Assembly (NCBI RefSeq): GCF_037975245.1
Contig: NC_092576.1
Location: 23,419,111 to 23,483,110, forward strand
Direction: 5' to 3'
DNA: 64,000 nt
Source: Apostichopus japonicus
Taxonomy: Eukaryota; Echinodermata; Holothuroidea; Aspidochirotida; Stichopodidae
This document shows positions 1 to 64,000 of the stretch, piece after piece. The notes beneath the pieces were generated by a model that was not told where the DNA came from, did no database searches, and saw only the letters and a program-made list of their open reading frames with translations. Position 1 is the stretch's first letter. Each line of letters starts with the position of its first letter. A program made the translations under genes and the position numbers.

Positions 1-355
1 TTGATGATGTCCGAGTCAGATATGATCAATCTTAATTTCAAAGGTACCATACTTTCGCTTGTTTGGCATCTATATGGAATGGAACACAAAGAAATCAAAT
101 AAAAGCGGTACTAATTCTCACTGTTGTATTTCATTGTCACATAGTGCTTTAAGACGACTACCTTACTTCCATGATTTGAATGTCATGCCAATGGATAGTA
201 ATAATCCAGGTCTCTAGACTCTCTTTGATGGATTAGTTTAAATATATCTGTCTCCTTTACAATGTATGCCCCCATATACTTTGCAAATCTACTTTCAAAA
301 CATTTTACCAAACAAAAATATCCTTGTTAACTGTTATAAGTTTAATCTTTGCATA

Positions 356-949
356 CTATGCTAAGCCATCAGAATCAGAAATAGTCACAAACATGCTTTT
401 GGAATACTTTGTTCTATCAAATTGGACTGAGATTGTGGATGAATTAAGGACATCAGGGATAACACTCTTCGTAGGTTCTGAGAGAAATGTAATAGTTATA
501 CTTGTCAAATTCTCTACAACAACAGGTAAGCCAAAGAAATGTAGGGAAGCCAAAGGATATATATCCATCTTTTCATACTTATTGGCTAAAGTAACTAGTA
601 TATTCTTTAAGTTGTTAACACTTCGAATGATTCTCTTGAAGAAATTGTGTAACGCTTGGAACCCTCCCGTGGAGACTTGAACTAAAGGTCCAAATAACCT
701 TATTTGTTCTGGGTAATTTTCAGCAAAATGGTGCTTTGATTTCAGTCTAGCCTCAGGAAATGCCATCTTTAGTATCTGTTTGTGTTCCTTTATTTTAGCC
801 TGAAGATATTCAATCATTCCTTCAGTAAAATTAGGGCTGTGAGCCTTTTCAAAAATATATTTGAGTAATAATATCACAGCAAGTACTGGGTCTTGCTCTG
901 GTAGATATAGTCTACCACAAATAATTGGAGGAACCGGAGCAAGGTCCAA
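356..949 (-). CDS. Transposon-like ORF fragment (FGPL-motif family)
   Basis: An uninterrupted 197-residue reading frame. The N-terminal half has an LPEQDP stretch and a helical region, then KSKHHFAENYPEQIRLFGPL, then FQALHNFFKRI and NLKNILVTLANKYEK. This order (pK-HHF, -YP--I--FGPL, FeakH-fFK, NfKNi--TLA) is one I recognise from uncharacterised, multi-copy invertebrate and fish proteins that look transposon-associated. I cannot name the family with certainty. No introns, finger or nuclease domain are visible. It lies downstream of exon 3 of DUF1647 paralogue 1 on the same strand, so it may be a repeat-derived insertion in that gene's last intron, or an exon of a separate gene running off the left edge. 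The methionine at 949 is not a secure start. Confidence 0.4.
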   Translation of the reverse strand: MDLAPVPPIICGRLYLPEQDPVLAVILLLKYIFEKAHSPNFTEGMIEYLQAKIKEHKQILKMAFPEARLKSKHHFAENYPEQIRLFGPLVQVSTGGFQALHNFFKRIIRSVNNLKNILVTLANKYEKMDIYPLASLHFFGLPVVVENLTSITITFLSEPTKSVIPDVLNSSTISVQFDRTKYSKSMFVTISDSDGLA

Positions 950-2479
950 TTTTCAAAATGGTTACCTCCAATACTACCTTTTTTTGTAATTTGTCAATTA
1001 TCTATGGTCTATTTTATAACTGCTAGGCCTAACGTTAGCCAACATTGAAGTCCCATCACACGAAGTTGGGGTAGTAATAATGTTAGATTATTAAATGTTA
1101 TTAAGTTAGTTTACCGTACTAAGTAAAATTACGAAAACTAGACTAACGAGGCAAACCTATATATAAGATACGGGACTAGAGCCACAAACCGAAGTATCAG
1201 TACCTGACGTATCTTTACTTACTTATCATTTCCCTTTTATTTGAACTTCATACCTTACTTTTATATTCCGGACTGATTTAATGCCGGCCAGCTCCGAGCT
1301 CTCTTCTGATCTGCTCATACTCATGTAGAGTATAGTGGGATGGAACAGTGTAGGCTACTTAACGCGCACCTGTTGTTCGTCGCGCGCGTCGTTCTCGAAC
1401 ATTCGGACTATGCAAAACAAGTAATTACATGTTTCTGATAGTTTCAATAATGTTATCGTCAGTTAGATACAACTCTTTGTAAAAAAAATGTTGTAATAGA
1501 AATATATAACAGCTATCAATTTTGACTTATACCGATTTTGCACAGGTTAATTATTCCTTAAAAGTGGATGAAACTTGGCGGGAAAACTGAACTACACGTT
1601 ATGTCAGTTGATACAACACACGTAAAGAGTGTTATGTAAAGCTAACTTGAGCAAAACTCAAACATTGTCAGTAATGTCAACGGGTTATGATTTTTGTGTA
1701 ATGGTGACCTACAACGGTTTAGCTGTGATAACTTTTCCAGCGAGCAAGGTTTTTCAGTGTAGGTGCGTAAATTTTAATGTGCCATGATGTAATCATGCAC
1801 CGCAATTACTACATGTCAGTGGAAAAGTTCTATCTACCGATACTTTGGCGGCCTTTTTAGTTGAATGATATTTGAAGAACACAGCCGGATGCGACCACAA
1901 GAACAGTGTGTTTGCCATTTTCGTTCTAATAAGTTTTCTAGTCAAGGGAAAAGTGTACACAAGAAACATTCTTTTGTCCAAATATAGCTGAAAGAAACAT
2001 CTTATTCCTATTTGTATATATACACAAAAAAACACATTCACTTTTGAGTTTTTTGCAACACCCCCCCCCCCACCTTCCCCTTTCATATTGCCTTTCTTTT
2101 CAAATTGCCATGGTGTCACACACCTTCAAACTTCAACAATATTATTATAAAATACCAATACGCCTAAGTGCAAATAACGAACAGCGTAATGAAATATGCA
2201 GTCGATCACTTAACACTAGCAGCTTTGTAGGTGAAGTGTTGTAATTTTTAGATTTGCTCAAATCATTAAGCTTAGCATATGTAGAAACACTGAAATGTTA
2301 TTATCTAAACAGAGTCATATCACGTTTAACTGTTTTGGAGCATTGTTCGCCATACAAAATAACTGTCGAGTCATTATTAATGATGATTTTATGTTAATTT
2401 ATTCCTCCTGTAGTTTCTAGAATATAAGTAACTCAGTAACTGGCTCTACATCATTCCATGAAAACGAACTGTAACTCAC
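950..2479. other. Non-coding stretch, probably intron
   Basis: I see no supported gene or RNA here. A polyC run lies at about 2060-2073. If paralogue 1 keeps a fourth exon, it must lie to the left of the window, which would make this intronic. Confidence 0.4.
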
Positions 2480-4884
2480 ATTAATGATAACTGGCTTCCA
2501 CGCATACGATCGCAAATGTTTGACATGTTGTGGGTAATTGTTAAATGGAAAGCGTCGAAGTTCGACATCACATAGCTTCCTGACCTGTGTAAACCACAAA
2601 ATACGAGAAACAGTAAGAATACAGAACAATTTGGGAAAGTAATGGACAATGATATCAATGTTCACCATGATGGTCTAATGCACGTGAAGTAGTTTCAGGT
2701 TACAACTGCTACGAAAGTACTTCTGGTATTATGCAGCTCAAATGTGTGGGTCAATACTGAGCAAGATGAATTTCACTCATCGCATCCATCTATGGCGCCC
2801 AGCTCAAAGAGAGGACAGTCCTAGATTCCCTCATCCATTTCTTGTCCCTAAATGGAATGAAATGTATTGATATACTTAATTGCTATTGTTCATCAAGGGG
2901 AAAGAATAAGATGACGATGTCAAGTCGACCTACGAACGTAAAAAAATGCTATTTAATTCCTTGCTGTAAATTTCCTGAACGATAAATCACATATGATATT
3001 GGTCAGGGTTTAGAATTGTTGCAAGCAAGAACAGTGTATTACCGGTGCAGTGTAATATTATGGACTGAACCGAAAGTGTAGAATGATCAGTTTATGCTTT
3101 AATATATACGCAGCTTAATTTTAGAGACTTCTGACAGAATATCGATTTTAATGGTTTGTTATTATGTTTAAGTATAGCAATTCTTGCTACTTTAACGCAA
3201 TAAACTCAGTACATATTTTATTAGCTAGCAAGTGTTTTTCTGCATGACGAAAATCGTCGTCCCGGATGCAAACGTAAGTCCAAATCTGTTAAAGATGCTA
3301 TTCAATTGACTTGATCAATATGTCGATATTGTTAGGTCAATTAACCATGAATAATTCATAAATACATCGTAACATAGTTATATTTATTGCTTCCATGTAT
3401 TTCAAGCCATACGGAGGCGATCACTTTATACGCAGTGTTCTAATTTGCCACTGAAATGTATGAAAGGGACATGACTGGAAGGTAGGTTATCCTAAAATCA
3501 TGTAAAAATCTTATCCTACTAAAATGAATTATTCATATGCCATTATAATTAATAATTTACATAAACATACCGACTTACTTATGACTTCCGTACTTTAGAC
3601 AAATCATAAAAATTACATATTCATCCTTTTCGTTTCATAGTGTTTGACAAGCCCAGATCGTAGACTATTATTCTCTTTCCAGGCATATATTTTTGAGCTG
3701 TTCCGATGTAACCCATCGCTTCTTTGTAGTGATTGTCAGAGAATGCTGTGATGAGGACTAGTCTGTCGTACATTTCGTCTACTGTAAGGACCGACACATC
3801 TAAATCAATGTGTACACCGCCAACGTGTGGTGGTATCGTAGTATTAGGCTGAATCTCCGAGTCATTTCTTCCACGTGTGGGTATATTTATAGCAATCGAT
3901 TCGGCATATCTTCTAAAACCTTAATGGATAGAAATACAATGCAAGTAAGTCTGACAACATTAAAATGCATGCTAATCTTAAAAGATCACTGTAGACACTA
4001 GTGTTTATGTGACAGAGATTGATAAGACTACTGTTATCATTCCATTCCTAAACCAATTGTTTTCTTGGAAATGGTGCATTAAATACTGATCGATTAATTA
4101 AAATAGACCAGAATATACATAGTATTACGTCGGAATGGCAATATTGGAAGAACGAGGGCAGTGACCCCTGGAGATTGGGGAGCCGTGCAAAAATGTCACC
4201 AGTTGTTATAGGAGGTAGATTGGAGTGAATATTGACAGGTAAGAGGAGTCTATTAAATACAAAATCACGTTTGCTGTGATTCACCATAAAAGCCTATTGC
4301 TATTGGAGTTATACTCTAGTAGTAAATGTTGGAAAATGACATTTCAACACCGAAACGTCAATTCATCACTCACGGTAGACATAAATGATTTTATTTTATG
4401 ATGTAAATCGTTCGCAATAACTGCTAGAAGTCACAATTGCAAGACTAATGTTTAGTTTCAGAAATTACCTTTTAAACAACCAGATTCAGACTCATTAATA
4501 ATACGGCTGGATCACTGACTCTAGAACACAAATTAGTATCTTAAATTCTCCAAGAAAAAATTGTTAACGGCGTCTGTAACTTCAGACTACATGTTTAACA
4601 TTCATTAGCAACGGTATTATCATAATTATATACATTATGGAAATATATCGATCAAGAAGCAAGTCGTCTCAAAATCCAATACACCCTTTTAGTTTGAATT
4701 GATAATGCTTGCATATTAATTGCCACAATTGTCATTGAATGTTGATATTATTTACTAATACATTGATGATCTTACCATTTGATTGCACAATTAAAGTTGA
4801 ATATTGCGTAACGTAGAATCCGAAAAAGATTAAAAGCATGATACTGGCGATGAAACTTCGTTTTAAAACTGCAGTGCTGTACAT
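2480..4884 (-). pseudogene. DUF1647-type type II membrane protein, paralogue 1 (damaged or incomplete)
   Basis: Three exons match paralogue 2 at 28.9-33.5 kb. Exon 1 is 4776-4884: 36 residues from MYSTAVLK, a hydrophobic signal anchor (about residues 12-25), ending AATG before gtaag. Exon 2 is about 3626-3919: acceptor attaag, containing [33 protein letters not shown] and [10 protein letters not shown]. Exon 3 is 2480-2584: acceptor ttacacag, [18 protein letters not shown], then gtgagt. DUF1647 proteins are poorly characterised; a Golgi-type glycosyltransferase-like role is only inference from the signal anchor and fold-like motifs. Damage: where paralogue 2 has AAAAG/gtatga after exon 2, this copy reads AAAAGgatga. 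The GT donor is gone and reading through meets TGA within two codons. Exon 4 is not visible. Probably a pseudogene, or a gene using other splicing. Confidence 0.7.
4776..4884 (-). CDS. DUF1647 paralogue 1, exon 1 (signal anchor)
   Basis: This 109-bp exon begins with the ATG at 4884-4882 and ends in phase 1 at a good gtaag donor. Length and phase are identical to exon 1 of paralogue 2 (33375-33483). It encodes a short basic N-terminus (KR at residues 8-9) followed by a hydrophobic segment with IMLLIFFGFYV, typical of a type II membrane anchor. No upstream promoter element is obvious. Confidence 0.7.
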
Positions 4885-4922
4885 TCTGAGCTTTATAGAT
4901 AAGATAGCAAAAATATAAACAG

Positions 4923-5814
<892 letters not shown>

Positions 5815-6305
5815 AATATTTCATATTTCATTTCATTTATTTCGTCTATACATAAGAAAAATAGAACAAAGTGGTATAGTATAAACAGTACACTAGAAAA
5901 ACATTGGAAGTTTATCGACCAAAAAATAACAAATAACAATGAAAGAAGGCAACAATTAAGAGTAGAGATAAATAAACATGAGATAATCAATACTCAGTCA
6001 GCGTAGTTTTCAATTAGGTGGGCTTTTAGTTTGCGCTTAAACGTTACATAAGATTTAACATTTTTTATATCATTCGGAAGCACTTTCCAGGTTTTATAGC
6101 AGTAGTTATTCAAGAGTAATTTGCCGTGTTTCGAGTGATGTCTGCCAACTGAAAAATGGGTATTATTTCTCGTACTGTTACGAATATACGCGGAATTACT
6201 GGGATTAACAATATCACTAAAGACACGGAAGAGAATATTGTTGATATACTTATAAATATAGTATTTGGAGTACCAGGCTCCATGAACTGCATAGGATCAC
6301 AATCA

Positions 6306-6773
6306 TTAACAAATTTCATGACCAAGTTTGTTGCCAATGGTTGAGAAATAATCATTGAAAGCATTAGCAATGCCAAAGTCATCAGTCATGGTTGCATTGT
6401 CGTAAGTGATATTATTAACTAAAGAGGTAGAATTCCTTTTTTTGTTGAAAAGTTCATTAAGGACAACCCAAGTTTTGGGGGTCAAGTGCTGCCTAGCCTG
6501 AATGATATATTCGTAGTAGGATGTCTTGGAACAACTGATGGACTTGTTAAGAATACGTCTGTACTGTGCCAAATTTGCTTTCTTTTCTGGTGTCGGGTTC
6601 TTAATAATATATTTACGAAACATGGTGTTCTTGTGACTTATTGACCTTCTAATACCAGTTGTGATCCATGGCTTATTTTTAGATTTCTTTCGAGACATTT
6701 TGACTCGTGGAAAACAGGCATCGTGATTGGAATTTAAGCATAGAAATAAAAGTGTTGTAAGCGTCATTGACAT
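6306..6773 (-). pseudogene. LINE ORF2 linker between endonuclease and reverse transcriptase
   Basis: Contains KPWITTGIRRSI, YRRILNKSI and AFNDYFSTIGNKL, the conserved sequence between endonuclease and RT in CR1/L2-like LINEs. The frame ends at 6306 and the RT core expected next is absent; the following minus-strand sequence corresponds to the extreme C-terminus of ORF2 in another frame. Confidence 0.75.
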
Positions 6774-6886
6774 CCGTTAAGCCATAAATAGAATCTGTAC
6801 CATCGATTGATTGAGTGACTGTCGCAAAAATATTACTGTTGTAGATCCTAACCATTGGTCAAGTCGTATTCCAGTTGATATCAATG

Positions 6887-7339
6887 TCACTGATAATACA
6901 AAAAAAATGGCAAGTGATCACTAATATCACAATATAAATTACCAGAAGTGATATCTGTTGTGTGACCAGTTGGAAAACGAACAAAAATATGATCGATGAG
7001 AGAATTAGAACTCTCAGTAAGTCTGGTAGGTAAAGTTATTACTGGTGTAAAGAGATTGCACCTCATAAGATTAAAATAACTATTTACTGCAGCAATAGAA
7101 TTGATTTTAAGGAGATCAATGTTTATGTCTCCTCCAAATATACACATATCTTTGGACTCAACAGACACTAAAGCAGACTCTAAAGCTTCAATAAAGTGAT
7201 TGATATTACCTGTAGGATGCATGTAACAAACAAAAAACTTGTAGCACTTGTTGTTGCATTTGACATCCAGCCATAAATCTTCGACTTTGCAGTTGTTACA
7301 TTGACAATTTAAGTTACGATTGATTACATTCTTCATCAA
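6887..7339 (-). pseudogene. LINE ORF2 endonuclease domain, partial
   Basis: The reading frame keeps hallmarks of the AP-type endonuclease of CR1/L2/Jockey-like LINEs: VEDLWLDVKC, the catalytic block FGGDINIDLL (usually GDFNIDLL), SLIDHIFVR and the C-terminal SDHLPFF with its catalytic histidine. The first half of the domain is missing: only a GGWHFYKR-like remnant of the GGGVAFYI block is seen upstream at about 7355-7380, before an in-frame stop. This enzyme normally nicks target DNA for target-primed reverse transcription; this copy cannot make a complete protein. Confidence 0.82.
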
Positions 7340-7964
7340 ATTAATTTTAATGAACTAACGCTTATAAAAATGCCACCCCCCTTCATTTAGTGGGCGGGGA
7401 TACAATCTCAAACGCGTAGTCTGGAAAATATGACAAAAAGACTGTGAATGGCAGCGACCTATTTTAGAAAGCATTATAACGTCACAGTGACTGTCATTGT
7501 TATCTACGATTAATCGCCGCTGACCTCCTTGGCGAACAATCGTTGACCATGTAGGATCGAGGTGTGTAGTACTCTGTTCAGTGAAAGCGTTTGTTAAGGG
7601 AATTAATTCGGTGTCCCCAGGCTCTTCACTGCTGGCCGTTTGAGTATTCTGCGTTGAACTAACCAGCTCGGATACACTAGTCCGGGAATTACTGGTGGGT
7701 CTTCCATCGGAGTTGGTCGGCTGAGGCGGATAATTGTTGGGATAATTGCACCTCTTTTGAACAGATGTATTCAACTCAAGTGAGGTTAATATCTTGCCGA
7801 TTTTCCAGAAATTATCTAATTATGTCTTTATCATGGTCATGGTTGACAAGAGCAGCGGTTATGCCCGAAAATGTGGTTTGGAATTCGTCAATTTTGACCA
7901 AAATTGATAACACGTCCGACTGTGGTAATAGGCTCAAGTTACTGGCAGCAAATATGGGTAGATC

Positions 7965-7970
7965 GGCGAC
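7965..7970. repeat. 6-bp target-site duplication, left copy (GGCGAC)
   Basis: GGCGAC lies directly before AGTAGTGT at the left end of the palindromic element and is repeated exactly at 16946-16951 directly after ACACTACT. Removing the element and one copy joins the two LINE ORF1 halves in frame on the minus strand (N-V-A-D-L-P across the site). Confidence 0.93.
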
Positions 7971-8026
7971 AGTAGTGTATAGACCCAGACCGGGGCACAA
8001 GGGGGACCCGATATAGGACGTCAAGT

Positions 8027-8165
8027 GGGACCGGAACTAGGGCAAAATGGACAGTGGGGACCGGAACTAGGGCAAAATGGTCATTGGGGACCCGAACTAG
8101 GGCAAAATGGGCACTCGGGACCCGAACCAGGGCAAAATGGACATTGGGGACCCAAACTAGGGCAT
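8027..8165. repeat. 30-bp subterminal tandem repeats, left arm
   Basis: Units start at 8027, 8057, 8087, 8117 and 8147 (the last partial), each with GGGACC-GAACTAGGGCAAAATGG. They begin 57 bp inside the terminus and mirror 16751-16889. Repeated subterminal motifs often bind the protein acting on a transposon end; here that is inference. Confidence 0.9.
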
Positions 8166-9022
8166 TTCTGGAAAATGAGAACAAAAGCGATGTGTTGTAC
8201 AGTTTTGTTTTTTATTCGAGTGCACCACAGCATATCTTCACATCAAACAAGAAAATATATTGAACAAAAGGATAAGTCAATAGTGGCTTTAGTGACAATA
8301 AACAATAGCGACTCGTCCGTTAGGTAGGATATCGATTTCTGTTTGAGGCAAACAATTACTAACCCCTAAGATCATCGTCCGTTAGCTATTTTCGCGCTCA
8401 GTACACAATGAAACTCAATGTTCTCCTTTGGGGTCTTAACCTTTCCTTTAGGATATATTTTGTCCGGTACAGTAATGTAGCGGGGGACGGATTTTCCAAA
8501 AAATTTAGTACACAATTATATACAAACATACTAGCTACATATGAGAAAAACACTGTATTGAATATTGAAAGGTATCCAACATCAGCACGACACTTTTCTA
8601 AACTCGTTAAAGTCAAAATAGATTTACCTAAAAGTTTCACTTGATCTGATACTAGAAAACGTTAGCACCGAACAGTTCATGAAACGTCACTTTGTAAATA
8701 ATAAAATTAAAAAAGATAAAAGATGCATCGCTAAACACATTTCATAAAATGTATGTCAATTTAAGAAAACACTTCATTTAAAATAAATAAACACATAAAA
8801 TCATGCATGATTATGTTTAGAACAACAACTTGGTAAGCACATGAAATAGTGAACATTGAAATGATCAATCGTTAAAGATATGGATTGATAAAATAATATA
8901 CATCTTGGTCATTACGGTGAACGTCATCGGTAAACCTGCCAACGATATCCGCCATACGTTGTCCACGGTTGTTATTTCTTTCTTCAGATCGATCGTATAG
9001 TCACCCACGTCTCTCTGACAAC

Positions 9023-9511
9023 TTACACATCGTTGTCATCGTCCTCCTCATCATCACTTTCGTATTTGTACTTCAGTCCATGATGTAATATCTTAGACAT
9101 TTCCTTATTGAGTTCGAGCAAGTGCATCCAAGTCTCCACAGCATCATACGTGCGTTCACCATCCCCGTCATCGTGATCTTCACCACCATTATCCTCACTG
9201 CTACTACTGCCAGTACCGTCTGATGTTTCAATCGGCTCATCCGAACTATTTTGTTCATTACTTCCCTCAGTATCCACCAGGTCATCGTCCTCTTCACTGC
9301 GGTCATCGGTCGAATCACTTTCACGATGTTTGCATTTCACGCCGACACGACGCGTATTCACATAACGATCTCTATTACCATTCACACTGTCATCCTCGCT
9401 TTTAGTTACCATCGCTGCCTTTTGATTACTAGGGTGAATGATGGATTCGTGTCGACGAAGATTGAACTGACGGTTAAATCCTTTATTGCATATTTTACAA
9501 CGAAATCTCAT
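9023..9511 (-). CDS. C2H2 zinc finger with acidic tail, left-arm copy
   Basis: A 162-residue ORF. A single classical C2H2 finger lies at the extreme N-terminus: C5, C8, H21 and H26 (C-x2-C-x12-H-x4-H) with the usual hydrophobic positions (F12, L18). The middle and C-terminus are very acidic and serine-rich (DDRSEEDDDLVD, SSSSEDNGGEDHDDGD, ending ESDDEEDDDNDV), with one short helix-like segment (AVETWMHLLELNKEMSKILHH). Transcription would run outward to the left end, with the 142-bp repeat array directly upstream. One finger plus an acidic region suggests DNA binding coupled to recruitment, possibly an activator or end-binding factor of the element; that is inference. I do not recognise it as a known Polinton gene. 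Identical copy in the other arm. Confidence 0.72.
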   Translation of the reverse strand: MRFRCKICNKGFNRQFNLRRHESIIHPSNQKAAMVTKSEDDSVNGNRDRYVNTRRVGVKCKHRESDSTDDRSEEDDDLVDTEGSNEQNSSDEPIETSDGTGSSSSEDNGGEDHDDGDGERTYDAVETWMHLLELNKEMSKILHHGLKYKYESDDEEDDDNDV

Positions 9512-9599
9512 CTTGAGGGTGTGTACTCTTTTGTGTCATTCGACGCAATGAGAGCTATTAAACAAAAATGTGAATGATATACTTTTTGAATATATCAAT

Positions 9600-10110
9600 A
9601 TGAGCACATGCTCAATTGCTCATCTAAACGACTCTCTTTTGCCCACGATGTGCTCTTTTGCTCTTTGAGTCACTCCTTTTATGCTCGCGTGCTCATCACA
9701 TGAACCACATCATGCGTTTTTGTTTTGTTGCTAATTCTAATATGAGCACATGCTCAATTGCTCATCTAAACGACTCTTTTTTGCTCACGGTGTGCTCTTT
9801 TGCTCTTTGAGTCACTCCTTTTGTGCTCACGCGCTCATCACATGAACCACATCATGCATTTTTGTTTTGTTGCTAATTCTAATATGAGCACATGCTCAAT
9901 TGCTCATCTAAACGACTCTTTTTGCTCACGGTGTGCTCTTTTGCTCTTTGAGTCACTCCTTTTGTGCTCGCGTGCTCATCACATGAACCACATCATGCGT
10001 TTTTGTTTTGTTGCTAATTCTAATATGAGCACATGCTCAATTGCTCATCTAAACGACTCTTTTTTGCTCACGGTGTGCTCTTCGAGTCACTCATTTTGTG
10101 CTCATATTTA
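9600..10110. repeat. 142-bp tandem repeat array, left arm
   Basis: Units begin at 9600, 9742, 9884 and 10025 (periods 142, 142, 141; last unit partial). Each is dense in TGCTC/GAGCA pentamers, for example GAGCACATGCTCAATTGCTC. The array sits immediately upstream of the zinc-finger ORF and is mirrored at 14806-15317. Short ORFs through it are by-products of the repeat. Confidence 0.9.
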
Positions 10111-10703
10111 AAAAATGATATAATCCACGGTAAAGGTTCCAGTGAAAATAATATCGTATGAATCCACGGAACTTGCTTCGAAGGTCCGACAAAGGGAAGA
10201 GAGAAAGTATCCCGGTAAATGAATCCGATTGGTCTATGTGTATCAAGTTTTATGTCGTGTACGTGGCACAGGCGAAAGATCCTCGGGTATGGGACCAATC
10301 AAGCCTGCTCGTGCAATGTATCAGCCAAAAACGGATCGACTTGGTTACTTTTCAGCCATGACGCACTTTTCCCGATCAAAATTTGGCACAAAGTGAGAGT
10401 GTCCTACCTAACCACTGTTTGTATACCCCCAATACTTTATCAAGTTCTAATGGAGCACCTTCCTCCCCGAAGACTATTTGACCTTCTGCCCCCTTTACCC
10501 CTCTTTGAAAACGATCGATCGGAACCATTGTCTGCCACCAGCCTAAGATTCCAACACACACAATGAGGCATTATCGATACTTGGGTGAGACTTGGCATGT
10601 ATAATGTGCACATATACGCAGTGTATATAGTGTATTTGTATAACACTGTGTGAGCTATAGGCACAACGTATGAGACCATCGTAACCCATGATTGGATCAT
10701 CCT

Positions 10704-10722
10704 TATTTTGGATAACTGGCTC
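10704..10722. repeat. Target-site duplication of U2-SINE, left arm (5' copy)
   Basis: The 19-bp TATTTTGGATAACTGGCTC lies directly before the SINE and recurs exactly at 10909-10927 directly after it. Confidence 0.93.
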
Positions 10723-10908
10723 GCTTCTCGGCCTTTTGGCTAAGATCATGTGTAGTATCTGTTCTTTTCGGGAATGGTGATGCACACCTGACGATGATCA
10801 CACAGTCACAGTCCCGATGCAAGGGGACTGGGGTTAGAAGCGGATCAGTCGTTCAGTAGTTTGGTTTTCGTGCCCAGGTTCTTTCCTGGGCGACTTTTTC
10901 TTAAAAAG
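10723..10908 (+). mobile_element. U2 snRNA-headed SINE, copy 1 (left arm)
   Basis: A 186-bp retroposed element. Its first ~45 nt are the 5' end of U2 snRNA starting at nucleotide 4: GCTTCTCGGCCTTTTGGCTA, then the branch-site-pairing GTGTAGTATCTGTTC. After that it departs from U2 entirely: a GATGATCACACAG region, a CAGTCCC-type hairpin pairing with GGGGACTG, and a 3' hairpin GCCCAGG/CCTGGGC before a T-rich and A-rich end (GACTTTTTCTTAAAAAG). No canonical U2 Sm site or U2 stem-loops III/IV are seen. A perfect 19-bp target duplication shows LINE-type retroposition. U1/U2-headed SINEs (SINEU) have been described in crocodilians; this one has a different body. Confidence 0.88.
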
Positions 10909-11432
10909 TATTTTGGATAACTGGCTCTTATTAGCCAGGTAAGTTTTCTTTTCTAACCGCAAAGTTTTGGTTTTCACTCGTTTCCCCGTGAAACATTAGT
11001 TTGTCTGTAACTTGCTATTCCCCGGAAAAGTCAACACTAACGAAATTTTTCTTTCCTAGAGTTTTCTCAGTACTACGATAGGGCGAGCATACTTTTTTAT
11101 GTCTAAATAACGATGGTAAAATGGAACTAAGATCACCGTTAGGTCTACAATAAATTTACATTTTACTTGAGTCGTATGGTAAAATGGACCTCAAAAACAC
11201 CTCTTTGTGTACAATAAAGATTGTGCTTGATGATATACACACATCGTACATTTGGATATGGTATTTTTATACGGTCCTAAGTTTAAAATAACGTAGACTA
11301 TATAAAGATCTATGTATTTGGGTAAATATATATATATATATATACAGGCCTATGTTGTAAAGTATCGGAGCCTTTACATGATAGAAGAATATATAACTGA
11401 TCTAGCCTAAATGTATTAAATTAACCAACCTC

Positions 11433-11669
11433 TTAAATTACACCAATACCTAAATGGCCTACCACTATAGTTAAGCCTATACATACGTTAGAAATAAATG
11501 AGACGACACAATGCATGTTTAAGGAGAGTGTTGAGTCTGCTCTTTCTGGAATATTTGATAACCCTTTGTAGAGTCGGTTAAAAAGTTTTAAAAAAAAAGT
11601 ACTGATCAGCTTAAGTCTGACAAGGTCTTCGATGGTTTCTTCTTCCTCCTTAATGTCCTCATCTACCAT
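11433..11669 (-). CDS. Small unrecognised ORF in left arm, possible membrane peptide
   Basis: A 78-residue frame with an acidic start (VDEDIKEEEETIEDL) and a hydrophobic C-terminus. It is present in the other arm (13251-13487), differing at two residues where a homopolymer varies. I recognise no family. Its retention may only reflect recent duplication of the arm, so the coding claim is weak. Confidence 0.2.
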   Translation of the reverse strand: MVDEDIKEEEETIEDLVRLKLISTFFLKLFNRLYKGLSNIPERADSTLSLNMHCVVSFISNVCIGLTIVVGHLGIGVI

Positions 11670-12133
11670 GGTGAGTTTCCGGGAAAATTTCGGCCAGTGT
11701 CTCTATGAAGACATTGTATTCTTTTCCCGTTATCCTCTGCTCCTTCAGGCTCCTTCTCCTCCTCCACATGCCGCAAATACCCAACGGTGGAATACAAATG
11801 CAGGCCACCGGGTGATTTACAATTTGCGTTGGTGTTTCAAAACGTTGACAATAAAAGACACAATATGCTCGTGCTAGCCATCTTCGAGGCTATTGCTCAA
11901 ATGACGTAATCACCACAGAGACATCGTCTTATATAGGGTTCCAAATGTTAATAGCGTTTAGTGTGTACGCCACAGTGTAAGTATAGGTAATGGCTAGTTT
12001 CAAAAATACCGCCAAATCATGTAAGCACCGCCTCTTTACACATGCGCAGTACTCACTCGTACGATGTACTTATGCAACTGATGATGTCATCCCTAAAATT
12101 GATCTAGGACTTGCAACTTTGTTTCCGATCGCG

Positions 12134-12414
12134 AAATTCTTAACCGTAACGTGTCTCATAAACAGCGCGAATATAGGCAAACGGACGATCATCATAGGGG
12201 CTAGTAATTGTTTGCCTCAAACATCGATATCCTACCTAACGGACGAGTCGCTATTGTTATTGTCACTAAAGTCACTATTGACTTATCCGTTTGTTCAAAA
12301 CGTGTACTATTCACATTCGTTGATGTTTTTACAATGTGTAACATATAGCCAGCGGTACAAATGTTTTTACGTACAATAGCGTCAAACGGTGCATAGATAG
12401 TTTTATATATTTAA
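12134..12414. other. Central spacer of the palindromic element
   Basis: 281 bp that are not inverted-repeated with each other. Part of it (about 12163-12298) is a diverged direct copy of subterminal DNA in the right arm (about 16517-16655): shared blocks include TAGTAATTGTTTGCCTCAAA and CCTACCTAACGGACGAGTCG. So the spacer holds a remnant of the element's own end region. Confidence 0.8.
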
Positions 12415-12633
12415 GGGAAAATAAAACAAAGTTGCAAGTCCTAGATCAATTTTAGGGATGGCATCATCAGTTGCATAAGTACATCGTACGAGTGAGTACT
12501 GCGCATGTGTAAAGAGGCGGTGCTTACATGATTTGGCGGTATTTTTGAAACTAGCCATTACCTATACTTACACTGTGGCGTACACACTAAACGCTATTAA
12601 CATTTGGAACCCTATATAAGACGATGTCTCTGT

Positions 12634-12644
12634 GGTGATTACGT
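12634..12644. repeat. Target-site duplication of tRNA-SINE (left copy)
   Basis: GGTGATTACGT flanks the SINE here and at 13006-13016. The left arm has a single uninterrupted copy (reverse complement near 11904-11914), which gives the empty site. Confidence 0.9.
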
Positions 12645-13005
12645 AGAGTGGTAAGGTGGCAGAACGGGAGAGTACACGTCTGCAGTACCTGAGGTCCCTG
12701 GTTCAAACCTCGGTGTCGACACTGACACCAATTTTCACCCCGCTCCTTTCTCGTGGTAGGAAAGTGGCTACACGTGGAAAGCGGTACTCACGTCCTTCGG
12801 AGGGGACGTTAAATTGCGGTCCCGGGAGCAGGACTACACACCCCTGCCTCGTTACTTCAGGGCACTATTCGAAAAGAGAAGGCGAGATTCGCCGGTGTCC
12901 TTCCACGCACAAAAACTTGGAACCTCAATAATTTCCGACTAAGGATTTCCTTAGTCTGCTGAAGCACCTTCGGGTGGAAGCGTAATACGAGGTGTATCAT
13001 CATAT
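12645..13005 (+). mobile_element. tRNA-derived SINE, only in the right arm
   Basis: 361 bp. The head has a tRNA-type internal RNA polymerase III promoter: A box TGGCAGAACGGG (12657-12668) and B box GGTTCAAACCT (12700-12710). The body contains GTCCTTCGGAGGGGACGTTA, a motif that recurs in conserved central domains of metazoan tRNA-SINEs. An 11-bp target duplication flanks it. The homologous point in the left arm lacks it, so insertion followed formation of the palindrome. A 91-residue ORF across it is incidental. Confidence 0.88.
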
Positions 13006-13250
13006 GGTGATTACGTCATTTGAGCAATAGCCTCGAAGATGGCTAGCACGAGCATATTGTGTCTTTTATTGTCAACGTTTTGAAACACCAACGCAAATTG
13101 TAAATCACCCGGTGGCCTGCATTTGTATTCCACCGTTGGGTATTTGCGGCATGTGGAGGAGGAGAAGGAGCCTGAAGGAGCAGAGGATAACGGGAAAAGA
13201 ATACAATGTCTTCATAGAGACACTGGCCGAAATTTTCCCGGAAACTCACC

Positions 13251-13487
13251 ATGGTAGATGAGGACATTAAGGAGGAAGAAGAAACCATCGAAGACCTTGT
13301 CAGACTTAAGCTGATCAGTACTCTTTTTTTTAAACTTTTTAACCGACTCTACAAAGGGTTATCAAATATTCCAGAAAGAGCAGACTCAACACTCTCCTTA
13401 AACATGCATTGTGTCGTCTCATTTATTTCTAACGTATGTATAGGCTTAACTATAGTGGTAGGCCATTTAGGTATTGGTGTAATTTAA
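13251..13487 (+). CDS. Small unrecognised ORF in right arm, mirror of 11433-11669
   Basis: 78 residues, acidic N-terminus and hydrophobic C-terminus, nearly identical to the left-arm ORF apart from a small change at a T-rich tract (STLFFKLF versus STFFLKLF). No recognised domain. Confidence 0.2.
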   Translation: MVDEDIKEEEETIEDLVRLKLISTLFFKLFNRLYKGLSNIPERADSTLSLNMHCVVSFISNVCIGLTIVVGHLGIGVI

Positions 13488-14007
13488 GAGGTTGGTTAAT
13501 TTAATACATTTAGGCTAGTTCAGTTATATATTCTTCTATCATGTAAAGGCTCCGATACTTTACAACATAGGCCTGTATATATATATATATTTACCCAAAT
13601 ACATAGATCTTTATATAGTCTACGTTATTTTAAACTTAGGACCGTATAAAAATACCATATCCAAATGTACGATGTGTGTATATCATCAAGCACAATCTTT
13701 ATTGTACACAAAGAGGTGTTTTTGAGGTCCATTTTACCATACGACTCAAGTAAAATGTAAATTTATTGTAGACCTAACGGTGATCTTAGTTCCATTTTAC
13801 CATCGTTATTTAGACATAAAAAAGTATGCTCGCCCTATCGTAGTACTGAGAAAACTCTAGGAAAGAAAAATTTCGTTAGTGTTGACTTTTCCGGGGAATA
13901 GCAAGTTACAGACAAACTAATGTTTCACGGGGAAACGAGTGAAAACCAAAACTTTGCGGTTAGAAAAGAAAACTTACCTGGCTAATAAGAGCCAGTTATC
14001 CAAAATA

Positions 14008-14193
14008 CTTTTTAAGAAAAAGTCGCCCAGGAAAGAACCTGGGCACGAAAACCAAACTACTGAACGACTGATCCGCTTCTAACCCCAGTCCCCTTGCATC
14101 GGGACTGTGACTGTGTGATCATCGTCAGGTGTGCATCACCATTCCCGAAAAGAACAGATACTACACATGATCTTAGCCAAAAGGCCGAGAAGC
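14008..14193 (-). mobile_element. U2 snRNA-headed SINE, copy 2 (right arm)
   Basis: Exact mirror of copy 1, including the 19-bp target duplication (13989-14007 and 14194-14212). Because both arms carry the same insertion at the same base, it either predates arm duplication or was transferred by gene conversion. It is not an independent insertion. Confidence 0.88.
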
Positions 14194-14805
14194 GAGCCAG
14201 TTATCCAAAATAAGGATGATCCAATCATGGGTTACGATGGTCTCATACGTTGTGCCTATAGCTCACACAGTGTTATACAAATACACTATATACACTGCGT
14301 ATATGTGCACATTATACATGCCAAGTCTCACCCAAGTATCGATAATGCCTCATTGTGTGTGTTGGAATCTTAGGCTGGTGGCAGACAATGGTTCCGATCG
14401 ATCGTTTTCAAAGAGGGGTAAAGGGGGCAGAAGGTCAAATAGTCTTCGGGGAGGAAGGTGCTCCATTAGAACTTGATAAAGTATTGGGGGTATACAAACA
14501 GTGGTTAGGTAGGACACTCTCACTTTGTGCCAAATTTTGATCGGGAAAAGTGCGTCATGGCTGAAAAGTAACCAAGTCGATCCGTTTTTGGCTGATACAT
14601 TGCACGAGCAGGCTTGATTGGTCCCATACCCGAGGATCTTTCGCCTGTGCCACGTACACGACATAAAACTTGATACACATAGACCAATCGGATTCATTTA
14701 CCGGGATACTTTCTCTCTTCCCTTTGTCGGACCTTCGAAGCAAGTTCCGTGGATTCATACGATATTATTTTCACTGGAACCTTTACCGTGGATTATATCA
14801 TTTTT

Positions 14806-15317
14806 TAAATATGAGCACAAAATGAGTGACTCGAAGAGCACACCGTGAGCAAAAAAGAGTCGTTTAGATGAGCAATTGAGCATGTGCTCATATTAGAATT
14901 AGCAACAAAACAAAAACGCATGATGTGGTTCATGTGATGAGCACGCGAGCACAAAAGGAGTGACTCAAAGAGCAAAAGAGCACACCGTGAGCAAAAAGAG
15001 TCGTTTAGATGAGCAATTGAGCATGTGCTCATATTAGAATTAGCAACAAAACAAAAATGCATGATGTGGTTCATGTGATGAGCGCGTGAGCACAAAAGGA
15101 GTGACTCAAAGAGCAAAAGAGCACACCGTGAGCAAAAAAGAGTCGTTTAGATGAGCAATTGAGCATGTGCTCATATTAGAATTAGCAACAAAACAAAAAC
15201 GCATGATGTGGTTCATGTGATGAGCACGCGAGCATAAAAGGAGTGACTCAAAGAGCAAAAGAGCACATCGTGGGCAAAAGAGAGTCGTTTAGATGAGCAA
15301 TTGAGCATGTGCTCATA
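14806..15317. repeat. 142-bp tandem repeat array, right arm
   Basis: Mirror of 9600-10110, with the same GAGCA/TGCTC-rich units, immediately upstream of the right-arm zinc-finger ORF. Confidence 0.9.
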
Positions 15318-15404
15318 TTGATATATTCAAAAAGTATATCATTCACATTTTTGTTTAATAGCTCTCATTGCGTCGAATGACACAAAAGAGTACACACCCT
15401 CAAG

Positions 15405-15893
15405 ATGAGATTTCGTTGTAAAATATGCAATAAAGGATTTAACCGTCAGTTCAATCTTCGTCGACACGAATCCATCATTCACCCTAGTAATCAAAAGGCA
15501 GCGATGGTAACTAAAAGCGAGGATGACAGTGTGAATGGTAATAGAGATCGTTATGTGAATACGCGTCGTGTCGGCGTGAAATGCAAACATCGTGAAAGTG
15601 ATTCGACCGATGACCGCAGTGAAGAGGACGATGACCTGGTGGATACTGAGGGAAGTAATGAACAAAATAGTTCGGATGAGCCGATTGAAACATCAGACGG
15701 TACTGGCAGTAGTAGCAGTGAGGATAATGGTGGTGAAGATCACGATGACGGGGATGGTGAACGCACGTATGATGCTGTGGAGACTTGGATGCACTTGCTC
15801 GAACTCAATAAGGAAATGTCTAAGATATTACATCATGGACTGAAGTACAAATACGAAAGTGATGATGAGGAGGACGATGACAACGATGTGTAA
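15405..15893 (+). CDS. C2H2 zinc finger with acidic tail, right-arm copy
   Basis: Same 162 residues as the left-arm copy: finger C5-C8-H21-H26, then an acidic, serine-rich tail. It reads outward to the right end. The ATG at 15405 is the first in the frame and lies about 88 bp after the repeat array. TATA-like AT-rich sequence (GATATATTCAAAAAGTATAT) lies between array and ORF at about 15320-15340. With two divergent identical genes, the element may make double dose from its two ends; this is inference. Confidence 0.72.
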   Translation: MRFRCKICNKGFNRQFNLRRHESIIHPSNQKAAMVTKSEDDSVNGNRDRYVNTRRVGVKCKHRESDSTDDRSEEDDDLVDTEGSNEQNSSDEPIETSDGTGSSSSEDNGGEDHDDGDGERTYDAVETWMHLLELNKEMSKILHHGLKYKYESDDEEDDDNDV

Positions 15894-16750
15894 GTTGTCA
15901 GAGAGACGTGGGTGACTATACGATCGATCTGAAGAAAGAAATAACAACCGTGGACAACGTATGGCGGATATCGTTGGCAGGTTTACCGATGACGTTCACC
16001 GTAATGACCAAGATGTATATTATTTTATCAATCCATATCTTTAACGATTGATCATTTCAATGTTCACTATTTCATGTGCTTACCAAGTTGTTGTTCTAAA
16101 CATAATCATGCATGATTTTATGTGTTTATTTATTTTAAATGAAGTGTTTTCTTAAATTGACATACATTTTATGAAATGTGTTTAGCGATGCATCTTTTAT
16201 CTTTTTTAATTTTATTATTTACAAAGTGACGTTTCATGAACTGTTCGGTGCTAACGTTTTCTAGTATCAGATCAAGTGAAACTTTTAGGTAAATCTATTT
16301 TGACTTTAACGAGTTTAGAAAAGTGTCGTGCTGATGTTGGATACCTTTCAATATTCAATACAGTGTTTTTCTCATATGTAGCTAGTATGTTTGTATATAA
16401 TTGTGTACTAAATTTTTTGGAAAATCCGTCCCCCGCTACATTACTGTACCGGACAAAATATATCCTAAAGGAAAGGTTAAGACCCCAAAGGAGAACATTG
16501 AGTTTCATTGTGTACTGAGCGCGAAAATAGCTAACGGACGATGATCTTAGGGGTTAGTAATTGTTTGCCTCAAACAGAAATCGATATCCTACCTAACGGA
16601 CGAGTCGCTATTGTTTATTGTCACTACAGCCACTATTGACTTATCCTTTTGTTCAATATATTTTCTTGTTTGATGTGAAGATATGCTGTGGTGCACTCGA
16701 ATAAAAAACAAAACTGTACAACACATCGCTTTTGTTCTCATTTTCCAGAT

Positions 16751-16889
16751 ATGCCCTAGTTTGGGTCCCCAATGTCCATTTTGCCCTGGTTCGGGTCCCG
16801 AGTGCCCATTTTGCCCTAGTTCGGGTCCCCAATGACCATTTTGCCCTAGTTCCGGTCCCCACTGTCCATTTTGCCCTAGTTCCGGTCCC
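16751..16889. repeat. 30-bp subterminal tandem repeats, right arm
   Basis: Reverse complement of the left-arm array (CCATTTTGCCCTAGTTC-GGTCCC units), with one visible substitution against the left arm at the innermost unit. Confidence 0.9.
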
Positions 16890-16945
16890 ACTTGACGTCC
16901 TATATCGGGTCCCCCTTGTGCCCCGGTCTGGGTCTATACACTACT

Positions 16946-16951
16946 GGCGAC
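16946..16951. repeat. 6-bp target-site duplication, right copy (GGCGAC)
   Basis: Matches 7965-7970 exactly and directly follows the terminal ACACTACT. Confidence 0.93.
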
Positions 16952-17223
16952 ATTCACTTCCTTTATCTTGATTATGATGTCTTCCTACTTTTTTTGGCTT
17001 TTTTTTTACCCCCTTTACGTGTAGTGAATTTGAAGGTCACATCCTTGTCTTCAAACATGGGTAGAGAAAATAGCCACTGTTCAGCGTTTTCCACAATTTT
17101 ATCAGAGTAGAAATTGTCACAAATGATTACGATGGTCTCAGTGGGTAGTACTCCGATTTAATTGATAACGTAGCACAACAGTTCATTAGCGATTACGTCA
17201 GATTGCCCAATACACTCTGCCAT
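16952..17223 (-). pseudogene. LINE ORF1, N-terminal part (split by the palindromic element)
   Basis: Reading leftward from the ATG at 17223-17221: MAECIGQSDVIANELLCYVI, an in-frame stop, then VIICDNFYSDKIVENAEQWL, FEDKDVTFKFTTRKGGKKKA and, after a frameshift, IIIKIKEVN, continuing across the insertion into ADLPIFAASNLSLLP at 7964. This ORF1 type (FYS-eI--A---L, then D-I-----D---lP-Fva-dLs-lP) is one I associate with CR1/L2-like LINEs of marine invertebrates and fish. Stop and frameshift make it inactive. Confidence 0.72.
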
Positions 17224-19670
17224 GATATAGCTTTACAGCACTAGCTAACCCGTAACGGAATGATATAGTTGTTAGTGTTAGCAACGGTTTCGCAGAACTA
17301 CTTAGCGTCGAATGGCGCGATGGCAACGATCATTCTCGGAGAGGACGGGTTTTTATAGGGTAAAACAAGCCAGAAAATGTTAATATTCGATCAATAATAC
17401 TCGACAATGCATGTTGTCGTTGATAGTTTGTATCCAGTAGAAAAATGTAATTACTTACAGCAAGTAATTAAGATATAAAGATGTGACGCGTGTAGTTACC
17501 GTATCAATCCGGTGATGAAACTAGGATATCCGTAGCTCATGCTAATGACGTTAAAATATTACATTGGCTAGGCTACTGTACATATGCTACCACTTTAAGT
17601 AACGATATCACTGCCAGATCTATTGACAAGGCCGAGGCTTAGCCTATATTTTTGCAAAGAAACTTTGGAGCGAAATTATTTGATTTTCGTTTTATTTTGT
17701 TATCCAGGCCGAGCCTGGCTTTAGCCTATTCTAACTTACGCTAAAGGCTAGGCTAAGTAGGTCTAAGAAATTAGTTAGGTACAGCAGGTTTATCCTTCAT
17801 GTGGCAATGATTGTAAGCTATGAGTTCCAGACAGATGTAGATAAGTGAGAACTTATCGTCACATGTTTGTAAATAATGCCCTTTTTCTCTCTACAGGATC
17901 TTTAACAAAACTTGCACTTCAATGATTGCATTTGGATACGAGTCTCTATAGTTGGCCATACTAAATGAAGGCAAAATCAATGTTTTTGTTTTGAAAAAAG
18001 CCCTAAACTCAACTTAGTCTAGTCAAGAGCAGTTGTTTTCCACTGCTACATAAAATAATTATAAGCTGATGTACTGTGCTTAGGTGGTAATATTGATCTT
18101 GATGATTAATGCTGTTTTATGATATGTTTGCTGAAGATATTGAAACTGAGTTTCACCAGATTATAACAAAACAACACTATACTCAGTATCATATAGGCTA
18201 GTTAATTTGAATTGATTGTTGCGAGATGGGATTAAACTCGGCTTGTTTTGTGATACAGATATGCACGTATATGATACATATTCACAGTATCAGTATACTC
18301 TCGGATCCATTTGATTGGTACTACATCCCTTCAAAATTGGTTCCAAAATGTAAAAAGGGTATCCACTAGGAGAAATTGGTGACTTTGTGTGCCTCCAATT
18401 CCCAAGAGTTAAGGCCGAAACTCTGTCTCTAATAACAGATTCAAAAATTTGGTCCATATCTCTGAGTACCAAATTTCAGCTCTGTACTCCCTGATAAGAA
18501 AATATGAGTCTCTGAAAAGCAAATATCACCAGAACAGTACTTAATTGCGACTCCCAAGTGATATATGTGGTACACTCATTTCAAATGAATGTCGAATAGG
18601 CGTCTTAATATTCGTTGTGTCTGTCATTACCACGAGGACGATTCTGATTAATCCTTAGTAAAATCTTAGTTGGGGACAGTATGGGACCCACTGTATCTGA
18701 ACATTATTGACTTGGCATGGGAACAGGCCCTTAAATATTTAAATAATATCAGTGTCATTTGGGTGTTGTTTTTGAATAACTGTTTAAAAGCATAAATAGG
18801 AAGGTGGAAGGTTTCACTTGGGTGATTGAGTTGAACTCTAGCCTCATCACTTGGGTACAGAGAAATGACACAATGTAGGTTTTATTCATATAAGTCTGGG
18901 GTAGGACTTTCTATTCTATCTTCTCTACAATCATGCGTTGTCATGAATATCGTGTTCAAATGTTATCAGTTATGCAAAGTTTCATGAAACATTTCGGATT
19001 TCTCGTGTTCTGTAAGTGTAATAGACACAGGGTATGTGGTGGTCTCTAAACGTCATGTAACTTTGACTCTGATTAAGGATTTTTACACATATCATTTCTT
19101 TTGAAATATATAGAGTCTCATTTGTTTTCGCTTTGTTAAACTAGAATATAGTACGTTTGTGTAGTATATTGTGTTGTTTTTCTTCCTTTGTTTTGTAACA
19201 TAGATAAACTGTTTTTTCATATGTGGTATGGACCATTTGCAGCCCTGCAGGCAAATTTTATTTATTCCTTGGAACCATGGTCACACACGTGTCTGTTTAT
19301 TGTCTTTATCTGTCTTCTGTTTCTGCAAGACATTGAATTATACGAGTGCCTAAAATAAAGTTGGAGAAGACTTGACAATTGTACTTGTTTTTTTGTTTTT
19401 TTAGTTTTTATAGTTGTATGTACACTTAAGGGCAGTACATGGAATAAAACACTGGGATTTAACTCTTTATTAGGAGTGAATATACAAAATAACCACTCTT
19501 TAAAAAGAGTGAAAGTGCAATCTAAACAAAAGTGTACATTCTGCTAGGAGTGAAAATGTTCACTCTAAACTTGGAGTGGCTTTCACTCTCGTTAGAGCTG
19601 TCCATATTCCCCATCCAGCTAAGAGTAAAATTAGAGTGGTTTTTCACACCACGGGATATAGAGAGTACAG
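17224..19670. other. No gene recognised
   Basis: No supported coding sequence. An AATAAAG at about 19351 on the plus strand could be a polyadenylation signal of an untranslated transcript, but I see no exon to go with it. 19450-19670 is unusually rich in CACTCT/AGAGTG pentamers of unknown meaning. Confidence 0.3.
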
Positions 19671-19675
19671 TAACT

Positions 19676-20302
19676 TAAAGCAGCTCTTTGCCTTTGTCGC
19701 CGTTTTCCCAAACTTTTGACATGTCCATCGAGTTGTTTACATGTATTCATCACGAAACAGCAAAGTAGATATTAAAATAGTTGTTCCCCTGTCAAGAGCA
19801 TTAATTGGCGAGCAATGAAGGACGTCTGCAGATAATGAGTAGTCGCATGCAGTTCCCCAAATCCACTAGTTTGAATTCAACCAATCAATGAATAGCTAAC
19901 ATGCTTATTTATGAGCCGTTGCTTAAAATAAGATTCATTCACATCAATCCGACAAAGTCGCGTCGTTATCACAGCCATGCACAATACACACAAATAAAGC
20001 ATGGTGTTTTAGAAAGGAGTTCCATAACAACTTCCTGGTTTTAGTACATAATGGTGTACTAGGTTGCTTACGACGACGCTAAGTGAAAATTATTTACCTC
20101 ATTATTCCATGACGTTCATAGAATTTAAGTAGTAATATTATGTTCGGAGAAAAACAACGTTCAAAGTTGTAAATATTTCGACTTTCATTCCACCATTTGA
20201 ATTTAGATTTGAAAAGATAAGCTAGTTGTGTATGTCGTTATGACATCGTGGGGTACATGACGTTGAGAAAATCATAAAAAAAAGGACGCATGAACCTGTT
20301 TT
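19676..20302. mobile_element. Degenerate TTAA-type MITE
   Basis: Starts TTAAAGCAGC and is similar throughout to the intact copy at 21797-22400 (shared blocks include GACATGTCCATCGA, TTTGAATTCAACCAATCA, GATAAGCTAGTT-TGTATGTCG). Its right end has diverged (ACAGGTTCATG instead of the TIR). Confidence 0.65.
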
Positions 20303-21480
20303 AACTATAGGAGTACGCCAATATTCACGGCCTGGTAACATATATTATCGGATGCGATTTAAGGACACCGTAAAAATTGTAGCATATTTTATGTAGGAAC
20401 AGCGCCTACAAAACTATACTAAAAAACTAAACTAAAAAACCGCAACCCATTTCTTGTTATCAGCCGTATAAAATGTGAGCTATATCAGGCTACGCAGGAA
20501 TACATCAACCACTGTACACACGGTATGATATATAGTAATTTATGGGTTGAAGCAAATTTAATATGATTTTTATTTGAACATAGTTACATATAAAGAACAA
20601 CGACTCAATTAAACGCCATGAAAGCCAGTTAGTAAGAATTATGAATATGAATTATGAATATGATATTAATGTTTATGTTGTATTACCTCTCTTTGCTGTT
20701 CCTCTTAGTTCAGTGAGTGCACAATCCAGTAGCTTAAAGCAGTCTTAAAACAACGTATCTATGTACTACAGTACCAAATGTTCGCGTCACAGTAATAAGC
20801 TATATATAGTCTAGGTATATAGTACGTATTATCATCATATAAATAACTCATTGGAGTTAAACGGGTATAAACTGCGGTCATAAGATCTTGTAGCTGTTGT
20901 ATATTATTATTAGTAGAATACGCCCATTAAAAGCCCCGTTGACTTACACACTGAAATTACAAAAGTAATGTGGTCTCTTAGTCTAGATAGAAGTTCTCAA
21001 TAGCTAAACGCTACCCATCACCGGATACCTGTCAAATTGGCCTTTCATGGCATTATCAATGTGAGGTACCATGACAGCAAGGATTTGTTGCTATCAGAAC
21101 CTGGAAGTTTTCGCCACTTGTAAACAAACCTCTTCACTTAGTAGTAAACAATTTTCGTATGCTGTTCCTGGGAGGCCTAAAGGGTCTAAAATGACCTCAT
21201 TTGACCCTTTTTTCACCACATGTACTTCCATTCATGTTCTTCAAAATGCAACCCCCCCCCCAAAAAAAAAAATAGACCATGATAGATAACAGGTCAAAAA
21301 AGATGTTCTCCTGCTAATTTTTGGCACTTTTCCTGAAGGAGAATAATCGTGCGGATGGATATAGACTCTAATAGGAGTACGCCACCTTAGGGAGGATGCA
21401 AGTTAATTGTGGTGGAAGGGGAGGTAAGAATAAACAAATCCGACGTCAAGCTAGGGCGTCATAGCAAGCCGCCTTACTGA
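20303..21480. other. No gene recognised
   Basis: AT-rich DNA. A polyC/polyA junction lies at about 21252-21272. Nothing coding is supported. Confidence 0.3.
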
Positions 21481-21707
21481 GTTCATTTCTGGGTTCTGTT
21501 CTTTTTACTATTAGGTGTCAGTTTCCACGTATGGGGACTGAAGTTGTGTATTTCGTTCACAGAACTACCTATGTACGATGAAGCCATGATTGTCATATAC
21601 ATTTAGGACCGTTCACAGTTTTCTGTGGTGGTATAGTAGTATTAGGTCTAACCTCCGATTCAATTCTTCTATAAGTGGGTGTATTTAAAGCGATCGATTT
21701 AATACCT

Positions 21708-21709
<2 letters not shown>

Positions 21710-21747
<38 letters not shown>
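21710..21747. repeat. (GATA)n microsatellite
   Basis: Nine to ten GATA units at the former exon 2/intron 1 junction of the decayed DUF1647 copy; absent from paralogue 1. Confidence 0.95.
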
Positions 21748-21796
21748 AATACGATACAAGTACGTCAGACAACATTAAAATGCATGCTAATCTTAA

Positions 21797-22400
21797 AGCA
21801 GCATTTTGCGTTTGGTCGCCGTTTTCTACTTTTTTGACATGTCCATCGATTTTTTTACATTATCAATCACAAAACAGCAAACTAAGATATTAGCCAAGTT
21901 TTTCCCTGTCAACAACGTTATTTGGCGAGTAATTAAGGATATTTGCAGATAATGAGAAGAGTGTCCACGACAAATTCCACAGTTAAAATTAATCACATAC
22001 AGTTCCGCCAAACCCAATAGTTTGAATTCAACCAATCAGAGATGCAGGTTCAGTTATGAGCCGTTGCTAAAAATAGATTCAAGGCTTTGCGTTGGTGCAA
22101 CCAGGGAGATGTAATGGAACTCCCTGGTACAACCCGAATATAGACTACACAAATCAAGCATGATGTTCTATTGGTCAATGACGTTCGTAGTGTTTAAATA
22201 TTCATATTATGGGCGAGGTTTATTGGGTTCTAACGGTAAATATCATGGAGAAAAACAAAGCTGAAAGTTGCAAATTTTTCGACTTTTATGCCACCATATG
22301 AATTAAGATTTAAATAGATAAGCTAGTTATGTATGTCGTTATGGTATAGTGGAGTCAGTGAGGTTGAGAAAAATCATAGAAGAGGACACAAAATGCTGCT
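21797..22400. mobile_element. TTAA-type MITE with an empty site in the window
   Basis: 604 bp bounded by TTAA on both sides (21793-21796, 22401-22404), with inverted ends AGCAGCATTTTG...CAAAATGCTGCT. The paralogous DNA at about 3976-3985 reads ATCTTAAAAGATC with a single TTAA, so this is a clean insertion. TTAA duplication points to a piggyBac- or Kolobok-type transposase in trans. No coding sequence inside. Confidence 0.88.
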
Positions 22401-22870
22401 TTAATAGATCACTGTAGACACAGAGTGTTTATGTGATCGGGATTTCTACTATCACTGTTGTCTTTCCATTCCTTTACCACTTGGTGCTTTAAATTCTGAT
22501 CGGTTAAATTAAATAGACCAGAATACATAATATTACGTCGGAATGATAATATTGGAAGGACAAGGGCAGTGACCCTTGCAGGATCATTCGGGGCGCCGTG
22601 TAAAAATGTCACCAGTTGTTACAGGAGGTAGATTGGAATGAATATTGACAGGTAAGTGGACTCAAGTAACTACAAAATCACATGGCTATTGGATTTCAAC
22701 ACATAGTGAATGCTAAACAATAGCATTTCAACACCGAAACGTCACATAATTGCTGACGGTAGACATACTTTATTTTATTTTATGATTTAAATTGTTCGCA
22801 AGACTGCTAGAAGTCAAGATTGCAAGACTAATGTTTAGTTTCAGAAATTATCTTTAAAACAATCAGACAC

Positions 22871-24107
22871 AAGTCATCTTTTATGTCACAGTGCATTACG
22901 CTGTATAACAACCTTTTCATTCGTTTGGCTCTTTCTATTCTTGTATATATCTGCTTGGCTTGGGCTGTGCATTTTGCATGTTTGACAATTTTAACTATCT
23001 TACTTGTTAACTTTTATATCTGGAATTTCCTTTATTCTACTTGTAAATTAACCATTTTACAGGTTGTATTCTTACTCTTTCAAATATTTACTATTATGTG
23101 AGCATGCAATTTCCCTCTGGGATATAATAAAGTTACACTTACTTTAATTACTGACTTAACTTCCCGCTATGGAAACGATACTATTTTGGTTTTAGATACT
23201 CTTACTGTATTCTTTAACATATTAGGCACAGCTCTCTAATATGGATTATAATATTGTTATGAAGTGTGTGTTTGTCTGCCTATCGCATAATATTGAGAAT
23301 TACTGATCGACATCATTTCTGTAATTGCATGCAATTACCTTACAAGTGTCAAATATGTTACAGCATTAACATAGTTACCTCAGACTTTGTATCCGAAATC
23401 TTAATAAAATCCAATAAAAATCTTCTGCAACGAACAACCAATAAAAGCAGTAGACGTCAAACAGGCGTTTGCAAACAAACATACTGATTACATAGACACC
23501 TCCAGTGCATCTCCCTAGCCCATCAGACTTCATATATAAGGCATATACGGAGCTACCAACTGCAATTCATTGTGTAAGTTTTAATCCAAAGAAGGACGTC
23601 TTTGGAGCTTTTCTTTTTTTTTTCTCTCTCTCTCTTTTCACGCAGGGTTATTACCCAAATAATGGTGAACTATGCTCCAATAGGCATATATGCTACAGGA
23701 TTTACCGCTTGTGATTACGTCTCTATTGTCAGCATTTTCTTAATCAAGTCATTCGATTGAATAGCCACTATTGATAGTTAGAATGCGGAATTCACCATCA
23801 TTGTACTAAACCAAAAAAAGATACTTTTCTTGCGAATGGGCAAAAATCAGTGAAAGATTTTCTTTTCAACACCAGACAAGTCCATGTCAATGTGAATAGA
23901 AATGATAGAGTGTCTAAGGACCCACGTAAAGATAAACTGGTTTGATTAATAAGATCCAAATCAACGTAATGTGCACTTTTTTTTTATCTAACTAGTTGGT
24001 TATGCTGAGATCTACGTTTGTCGGCAAGCCGGTATGCCCAAGATCTTCCATGAGGGCTGACCCATGACCCACCAGGTCTCAATGAACCAACTAAGAATGG
24101 ATGAGAG
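22871..24107. other. No gene recognised
   Basis: AT-rich. Short ORFs only, none with recognisable features. Confidence 0.3.
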
Positions 24108-24110
24108 TTA

Positions 24111-24354
24111 AGCCCGGGTCACATCAGCGCGATTCAACGCGCGATTCAACTCGCAATACAATTGAAGGTTGAATCGCGTAGTTAGACACGGGTATCAACT
24201 TGTTGCGCAATAAAAGTTGCGCCGTCGATTTGGGTTGATTTGCAATAGAGCAATGTCCTAATCAGCGCAACTTCTCAGAAGCAACTTTTCTGATTCGCGT
24301 GATTTTAGTTGCGAGTTGAATCGCGTGTTGAATCGCGCAGATGTGACCCGGGCT
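24111..24354. mobile_element. Harbinger-like MITE
   Basis: 244 bp with long imperfect inverted ends (AGCCCGGGTCACATC... and ...GATGTGACCCGGGCT, then GATTCAACGCGCGATTCAAC-type blocks on both sides). TTA occurs directly on each side (24108-24110, 24355-24357), matching the 3-bp TWA duplication of PIF/Harbinger elements. Non-coding; the interior also holds several GCGCAAC/GTTGCGC motifs. Confidence 0.75.
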
Positions 24355-24821
24355 TTAGGTGGACTATTTACTTGGTGTTAAAAATATAAGTTAATCGATC
24401 TTCGACGGCAAGCTCCGAAAACTGTATAGAAAAAAAAGTACCGTCTGAAAAATTCCCTTCACCCACGGAGTTATCTTCACGACCCCTTTATTGCCTCGCG
24501 TTACATTGTTTGCAGACCATTGTTGTACAAAACGTAATTCCTTGTCACCGCTGACTTTATCCTCCGACCGAAGCTCCCTGTATTAGACTGGAGGGAAAAT
24601 ATATATATAAAGGGTTGCCTTTTTCAATTTCAGTTAACGGTATAGCACCAACTCTACAGAAACTGTTTGAGAGTAGGTAAAAACATGCAGAGACAACAAA
24701 AATGAGTCCAGAAATAAGACCCCTTAACTTTGAAAAGAACTGGCTACCATATAAGAGGGTCAGATGAAGGACGCCCTCTATTTCTTTTCCCTTCTTCGTG
24801 CTATGTTTATCAGGCTGTTTG

Positions 24822-24946
24822 TTATGTATGTATTTATGTATGTATGTATGTATGTATGTATTTTAGATCCTCCTGCAATCAGGGACTTGCGAAAAAAGCC
24901 ATCATTGGCTTATCAAAGCCGCAAGCTGACCGAAGTCACTCTCTTA
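24822..24946 (+). repeat. (GTAT)n plus 84-bp dispersed repeat
   Basis: A GTAT microsatellite runs into TTAGATCCTCCTGCA...GCTGACCGAAGTCACTCTCTTA. The same 84-bp unit recurs at 43444-43525 (+) and 44210-44292 (-), and the last also has the GTAT tract. Probably the end of a transposon family; unidentified. Confidence 0.7.
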
Positions 24947-25258
24947 GATTAATATTGTCAACAACTCTGTAACTTGACGACATACATTAATCTTGGAGTG
25001 ACTCGAACTCGATCCATGCGTCACTTAGGTGTGTGAAACTGCAGAATTTGCATATTGAGTCTAAAAAGGTCAAATTGTACCATTTTCTGTTGCATAGATT
25101 GAAGGCAGGCAAGAAAAACAAGTTTGTTTGCTTTTGGGGGTCGTATGGTATCAGACATGATTTTAATCAGGGAGTGATTTTATTACCATATTATTAATTA
25201 AAGAAAGTAATGTAAAAAAGGAGAGACATTTACACAATGAGCTGTTATTGTCTTCTTC

Positions 25259-25330
25259 CTTACATTTTATTTATTTCATTTCATTACAAATATGTATCAT
25301 ACATTTATAAGAAAAATTATAGTGTTACAA
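25259..25330 (-). mobile_element. Possible LINE 3' end
   Basis: TTTATTTATTTCATTTCATT on the plus strand is the complement of an AAATGAAATAAATAAA-type tail, like the 3' tail of the LINE near 5820. No coding part is seen. Confidence 0.3.
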
Positions 25331-25896
25331 TGCTAAGAAATTTAAGGAAAAAATACAAGCGACATATAGAAACTCTGACAGCCACCTAATAAACGATACT
25401 TCATTAACTTAGCTAAGTTTCCGAAAGTAGTAAGCTGTTAGTTACAAGGTCAACATGTCGAGAACAAACGTGGACATTGTGACACAATATGAAACACCTT
25501 TTCTGATAATATGTTGAAATGCTATGCGATTGCGTGTACATATTTTGAGATAATACGACACAATTTGGACATAAAACGTTAAAATTGCAGAAATCAACAT
25601 TTTCTGTGTTACGACCCTAACGGCAGCTTTCAGCTCATTTTCATGGGTGCATCATCATTTTACATGTACTCAGACCCATACACAAACCGGGTGATCATTA
25701 CCGTACTCGAGAGCACAGATGGATCACCACGCTGATGAAATGTTTCATTTTCGCGACAACAATGTTCAGTATATATAGAATCATCATAATATTTCTCAAA
25801 AAACCGTAAGATTATCACGAAAAGCGACGCTGGTCGTACGCAAAATAGTTGTTGGATTGTTAAACTCCCACCCCCACCCCTTCTATGTGTGGTGTT

Positions 25897-26605
25897 CAGT
25901 GGCGGCGGAACCGGGGGGGGCTTGGGGGGAGGGGGTAGGTGCGGAGCATTGCAGCCAGCATTCAAACGATATGATAATTGATTGTCTGTATCATGCCTCA
26001 TCGAATATTAGTGTTTTAAATAAGAGTGTAATAAGCTAAACGCTACACTCATCAAAATTTGCGTTTACACTACGAGTACACGCAAGGCGTGGAACATGGC
26101 TCTATTTGTTTAAACGCAATCAATTATTAAAAGAACAAAAACAAAACATTAGCATTTCACCTGTACTGTATATACATGCATTCGTGACAGTGCTTGGTTC
26201 ATAGAAATTTGTGGCAACTGCACATGGTTTTGGAATTACCCATTTGTTGACATTAAGAAATGCTTTCTGTTTTTTCTTATGACTTTTATTTAATTATTGC
26301 ATTTAATTGCAAGTAGTAATTTACTACACTCAAAAACGTCATTGCGAGTACACTACGAGTAATAGCTACTCTCTTAAAACACCATCGAATATACAAATTA
26401 CAATGTTTTTACAGATTTTTACGTGCAATCTGAGAAATTGCAGGCTTGAGACCCATATTTTAGGGCTAGGTATTCGCAGCACCCGGGAAATGCCGTTTCC
26501 GGCCATCTGGGGGTTTGAAAAACCCAAAATTTTCTTCTACGCTCCGCGCCAACCGATGGTGGCGCTCCGCTTAGATAGTCTCCACGCATTAGCTGAGATG
26601 TCATA
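25897..26605 (+). mobile_element. Truncated hAT-type element
   Basis: Starts CAGTGGCGGCGGAACCGGGG, the same end as the complete copy at 34569-35823, and stays alignable with it in inverse orientation to about 26600 (shared TGTATCATGCCTCATCGAAT; CAATCTGAGAAATTGCAGGC). The far inverted end is missing and no 8-bp duplication can be found. Lacks the nested insertion present in the other copy. Confidence 0.72.
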
Positions 26606-26609
26606 ATTT

Positions 26610-28880
26610 AGGGGTTCTTGACTTTTTTTGTACAGTATCAGTCACATCAGCTTTACATTTTATTTTAATTTCTATAACTGTAAAAAGCTAAGAAATGTTT
26701 CTCCTCAAAATTTTGGGTTGCGAAAACATAAGGAATATTTGACATGATCGAATTTTACATTTGTTTGTTAATTTTAAATAATGCATGTTTTTGTGCAATA
26801 CCTCATGATGAGTCACCGAACAAAACGAAGGAAGGTAATGCCTCACAGCTTGTATACATCTGGAGACAGGCAACAGTCGATTATAGAGTATTGTTAACAA
26901 ATACTTTAGTCACACGATTTAGAACAGTAAACCTAAAGCGTATATTGGTCAAAATCATTTTCACCTTGAATCCTGCGAGCTTTTTTTTTCTTCTGCTCAA
27001 TTTATCACGGGGAGTAAGGGAGATGCACCAATAACAAACTTTACTTAGCGTTTGTTACCAAACATCTGATACAGTGGCCTATATTGATATCTGCTATAGT
27101 TTGCAGTACTCAAAATAATTATTTTGGTTAACATATATATGAATTTTGAACTTTTGAAAACTTTTGGAAACTTTCAAAAGTTTGGAAACTTTGAACTTCG
27201 GTGGAATATATGACTCATGACTTCTGCGAGCTCGGAAGCGAAATACCGCTGTACAGCCGGTGGTAGCATGACATATTTAATCTCCGCTGGCCCAAATACG
27301 GTATTTATATATAGATGTATAATAGACACCTGTACGTCCATCTTATCCAACGTCGGCTCACTGTTGAAAATTTACTTTGCTGTCGAAAGAGGCAAGTCGA
27401 TTTTTAACCCCCGCATTGGTTCGACGGCACAGCTTTCTCGCCACTCCCCCACCACACCCTCCCCCACCCTACAACCTACGCAACCGTATTTCAATTTTTG
27501 TTAGGGAAGGGTCCATTTGATATTAAAAATTGAGCCTTTTATTTGAGAAATTAAAAACAAAATGTCGATCCTTGCCACATGGGCAATTGTGTCTAGACTT
27601 TTGCGTCTCAAAAATAAAAGCGCATATCCGATTTCTTCTCTGATTAAGCCCTGTTTCGCCGGCTCTGGACGGTGGAATATCAAAATCGCTGTGCCGCCTT
27701 TAACGAACCACTCATTTTAATCTCTCCCTCCCACCACCCGTTTCTCAGAAAAGTTAAGAAATAATCATATGAGACTGATATCATGTGTGTGTATGGGAAG
27801 CCTTGTCACGGTATTTTTATATAGTTGGGCATTTATATCAAAGTATGACCAATATTAATTACAGCATTTGTATATAAAGACGGGGCCAGGCGCTCAAGAG
27901 CCATTGGCCTCGTTCCACGATTGTTTAAACACGTGTCAAGACGCATTCTTTACGTACATATGTTAGCCTAACTTATGTTAACTTAGAGGTTGTTCTTATC
28001 ATCTTTATAATTTATTATAAAATGATTTCGTTGAGAATAGCTAGCTCATCCAGGCCTTAATATTCCCGCAACACCTAATTTTTTAGCTATAGAAATAGTC
28101 GTTAGTATCATCGTTATCATTGTCTCTTGTGGTAAAAGGGGAGTTATTATGGTAGGATAACGCGTCACCTGTTAACGTGTGAGAAAAAGGAAAACACAAG
28201 ACGGCTCGAATGAAATGTATGATTACATGTACTACTGTTGCAAGTATGTGCTGTGATACAAAAAAAAGTCTCACTTTTCAGTTTGTTACAGGATAAATTT
28301 GAGACAATTTAAAAAATAGTAAAGATTGGCATAAGCCAAAATGGTATTAACGAGAAACGAAACTTACACTATCAAGATAATTAAATCGTGGAGACTGAAT
28401 TAGTCAAGCCAGTAAAGTGATATTTGTGTGAAAGACAATCACAAAACTATGATTTGTGGATCACGAAAGCAGTAACAGTTCCGTCTTTGTTTTGTATTAA
28501 TACAATCATCATTGTTCGCTTTATTTTCAAGACAATTTTGATGAGAAGATTACGGCATGCTAAGAGGTAGAGGGAGAGTTCTAGTTTACTACTATGGAAG
28601 GATGTGCGGGAGGTTGTGGATAACACCTGTGACAACTTCTATTTATCCTCTATCGGCCTTGGATATTTAAGTGTGTAAGTCAATGGGAGCACTTAGTTGT
28701 GGTGATGTACCTAATAGGGATTGAAACTATCATGGCCGACAGAATTTCACCCTATCACAAATAATGACAACACGTGACTGTGAAATGGAACAGATTTGGA
28801 TTTTAAAAGACTACTTTATTCCAGAAGGACGCAAGCATGAGGCAGTTTGTTTCTAGAAATATTCAATTGAGACAAACTGT
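26610..28880. other. No gene recognised
   Basis: Intergenic, between the truncated hAT and the end of DUF1647 paralogue 2. No supported coding region. Confidence 0.3.
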
Positions 28881-28888
28881 TTCTCCAT

Positions 28889-29395
28889 TTAGCAATTTCG
28901 AGGATTGGATTTCAATCCGTTTGACCCTCTCTTCACGTCAAGGACTGCTTGCATTTTCTTAGTATCGTTGTCCTCCACCGTCCATTCTCCGAACAGGTTT
29001 TTATAAACAAGGAGAGTGATTGCAGAAGCGTCTTGTCGGTGGTTTGCCCTGCTTGATCCTTTCGGTGTGATACACTCCTTTTCTAACGCGCACTGTAACC
29101 ACGGTTGCATTAGCTTGGTTTGAATGGTGGTGCTATTTATAATTAGCTGCGTTCCTGGTTGTATATGTGGAGCAGAGTTGTTACAATTATGATATTCTTC
29201 TCTGTCTATGCCAAGTTTGGTAAACATCGCTGGTACAGTCAGTTTATAATGGTGAGCTTTTGTTGGATCAAAGTGTAGAATATTCGTCATGTAACCATGG
29301 TGACGTTCAATTCCCGGAAGCAGTACTTTAAGTGAGTTTTTGAATCGTATGGAAGCATCTCCGTAATAAATTGCGCCAAATTCATTCAGAGAGAG
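28889..29395 (-). CDS. DUF1647 paralogue 2, exon 4 (C-terminal)
   Basis: The 507-bp terminal exon starts after tttctacag and ends with TAA at 28891-28889. It carries the most diagnostic block, [13 protein letters not shown]...HR-DASA. A methionine at 29290 begins an internal ORF, but the acceptor shows that the exon extends upstream to 29395. Confidence 0.8.
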   Translation of the reverse strand, partial: LSLNEFGAIYYGDASIRFKNSLKVLLPGIERHHGYMTNILHFDPTKAHHYKLTVPAMFTKLGIDREEYHNCNNSAPHIQPGTQLIINSTTIQTKLMQPWLQCALEKECITPKGSSRANHRQDASAITLLVYKNLFGEWTVEDNDTKKMQAVLDVKRGSNGLKSNPRNC

Positions 29396-32117
29396 CTGTA
29401 GAAAACAAATAATAGGGAAACAAACTACTTAATGCCCCAGAGTTAATCTATACATAAGTTGCAACCAGTATCAATTGCCAATAATTGCGTGAAAATAAAA
29501 AGTGCCAAACAGACCAGATTAAACCGAACCAGACCTGACAGGAAAGACCATACTGACACATATCAAACAAAAGAAAGACCTGAATATAACACACACACAC
29601 CAGGCAAAATAAAACCAAATAAAAACAAGCCCAGACCTGACAGGACAGACCATACTGACACATATCAAACAGAAGAAAGACCTGAATATAACACACACAC
29701 ACCAGGCAAAATAAAACCAAATAAAAACAAGACCAGACCTGACAGGACAGACCATACTGACACATATCAAACAGAAGAAAGACCTGAATATAACACACAC
29801 ACACCAAGCAAAACAAAACCAAATAAACCAGATCTGACCTGACAGGACAGACCATACTGACAAACAGAAGAAAGACCTGAATATAAAACACACACACCCA
29901 CACCAGGCAGAAAAAAAAAACCAAATAAACCAGACCAGACCTGACAGGGCAGACAATACTGACAAACAGAAGAAAGACCTAATTATAACACACACACCAG
30001 GCAGAACAACACATACAGACAACATTGACACATAGCAAACAGAAGAGAGACCTGAATTTAACACAAACACCAGGCAGAACAGAACCAAATGAACCAGACC
30101 AGAGGACAAGAGTGGATTAACTCAGACCGGGACAGGCCAGACCGGACGATACCTGATATCACAGGTCAGATAGGACAAGACCATACTGACAAATAGGCTA
30201 GACAGGTAAAGAACCTAAACATAAGACAGCTTAGGCTGGACAAGGCCAAACTAAACTAGACCAGAGGACAAGACCTCATTAACCAGGCAGGCTAAAACTA
30301 TAGGTTGACCGCGACCAGACAGGAAAACAACAGACTGACCCAGGAAAAGACCACACTCACCCGGACCAGACAGAACTAGAACAACATATACTTAAACAAA
30401 TCACTATTTCAAATTTAGTCTTGGAGTGCTTCGGTGTTCATTCCTTTCGGTTCAATTAATATCCGACTGTCGGTTAACCAGATCTTAGTGAGCAAGAGTG
30501 ATTAACTAAAATCTTCAAATGCACGATGACGACATTCGATTTTGTAACTTCCTGCTTCCCATGTCAGTTTCCATTGTTCTATGTTTGTAATTAGGGATGT
30601 TTGGGAACATGGAATGTCTTCATTTTCGTAGTCATCGTTTTAGATCCCCCTACCCCAGAGCCATGGATCCCTGTCTGGAAATGGCTACATAGGAATTATC
30701 ATCAACTATAACTGCTAAATAGCTCAGTTGCAATCTGTGCTCTTTTCAAATTTGCTTTCACAATGATCAATTCAGTAAACTGAACTGTAACTCACATTGA
30801 TAATAATTGGTTTCCAAGCAAACGAATGCAACTTTCTGACATGGTCTGGATAATTGTTAAATGGAAATCTTCGAAGTTCAACATCACATAGCTGCCTGAC
30901 CTGTGTAAACCAACGAGACAGATATAACACTATAAAAACTGGTAATAATACATCAAGAGAAGTTGAGTGCAATAGTTACCACGCATGGTTTGCATGATCA
31001 GTATATCAAATATAATAGCTCCCCCTTTCAGTAGTTCTTTCTGTGACAAAAATATACTCTAAACACAACTGAACTATGACAATAAGTGAACCGTGGAGTA
31101 CTCCTAAATAATATGTTGTCTAATTATTGTATCAACTTAGTTGCTTACTGTCTTGGCCAACATTACGGCAAATTAAATGTGGATTATGCTTCTAACATTG
31201 ACAATTTGAAATATGCATATGGATAAGGAATACGTTTTTGTTACATAGCTACACGTATGCATTACCCATTAATTATCATTTGCTTGTAATTTATTTTAAA
31301 AATTCATCATGAATTATCCAATCGTAATCATAAATACCAAATATATTGATATTTGTCGCTCCAGTGTGTTCGTAAAGCGTAGGAAATATACACAGCAGAT
31401 TTTCGTTAAATTTTCTATATACTTTACCAAGTAAATGTAATCCGTAGCCTCTTAGTGAAGATGTAATTCTCAACATTAACTACAGTGTTGTACAATTATA
31501 TATAATATACGGTGTGTAACGTATATCTACAGAAACTGATTATTCATATCTTTATAATCATTCATATCTCATTTTAATAATTGAGCTATATTTTCATACC
31601 TTTTGTTGCAAAGCGTTTGACAAGCCCAGATCGTACACTATTATTCTCTTCCCAGGCATATGTTTCTGGGCTGTCCCGATGTAACCCATCGCTTCTTTGT
31701 AGTGATTGTCGGAGAATGCAGCTATTAGTACTAGTCTGTCGTACATTTCATCTACGGAAGGGAGTGACACATCTAAATCAATGCTTCCGACGCCATCTTG
31801 TGGTGGAATAGTTGTATTAGGCCGAACCTTTACGTCATGTATTTCATATGTGGGTATACCCCTAACGTGTGGAATCGATTCACTGCGGATAAGACCTTAA
31901 TGAAATAAAAAACAATTGTTACTTCAAACAATTTCAAAACACTGAAACTCAGAGGATGACGAGAATAAAATTAGTTTTGATATGACCACCCGATCTTCAT
32001 AGAAAAGAACGGCTCTGATTTTAAGCCATTTCTCGTTTATTGTTTTGCTGTTTCTTAACAGCTTAATCCTACAGTTTGTGTGGTTCTTAACAGTTCACTT
32101 GCACCCACTTTCTTCTT

Positions 32118-32211
<94 letters not shown>

Positions 32212-32218
32212 TATATAA

Positions 32219-32249
<31 letters not shown>

Positions 32250-33483
32250 CTAATATGTCACTGCTATCTCAAGTCGGTACTGCACCCGTACCTCACAGCT
32301 TGTAGTAACTACAGTTCATGCCCTGTCTTGTTACGAACACAAAGTAGTCATTACTGATGCACAGCTGTGGGACATGAACAGTATAGTTGCTGTACCAGCT
32401 ATGAGTATCGACTGACCTCTGACATCTCCTGTGTTGTTAAAGCTTTACAGTTCTCACTGCAACAGTTGCAACATATACGACCCTGTTCATCCCACAGCCC
32501 AGCATTATAACTGATGAACGTTATGAAACCATAACCAGTTTTTTTTTATAATTCTGTGAGACTCGGATGGTGACATCAAAACTAACTTTGTGTCTACGTT
32601 CATCCTTTAAGCTCATAATTTAATATGGCTTGGTAAAACCACTGAATGCCAACAATACAGGTTGTAAAAGTGGTATTTTTATACCTCTTTACATTTTTGA
32701 AAAGTTAGGTTCTCAATATCGGACTATAAAATAAGTCAATCAAAACGGCTGAACCACTGAATCTAGCTTACAACGTATTTGACCAGATGTTCAAAAAGCA
32801 ATCCAAATTCATAACGAAAAGATAAAGATATGGCCCCCAAATTTCATGTCAAGAATACATTAAAAAAATGTCAAGGAAAAAATGGTTGTGTATGTAATAC
32901 ATGGCAATGATATGGTTAGAAGAACCCTTTATGGTTAAGTTGTTAGAATTGTGGTAAAGTACTGGATTAACTTATATAAAGGTTGAACTATGGTTATATT
33001 AAGGTGGGAACGTCCGACATTACTATGGATTAAAACCTGAAAGGAGCTATACATTCATTTCGAATATTAACAGCTAGATATCTTCCATATCTTAATAACT
33101 ATAAAATATTGCTAGCTCTGAGATCCAGCAGTACAGTAATTCGCACAGCAATCATTTAACATAGCATAACAGTACATAACATAACGTAACATAATATAAC
33201 CTAACATAAAATAATATGTTTAAGCCTGGGAACTGGAACGAAGGTCCCTTTATATACAGATATAACACTTCAAAAAGTAATATACCTTATAGATTGAAAC
33301 TAAACAAAATGAGGATATTGTTCACAATTATCATTGAATATTCATATTATTTGCTAGTATATAGATGACCATACCATTTGATTGGACAGCTAAAGATGAA
33401 TATTGCGTTACGTAGAATCCGACGAAGAATAACATGACAGTACTCGCAATGAAACATTGTTTTAATACTATCGAACTGTCCAT
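28889..33483 (-). CDS. DUF1647-type type II membrane protein, paralogue 2 (intact)
   Basis: Four exons join in frame to 338 residues: exon 1 33375-33483, exon 2 31600-31895, exon 3 30796-30900, exon 4 28889-29395. Splice sites are canonical (AATG/gtatgg; aag/GTC; AAAAG/gtatga; cag/GTC; AAT/gtgagt; cag/CTC) and phases agree. Exon 1 gives a signal anchor ([11 protein letters not shown], about residues 15-25), so the protein should be type II, luminal or extracellular. Exon 2 has [33 protein letters not shown] and [10 protein letters not shown]; exon 3 [12 protein letters not shown]; exon 4 [32 protein letters not shown] and [14 protein letters not shown]. This order fits DUF1647, an uncharacterised, glycosyltransferase-like family of invertebrates; enzymatic activity is unproven. 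Length is about right for the family. Intron 3 carries a minisatellite. Confidence 0.82.
29528..30385. repeat. 102-bp minisatellite in intron 3 of DUF1647 paralogue 2
   Basis: Units of about 102 bp (AGACCTGACAGG... starting near 29531, 29633, 29735, 29835 and 29937) with CATACTGACA and ACACACACACCAGGCA, becoming degenerate after 30115. Because 102 is a multiple of three, both strands stay open for long stretches; those ORFs are artefacts of the repeat. Confidence 0.93.
32120..32250. repeat. (TA)n microsatellite in intron 1 of DUF1647 paralogue 2
   Basis: About 130 bp of alternating AT with a few interruptions. Confidence 0.96.
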
Positions 33484-34560
33484 CTTGGTCTGTAGAATAA
33501 GAACAAAGATTGATCATAACAAAATGAAAACAATTTTTTTTTAACCATTTAAATCTATCTACGTCGAGTTACCAAAAAGTGACAGTTGAATGTCTTAATT
33601 GTATGTGAGCCATCGTTTACATCAATTATAATCTTGTGAGTGCAAATGTTCTGTGACTCTTCATTTCCCTCTTTGTCAAATTACTTGATTTTCCGGGTTT
33701 TCCTATCCAGAACAAGCTATATAAGCCATGACGTTGTTTCTATAAGTTTCAATGCAGATACAGACATTACAAACAGAAAACGAACAAGATTATACCTTTA
33801 GAGAAGCATAATATAATCATTGGTTCAACTTCTTAACACTTTTAACATTATATTCAACATTTCTTCTCTTTTTTTTAAACATGATTATCGTTTAGAAAAT
33901 TCTCGCTAAAGAGTGGTCTGATAACGCTACGTAAAATCTGAACTACGAAAAAGTTGGGTCAAAAGGCCATCGTTGGACGTCTGAAAAAAGTACCACGTAC
34001 AAGATTTGAAACGAGGAAAATATAAACATTTAGGACAAAATACTGATTTTGCTTTGCTTTTTCGTGATATTTTACGTTACAGATATCACTTTAAGTCAGT
34101 TTTCATCTATAATATTACGAATTATTTTAGTACTTTATTAGTAAATCGTTTGATAAAGTTATAGATGGAATCGGGAAAACCATATATTTTTTTGTTCTCG
34201 GTCACGTTCTTGTTAATAACATAAAATATAAATAGACATGGAATGTGTGCTTGTAAAATTGACTAATTAACTGCTGTTTTGTAAAGTTTTACATGATCAG
34301 CATGTAACGCAACTACAAAGTTATTATGTAAAATTGTGCCAGCGATTTCTACATAACATCCGTTCAGTACGCGTTTTACACATGTTTTAGGTTAATTATT
34401 AAAAGCAGCTTGATGCATTTTTGTTTATTCAATCGGTCACAACAGAAAGGCACATTTAAGAGACAACAAAAAGGAATGACAACACAAATAATTGAAAATA
34501 TTTGATGAATTCAACCTTTTATTTCGACACTTAAGAGGGTATCCTGTGCATCTACAGTCA
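33484..34560. other. Upstream region of DUF1647 paralogue 2
   Basis: AT-rich; no clear TATA box or other feature that I can support. Confidence 0.3.
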
Positions 34561-34568
34561 TGCATGAC

Positions 34569-35823
34569 CAGGCGCGGCGGAACGGGAAAATTATTGGGGG
34601 GGCTAATATGTGGAGACTATCTAAGCGGAGCGCCACCATCGGTTGACGCGGAGCGTACAAGAAAATTTTGGGTTTTTCAAACCCCCCAGATGGCCGGAAA
34701 CGGCACTTCCCGAGTGTTTTATGCTGCGAATACCTAGCCCTAAAACATGGGTCTCAAGCCTGCAATTTCTCAGATTGCACGTAAAATCTGTAAAAACATT
34801 GTAATTTGTATATTCGTTTGTTGTTTTAAGAGAGTAGCTATTACTCGACGTGTACTAGCAAAGACGTTTTTGAGTGTAGTAAATTACTACTTGCAATTAA
34901 ATGCAATAATTACAAGGGCGTCAGAAGCTATTTTTGATTGGTACGGCGGTTCAGAGTGTGGCCAACTATCATAATTATCGGGGGGACGTTTGGTAGGTCA
35001 AACTACGCTACGCGCCACCATGGTTGGCGCGTAGCGTAATGGAGAAAGTTTTGAAAATATGCCTCCCAGATTGCAGGAAATGGCACTTCCCGAGCTTGAA
35101 AACAAGACCCCTGCCATGCCAGAGTAGTCACATTTAGCCTACTTGCCGTCATCATTATTGAAAATTATTGAAACATATACCTCCGAGATTTTTTTCCCCC
35201 ATTTTTTAGTCCTACTTTTTTTTTTTTTTGCGTCGTGAATATTGGTCCGGCGTTCGCCGGACCTACCCGTACCGGCTCCGACGCCCCTGAATTAAATAAA
35301 TGTCATAAGAAAAAACAGAAAGCATTTCTTAATGTCAACAAATGGGTAATTCCAAAACCATGTGCAGTTGCCAACAAATTTCGATGCCCTAGCACTGTCA
35401 TCATGTCATGAATGCATATACCCTATACAGTACAGGTGAAATGCTAATATTGTGTTTTTGTTCGTTTAATAATTGATTGCGTTTAAACATAAAGCCATGT
35501 TCCACGCCTTGCGTGTACTCGTTGTGTAAACGCAAATGTTGATAAGTGTAGCGTTTAGCTTATTACCGTCTTATTTAAAACACTAATATTCGATGAGGCA
35601 TGATACAGACAATCAATTATCATATTTAATTATTACACCTATGTAGTATACGTGTGCATCGGACAGATCGACAAGTATGCATTAAAAAATGGGCAGATGC
35701 ACGTTTCGGAGCCTTGGTAAATATTGGGGGGGTTATCATGCATTTTCCCCCTCAACTTTTTCATTGGGGGGCTGAGCCCCCCCCCCCCCCCCTCAAGCCC
35801 CCCCCCCGGTTCCGCCGCCACTG
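34569..35823 (-). mobile_element. hAT-type non-autonomous element, complete
   Basis: 1,255 bp with inverted ends CAGGCGCGGCGGAACGGG (left) and the complement of CAGTGGCGGCGGAACCGGGG (right). A perfect 8-bp duplication TGCATGAC lies at 34561-34568 and 35824-35831, the signature of hAT transposition. No transposase. It contains a nested element at 34913-35289 and polyC runs near the right end. Confidence 0.88.
34913..35289. mobile_element. Small nested DNA transposon
   Basis: 377 bp inside the hAT copy. Ends are CAAGGGCGTCAGAAGC and the complement of CAGGGGCGTCGGAGCC. AATTA is duplicated on both sides (34908-34912, 35290-35294). The truncated hAT copy near 26290 has the uninterrupted site. It contains an internal palindrome (ACGCTACGCGCCAACCATGG-type, about 35009-35038). 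Family not certain; the duplication length of 5 bp is unusual. Confidence 0.75.
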
Positions 35824-35831
35824 TGCATGAC

Positions 35832-37121
35832 TAGTGAACTACAGCCATGATATTTTAACTTTTGTGTCCATGTTTGGATTACAGTTTGCCTCAGATACAT
35901 TAAGCGGCCGTAACCAGCCTGATATCATACTTTTAAACGGTTGAAATCTTTCAGCAATGTAAATCCCACATTTACCTATTTAAAAAAAATACAAAAACAT
36001 AAACAAAAGGTAATAACAAAAACATGAACAAAAGGTACTATCTCTTAAAAGTGCATGCTTACGAACATTTTAAATGTTTTAATTTGTTTTTAGTTTCTGG
36101 GATGCATGTACCAAAAACATTTGGTCGACTTAGGAATTTTCACCCAACTCCCTCAACATGTAAACATATTTGAAAGCTCACCAAAATGTAACATAATCAA
36201 CTGTCTGATTGTAAAATTTGACAAAGATACAACTCTACCCGCAGATTTAGCTAAGATTTCTTGCTTAGATACGTAAAATGATATGTTCATAGCTACAATT
36301 ACAAAACATCAACCCATGAACATTCCAAGAAACGTAATCTTCTATGTCATGTGAGCATTGCAACTTAAACATGCTGGTTTATAATTGAGCATTCAAGTAC
36401 TGTTCTAACAAGTTTAACTTACTATCAGCTCTGTGACAGCATTAGGATGTAATACTATTTAGCACAATGGATCAATTCTTATACATCCTCAAGTAAGAGG
36501 AAGGATCTTGAATATTTGGTGGTAGCCATTTAACACTGAAATTATTTTCCTTCACTTTTCACATAAATACCCCACCTGCTCAACGTTTACAGTAAACATC
36601 ATTTTAAAGCTAAAGTTGCATCATAATCAACTATCGGCCATGAAGACAATGACAAAGATACAACTTTTCCTGTAGTCACCCATATGTAAGCAGTATTTTC
36701 ATAATCTGCTGCAGATAATAGTTTAATTTCAATTAAGAGTCAACAATCACCCAGTACCAAATAAAGAATGAAGAATAAAATGAACCGATATAATCTTCTT
36801 GAAAGAAACTGGAACAATAGTGAACGTTGTAATATGAAACATATTTGTATTAAACTGACAATGTGACGGGTCTGAAATGTAATGACAAGGAAACAACTCT
36901 TCCTGCAGTCAATCTAAAACAAGCAACAACTTTAGATACACAGTGATTTGTTCATTATTAGTTTAATTTGCATTAGCATGCAAACCAATCGAAACAAAAA
37001 ACTATAGTGTCGAAATGAAAGGATATAATCTTTTTAACAGGAACTGGAAGATATACATCGAAGTGAACTTTGATATGTGAAAACATGTGGAATGCTGACT
37101 ATGACGACTGCTACACTGCAG
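35832..37121. other. No gene recognised
   Basis: AT-rich DNA downstream of the SAM-like gene; part may be its 3' UTR. Confidence 0.3.
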
Positions 37122-37445
37122 TTACCTTGTCTTTATTATTGGCACGGTAAGCACGAAAATCTCGAATCTGGTTGCACTTCGCACTACCAGTCCAGGCAAC
37201 TCATAAACAACTTTTTGGAAAAATTCCCAGGCACCAAGACATGCCTTTTGGTATTCCAGGTTAAACACATATAATGATTTGAAGCACACATCAATGACCT
37301 TCATAAATGTCCTCTGAGGTAGGGCATGTCTCTTGATGATCACAAGTAAATGCTGAGGATGTATTTTGCTTTCTCCAAGAAGTAACATATATGGCTGAGG
37401 CTTTTCTAAAATATTTTGCAAATAGAACTGCAAGTTGGTGCTTTC
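37122..37445 (-). CDS. Terminal exon of the SAM-like family gene
   Basis: 324 bp, 107 codons plus stop, opened by a good polypyrimidine-AG acceptor. No ATG is needed: the frame is open from the acceptor. It has a conserved hydrophobic-aromatic pattern and a DVCFKSLYVFNLEY core. Confidence 0.7.
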   Translation of the reverse strand, partial: ESTNLQFYLQNILEKPQPYMLLLGESKIHPQHLLVIIKRHALPQRTFMKVIDVCFKSLYVFNLEYQKACLGAWEFFQKVVYELPGLVVRSATRFEIFVLTVPIIKTR

Positions 37446-39350
37446 CTAAGTAACAAAAAAGATAAATACATTTCCATCATAACAAGGCTGTGTAAAAACC
37501 TACATTGTTCTTATGCATTTATTTGCATGTACCACTCACAAAAACGTGACATATGCATCCGAAAATAATAAACGTTTAGTGATTCAAGTGACCTTAAGAA
37601 AATATAATTATCAAGCAAGGACCTCAACAGAGATAATCTTAATCTGTTCTATGTTTTAATGTCTGTCATAATAAGAAAAAAAGACAAGTGGTACATTAAG
37701 CCCATTCCTATACAATATATCTTCACTGAAACCAACAGGGAAAAACCATTCTGCCATGTATCAACCAACTCAAATAAATATAGGATTCTTGAGATATCAT
37801 GTACCTGTATAGAAGCAGACATCTCATGCACAGGATATCACCATTGCATAGATTCTCTGAGCCTTTGGCAAAAAAACAAAAACCGCCCAAGTATTGGAGG
37901 GATGGAAAACAATGTTCTAAAACCATATAATTTCTCCTGAGGAATAAAAACATTCATCTTAAAAATCAGTACCTTTGAGAAATTTTCTGTCAACCAGGAT
38001 TTGAATAGTTGTTAAATATTCTTCATTCCATTAAGAAAAATATATCGGCATCAAATGTTTGCATAGTATCCCAAACACAAACTGACATAATTACAAATGT
38101 GGTGGGAACAAAGCCCTGCAAACTTACACAATAAAAGTCTACGAAAACTGGACATGATTCTTACAGATAGTTAACCCCTTGGCGTCTCCCAGGAAACAAT
38201 TGTGGTAACAAATGGATTGCAGCATTCATTTTCCCTTCTGCAAAACAAGTTTAAATAAAGCATCCCCCTGTCTTTACATATAGTAATTGTTGAATATATG
38301 TACATAAGTTTCCTTGATATCCACAGACAGTAGTGTTATACCAACTAAATGAATTATTTAAGCAATCAAAAGGGGAAAAAACATCTAGTGTGCCAACTGC
38401 ATACAACTACTGCTTAAGTTAAAGTTAGGCCTAAAGTACAGGTAGGCATGGCCGCACTCTCACTTACAAATATCTGGCTTGCTTCGATTTTCAAAGTGAT
38501 AAACATTCAGATTTTTTAACTCCTTGTAAACTCATGGGATGATAATGCAAATCAACACATGTTTTCTTTCAACCAGCATTATCAGCCACAACGGGCCTAG
38601 CCTTAGCATAGCCTGGGCCCCCTTAGCATTTGATGTAGCATAGCACATCCTATATACACAAACTAATATGAGTTGACAATGGGGGATGGGGGTCTCTTTT
38701 AATGAAATCTAGAATATTAGAATAATTTAGAATAGTTTATACAGGAACTTATATATCAATTGACAGGTGAGAAGTTCAGGATTTCATGTCACATGACTTA
38801 TTTTGCAATTTGAGCTCATTCTGTGTGCAAATATGCAAATTAGGTCCCAAAATGGCATCTTTTCTGTCTATTAGCAATGAACTAAAAGTCAAGGAATTGG
38901 GTTGTCATCTGGTTTTATGTTACTTTGTGATTGTATATAAAAGTTTCTTTCTTCTGATACCAATTGTGGTGAAATTGGTTGAAAAATGGCAGAGATATGA
39001 GTTTAGTTTTTATTTTATTTTAGGAGAGTGTAGTCTGCGTCTGTATAGTATGTATACTCAGTAATTTTGCCGGTAATTTGCCGGATTTTGACAAATATTT
39101 CAGGAATGTTGGGGAAATTTCGGTCATAATTTCTGCCACACTAAATAGACCTATGCTTTTCAAGGTATCTTTGTAATGTATTTAGCTTCTTCAGAGACAT
39201 TAGTGAGGCTGCTGGGCTGATCTAAATTTCAGTTGATTTTTAGAAAAATAAATAGGTCAAAGGTCAAATTTCCAAGAATTTTAAACGTAAACAAAGTTTC
39301 AACTGAAGTGTTTGGACAGATGTTTAATATAACCGCCCCACCCCCTCAAA

Positions 39351-39400
<50 letters not shown>

Positions 39401-40083
39401 CATTTGTAAGATCGTTCTCTGGGCATCATTTTGGTACTTAAACAAAGTATGCAGGATGAAGTATTGAAGATACAATGCTTAAAAATGCTCACTCCAACTG
39501 TCTGCAATTGCATGCATTGCTGTGATAAGGGCTAGATCGCTACCATACTATAGCCTTAGTTAGGTCTATTAGTATCACCAATCCACACAGACTTGGCCTA
39601 CTTGCTACTTGCAAAAGCGGCAAACCAGTAATTATAAATTGCGTTACATGAATACGTTTACTCAATAAAATTGGTATCAGCGTTACGATAGGCCAATGTT
39701 CAAGGCCTTTTTAAAATATACTGCCTTCTATAGCCTAAGTAAGCCCTACTACGTAACAAGGACTAGAAGGATACACTAAGTTAGGATTAGGCCTAACTGA
39801 ACTTATACGAGTAGAATACATTAAGTATAACAGTATAAATCCTCCGTCCGTCCGTGACCATGACAAACAGCAGCTAACCTATTATATAACTTAATGTATA
39901 CATTTAATGTAGGTATACGTAACGCAAGCGAATAAAAATCAGTCGTCTACCGAATTTAGTCGTGAGTCTAGAAGAATTCTCAGTATCAGTGTCACGTTCA
40001 CTTTCAGAATAAATAAACTTACCTTCGAATTTTTCAATCAACTCTTCCAGGCCCCAGTCCTTTAACGTGATTTTCCATGCCAT
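37122..40083 (-). CDS. SAM-like domain gene of an uncharacterised multigene family (partial model)
   Basis: Three pieces on the minus strand. Exon 1 (40023-40083): MAWKITLKDWGLEELIEKFE, donor gtaagt; this looks like the first helices of a SAM domain (W---L---GL-EL-E-F). A candidate middle exon (38165-38237): acceptor ttgcag, KMNAAIHLLPQLFPGRRQGV, donor gtaaga. Terminal exon (37122-37445): acceptor cttag, then YMLLLGESKIHPQHLLVIIK, VIDVCFKSLYVFNLEY, AWEFFQKVVYEL, stop TAA. The last block (p-----ge------l-v---al------avD-cFKs-yVFn--Yp-----WeF-Qk-vY) is typical of uncharacterised SAM-containing proteins expanded in invertebrates and fish. Phases of the middle and last exons do not join directly, so at least one exon is missing from this model. 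Function unknown. Confidence 0.6.
39353..39396. repeat. (TA)n microsatellite
   Basis: About 42 bp of AT repeats within the first intron of the SAM-like gene. Confidence 0.95.
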
Positions 40084-41259
40084 TGTAGCTGGCGTGGTCG
40101 CGAACTGTATGTGGCTTGTGCGTGTATGGCCATGGATTACTAGTGTATTTAGTAACGATAAATGACTTGAATTGACTTGACAAACTGGTACAAGTTAGGC
40201 TGCATTATCTAACTCTACATCCGTTGATTAACGCTTTGGCAAAAGTTACTTGAAATCATGTCAAATGACTAAGTGGACTTTTACTATAATTTTCGGCAAT
40301 TCGCAATCGCATGCATACGCATATTTTTACTGAATGTTGTGTAATATTTACAAAATGCCATGTATTTTGTTTACAACCCGTGAGTTACATAACATTATTG
40401 TTTTATGTATGTACGTATGTGTGTGTGGGGGAGAGGGGGTGGATACTGTGCCTAAAAACCCCAAAGGATCCTATCCTATCCTATCCCGAATGCCCTCATA
40501 TGCAAATAACTGCTCGTAAAGTTCAAATAATATAACCTTCTAATGTAAAGTGTTTACCTTTGATGTTCTTTTCCAACGGTTCAATGCAATCACCAGTAAA
40601 CGCTCTCCACGACGAATAACACGACAACAACTCCAGGCGTGTACAAAAATTAATGGAATGTATATCTCAATACCTACTCATCCAAAGAGTATTGTTTACT
40701 CCGCTGTGATTATACTGAGCAGCTGTAGGGGGCGAGAAGTCTCCTGCATGCACGGTGGCCTTATTTAAATCAATTCCATTTGCAGAAATCTAACCAGGTT
40801 CCCTATATGTTGCAGCCTATATGTTCCCTATATGTTGCAGATCTGATTTGTATATGGAAAGGTAAAGTATCCCTTGTATTTATCGAGTAACGAGAATTAC
40901 GTAATCAAAACTTGTTAGTCAAATTGAGCCTGGGAAGAGAACTGGACAAAGGATGACGCTATACTATACACAAACAACAGGGAGATGAATATTAAAGCTA
41001 AGTGGGTTTCCTTTTTCTATTTCGTTTAACTGACAAACTGGAAACATGTGCTAAACTGTTAAATGTCGACTTATAGTAAGGCCAGCTTTCTCTTGAATAT
41101 CTTGTTTACAACGCAATCTCCTATGATAGGGGGAGGGTAAGAGTAAATAACCCCCACCCCTCTCCCTTCTCCCCCGTGTGTTCTCCTTTCGGGCCCACAT
41201 ATACGTTTTCCTACTAGATATTCTAATTGCCTTTCATGTTTCTGACGGTGATATAATCC
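40084..41259. other. Upstream of the SAM-like gene
   Basis: No coding feature supported. A short GTATGTATGTGTGTG tract is near 40410, and TATGTTCCCTATATGTTGCA is duplicated near 40806-40840. Confidence 0.3.
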
Positions 41260-42745
41260 AGGCGCGTATCCAGGGGGGCGTTGGGGGCCGCGCCCCCCTG
41301 GTAAGAAAAAGAGGAGAAAAAAAAGAGAAGAAAAAAGGGAAAAAAGAGGGGGAAAAAGAGGAGGAGGAGAGGAAGGAAGGGAAAAGAAAAGAAGAAAGAG
41401 AGAAAAAGGAGAAAAGGAGGGAGTAAAAGAAAAACGCCAAGACACCTGGAAGAGAAGGAGAAACAGTGACATCATTACAGCGCTGATCCCTATTATATAC
41501 ACAGGGTAGCCAGTGACTGATCAAGTATTTCGGAAGGGGCATGCGCCTGACCCTACCCCTAACATCGTCAACTCCATTTTTGACGTTTCCATTTTGTCTT
41601 CTCTCAATAATGTATATGTACATATATACTATATATGGTCTATCATAACGCGTGTGTGTGTATATGAAACCTGCTATGAAACCAACTGTGGCTGCTCCCG
41701 AACTCGACCGTGTCGTAGGGGAACATGACGCATTTCGGGAAGGGGGCGACTGCCCCCACCCCCCCCCTTGAGCATATTTTTTTTATGATATCGTTAGTAA
41801 TTTCAAAATAAAAATGCTTAGATGCAACTTACAAGGCCGGGGAAGTGTCATTTCCAGCGATCTGGGAGGTATTTTCGGCCAAAATTTGCTTGTACGCTTC
41901 GCGCCAACAAATGGTCCTGGGTAGTGCCATTTCCAGCGATCTGGGAGGCATTTTCGGTCAAAAAATTTCTTGTACGCTTCGCGCCAACACATGGTAGCGC
42001 TACGCTAAGATAGTTTGCCAACAGGCTTCGCCCCTCACTTGGCAAACTCCTCGCTACGCGCCTGCTCGAATTTGTAAAGCAAACAGCAGATATCTATCAC
42101 CTTATATCAATGAGCATGAAAATGGTGTTCCATGATGAACAGCCTCAAAACTGTGTATGTGTGAAGTCATGGGCGCAGGAGCCCAATTTGATTTGGGGCT
42201 GTAACGACTTGCCCGAAAAAAATAACCAAAAATTTTCGCGCACTCCGCTCGCGTTCAACATGTTAATGTCAATATTATATAAGCCAGCATCGGTTATTAC
42301 ATCGTATGCCATCGTGTACCTTACGATCCGTGAAAGTTGCGCAGTATACCGCGGGATGCTAATGTAAACAACGAAATGTCTTATGTAGATGGGGAAAACC
42401 TTGAAAAGTGGGGCTGACAGGTATTGTGGGCCGCGACGTAGAATCACACAAGCAATGATCCACAGGACATGCGATGAGGTCGAACATGATTTGTGACTGC
42501 TGACAATCTTAAAAAAGGTTATGGATAAAAAAATAAAAAAAAAAACTATTGGGAAATACTTGGTTCTCAGGCAAAAGTGTACATCTGGTTGGTCATTTTT
42601 AAGCCTGAGAAGTGCCATTTCCGGTGATCTAGGGGGTATCAAAACCAGAAAATTTTCTTGTACGCTGCGCGCCAACCGATGGTGGCGCTCCGCTTAGATT
42701 GTAATTGGCGCCCCCCGAATCAGAAAATCCTGGATACGCCCTGTG
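41260..42745. mobile_element. Composite of small DNA-transposon pieces
   Basis: Bounded by CAGGCGCGTATCCAGG on the left (41261) and by the complement of CAGGGCGTATCCAGG on the right (about 42725-42741). Inside are three segments with the ACGCTTCGCGCCAAC-ATGG motif (41895, 41975, 42665), also seen in the hAT copies at 26.5 and 34.6 kb, and a ~130-bp purine-only-like tract at 41305-41440. No matching 8-bp duplication was found, so it may be several nested or fused copies. Confidence 0.5.
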
Positions 42746-43440
42746 CACTGTGTCGCAATTAGTATTTTAACATATCTGTGCAGTTGGTTTGTTTCGCATA
42801 GGTTGTTTGTGTGTGTTTATTGGAAGGGAGGGATGTATATTGTTTTGCTAGTTGCATTATTTTGAGTAAGCAAGACTTTAAAAGCACGATTAAGCACGCT
42901 CATCTCTGTTTGACCTTAAGCAAATAATAATAATAATTTATTTTGTAAAGCGTAAAATCCACAAAATGCTCTAAAACGCTAATCAGTAATATAAAGTATA
43001 CATATAGTGTGTCACGAGACTAACGTGGTATTCAGAGGGACTCAGATGTGAGCACGAATATTATTATTATTTATTATAGGGACTTGACGAAAGTTTAATG
43101 TATTCGAGACACAACATTAAAGCAGATTCAAAGGAGGAAGTACCAAACAAATGACTCACCTATAGTAATAATTGTCTCGGTGGAATAATGATTCTGCGTG
43201 TTACAGGATCCAATAACGGTAGCCATTGGCCTAACTACAACCTTCTTATATCGGTTATCTGATACCTTAATGTAAAATTCGCCTTGGCTCAAACCAACGA
43301 AACGGGCTCCTTAAGCCTTAAATACTGTCATTGTGATGTACAATCAATACGATCGACTTTCCCGGCGCAATCTATTCAAACACAGGAGGAACCTGGTCCA
43401 CCACTGTTATACACCTCAGCTCAAACAGTAATCAATGTAT
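42746..43440. other. No gene recognised
   Basis: Includes AATAATAATAATTTATTTTG near 42926, a common 3'-end type of invertebrate repeats. Nothing else supported. Confidence 0.3.
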
Positions 43441-43443
43441 TGT

Positions 43444-44292
43444 TAGATCCTCCTGCAGGCCGGAACTCGTGACGAAGCCTCATTGGCTTTTCAAAGACGC
43501 AAGCTGACCGAAGTCAGTCTCTTAGATTCATTAAAGCACCATTTTGCATTCAGTCTTCACGGTCTCAACAATCTATTTTTCAGCCTTTCGGCCTTTTGGC
43601 TAAGATCATGTGTAGTATCTGTTCCCTTTCAAGGGGAATGGTGATGCACACCTGACGATGATCACACAGTTACAGTCCCGATGCAAGGGGACTGGGGTTG
43701 GAAGCGGATCAGTCGTTCGGTATTTTGGTTTTCGTGCCCAGGTTCTTTCCTGGGCGACTTTTTCTTAAAAGTATTTTTCATGAAACTATCGTTTAGTAAA
43801 TAATCACCCAATCACGATGGTGTTTTGGGGACAAAACTCTGGCTGTACCACAGAGATCGGGCGAACGGAAAATTCAAACCAAAGCAAAAATATTGCGAAG
43901 AGAATGCTCAATATATCAGCGCCTTCTTGGAGGCCTATTATTAAAAATGAAGTACATTTCTATGTTTAGCAGCGTCTTACCTTATCCTTTTCTTGTAACT
44001 TTCCAGCCCGATGGGATCAACACGTTACTTGCCAGGGCTTTTCAGATACAGTCAGGGGGGTTCACATCAGTACTGTATGCGTCACTTACCTTGTGTTATC
44101 ATTAACACCGAGTTCCGAGTTTGATTGATTCCAAGATTTATGTATGTCGTCCAGTTACAGAGTTGTTTGACAATTGACAATTCATAATCATGGACATTCA
44201 ATATGAATGTAAGAGACTGACTTCGGTCAGCTTGCGTCTTTGATAAGCCAATGATGGCTTCTTCGCGAGTTCCAAGTTGCAGGAGGATCTAA
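43444..44292. mobile_element. 849-bp unit with 82-83-bp inverted ends, containing a U2-SINE
   Basis: 43444-43525 and 44210-44292 are inverted copies of TTAGATCCTCCTGCA...GACCGAAGTCAGTCTCTTA. Between them lie a TTAAAGCACCATTTTGCATT stretch resembling the TTAA-MITE end, and the third U2-SINE. No obvious target duplication, so this may be two inverted repeat copies rather than one transposon. Confidence 0.5.
43583..43771 (+). mobile_element. U2 snRNA-headed SINE, copy 3 (independent insertion)
   Basis: 189 bp, same architecture as copies 1 and 2: begins GCCTTTCGGCCTTTTGGCTA directly after its target site and ends CGACTTTTTCTTAAAAG. Its duplication TATTTTTCA (43574-43582 and 43772-43780) differs from that of copy 1. 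It retains a fuller hairpin TTCCC-TTTCA-AGGGGAA where copy 1 has TTCTTTTCGGGAA, plus several substitutions (for example GTTACAG for GTCACAG). Confidence 0.88.
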
Positions 44293-44827
44293 AATACATA
44301 CATACAATTCATACATTAGATCTTATGGACAAACAATTAATATACTCATTCGGTGAACTTCGATCGTCGCATGTTGTTCATTGTATTTTTCAAGTTTGTT
44401 CTACATAACAAACACGCCTATCTAGTGTAGTAACTGATTATGATACTGCCGTAGGGCCAATTAAAAGTTTCTTTCAATATTATAAGAAAAAAAGGCAGTG
44501 ATCAATCAACTGTCCTTTAAAATGTCATTTTATATTACAGATAAGACTTTGAAAAGTAAACAAAATGTACATACTTTACTTTTCAAAGTCCTATCTCGAC
44601 GTATTTTTGCTTCGTCATAAATGATGTGACTATTCTGTTCATAAGACAAGTGTAAAGTGAAGTATTTTTTGGTGTTGTTGATACTCATGTTTATGCTTAA
44701 ATATGCGACAACAGTTTGTCGGTTGACAGCATTAATGTTAAACCCTTTACAGGTATACTATATCAAAATGGAACACTAATAGCATTTACATATTTAAGTT
44801 ATATAGTAAGTTAATTTAAGTTATATA

Positions 44828-44831
<4 letters not shown>

Positions 44832-44892
<61 letters not shown>

Positions 44893-44895
44893 GTA

Positions 44896-44939
<44 letters not shown>

Positions 44940-45000
44940 TATATATATATGTATATACATATATATATATATGTATATATAACAATATATATAAATAGGA
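44832..45000. repeat. (TA)n microsatellite
   Basis: Long AT alternation with GTATATA interruptions; the tyrosine/isoleucine ORFs in it are artefacts. Confidence 0.96.
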
Positions 45001-45081
45001 ATAACGGAAAAACTGTTAAACAACTATGCTGCATTTAGAGAAAGGCTGGATCTCGAGTGAGATACAATAATTGAATTAGGT

Positions 45082-45083
<2 letters not shown>

Positions 45084-45180
<97 letters not shown>

Positions 45181-45262
45181 AAGATATATATATATATAAC
45201 TATATATATAACTATATATATATATTTTATATATATTTTTTTATATATATTTATATATAGTT
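45084..45262. repeat. (TA)n microsatellite
   Basis: A second long TA tract with AAATATAT and TTTATATA interruptions. Confidence 0.96.
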
Positions 45263-45499
45263 ATATCACGGAACGACCGGACTCAAATATGTACATGCCT
45301 GTCTGTTCAAAGTATCTCTTTCGAGATCCGGCTTTATGAATCACAATTGATTTCGAGTTGGGCTAACATCACGTTTGATCTCTAGAGTAAGGAAAAATAT
45401 GTCACCAAAACCAGAACTAGTATTGTTCGATACAGGTTACAAACGCCTACAGTGGAATTACAACCTTCCTTACCGGTTTCGAACCTCTTGACATACTAT

Positions 45500-45575
45500 C
45501 AGTGTCCATGGCCGAGTTGGTTAAGGTGTCCGCATATAAAGCGAGAAGCCAGGGTTCAAATCCCGGTAGGTACTG
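45500..45575 (+). tRNA. tRNA-like sequence, probably a pseudogene
   Basis: 76 nt with a 7-bp acceptor stem (CAGTGTC/GGTACTG, two G-U pairs), an A box TGGCCGAGTTGG, a B box GGTTCAAATCC and a T run (TTTTT) about 5 nt after the end. The anticodon stem is short (CGC/GCG) and the loop ATATAAA would give anticodon AUA, which is not expected for a normal nuclear gene. The D-arm looks like Ser/Leu tRNAs but the long variable arm is absent. No CCA. Confidence 0.45.
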
Positions 45576-45589
45576 GAACTTTTTCACTG

Positions 45590-46639
45590 TGCTGGATTTC
45601 CAACTCATAACCGTTCAAATATGTAGGTTACATGTATTTCTTAAGCAACGGCTAATTTCGAGTCAGCAGTTTTGCCGTTGGTGAAAAGTTTTAGTTTGGT
45701 TAATTATTACAAACAAAATGTATTTTTCTGTTTTTCTTTTTCTGTAGTCTAATGGGTAAATTTTGATTAATGTTTGTCTCATATTGCTTAAGATATCCAT
45801 GCTTAATTGATTTCACTCACCTCTAATTGTAACAGCGTTTTCTTAATGAGAAGATTAATATAGCGTATACCAAGGTGTATAAAAGGTCACACGGCCACTT
45901 GCAACGCAGGAATTAAATCTGATATCGAAATTGTGCCGACATATCGACATATATCAATCAGCCTTTGTTCGGTAAACTGAAATTTGAACATCCTAACTAT
46001 ACATATTAAAACACATAATAAAACAAACCTTTGCAGATCCATAACCGCATTCAAAGTTACTTTGTAACAGTTTCAATGTGTGAAACAACAATCATCCCTG
46101 TAGAGTACACATTCTCGAAATTGTGGGCGCAGCAGCTTCTTCAACCGATATAGGCTAATTGTTTACTGTTATGTAGATAACGAATAGAGCGATCAGTAAC
46201 CAAAGTTCGAGTTTTCCTTTGAATTGAGTGAAGTTATACCATTTGCATGTTAGTAGTATATTAATTTATTACTAACCCAAAGTAAACGCCTTGGTTTCCA
46301 TAACGATAAACATATAAATTATTAACATACAAAGAATCGTCACGAACGAAACCATGATTCATGTTTTATTTGGCTTGAAAAAAAAGTCTAGCGAAGCTCT
46401 AGATACGTTGAAAGAGCTCTGGACAAAGTTGTTTAAGATACATTTGGTATGGATTAACATAAAACGTGTTATGACATAGGTATATACATTACTACATTTA
46501 CAACCGCTCTGGACTGCGTTCATGTCCACCACGTACACTTAGGGCCCGCTACAGATACTCATTTGTGCCTAACTCTATCCATATATTTAATTCACATGTG
46601 AGAAGATCAGTTTCTTATTTGTAGGACATGCTGTATATT
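45590..46639. other. No gene recognised
   Basis: AT-rich intergenic DNA without supported features. Confidence 0.3.
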
Positions 46640-46757
46640 TGTTGTATTACTGTATGTGTATCGCAGTCTATTGATACTTATACTATTGCTTTTTTCTTCG
46701 TTTACGACCTGTGTGAGCCGAATTTCCGATTGTGGACAAATAAATTCAATTCAATAC
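46640..46757 (+). mobile_element. Probable LINE 3' end
   Basis: The stretch ends ACAAATAAATTCAATTCAAT, the short-repeat tail typical of CR1-like LINEs. Only 3' UTR-like DNA is seen before it. Confidence 0.45.
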
Positions 46758-47183
46758 TAGCATAGCGTAATGACTGTGGTACATCCACACGACCTTCTCT
46801 TGGGCAACTTCTTTCACATATATAACAGTGATACGGCCTGGTACATCTTGGGACAAAGCGATACACAGCTGTGTATCTTATGATGCTAAGTATTCTGCAA
46901 AATGGTTTATATTGGTAAATTATGCTATAGGTATAAAGCCGGTTTGTAATCTATATTGTCTCAAAGTTGAATCACTCAGCAAAGCGTTTGTATATCACTG
47001 CTGATCAATACCATCATTTGCATCACATGGCGCTAAAGGTTAAAGTATAAAAGTACACCAATGATTGGTAACAACATTTGGTAGATAAGTAGCATATTCT
47101 GTTTTTGTATAATCTTGCTCTTACTGTTATTCTTATTCGTATTGCCATTCTTATTCTCTTACTCATTCTCAGTGCCAGTCTCA

Positions 47184-47382
<199 letters not shown>

Positions 47383-48317
47383 AGAAAACCAGAGAAATAA
47401 GATATGACTCATAATTGACAAATAAGGAGTAGGTTTTAGAAAATATATATATATGTGTGTGTGTTAAAGGAAAATTTTTTATTCCATTTATGCGAGCCGT
47501 CACGGATATAATGTTCCTTCAAACGCAAAAAAAGGCCCTAACTTGATGTGAAGTCTAAATATGGTATCATCGCGCCACATGTTTTCATTATGTTATGTTT
47601 TTCCTTATGTATTACAACGACTATTTTCTGGAACGGAGTTGGGTTTTGCATAAAATTGTAAAACTAAAATATTCACATTGGTGTCAGTGTCAGTGTCAAG
47701 ATAAGTAAAATGTGTCTGATCCTATAGTGACACTAAGGCATCGGTCACAGCTTTACAAAATGATAAATTCCAGTCACAATTTATTATTTACTTGGATATC
47801 TCCGAGACGAAAAGACTAAACGGGTGTTTGGGGTTACTTGTTCTCTACAATGATCTCCTTCATACAAGCTAAAGATGTGGGGGGGGGGGATCCATGTCCT
47901 CCTAGGATTCGATCGAATAGGAATAGGATATTTTTGGGCCAAATCTATTTAACTGATGAAAGAGAACTATATACGCTATAAAGTATCCCACTCAATTTCG
48001 TATTTGATCTACAAAACCCCGTTTTCAATATAATTAGTGAGATTTCCAAAATGACACGTTTAGTTCTTGTATCGTTCTGAACTTGAAGGAAACAGGTTAA
48101 CTGTTATTGCACACATTGAACAAAGTGTCTTAATTGTTTTCTTCAAAACTAAATACCGAAGTTTCAAGGCCTCTCAATGTGAGTATTGACAGTTATTGCC
48201 AAATCACTCAGTTTTAAATTTGCATTTGAGACCCCGAACAATGCACGGATCCCAGCGAAACATTCTCATTCCGTGTACAGCATGGTAACACGTACCTCTT
48301 TGCTTCAAGTTCACCCG

Positions 48318-48655
48318 ATGCTATCCCAGCCAGCATGCCCGGTTGGGGCCCAATTGGGTTTCACTCGGTTGAATTGGGCCTGGTTGGGCCAGGGCCAGCC
48401 CACTCAGTGCCCATTCGGGCATAATACAGTTTGGACCTTCTGGTTAACATACTTCAAAACATTATTGAGATGTTCAACACATACTTGTTTTTTGCTTTGG
48501 AAAGCTTAGGTTCTTCCTTAGGCCACCAATCCTTGACAACAGTTAATTCATTAACGTAGTGGCCCAATTGGGACAGACTCGGTTTTGATCAGATTGGCCC
48601 TCATGTATGGCCCGCTTCGGGCCCATTCGGGAGCAAGACGGTTTCAACAGGGGCT
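48318..48655. mobile_element. GGCCCAATTGGG-rich repeat, copy 1
   Basis: Begins TATCCCAGCCAGCATGCCC and continues with many degenerate GGGCCCAATTGGG and TTGGGCC motifs, interrupted by ~140 bp of unrelated DNA. The same end, inverted, is at 53705-53718, so this is a dispersed family with TATCCCAGCCAGCA ends. Confidence 0.55.
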
Positions 48656-48920
48656 TTCTGTGACTGTTTCGAGTGGGGGGGGGGGGGGTGCACGGACCCA
48701 AATTTACCGACCAAAATTGATTGTTAGCAATCTCGCTCGAAAAAATGAGGTTAGTCTGCGAAAAATATGTTAAATTGGTAAGATTGTAAGCCGAAAAAAC
48801 TGACAAGGAAAGAAAAAGAAAAGAAAGAAGGTCATCAGTATATTTGATTTTACCGACGAACTCACGAACACCCCCACCCCCCCCCCCCCCTCCCGTACGG
48901 TACGCCCCTGGGTTTCACTC
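48656..48920. repeat. PolyG/polyC-bounded fragment
   Basis: PolyG at about 48676-48689 and polyC near 48876-48891. GTACGGTACGCCCCTGG after the polyC looks like the end of a CAGGGGCGTACC-type transposon. No partner end found. Confidence 0.4.
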
Positions 48921-51540
48921 TTTCGGCTGACCTACTTCAATGTATATATCTCATTTCCACACTGCACTATCGTTATGACAAAGCCAACTGGCAACACTGA
49001 TTCCCGAATTAGGCACGTTTTTTTGCCACCAATACGTATCGCGCTCCATATGCCCTCACGTGATCATTCTACGGCAATAAAGCTAAAGAAATGACCGAGA
49101 ACGCTTTCCGAAATCCGATATGATTCAACGAAATCCATCGAAATAATTCAATTCATAATTGATAATTCAATCATTCACTCGAAAGGAGTTGGTACTCGGT
49201 GAGTATTTTGGAACAATTTTTTTTTTTTCTGTGAGGGTGTGACTCATTTGGGTGAATTTGTAGCAAGTTTTATTTCCTTGCACCCTCATCTCCGGAAGTG
49301 TAAACTTTCTGTGACGGGTTTCCTCGTTTGGAAAATACTCTAAGGGACTCACCAGAGGAATTCGTGCGTCATCTTAGCTTGGGACCTCCGCGACATGTGA
49401 ATTATTACGAGTACCAGCTGACCTTTATTAATATACTTAATTACAGCTCTACACGCATATCTTTACCTCGGGAACTTCAACCCTTATTATCTATATTTGT
49501 TCGGACATTGCCCGCTCGTGTAATTTACTGCTCCGCGAGCTCTTGGCCTAACGATCACCTGTCCGCGTCGCAGGTGATTATTGTTTATCAGCGTAGCCTA
49601 GCGTGGTTGCTGTGCATAGGATGGTAAGCCTAGGCGCCCTATAGTCTACTACTACTTCGCGCCACCTTCTGGAAGTTCCAACCACGGCTTGGCGTAAAGA
49701 TTCTCACGCCACCGATCTAAGCTTGGACTGAGCGACGGTGCACTGTGTGTATTTTCGTGTACTGGAGGACCGACCACTTTTCATTTAGTTTTACTAGACG
49801 GACTGATCCGAATTATTAGATCAGAGGTGTGTTTTACAATACCCTTAATCTAGTATAAGTTATAGCATTATCAGGTAACTAGCCTAGACCTAATGGCATG
49901 TCATTTCGTGTATTACTCGTGACAGCCTATCCTTACGGTCTACATACTAACATAGACTTAGACTTTTACAGTTGCAGAGCAATCGCGGTTGGTGTATTAC
50001 TTGCCTTCATTATAAACTTTTCATAGATAAGTCTCTTTGTTCGTTTTCCAATACACCTGTCTCGTAGTGGATCACCACGCATTAATTTTCTGTTTGTAAC
50101 CGATTCAACGGCATATTCTTTCGATCACCATCGTAGGCCTGAAGGACCTGTACGCAGCATAGACTTTGTAATTAGAAGAGCAGCCACTGCTGCAGACTTG
50201 CTTTTGTATACCATAGATAAGCTACGTAGCTATGCTACCAACGACTGGGTCATTCTTCGCTGTGCTGCAGGCATTTAACAACCTTACGGAATTCGCCAGC
50301 AATTCTTCAGGTCACAGAGTTCTCCGTCGGTCTCCAGTTACTGCTCCTTGGCTAATCTCACGTCTCCAACATTTGGGGACGCTGTTTAACGAGAGCACCC
50401 ACCCATTATTGTTGCCTTTATTACTATTCCTACAGCCTCCTTTGTTAAGTTCCGAGAAAGTAGGCAGCTGTTTTCGCCAATACTCACTACTGAACAACTC
50501 AAGGCCTGTCAACACGATCTCGACAATCAATTGGACGTAGTCAACCTATTCATCCGTTGTTTCAATCATCAACCGCAAGACAATTTCAACATTTGTAAAT
50601 ATGTATTTTTCATGTTCAAAGTTTTTTTAGATTTTTGTAGATTAAAGGGGGCATTTATTCAAACTGTAGTTCACCTATCTGATACTTAGAGCATTGAAAA
50701 TCATATCGGTAGCCCTATTTCCATCTTCATAGCATGTTCAGTTACCAAGATATGACTGTTTGCAGTTTGTTATTTAATAGGAGTAGAATGGCCACACCAT
50801 ATTTTTCATGTCAATACCTGGCTAATACTAAAAGTTTTATATTTCCCTTTGAAATATATACGTATGTTTCCACACGTTCCTTACATGTGAAATAAATAAT
50901 ATTGTGTAAACATCATCTAAATCCCAAGTGCTGACATAACATGTTAACATTTTAGAACAGATAGGGTTATAACTTCCATGTTTATATGACTATGAATAAC
51001 AATTTAAAACATAGGAATTGCTACAAAACTAAGGAACTGATTTCATCAAATATTAGTGTTGCCATTCTATTTTATTTCTTAGGAATTTCCAAATGCTCAT
51101 ATTCTGTCGCACTCAATTTTTCCAACTGTCGCACTCTAATTTTCACATATTCTTGTAATTTGTGAGTGTCCTAAAATTTTTATGACTTTAATCAGTCATA
51201 TTTACCACGTTTTCCTTGTCATATTGAGAAAATGTATCTCGCGATCCTTATACTCCACCATACAAAACTTTGTATGATTTTGAATATTCTAAAAGAAATG
51301 CCTAGAACTACTGTACAACGTTCAGCTTCGATTCGGTTAATTTATGTATTAATTTTGCTATTAGGTGGGTTGACTCTGTTCACTAGCTTACATTGGCTCT
51401 ATGGTATATACAATTGAAACTCTCAATGCTAATCTATGGAAGCTTAAAAGGGCCATCAACATAAGAAAAACTTTGCCCCATAAGTTGACATTTTTTCAGT
51501 AAATTGCTTAGATAGCAAGATAAAATCTTATCAAATATCA
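48921..51540. other. Unassigned region
   Basis: Two plus-strand ORFs (49328-49627 and 50232-50540) are open for about 100 codons, but I see no domain, family or splice structure that supports them. The GC content and CpG content of 49.3-50.6 kb are a little higher than around it, so an unrecognised gene or LTR is possible. Confidence 0.25.
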
Positions 51541-51562
51541 GAAAATGTTGGATTGCTCAGTT

Positions 51563-51840
51563 GCTTTAACTGAGCAATTGAACAATTTTCTGAAAAATGT
51601 TTAATTGAAAACTAATCATACCTCGTCAATTGGACATTTTTCTGCAAAATGTTTAATTGACAACTTATCATATCTCATCAATTGGAAATTTTGCTGCAAA
51701 ATGTTCAATTGTTCACTTCATTCCATCTGAGCAATTGAAACATTTTCTGCACAATGTTTAATTGACAACTTATGGTATCTTATCAACTCAACATTTTTCT
51801 GCAAAATGTTTAATTGTCCATTTCATTCCAAATTCTCAGC
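51563..51840. repeat. About 61-bp minisatellite
   Basis: Four to five diverged units with CAATTG, then ACATTTTTCTGCAAAATGTT, TAATTGACAACTTAT and CATCT-type spacers. Confidence 0.8.
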
Positions 51841-53270
51841 TGGAATGAAGTGAACAATTGAAATTGTTTCATGTGAGTGATAAATAGCCCCCCCCCCCCC
51901 CAGGAAAATAATATTAAGCGTGTTAGTGAAAAGCACTGTATTTTTTGGTAATTCACTATGTCGTTGAATATAATTTGTTGGAAAAAAAAGTTTTCCCCTT
52001 TGTTACATTAACATAGCTTTTGTAGTCAGTAGTCTATGTAGCCTTCAAGCAGATAACTATACTCAGTTGCTTACTGTGTAGTGAGGGCCAGTGGTACAGA
52101 TGTATCGAAAAATAATTCCGCATGGTAATGTTGATGAGTAGTACGGGGGAGGGGGGGGGTGGTACAAGGCAGCAGTTGGAATTTTCTGGCTCCAAAATCC
52201 ATCCAGTTGGAATTTCAGCCACTACAACCCCCCCCCCCCCCCAATCGTCAGGCTTTAGCTACGTCCCTGTGTAGAGATGGGATGAATAGCTACTGGCATG
52301 ATTTTTAAAGCTCTATAACATACAAAAATCACATTTTGAGTACACTTGCCCTTTAATGTGAATTTTTATGCTTAGAACTAAATCATTCCATTCTTTTTCA
52401 TTGTGTCGTATCTACATTAAACGATTATACACCTTCATTTTTGCTAATCAATGTTCTTTATTCTAGAGTACATCCATCCATTTATATTTTTGTGTTTTCC
52501 AGATTTACTGTAGTAATATTTTTTATTACCTATGTCATTATCTTGTCATAAAACATAGAAGATGTTTATTCTCACCTTGCCAGAAAAAGTTATAAGTTCA
52601 GCTTTAGGTCACGATTTTAAATGAGGTCATGTTTTTATGATTCCATTTGATCTAGAGGATACATACTGTTGGCCCTGAGCAACATTCGCATTGCATTTGC
52701 AATGCAAAAGTATGTGCAATATATAGCATCTTGCCCTCATCGTTAACTTTTGCAGGGTTTGCCTGTTCTATTCCTTCTCCAAATGCCAAAATGTTCCCTC
52801 CAATTAGGATGCATATAGTTTCAGTTCTGAGAGTTTCATATTTTTTCTTTAAAATAAAATGTAATTATGGAGTTTATGAATTATTGTTTAGTTTTCATCG
52901 TTGTCTTCTTGAAAAATATATTTCAATGAATCTAGACATGAATACATTTGTTTTTATTTGGATTTGTTTCTGAGGCAATTAATCTCTGCTGTAACACGAC
53001 AGTACATGAACGGTTCAAGTGTTATTGATTCAACAACCTACTATAATATGTGGGACACAAGTGCAACCAAGCTATATCCAGCTCTTCTCTCGTCCTTTGG
53101 GTGATGGGGCGACTACACTTTCACGCTGAGACAAACATGACTTTTACAAACACTTCCTGCATGCTCCCAGGGCTGTTATTTTACGTCCCCATCCCATGGT
53201 CGTGATTGAAACTTGGCCTTCAGCCACTTTCCCGAATGCTGAGAGGTGGTAAACCTGTAGATAACTGAAC
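51841..53270. other. No gene recognised
   Basis: Contains polyC runs (51888-51901, 52228-52242). ACGTCCCTGTG near 52261 resembles the end of a CAGGGACGTAGC-type transposon. Nothing coding supported. Confidence 0.3.
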
Positions 53271-53275
53271 TATTG

Positions 53276-53718
53276 CAAGGGACACAGTGAAACAACTGGG
53301 CTTAAAATTTGGACCACACAGTTGGCCCAGTTGGGGCCAGTGTGGGTTTCACTTGGGTCAAGCTCAGTCAACTGGGCCCGAAATGGGTCCCAATTGGGCC
53401 CCATGCAGTTAGCCTGATTGGGCACAGTATGGGTTCTGTGTGGGCCAAAACGATTGGGGCCCAGAATGGGTCCCAAGTGGGCCCCATACAGCTGGCCCGG
53501 TTGGTCCCCGTATGGGATTGGTTTGGGCCCCAATCAGTCTCGCCCAACTGGGACCAGTTTGGGCCACTCGTGGGCCCCAATCTGTTTGGTCCAATTGGGC
53601 CCTGTGTGGAACGGAATGACAAATCTGAATGGGCCCCTATTGGGAAGCCCAATTGGGGCCCACTTGGCAGCCCGATTAGGCCCCATTTGGGGCCCAATTA
53701 TGATTGCTGGCTGGGATA
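53276..53718. mobile_element. GGCCCAATTGGG-rich repeat, copy 2
   Basis: About 440 bp built almost entirely from degenerate GGGCCCAATTGGGCC-like motifs, ending TGCTGGCTGGGATA, the inverse of the end at 48318. Overlapping proline/glycine-rich ORFs on both strands are a consequence of the repeat. Confidence 0.6.
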
Positions 53719-53846
53719 CAGACAGAACCAATTTAAACTATGACCGTGTGTCTGAAACAATGGCCTCTGAAACGAATACCCTCGCAGGTCTGAAAATCTT
53801 CGATTTAGGAGTACCTATTTAGACGCACACTTTAACTATCAACGAT

Positions 53847-54410
53847 CGGTGGCGTCGCCAGACAATGCAATATGGGGGGATGGGGGGGGGGCAAAAGACT
53901 TACTTTGAGGGCACACAGTTTATTTATGAATTCTGTCCTGGGGAGGGGTGTAAGGGGAGGGATTTTGATTAATTAAGGGACCTTAGATACAATCTGATGC
54001 TATATTTTGCAACTTGTGGTTGCAAGAATTTTCGGGCTCAGTCTGTCCGATGTTTCTGTTTTTAATTGAGGCGGATAAAATAGTTATACACAAAATGGAA
54101 ATTAACCCTTTTGCTTTGCTAATATTTTAAGTAAGAGTGTTGAAAATATGAAATTTAAATTCATGCAGAGTAGTGAAGTTTAAGCACTAGCGGTTCACGC
54201 AGGGGTCTCTGTGACCTTGTTAGTGAGACCACAACTGGCTATTGTGATGGTCGGTGGAAAGAAGTTTTACTGATGAATATAATACGTTCCGTGCTTTGTA
54301 TAGTCAGTTTTTGTTGAGCATTTTTTTAACACTAATAATCGCATCTGGGGGGCACGATTATTGGGGGGCGGGGCACGTGACCCTCAGGCCACCCCTTGGC
54401 GACACCACTG
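53847..54410. mobile_element. Small hAT-like element
   Basis: 564 bp with ends CGGTGGCGTCGCCA and the complement of CAGTGGTGTCGCCA. The flanks TCAACGAT and TCAACAAA agree at the first five bases and one more, a decayed 8-bp duplication. No transposase. Confidence 0.6.
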
Positions 54411-56460
54411 TCAACAAATTCGATAGATCAACAGAATAGTCGTTTTTTTAGTGAAAAAAAAAGTGATAAGTTGGTGTATATCTCGTTCTTATCTGTTTGT
54501 TGGTCTGCCTGTTCGTGTGTTTGAAAGATTCAACGTAATTTTTCCAATTATGTAGGACATTTGAATAGATTCATGTGACTCGGGTCCATATCGGTCAAAC
54601 TCGGTTTGCAGCATTAATGTCATTATTCATCACCGTAATGTGTTGTTGAATTAAGGAAAGGAAGAAATGTATAAATCGGAGGTTTCCATCTGGGAATCGG
54701 TGCTCTCTACTTATTCGCTAAGTTGTTGCTTTTTTTGTTTAAATTGTCATTTATGTGTACTACCCACTGGAACTGTCTTGGGCGAGCAAAGTGATTTATG
54801 GAAAGTCCGAAAGTGAATGCCTTGAGGGGGTGGGGGGGGGGTTTGTCCCGTAAATTGGTGGCTGTCCACCTGTCCTTTCCAGCGTTCACGCTGGGTTTCT
54901 TTTCCTCGACATATCCGACGGTTATCCCATGGAAGGATACTTCGAATCATTTTGTTTTTTAGTTGGTGTTATTGTACGCTGTTCGTGAACAGCGCCATCG
55001 GTTATGGCTAAATTTTTTTTCGACAAGAGTTGTGAGCATGTAGCGCTGTCCATGTCACGTGACTCTGTGTTCCCTTTAGCAATGTTGATATTTGGACTGT
55101 TTTGACGACGTTTGAAGTATAAGGAGGGACAATTATTGGTCAGTTTCTACACGTAACCCCCAAAACAACCTCACCTCTCTTCTCCTTCACCAAACAGTTT
55201 TTCGACATTTCTGAAATAACTAGCATACGTGACCTGCAGGGATGTAAGTGCAGCACACACAAAAAAAAACAAAAAAACAGGAAAACTATTCGGAGACCCC
55301 GGGTGAATGCCGTCCTAACACATCCTACTCCTAGCTCTGACTACTTACACACTATCGTTATGTTAGGCTAGCTCAAAAGTATTAGCGCTAACACATCCTA
55401 CTCCTAGTTCTGACTACTTACACACTAACGTTATGTTAGGCTAGCTTAAATTAAAGTTACAAATACGTCGCTGCGAACTCCGAAATAAAAAACAGTCTCA
55501 CATTCGAATGCGATCACGAAAATCAACTATCATATGCGTATCCCGTAGATTTCCGCCGCTCACAAATATCACAAGCGTCAATTCCGAAACTTATGTCGAG
55601 CACCAGCAATTAAGAAGATGTGAATTAGGCAAGGTTTTTCAACGACAGAAATGAGCTATGGCGATTTGAAGTTCGCACGTACGCAACGATGTTCACATGG
55701 CACAATGTTGTACATTGCAATGCGATGTGTAACAGGAAATGGTATTTTGGTTGATCGATGAGTGAAAATTGAAGTTAGCTTGCTGCAACGGGCCAGGCAT
55801 TTTTGCCGCGTTGCGTCTTTGATATTCGTACAATTTTGTGCAAACTTTAATGGAATTTAAAAAAAACCCGGATTTCCGTAAAAATACGGAAGACTTACAT
55901 CGCTGGACCTGGCTGGGATGGCGTTCCATAAGTTATGTCTCCTAAACAGCTCTATACGGGCGAGAAAATACGTGTGATACACGAAGCCTGCTTTCGATTG
56001 GTTGACAATTTGTATTTTTTGGATTTTACTTTTTTGGTATTTATTCAATAGATATGTTAAGCGTGAACGTCGGTCCGGACTGAAGATTAAAAATGTTAGA
56101 AAATACCGGTGAGGCGCTGACTTCGAAATTTTTTCAGTTAATATTGGCAGATTAAGATAACAATGAAAGCAAAAAGTTGAGGTTCGGTGATAAGTTCTGT
56201 GATTTTGTTGTTGTTGGATGATTCAATATATCACCATGGCAACATCATTGTGACCATTCGATCTCTTGAATTCGCGTCATACTAAGATGTTGTATGTTAT
56301 GTGTGTGTGTGTTGTTTTTAAGCTAATATATTCTTGTGACTGCTTACATGTGTACGTGTACGTAATAGTGCCCTATTATATTTGGCACTGATGAAATAAC
56401 GACTGAATAAAGACTACCGGAAGACACAAACAATAAAGAGACAAGACTTATCCTTAAGAA
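54411..56460. other. No gene recognised
   Basis: Contains a 73-bp tandem duplication at 55315-55460 (CTAACACATCCTACTCCTAG units). Nothing coding supported. Confidence 0.35.
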
Positions 56461-59400
56461 ATTATCTCAGAAAATATATTTCTGGATAGTAATTTGCAGC
56501 ATTTTACATAATAGAAGGGGAGAAAAAATGTCGGAAACATTTCTAAAAAGAAGCAAAAAAGAAAAAAGAAAAAAGAAAAAAAAGGAGCATTTCCTCAAGT
56601 CTTGATTTGTAGACAAAAGAAAAGGGGAATAAAATACAAATACTAGCTTGTCTGAAAGAGAACAGTGAGTATATGTGATAAGTGTAATCGCAGATAACAT
56701 AAATACATTGGTTTTGAACAGACCAAAAAAAAAAAAATTAATAATAATAATAGGAAAAACAAAGAGAAACATATTCGATAACGATGTGACTCGAGAGAGG
56801 TATGTTACAAATGCAACAACTATTAAGTACATTATGCACATGCAAAATGTCTAATAAAATATAAACATATCTATTATGAATATGCATTAAGTATGTAAAA
56901 TGAAAAAAAGGTAAATTGAGTTCTTGTACCCTGCCCTGGTTCCCCACACGAGCTACATACCGCCCCACCCACTCCTTCCCCCACCCTTCAAATATTTCTC
57001 TAGGCTTACGCAGACAGAGAACATATAATACCTGGAGAAAAAAATTGTCCACTCTTCAAGTGCATATGCATATAGTCGTCCTCATGAATATTTATATTTC
57101 ACTATGTAAAGAAATGATGGTAAGAAAGTGTGTAATGCATATGGGATAAGAGGAGGGGGGCAAGGGGGGGATGACAAAGGGGTAGGAAGAGAAAGTACAA
57201 TATATTAGAATATAGTTAAAAATCTGCCTGCAGGGGAATTAACAATGGTAATAACAGAAAAAAAAACATTCAAAGACGTTGAAGCTACTACCTGATTGAT
57301 GAGTAGCTCATTTGCAGGAATATACAGATTATAAGACTAAAAGAAGCAACAAAAAAAAGAAGAAAAAAAACAACATTTCCCACTTTCTATTCCAACCCAA
57401 GATTTCACTAATTGTTGGATTAATGACAAAACAAGAAGAAATATAAAAACGGACAACGGCCAGAGTATGATGAGCAAAAAACAAGCACAAGCCAAAACTT
57501 GGCAAAGGCAAGGAATGATAGTAATGAAGAGAGACCATCTCTGTATGAAGACAACTTTAAACTTGTGCTGATAGAGAGAATGAGGATAAAGGGGAAGGGG
57601 GAGGGGGAGGGGGGGTGAAAGGATAATAATTCTAGGCACTTCTCTTAGGTAAACTATACCCTCTCCAACCAATAAAAATCATTAAAAAAAAATTAAAAAA
57701 TTGTAATATAATGAACAGATATAGCATGGGTGTCTTAGAATACTGATTGTATGGTGAGACCCTACTTGACTACGACTAAAATATATCCCATTATGAAATT
57801 GGACCGATACCTTCCAGCGCACCACTCCTCCCCACACCCACCCGCCCACCCAACCCCCACTGGCTGACACCTATTTTTAGAACAACCTTTTCCTCCCTCT
57901 CAAAGTGACAAAAGATGCACATTTCAAAGCACTATCATTTTTACAGTCTCTCTTTGTAATGCCAACTTAAAATTTAAATATTAAAATTTAAATATGAACT
58001 ATGAAATTCCAGAGTACAAGAAGGACAGTATAACATAATCCACTGTCCTACCTACCTTCTCCCTTCCCCCATCCCCACCAAGAATAGGCTGAGAATCCCC
58101 ACTCACCCCCCCCCCCCCCCCCGGTGTTAATCTTTTGAGACATCCCTTGTACTACAGCTACAGGGTACAAAACTTGACACTAGATATCTACATGGTTGGT
58201 GATCAAAAATGTGGTGAAGAATTTGGTAATGTCCCACATGGAGATTAACCCTGATCACATTCTCACACACCTCGACCCTGGCCACTGGGCAATAACCATC
58301 TTCATTTATAACCAAATACCTTGGACATGAAACATTTGCCTTTTTGAAAACATAAAACGACAATTGTGCTACTGTATGATGGTTCTTTGAAATATAATAA
58401 CTTAAAACTAGAATATTTTCGAGAGAAAAAGTACGGGGGGGGGGGGGAACAAAAAAATTTAATTATCAAATCATGATTCCATGATCTCAACATTGACAGT
58501 TATACAAAGATTTCAAGTCTTTTCCAATTATAAATTGAGTTTTGAAAAAAAAAAAAAAACGCTTGAAAGAAGACCAAACATGATGCCACCCTCCGACATT
58601 AATGTACGGGACCATCTTGAATGTTTTGTTTTTTTCTTGTGTAAAAGTACGTTGGCCAATTTAATTTTACATGTTCTATTACACAGGCTCTCTAGTGGAT
58701 AAGCAGTTTGCTAACAATTTTATTTTGTTTTTTTCTTAAGTCTTTCCAAAAAAAAGCCTTCACTGATAGGTAACTTATTAAAGATGGTGATTTCTGTGGT
58801 TACAAACGCATAGGTGTAACATTAGAGAACATGATATCATACAAATACAATGACAGGGTAGGGTTTCGTTTCTGTACAATCAAGTTCCCAAGGATAAACA
58901 TTTCATATAACATGAACAATATCAATAGTATTTATCCCCATAAATACTATTGATATTTCACAGTTGATCAAAACAAAAACAAAATTCTCAGCAGTGTGTC
59001 CTGGCTATTTCAGGATGATACAGTTTGTCATTATTTTTAAACAAATATTGGCCCCAAAAAAAAAAAAAAATTACATATAATTCTTTCTTTTCTAAGCCAA
59101 TAATTGTGTGTAAATGTGACACCATTAGACAGAGCTGTTAGATGATGGTTTATTAACATGAGGCATATATTTGGAAGGGTAGTGGGGGCAAGTGACTTCA
59201 ATTTGAGGAAGCCAACTGTAAAATGTCCTAACAATATGGACCCTTTGTGCATGTCTGTTCCACTTATACCAGTTTTTTTTTTTTTTAACTGTTTTCAACA
59301 AAACGGGTTATTTTCTGAGCACTTTTTTTCTTATTTTTTTTTTACAACAAAAGAGCACTTTCTATCTACAATCTTTCTCATTTTATCGACAAAAGGTCAC

Positions 59401-61412
59401 ACATTTTTCAAATCACATACCAGGGGAGAGGGGTGACTTGACAATGATTTCTCACATGGCAGGCACAAGTAGCTATACAAATCAAGATTGAATTATCAAG
59501 GAGTCAAAAGAAAACGTCTTCAAATAAGAAAATCTCTTGATCTAACCCCCCCTGTGTCTTTCAACTGGAATCTCGTTCTTTCACAATGACAATAATTTCT
59601 CGAGAAGATGAAAACTTTACAACCCCGAAAACTCAGTCTCACCACGAACTTCCATTTTTTTAAGGCTGTTGATGCCCGCTGGCCATTAATACCAATGAAT
59701 CGCCCAAACCCAGGCAAAACAACAAAACGACTGGCTGAAAGCCTATACAGGGTCAAAGGGCACTTGAAAACCGACCACACAATTTATTTTCCTTTTAGGC
59801 ACTAGACTCTTCGAGATGAATACTGGACATTGCTAATAATTAATGAGGCACTATCTTAAAATGTTTTTAAAATTTAGTAATAAAAAGAAAGAGAGAAAAA
59901 AAAAGCACATCTCTGATGTCTTCTTTGTTTTGTCGGCAAAAAAGGAAAAAAAAATAAATGTCAAAGAGTGAGAAACAGGCCACAGGCCGTCCGAGAGGCG
60001 TTTATGACTCCCGAAGTGCATTGAAAAAAAATGGAGAGGTCGCTGCACCCTGCTTCTTCATAATTAAAAAATAATGTATCCAAGCTAATGAATATTTATG
60101 ATGTCTGCATAATTCATGAGCTCTTATAATAATATTTTGCCCACTTAGTCATCCCCATTGGGTAAAATAAACCTCTCGCCATGATAATGGATGGCATCCT
60201 GTCCGATGGAGAGTTTCATCTCCGTGGAAACCAGTCAAATACTTTTCTTTCTTTTTCACTCACTCTCTCTCCACCTCTCTCTCTCTCTTCAAAGTTCTCA
60301 TCTGCTGATTCAACTGTCACATCTTTGGCAAGGTAAAACAAATATGGTTCGGACCAAACTCCTTAGTCTTTTCATCATCGTGCTGCCCAGGAAAAATCTT
60401 GTCCGAGCAAACATGAAATGATCAAATGACCAAAAAAATAATCTGCGCCACTACCCCGCCCATCCACCCCCCGTCCCCCCCCAATACATCTGACCCGTAT
60501 TGACAGAAATTTCTCTCGTCTGAGTTTGGTCGTTTTAAACCATCCAAAAACCAATTTGGACCAAGGATCGGTCAACACTCCACAGTTGCTCTCCAACATT
60601 CACTTGGGACAATGTTGCCTCCACATTTGCTGCGAGTTGTTTCAGTTTCCATGATAGGACAATGTGCCAAACGGCTTCCTCTTATGTTATATAAACAATA
60701 CAGACGGCTCCCGAGCATACAGGTCGCAGATACAGCTGTGCATGTATCATGCATCGTCGAAAACAGACATCTTGACGAGACCGACGAGTACTGCTAGTAC
60801 CGGTAAACCTACTCCTCCTTCCAAAAGGCACTTCCAGACGAAACAACATCAGATAAAACCATATCCTCAACGATAATTTATGAGCGGACTGTCACTGTTA
60901 GACAGAGAGAATGTCCCCAGTTAACATCTCCAACGATGTACTGACATTGTACGAGGATTCCTCTGGTATTCACACAAAGTGGCTTCTACCTCCTCTGGCA
61001 ATTTTTTTAAAAACAATTTCACTCGTTTAACAAGCCCAAAATATGCAACAATCGTTGTAAACAACTTGTCGCATAGTATAAGGTACCTGGTACCATATAA
61101 CCCCCCACCCCCCCCCAACTCCATCTCTCCCTTGGCACTTTCAAGCTCTCATCTAGAGTACCTTCAAACTGGGTCCTCTGGGAGACCACCCAAATCTGCT
61201 TTCAAAAATACAGATTCCGTCTCTGACTGACTACTCCCGCCGCTGCGATTTTTTTTTTTTTTATCCAAGGGAGGTAAGATAATAACCGTAACGTAACATC
61301 ATCCGTGGTGAAAACATCCAATTTATATTTTTTTATAAATAGTATTACAAATACTATTTCCTTGTTCCCATTCCTAAGCCACACCAATCTCTACGGCAAG
61401 AGGTAAGAGCAT
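56461..61412. other. Downstream region of Su(H), possibly long 3' UTR
   Basis: No coding exon. Many A- and T-rich tracts and polyC runs. On the minus strand the first AATAAA that I notice is at about 59145-59150 (plus-strand TTTATT), which would allow a 3' UTR of about 2.3 kb; the true end cannot be decided here. A perfect hairpin lies at 58918-58957. Confidence 0.35.
58918..58957. repeat. Perfect 18-bp hairpin with CCCC loop
   Basis: AATATCAATAGTATTTAT, CCCC, then the exact reverse complement. On the Su(H) sense strand the loop is GGGG. Function unknown. Confidence 0.85.
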
Positions 61413-62803
<1,391 letters not shown>

Positions 62804-62954
62804 TTATACAGCCTACAGAGCGTAATTACAGTGAAATAAGGCGCAACAGATTACAATTTGGGATTTGATCTAGCATGTAAAAGTGAAAGCAGGTATACTG
62901 TTTATGGCCAGTGTTTGAGAGAAAGCATAGTAGCTAGCCTATTCACATGCAGCA

Positions 62955-63230
62955 TGTTCAACTTTGACACTGGGCATGTGAGTATGGTGACACACTGCAA
63001 TGTCTCATCTCAAACTTTGATACCGGTGTGTTAGCATGGTGACACACTGCAATGTCTGTTCTCAAACCTTGATACCGGGGTGTGAGCATGGTGACACACT
63101 GCAATGTTTCGTCTCAAACTTCGATACCGGTGTGTTAGCATGGTGACACACTACAATGTCTCATCTCAAACCTTGATACCGGTGTGTGAGCATGGTGACA
63201 CACTGCAATGTCTCATCTCAAACCTTGATA
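62955..63230. repeat. 52-bp tandem repeat in a Su(H) intron
   Basis: About five units (GCATGGTGACACACTGCAAT at 63034, 63086, 63138, 63190; first, more diverged unit near 62982), constant 52-bp period, with CTCAAAC-TTGATACCGG between. Confidence 0.92.
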
Positions 63231-63239
63231 GTATTTACA

Positions 63240-64000
63240 CATTGCGTTGTGATTAGGGTTAGTCAATACCGGGATCGGATACCAGGATTCACTTGACTAC
63301 CGGGATCCCGCACAACGCTAATTTTAAGATTAGTGGTGTCAGTCAGACTTAAATAAAAGCTGAAGATATCTTTCTATAATACTGTATTGGGTATGAGAGA
63401 TGGGTATGTGGGGTGCATGTCATATTTAATACATGTTGTTATGCAAATGTCATATTTCAGGACTTCCCCTTGTATTCATTTGTGAGGTGACTGCCTCTCT
63501 GTTCTTTGTTGCTACCACCACACAAAACTATTGCCGACATCACCACCTCACTGTATCAGAGAAGGAACACAAAATCCACTGATTGCAATGGAACTTTTTT
63601 AACCCATGCCATCATCTGACAATTGAAAAATTGGCTGTGAACACCAAATCATAGCAACAAATAAAAGTTCTGCCGACTCCACGTTAGCATTGTTATCTAA
63701 TTTATTGTTAGGATGATCAACATTAGGATCTTTAACAAAATTTTCTGGGTGACCATGCCCCAGGCCAACCACCCCCCAACCCCCAAGTATGCCCTTACTA
63801 ATACAGCATAATATGGTAGCCCCCCTAACACCAAGGTAACATATATACATCACACAATAGCCTGGGCATATTTACCCAAGCTCATGCCAACATCCAGGTT
63901 CATAACTGAGGCAAAAGCTATGCAAACCATCTCCACACTGGCAGTAGAGCCTGTAGCTGCACAATAAAGTTTAATCAATGTGAAAACAATGTGATCCACA
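63240..64000. other. Su(H) intron, no exon seen
   Basis: The exon that should precede LNGGGD was not found before the right edge, so this is taken as intron. Confidence 0.45.

Follow-up and report, generated by a model that had tools for sequence, protein, structure and literature searches.

The mode of replication of Polintons (Mavericks) has been inferred from the Polinton polymerase and from adenoviruses. Adenovirus symmetric recombinants, or defective genomes with inverted ends, are palindromes of a protein-primed replicon that carry the same viral end twice, and these molecules have been seen as the DNA of virions grown in culture rather than as a lineage of integrated copies. To our knowledge, Galileo/Foldback elements do not use protein-primed replication. 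Vertebrate Mavericks carry the end motif 5'-(AGT)2//(ACT)2-3' and 6-bp target-site duplications, and the intact elements of 12.7-24.6 kb have TIRs of 46-1,447 bp, with a mean of 402 bp (PMC8097293). According to the available part of PMC3573991, Galileo/Foldback of Drosophila belongs to the P superfamily, with 7-bp duplications and TIRs of up to ~1.26 kb, and exchange between copies has been proposed for Galileo. No palindromic Polinton was found in the literature searched.

The DNA analysed here is a stretch of 64,000 nucleotides of Apostichopus japonicus (hereafter the window), which contains an element of 8,975 bp at 7971-16945 with 92.7% of its length paired in inverted arms. It resembles a Polinton/Maverick (polintovirus) in its end motif, its 6-bp duplications and its coexistence in one genome with full-length partners that carry core genes, but unlike in vertebrate Mavericks, the inverted arm occupies ~4.15 kb of a 9-kb element that lacks core genes. 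As in Galileo/Foldback, whose non-autonomous copies are little more than long TIRs with internal repeats and exceed the nearly complete copies in number, the palindromic form is the commoner one; the two differ in enzyme class and in the length of the duplication, 7 bp versus 6 bp (PMC3573991, available part). The element is also similar to the AAV snapback subgenomes, which are self-complementary defective genomes derived from one end of a linear genome and replicated by a helper; however, AAV is a single-stranded parvovirus with hairpin ITRs, and its subgenomes occur in particles rather than as fixed genomic insertions (PMC8235507, available part). The ends, arms and centre of the element were located as follows:

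7965-7970, left target-site duplication GGCGAC, 6 bp, a perfect match to the right copy
7971-12124, forward strand, left inverted arm of 4,154 bp, starting AGTAGTGTATAGACCC
12125-12423, unpaired centre of 299 bp, with an arm/centre junction common to the 8 palindromic copies
12424-16945, reverse strand, right inverted arm, made up of arm sequence, a 360-bp insert and the insert's 12-bp duplication, terminating ACACTACT
12633-12644 and 13005-13016, the 12-bp duplication TGGTGATTACGT of the insert
12645-13004, one-sided insert of 360 bp, right arm only, flanked by the duplication
16946-16951, right target-site duplication GGCGAC, 6 bp

The sequence-only reading had described a near-total palindrome between GGCGAC duplications, and both the duplications and the termini, which are AGTAGTGTATAGACCC and its reverse complement, proved exact. 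Its arms of 4.16 kb were borne out for the left side and for their inverted orientation, whereas the right arm is interrupted by the one-sided insert, and its spacer of 281 bp had to be corrected to 299 bp. The alignment of the two arms of the window copy comprised one block of 3,945 columns at 99.77% and another of 221 columns at 99.55%, with 6 substitutions and 1 gap opening in 4,166 aligned columns. The longest inverted match in 20 shuffles was 250 bp, far below the observed arms; the shuffles were made by swaps that keep dinucleotides and probably mixed the sequence only in part. By reading, the 360-bp insert is SINE-like without a family match: ARAGORN found no tRNA in window 7900-17000, and Rfam gave U2 matches only. 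A genome search with the joined flanks of the window element returned nothing beyond the left and right halves of this locus (2 of 2 candidates). The target is therefore single-copy, and it offers no paralogous empty site for comparison.

The outer 300 bp of the element gave at least 78 matches in the genome (40 of 45 candidates scored), so the further copies that the earlier reading had proposed to look for do exist. The exact-terminus search detected 38 ends; 12 of them had no partner in the list, and 4 of these 12 lay in L025, L026, L027 and L029, loci that were compared by similarity only. Copies with altered termini escape the pattern. The two-ended copies found in this way numbered 13, namely 8 palindromes, 2 full-length elements and 3 short non-palindromic copies (L021, L022 and L030), so that the palindromic form outnumbered the full-length form by 8 to 2. 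All 13 had AGTAGTGTATNGACC ends and perfect 6-bp duplications, the length given in the sequence-only reading, and the Polinton ends AGTAGTGTAT...ATACACTACT were present in the inverted repeats of the window element and its relatives. At C14:16254982-16256572, an 88-92% match to one arm was also seen.

The 8 palindromic loci were spread over five contigs (C2, C3, C7, C16 and C19), and an identical arm/centre junction was found in all of them (40 of 52 candidates scored in the junction search). This one common centre, which like the co-evolution of the arms described below became visible only through the genome copies and went beyond the earlier reading, indicates a single origin. The copies have since diverged in structure: the centre is deleted on one side in L010, L013, L016 and L020, L011 bears an extra duplicated 1.8-kb end, and in 3 of the 8 palindromes the terminal array is longer at one end than at the other.

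Full-length relatives with polymerase B and a retroviral-type integrase between the same termini, which the sequence-only reading had proposed to look for, were found in the same genome. The two elements of 18.3 and 18.8 kb (L014/L015 and L018/L019) have AGTAGT termini and 6-bp duplications as in the palindromes, and matched DNA_pol_B_2 in two separate pieces (9.1e-23 and 2.2e-8). By these matches the polymerase is of family B, with putative protein priming. An rve integrase (1e-12) with a chromodomain was present in L015 and L019, and an A32-type ATPase was detected in the full-length relatives including L019 (8.1e-7). Their protease, including that of L019, showed weak cysteine-protease matches to viral S273R (1.6e-4) and chlamydial ChlaDub2 (2.4e-4). 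The AlphaFold2 model of the capsid protein, which had no sequence match in the PDB, was compared by Foldseek and resembled the capsids of Sputnik (E 4.4e-18, query TM 0.66), PBCV-1 (E 2.8e-17, query TM 0.60) and mavirus (E 2.5e-14, query TM 0.56), and thus a double-jelly-roll-like capsid protein is predicted for the full-length relatives. A 264-aa ORF without a family match is a putative penton; PHROGs gave no hit to this ORF, the capsid ORF or the protease ORF. Since the C-terminal polymerase match of L015 is divided between two frames, the full-length Polintons are at present only candidate helpers.

In tblastn searches, the three polymerase pieces and the integrase had no match in the window element or the other palindromes, the ATPase, capsid and 264-aa queries were blank in 8 of 8 palindromes, and of the protease only the last 31 codons were detected. 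Because the core enzymes are without a match, the element was classed as a non-autonomous derivative and not as a Polinton proper; both its ends and its internal right-end sequence recur in a full-length element of the same genome. Eight palindromes with target-site duplications imply past mobility, and we infer that the enzymes came from the full-length elements. The sequence within the arms and the centre comprised the following features:

7971-8170, forward strand, terminal array of ~30-bp repeats, extent approximate, common to the TIRs of full-length Polintons
8875-8967, reverse strand, Polinton protease 3' end in the left arm, last 31 codons (128-158), 100% amino acid identity to L019
9023-9511, reverse strand, 162-aa ORF with one C2H2 zinc finger, left arm
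9597-10082, tandem repeats of ~142 bp, left arm
10720-10814, forward strand, U2 snRNA-derived sequence, left arm (Rfam RF00004, 57.3 bits)
12164-12347, centre piece like TIR-interior sequence of relatives (L021 86%, L022 90%, L029 85%, slightly longer stretch)
12383-12424, centre piece like left-end-proximal sequence of L022 (element 1783-1825) and of the full-length Polintons L014 and L018
14102-14196, reverse strand, U2 snRNA-derived sequence, right arm
14834-15319, tandem repeats of ~142 bp, right arm
15405-15893, forward strand, 162-aa zinc-finger ORF, right arm
15949-16041, forward strand, Polinton protease 3' end in the right arm, same 31 codons
16746-16945, reverse strand, terminal array of ~30-bp repeats at the other end, extent approximate

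The protease 3' end in both arms identifies each end of the palindrome as a Polinton right end. The last 31 codons were found in every arm of the 8 palindromes and also in L021 and L022, and L030 keeps the last 95 codons (86%). The 162-aa zinc-finger ORF was uninterrupted in 17 of 17 full-length rows, after two split rows, those of the L013 left arm and of L021, had been dropped. It was considered as a selected gene and rejected; the distinct changes comprised 3 synonymous and 18 non-synonymous ones, a per-site ratio of 1.38 that gives no sign of purifying selection. Its only relatives among 26 candidates were 3 A. japonicus proteins, and a 99% match with 91% coverage is annotated on a 604,795-base A. 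japonicus contig with BSL78 locus tags. The repeat containing the U2-derived sequence recurs in the window at 43585-43777.

Comparison of the arms among the 8 palindromes revealed that all 16 were closest to their own partner. The divergence averaged 0.103% within copies and 1.088% between copies (112 pairs, minimum 0.421%), and none of 200,000 random pairings was equally close. Since partner arms are the nearest relatives in all 8 copies, these results indicate that the arms have been copied from one another. Consistently, of 48 two-allele substitutions confined to a single copy, 37 occurred in its two arms alike and 11 in just one of them. The direction of the 37 both-arm changes (16 AT>GC and 12 GC>AT) favours neither route of homogenisation. 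In L009, the outer arm was homogenised (14 both-arm and 1 one-arm changes) but the inner ~1.4 kb was not (0 and 12); without L009, the counts were 32 and 7 for the outer and 10 and 7 for the inner part, so the polarity is driven by L009, and the boundary was set after this copy had been inspected. The arms differed at 1 of 3,769 columns in L016, 2 of 4,143 in L017 and 2 of 3,006 in L020. The arm tree placed L021 and L022 amid the palindromes, at weakly supported forks, which may reflect exchange between palindromic and non-palindromic forms.

Taken together, the element is a non-autonomous Polinton, probably a snap-back palindrome of the right end whose arms are rewritten from each other. The first step would have been the loss of the core, leaving a non-palindromic mini-Polinton of the kind seen in L021, L022 and L030. 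A strand started at the right end during protein-primed replication would then have extended nearly to the far end before it folded back and served as its own template; the product would be a palindrome with a right end on either side and the loop as its 299-bp centre. With two working ends, the palindrome could then have been copied and inserted by polymerase and integrase supplied in trans from full-length Polintons, and would have become the commonest two-ended form found. Finally, a single strand would fold into a 4-kb hairpin in which the sequence of one arm, possibly beginning with its outer part, is replaced by a copy of the other, and the arms would thereby evolve jointly within each copy. 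The sequence-only reading had likewise put forward a nearly all-TIR Polinton derivative, with which the full-length relatives and the protease remnants agree, and snap-back of one end, which is the best-supported origin given two right ends and a centre with far-end sequence, though still an inference. The centre pieces are rearranged relative to L021 and L022, with ~955 bp of theirs absent, and the 57 bp across the arm/centre junction gave chance-level matches only in the 12 loci searched; the fold-back is thus not readable from one clean junction. A 10-11-bp hairpin where the arm departs from L021/L022 was considered as a suggestive snap-back point and set aside, its second half being absent in the palindromes.

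The similarity of the arms is best explained by either later replication or chromosomal gene conversion. Conversion between close inverted repeats after insertion, the process that keeps the arms of Y-chromosome palindromes alike, stands somewhat short of an even chance; the patchy tracts of L009 and a distance of only ~300 bp between the arms of the least-deleted copies are in keeping with it, but the 360-bp insert of the window element has been neither erased nor copied, and the one-sided centre deletions have stayed in place. Moreover, the nearly identical arms of L016, L017 and L020 coexist with array lengths that vary between copies, as expected if the arms were already alike on arrival. 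As for the palindrome itself, it is unlikely to stem from recombination or end-joining of two inverted copies (a head-to-head nested insertion with deletion). The rearranged centre pieces and the extra end of L011, which demonstrates that end rearrangements happen, would suit such joining; however, the two starting arms would then have differed, yet partners are nearest relatives (later homogenisation could mask this), and the far-end sequence in the centre comes from the same type of element, which is what a snap-back loop would give.

Palindromes are difficult to assemble, and the structure was read from the assembly, but an artefact of fold-back chimeric reads is very improbable, as the palindromes occupy eight loci spread over five contigs, every one bounded by a perfect 6-bp duplication of its own; the copies differ in SNPs and deletions, and the window element has a one-sided insert and single-copy flanks. 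The protein match on the BSL78 contig of the same species supports the arm, though not the palindrome. A new transposon type that is Polinton-like at its ends only, also raised in the sequence-only reading, found no support and can hardly be the case. The two full-length Polintons contained no match to the 162-aa ORF or to much of the arm, but the first 15 bases and the TIR are shared, the protease 3' end lies in the same place, and collinear pieces occur at arm 2175-2402 and 3509-3627. Intermediates with the same ends exist (L021, L022 and L030). No transposase family, P-type included, was matched in Pfam by the element's ORFs of at least 100 aa, and the 6-bp rather than 7-bp duplication likewise separates the element from Foldback/Galileo.

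A palindrome family with co-evolving arms constitutes a natural experiment on Polinton replication, and its copies may record how Polintons replicate. New insertions are predicted to arrive with identical arms, and the divergence of the arms could serve as a clock of insertion age, as LTR divergence does for retrotransposons. The palindromic copies would also supply the genome with long hairpins. With 8 of the 13 two-ended copies, the family would be what snapback defective genomes are among viruses, here in an animal and fixed as a transposon lineage that has been successful. Tentatively, the copies may form a self-sustaining 'all-terminus' satellite lineage, giant one-end hairpins that parasitise full-length Polintons in the manner of defective-interfering genomes, with arms rewritten from the ends inward at each replication. 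If this is true, the insertions directly document hairpin-based, end-initiated Polinton replication in an animal germ line.

The element was bounded by the duplication GGCGAC on both sides of window 7971-16945, as claimed by the sequence-only reading. Alignment of the arms paired element positions 1-3945 with 5035-8975 (3,945 columns, 99.77% identity) and, further inward, 3934-4154 with 4454-4674 (221 columns, 99.55% identity). The unpaired centre was 299 bp, and the previously proposed spacer of 281 bp was slightly too short. An insert of 360 bp (window 12645-13004), overlooked in that reading, was confined to the right arm and flanked by its own 12-bp duplication; it looks like a SINE, and searches gave no assignment of its class. 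A repeat beginning with U2 snRNA-derived sequence was mirrored in both arms (window 10724-10914 and 14002-14192; both copies matched Rfam RF00004) and recurred outside the element (43585-43777). Elsewhere in the window, a self-complementary MITE-like repeat family of ~190 bp was observed (47188-47383, 44822-45005 and 45081-45266; one 94% palindromic), together with two ~300-bp stretches repeated inverted at 91-93% (25969-26593 and 34602-35625) and short tandem direct repeats (29504-30009, 51575-51816 and 62960-63230).

The genome (671.6 Mb, 35 contigs) was searched for further copies, as the sequence-only reading had proposed. They do exist: the outer 300 bp of the element gave at least 78 matches (40 of the 45 candidates scored). 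The exact terminus pattern, which misses copies with altered termini, was found at 38 ends as against 4 for a control pattern, and 26 of these paired up into 13 two-ended copies. All 13 were flanked by perfect 6-bp duplications; the duplication length, a point on which the earlier reading could have failed, was thus the same in every two-ended copy found by exact terminus.

Two-ended copies found by exact terminus, with their duplications (slash pairs denote one copy)
Palindrome, window copy: GGCGAC
Palindrome L009: ATCCTC
Palindrome L010: CCTTGG
Palindrome L011/L012: GGCCGG
Palindrome L013: ACCTAG
Palindrome L016: ATTGCA
Palindrome L017: GTACAC
Palindrome L020: TTCGTC
Full-length L014/L015, 18.3 kb: TACATT
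Full-length L018/L019, 18.8 kb: ACGGCC
Non-palindromic L021, 8.1 kb: TAGGTC
Non-palindromic L022, 7.2 kb: GAGTAA
Non-palindromic L030, 2.6 kb: TGCTAC

An inner-arm probe (23 of 23 candidates scored) matched the eight palindromes, L021 and L022 at 96-99%, two places with a single arm match each (89 and 92%), and short stretches. Accordingly, palindromes outnumber every other two-ended form found, and the two more distant relatives have one arm match each. The arm sequence of L021 and L022 was ~98% identical to that of the palindromes, and their outermost ~200-290 bp differed (AGTAGTGTATTGACCC), as would be expected had Polinton subfamilies swapped termini. Two Polinton-related loci 3.7 Mb apart on contig C11, L023 (11411000-11420000) and L024 (7685000-7694000), had identical match sets, containing fragments of two full-length-copy ORFs and part of the zinc-finger ORF.

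The two full-length relatives are Polintons. Polymerase B and a retroviral-type integrase, which the sequence-only reading had suggested looking for, were both found: DNA_pol_B_2 in two separate pieces (9.1e-23 and 2.2e-8; in L015 the C-terminal match was divided over two frames) and an rve integrase with a chromodomain. An A32-type ATPase was also present. The protease showed weak cysteine-protease matches (ASFV S273R, 1.6e-4; ChlaDub2, 2.4e-4), and we label it adenovirus-type, as is usual for Polintons. The capsid protein of L019 was 100% identical over its length to an Apostichopus japonicus protein. Its match P0001 (445 aa, 100% identical) was modelled by AlphaFold2; the model (mean pLDDT 85.9, 29-row alignment) matched the capsids of Sputnik (E 4.4e-18), PBCV-1, iridovirus and mavirus with query TM-scores of about 0.5-0.66. 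A 264-aa ORF, for which a search for a family match gave none, is a putative penton. In vertebrate Mavericks (PMC8097293), 5'-(AGT)2//(ACT)2-3' is the commonest end motif, with duplications of 6 bp and TIRs of 46-1,447 bp.

The absence of core genes from the palindromes was borne out, since tblastn with the integrase, ATPase, capsid, putative penton and polymerase pieces matched none of the eight (E 1e-4), nor did the polymerase pieces at E 0.01. What the palindromes do contain is a fragment resembling a C2H2 ORF from the left half of the full-length copies (46-50% over 32-35 aa) and, in every arm, the final 31 protease codons (100% amino acid identity) adjoining the TIR, an arrangement that the protease 3' end also has in the right ends of L015 and L019. 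Arm positions 2175-2402 and 3509-3627 were collinear with the left half of L014 and L018 (74-82%), and the centre contained a TIR-interior piece and a second piece that adjoins the left end in L022 and the full-length copies. Taken together, these matches give a layout that, followed from either end, starts at a Polinton right end, crosses a large core deletion, comes close to the left end and returns to a right end. The right half from window 12383 was collinear with L022 1783-6677, barring ~955 bp missing here and the SINE-like insert. L030 retained the last 95 protease codons (86%) and would represent a stage with more right-end sequence kept. In L021 and L022, a perfect hairpin of 10-11 bp was observed around arm position 4110-4140, where the palindrome arm diverges from both.

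The arm-centre junction, at arm position 4154, was common to all eight palindromes (40 of 52 candidates scored in one search), which share one origin. Near the centre, L010, L013, L016 and L020 carried extra one-sided deletions, and L011 and L013 had an inverted repeat in common within the centre; in L011/L012 the left end was also directly duplicated over 1.8 kb. The paired fraction in chained alignments was 52-97%, the low values of L010 and L011 being partly due to a simple chaining rule, as further arm matches exist there.

The arms of each copy co-evolve. Over three arm pieces shared by all copies (~1,720 sites), partner arms differed by 0-5 substitutions, whereas the first arms of different palindromes differed by 8-28. 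Both arms grouped in the tree for all eight copies, with varying support. The own partner was the nearest row for 16 of 16 arms; mean divergence was 0.103% within and 1.088% between copies, and none of 200,000 random pairings was as close as the true partners. The 63 variable columns comprised 37 private both-arm, 11 private one-arm, 13 shared by several copies and 2 multi-allelic. Terminal array lengths were equal at the two ends in five of the eight palindromes and unequal in L009, L010 and L011.

Over the longer arm, tandem repeats excluded, the outer part had 46 private changes in both arms and 8 in one arm, as against 10 and 19 for the inner part, indicating that homogenisation works in tracts, which perhaps start from the element ends. 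The contrast was driven mainly by L009 (outer 14/1, inner 0/12; Fisher 7.5e-7), after whose inspection the boundary was set; the remaining copies gave 32/7 and 10/7. The pattern is equally compatible with a folded hairpin on which the outer arm is rewritten and with a chromosomal conversion tract.

Palindromic recombinants are known in adenoviruses. AAV snapback subgenomes replicated with helper functions (PMC8235507) and Galileo, whose copies are almost all TIR and for which inter-copy exchange was proposed (PMC3573991), are further precedents. Among the titles and abstract beginnings listed by a literature search, with most subscription papers outside its scope, none described a palindromic Polinton, and an earlier description may exist. 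Most likely, the palindrome has a snap-back origin, in which a core-deleted mini-Polinton was being copied and a strand primed at its right end, presumably by protein, would have folded back on nearing the far end. The resulting palindrome would later have been copied and inserted in trans by the enzymes of full-length Polintons.
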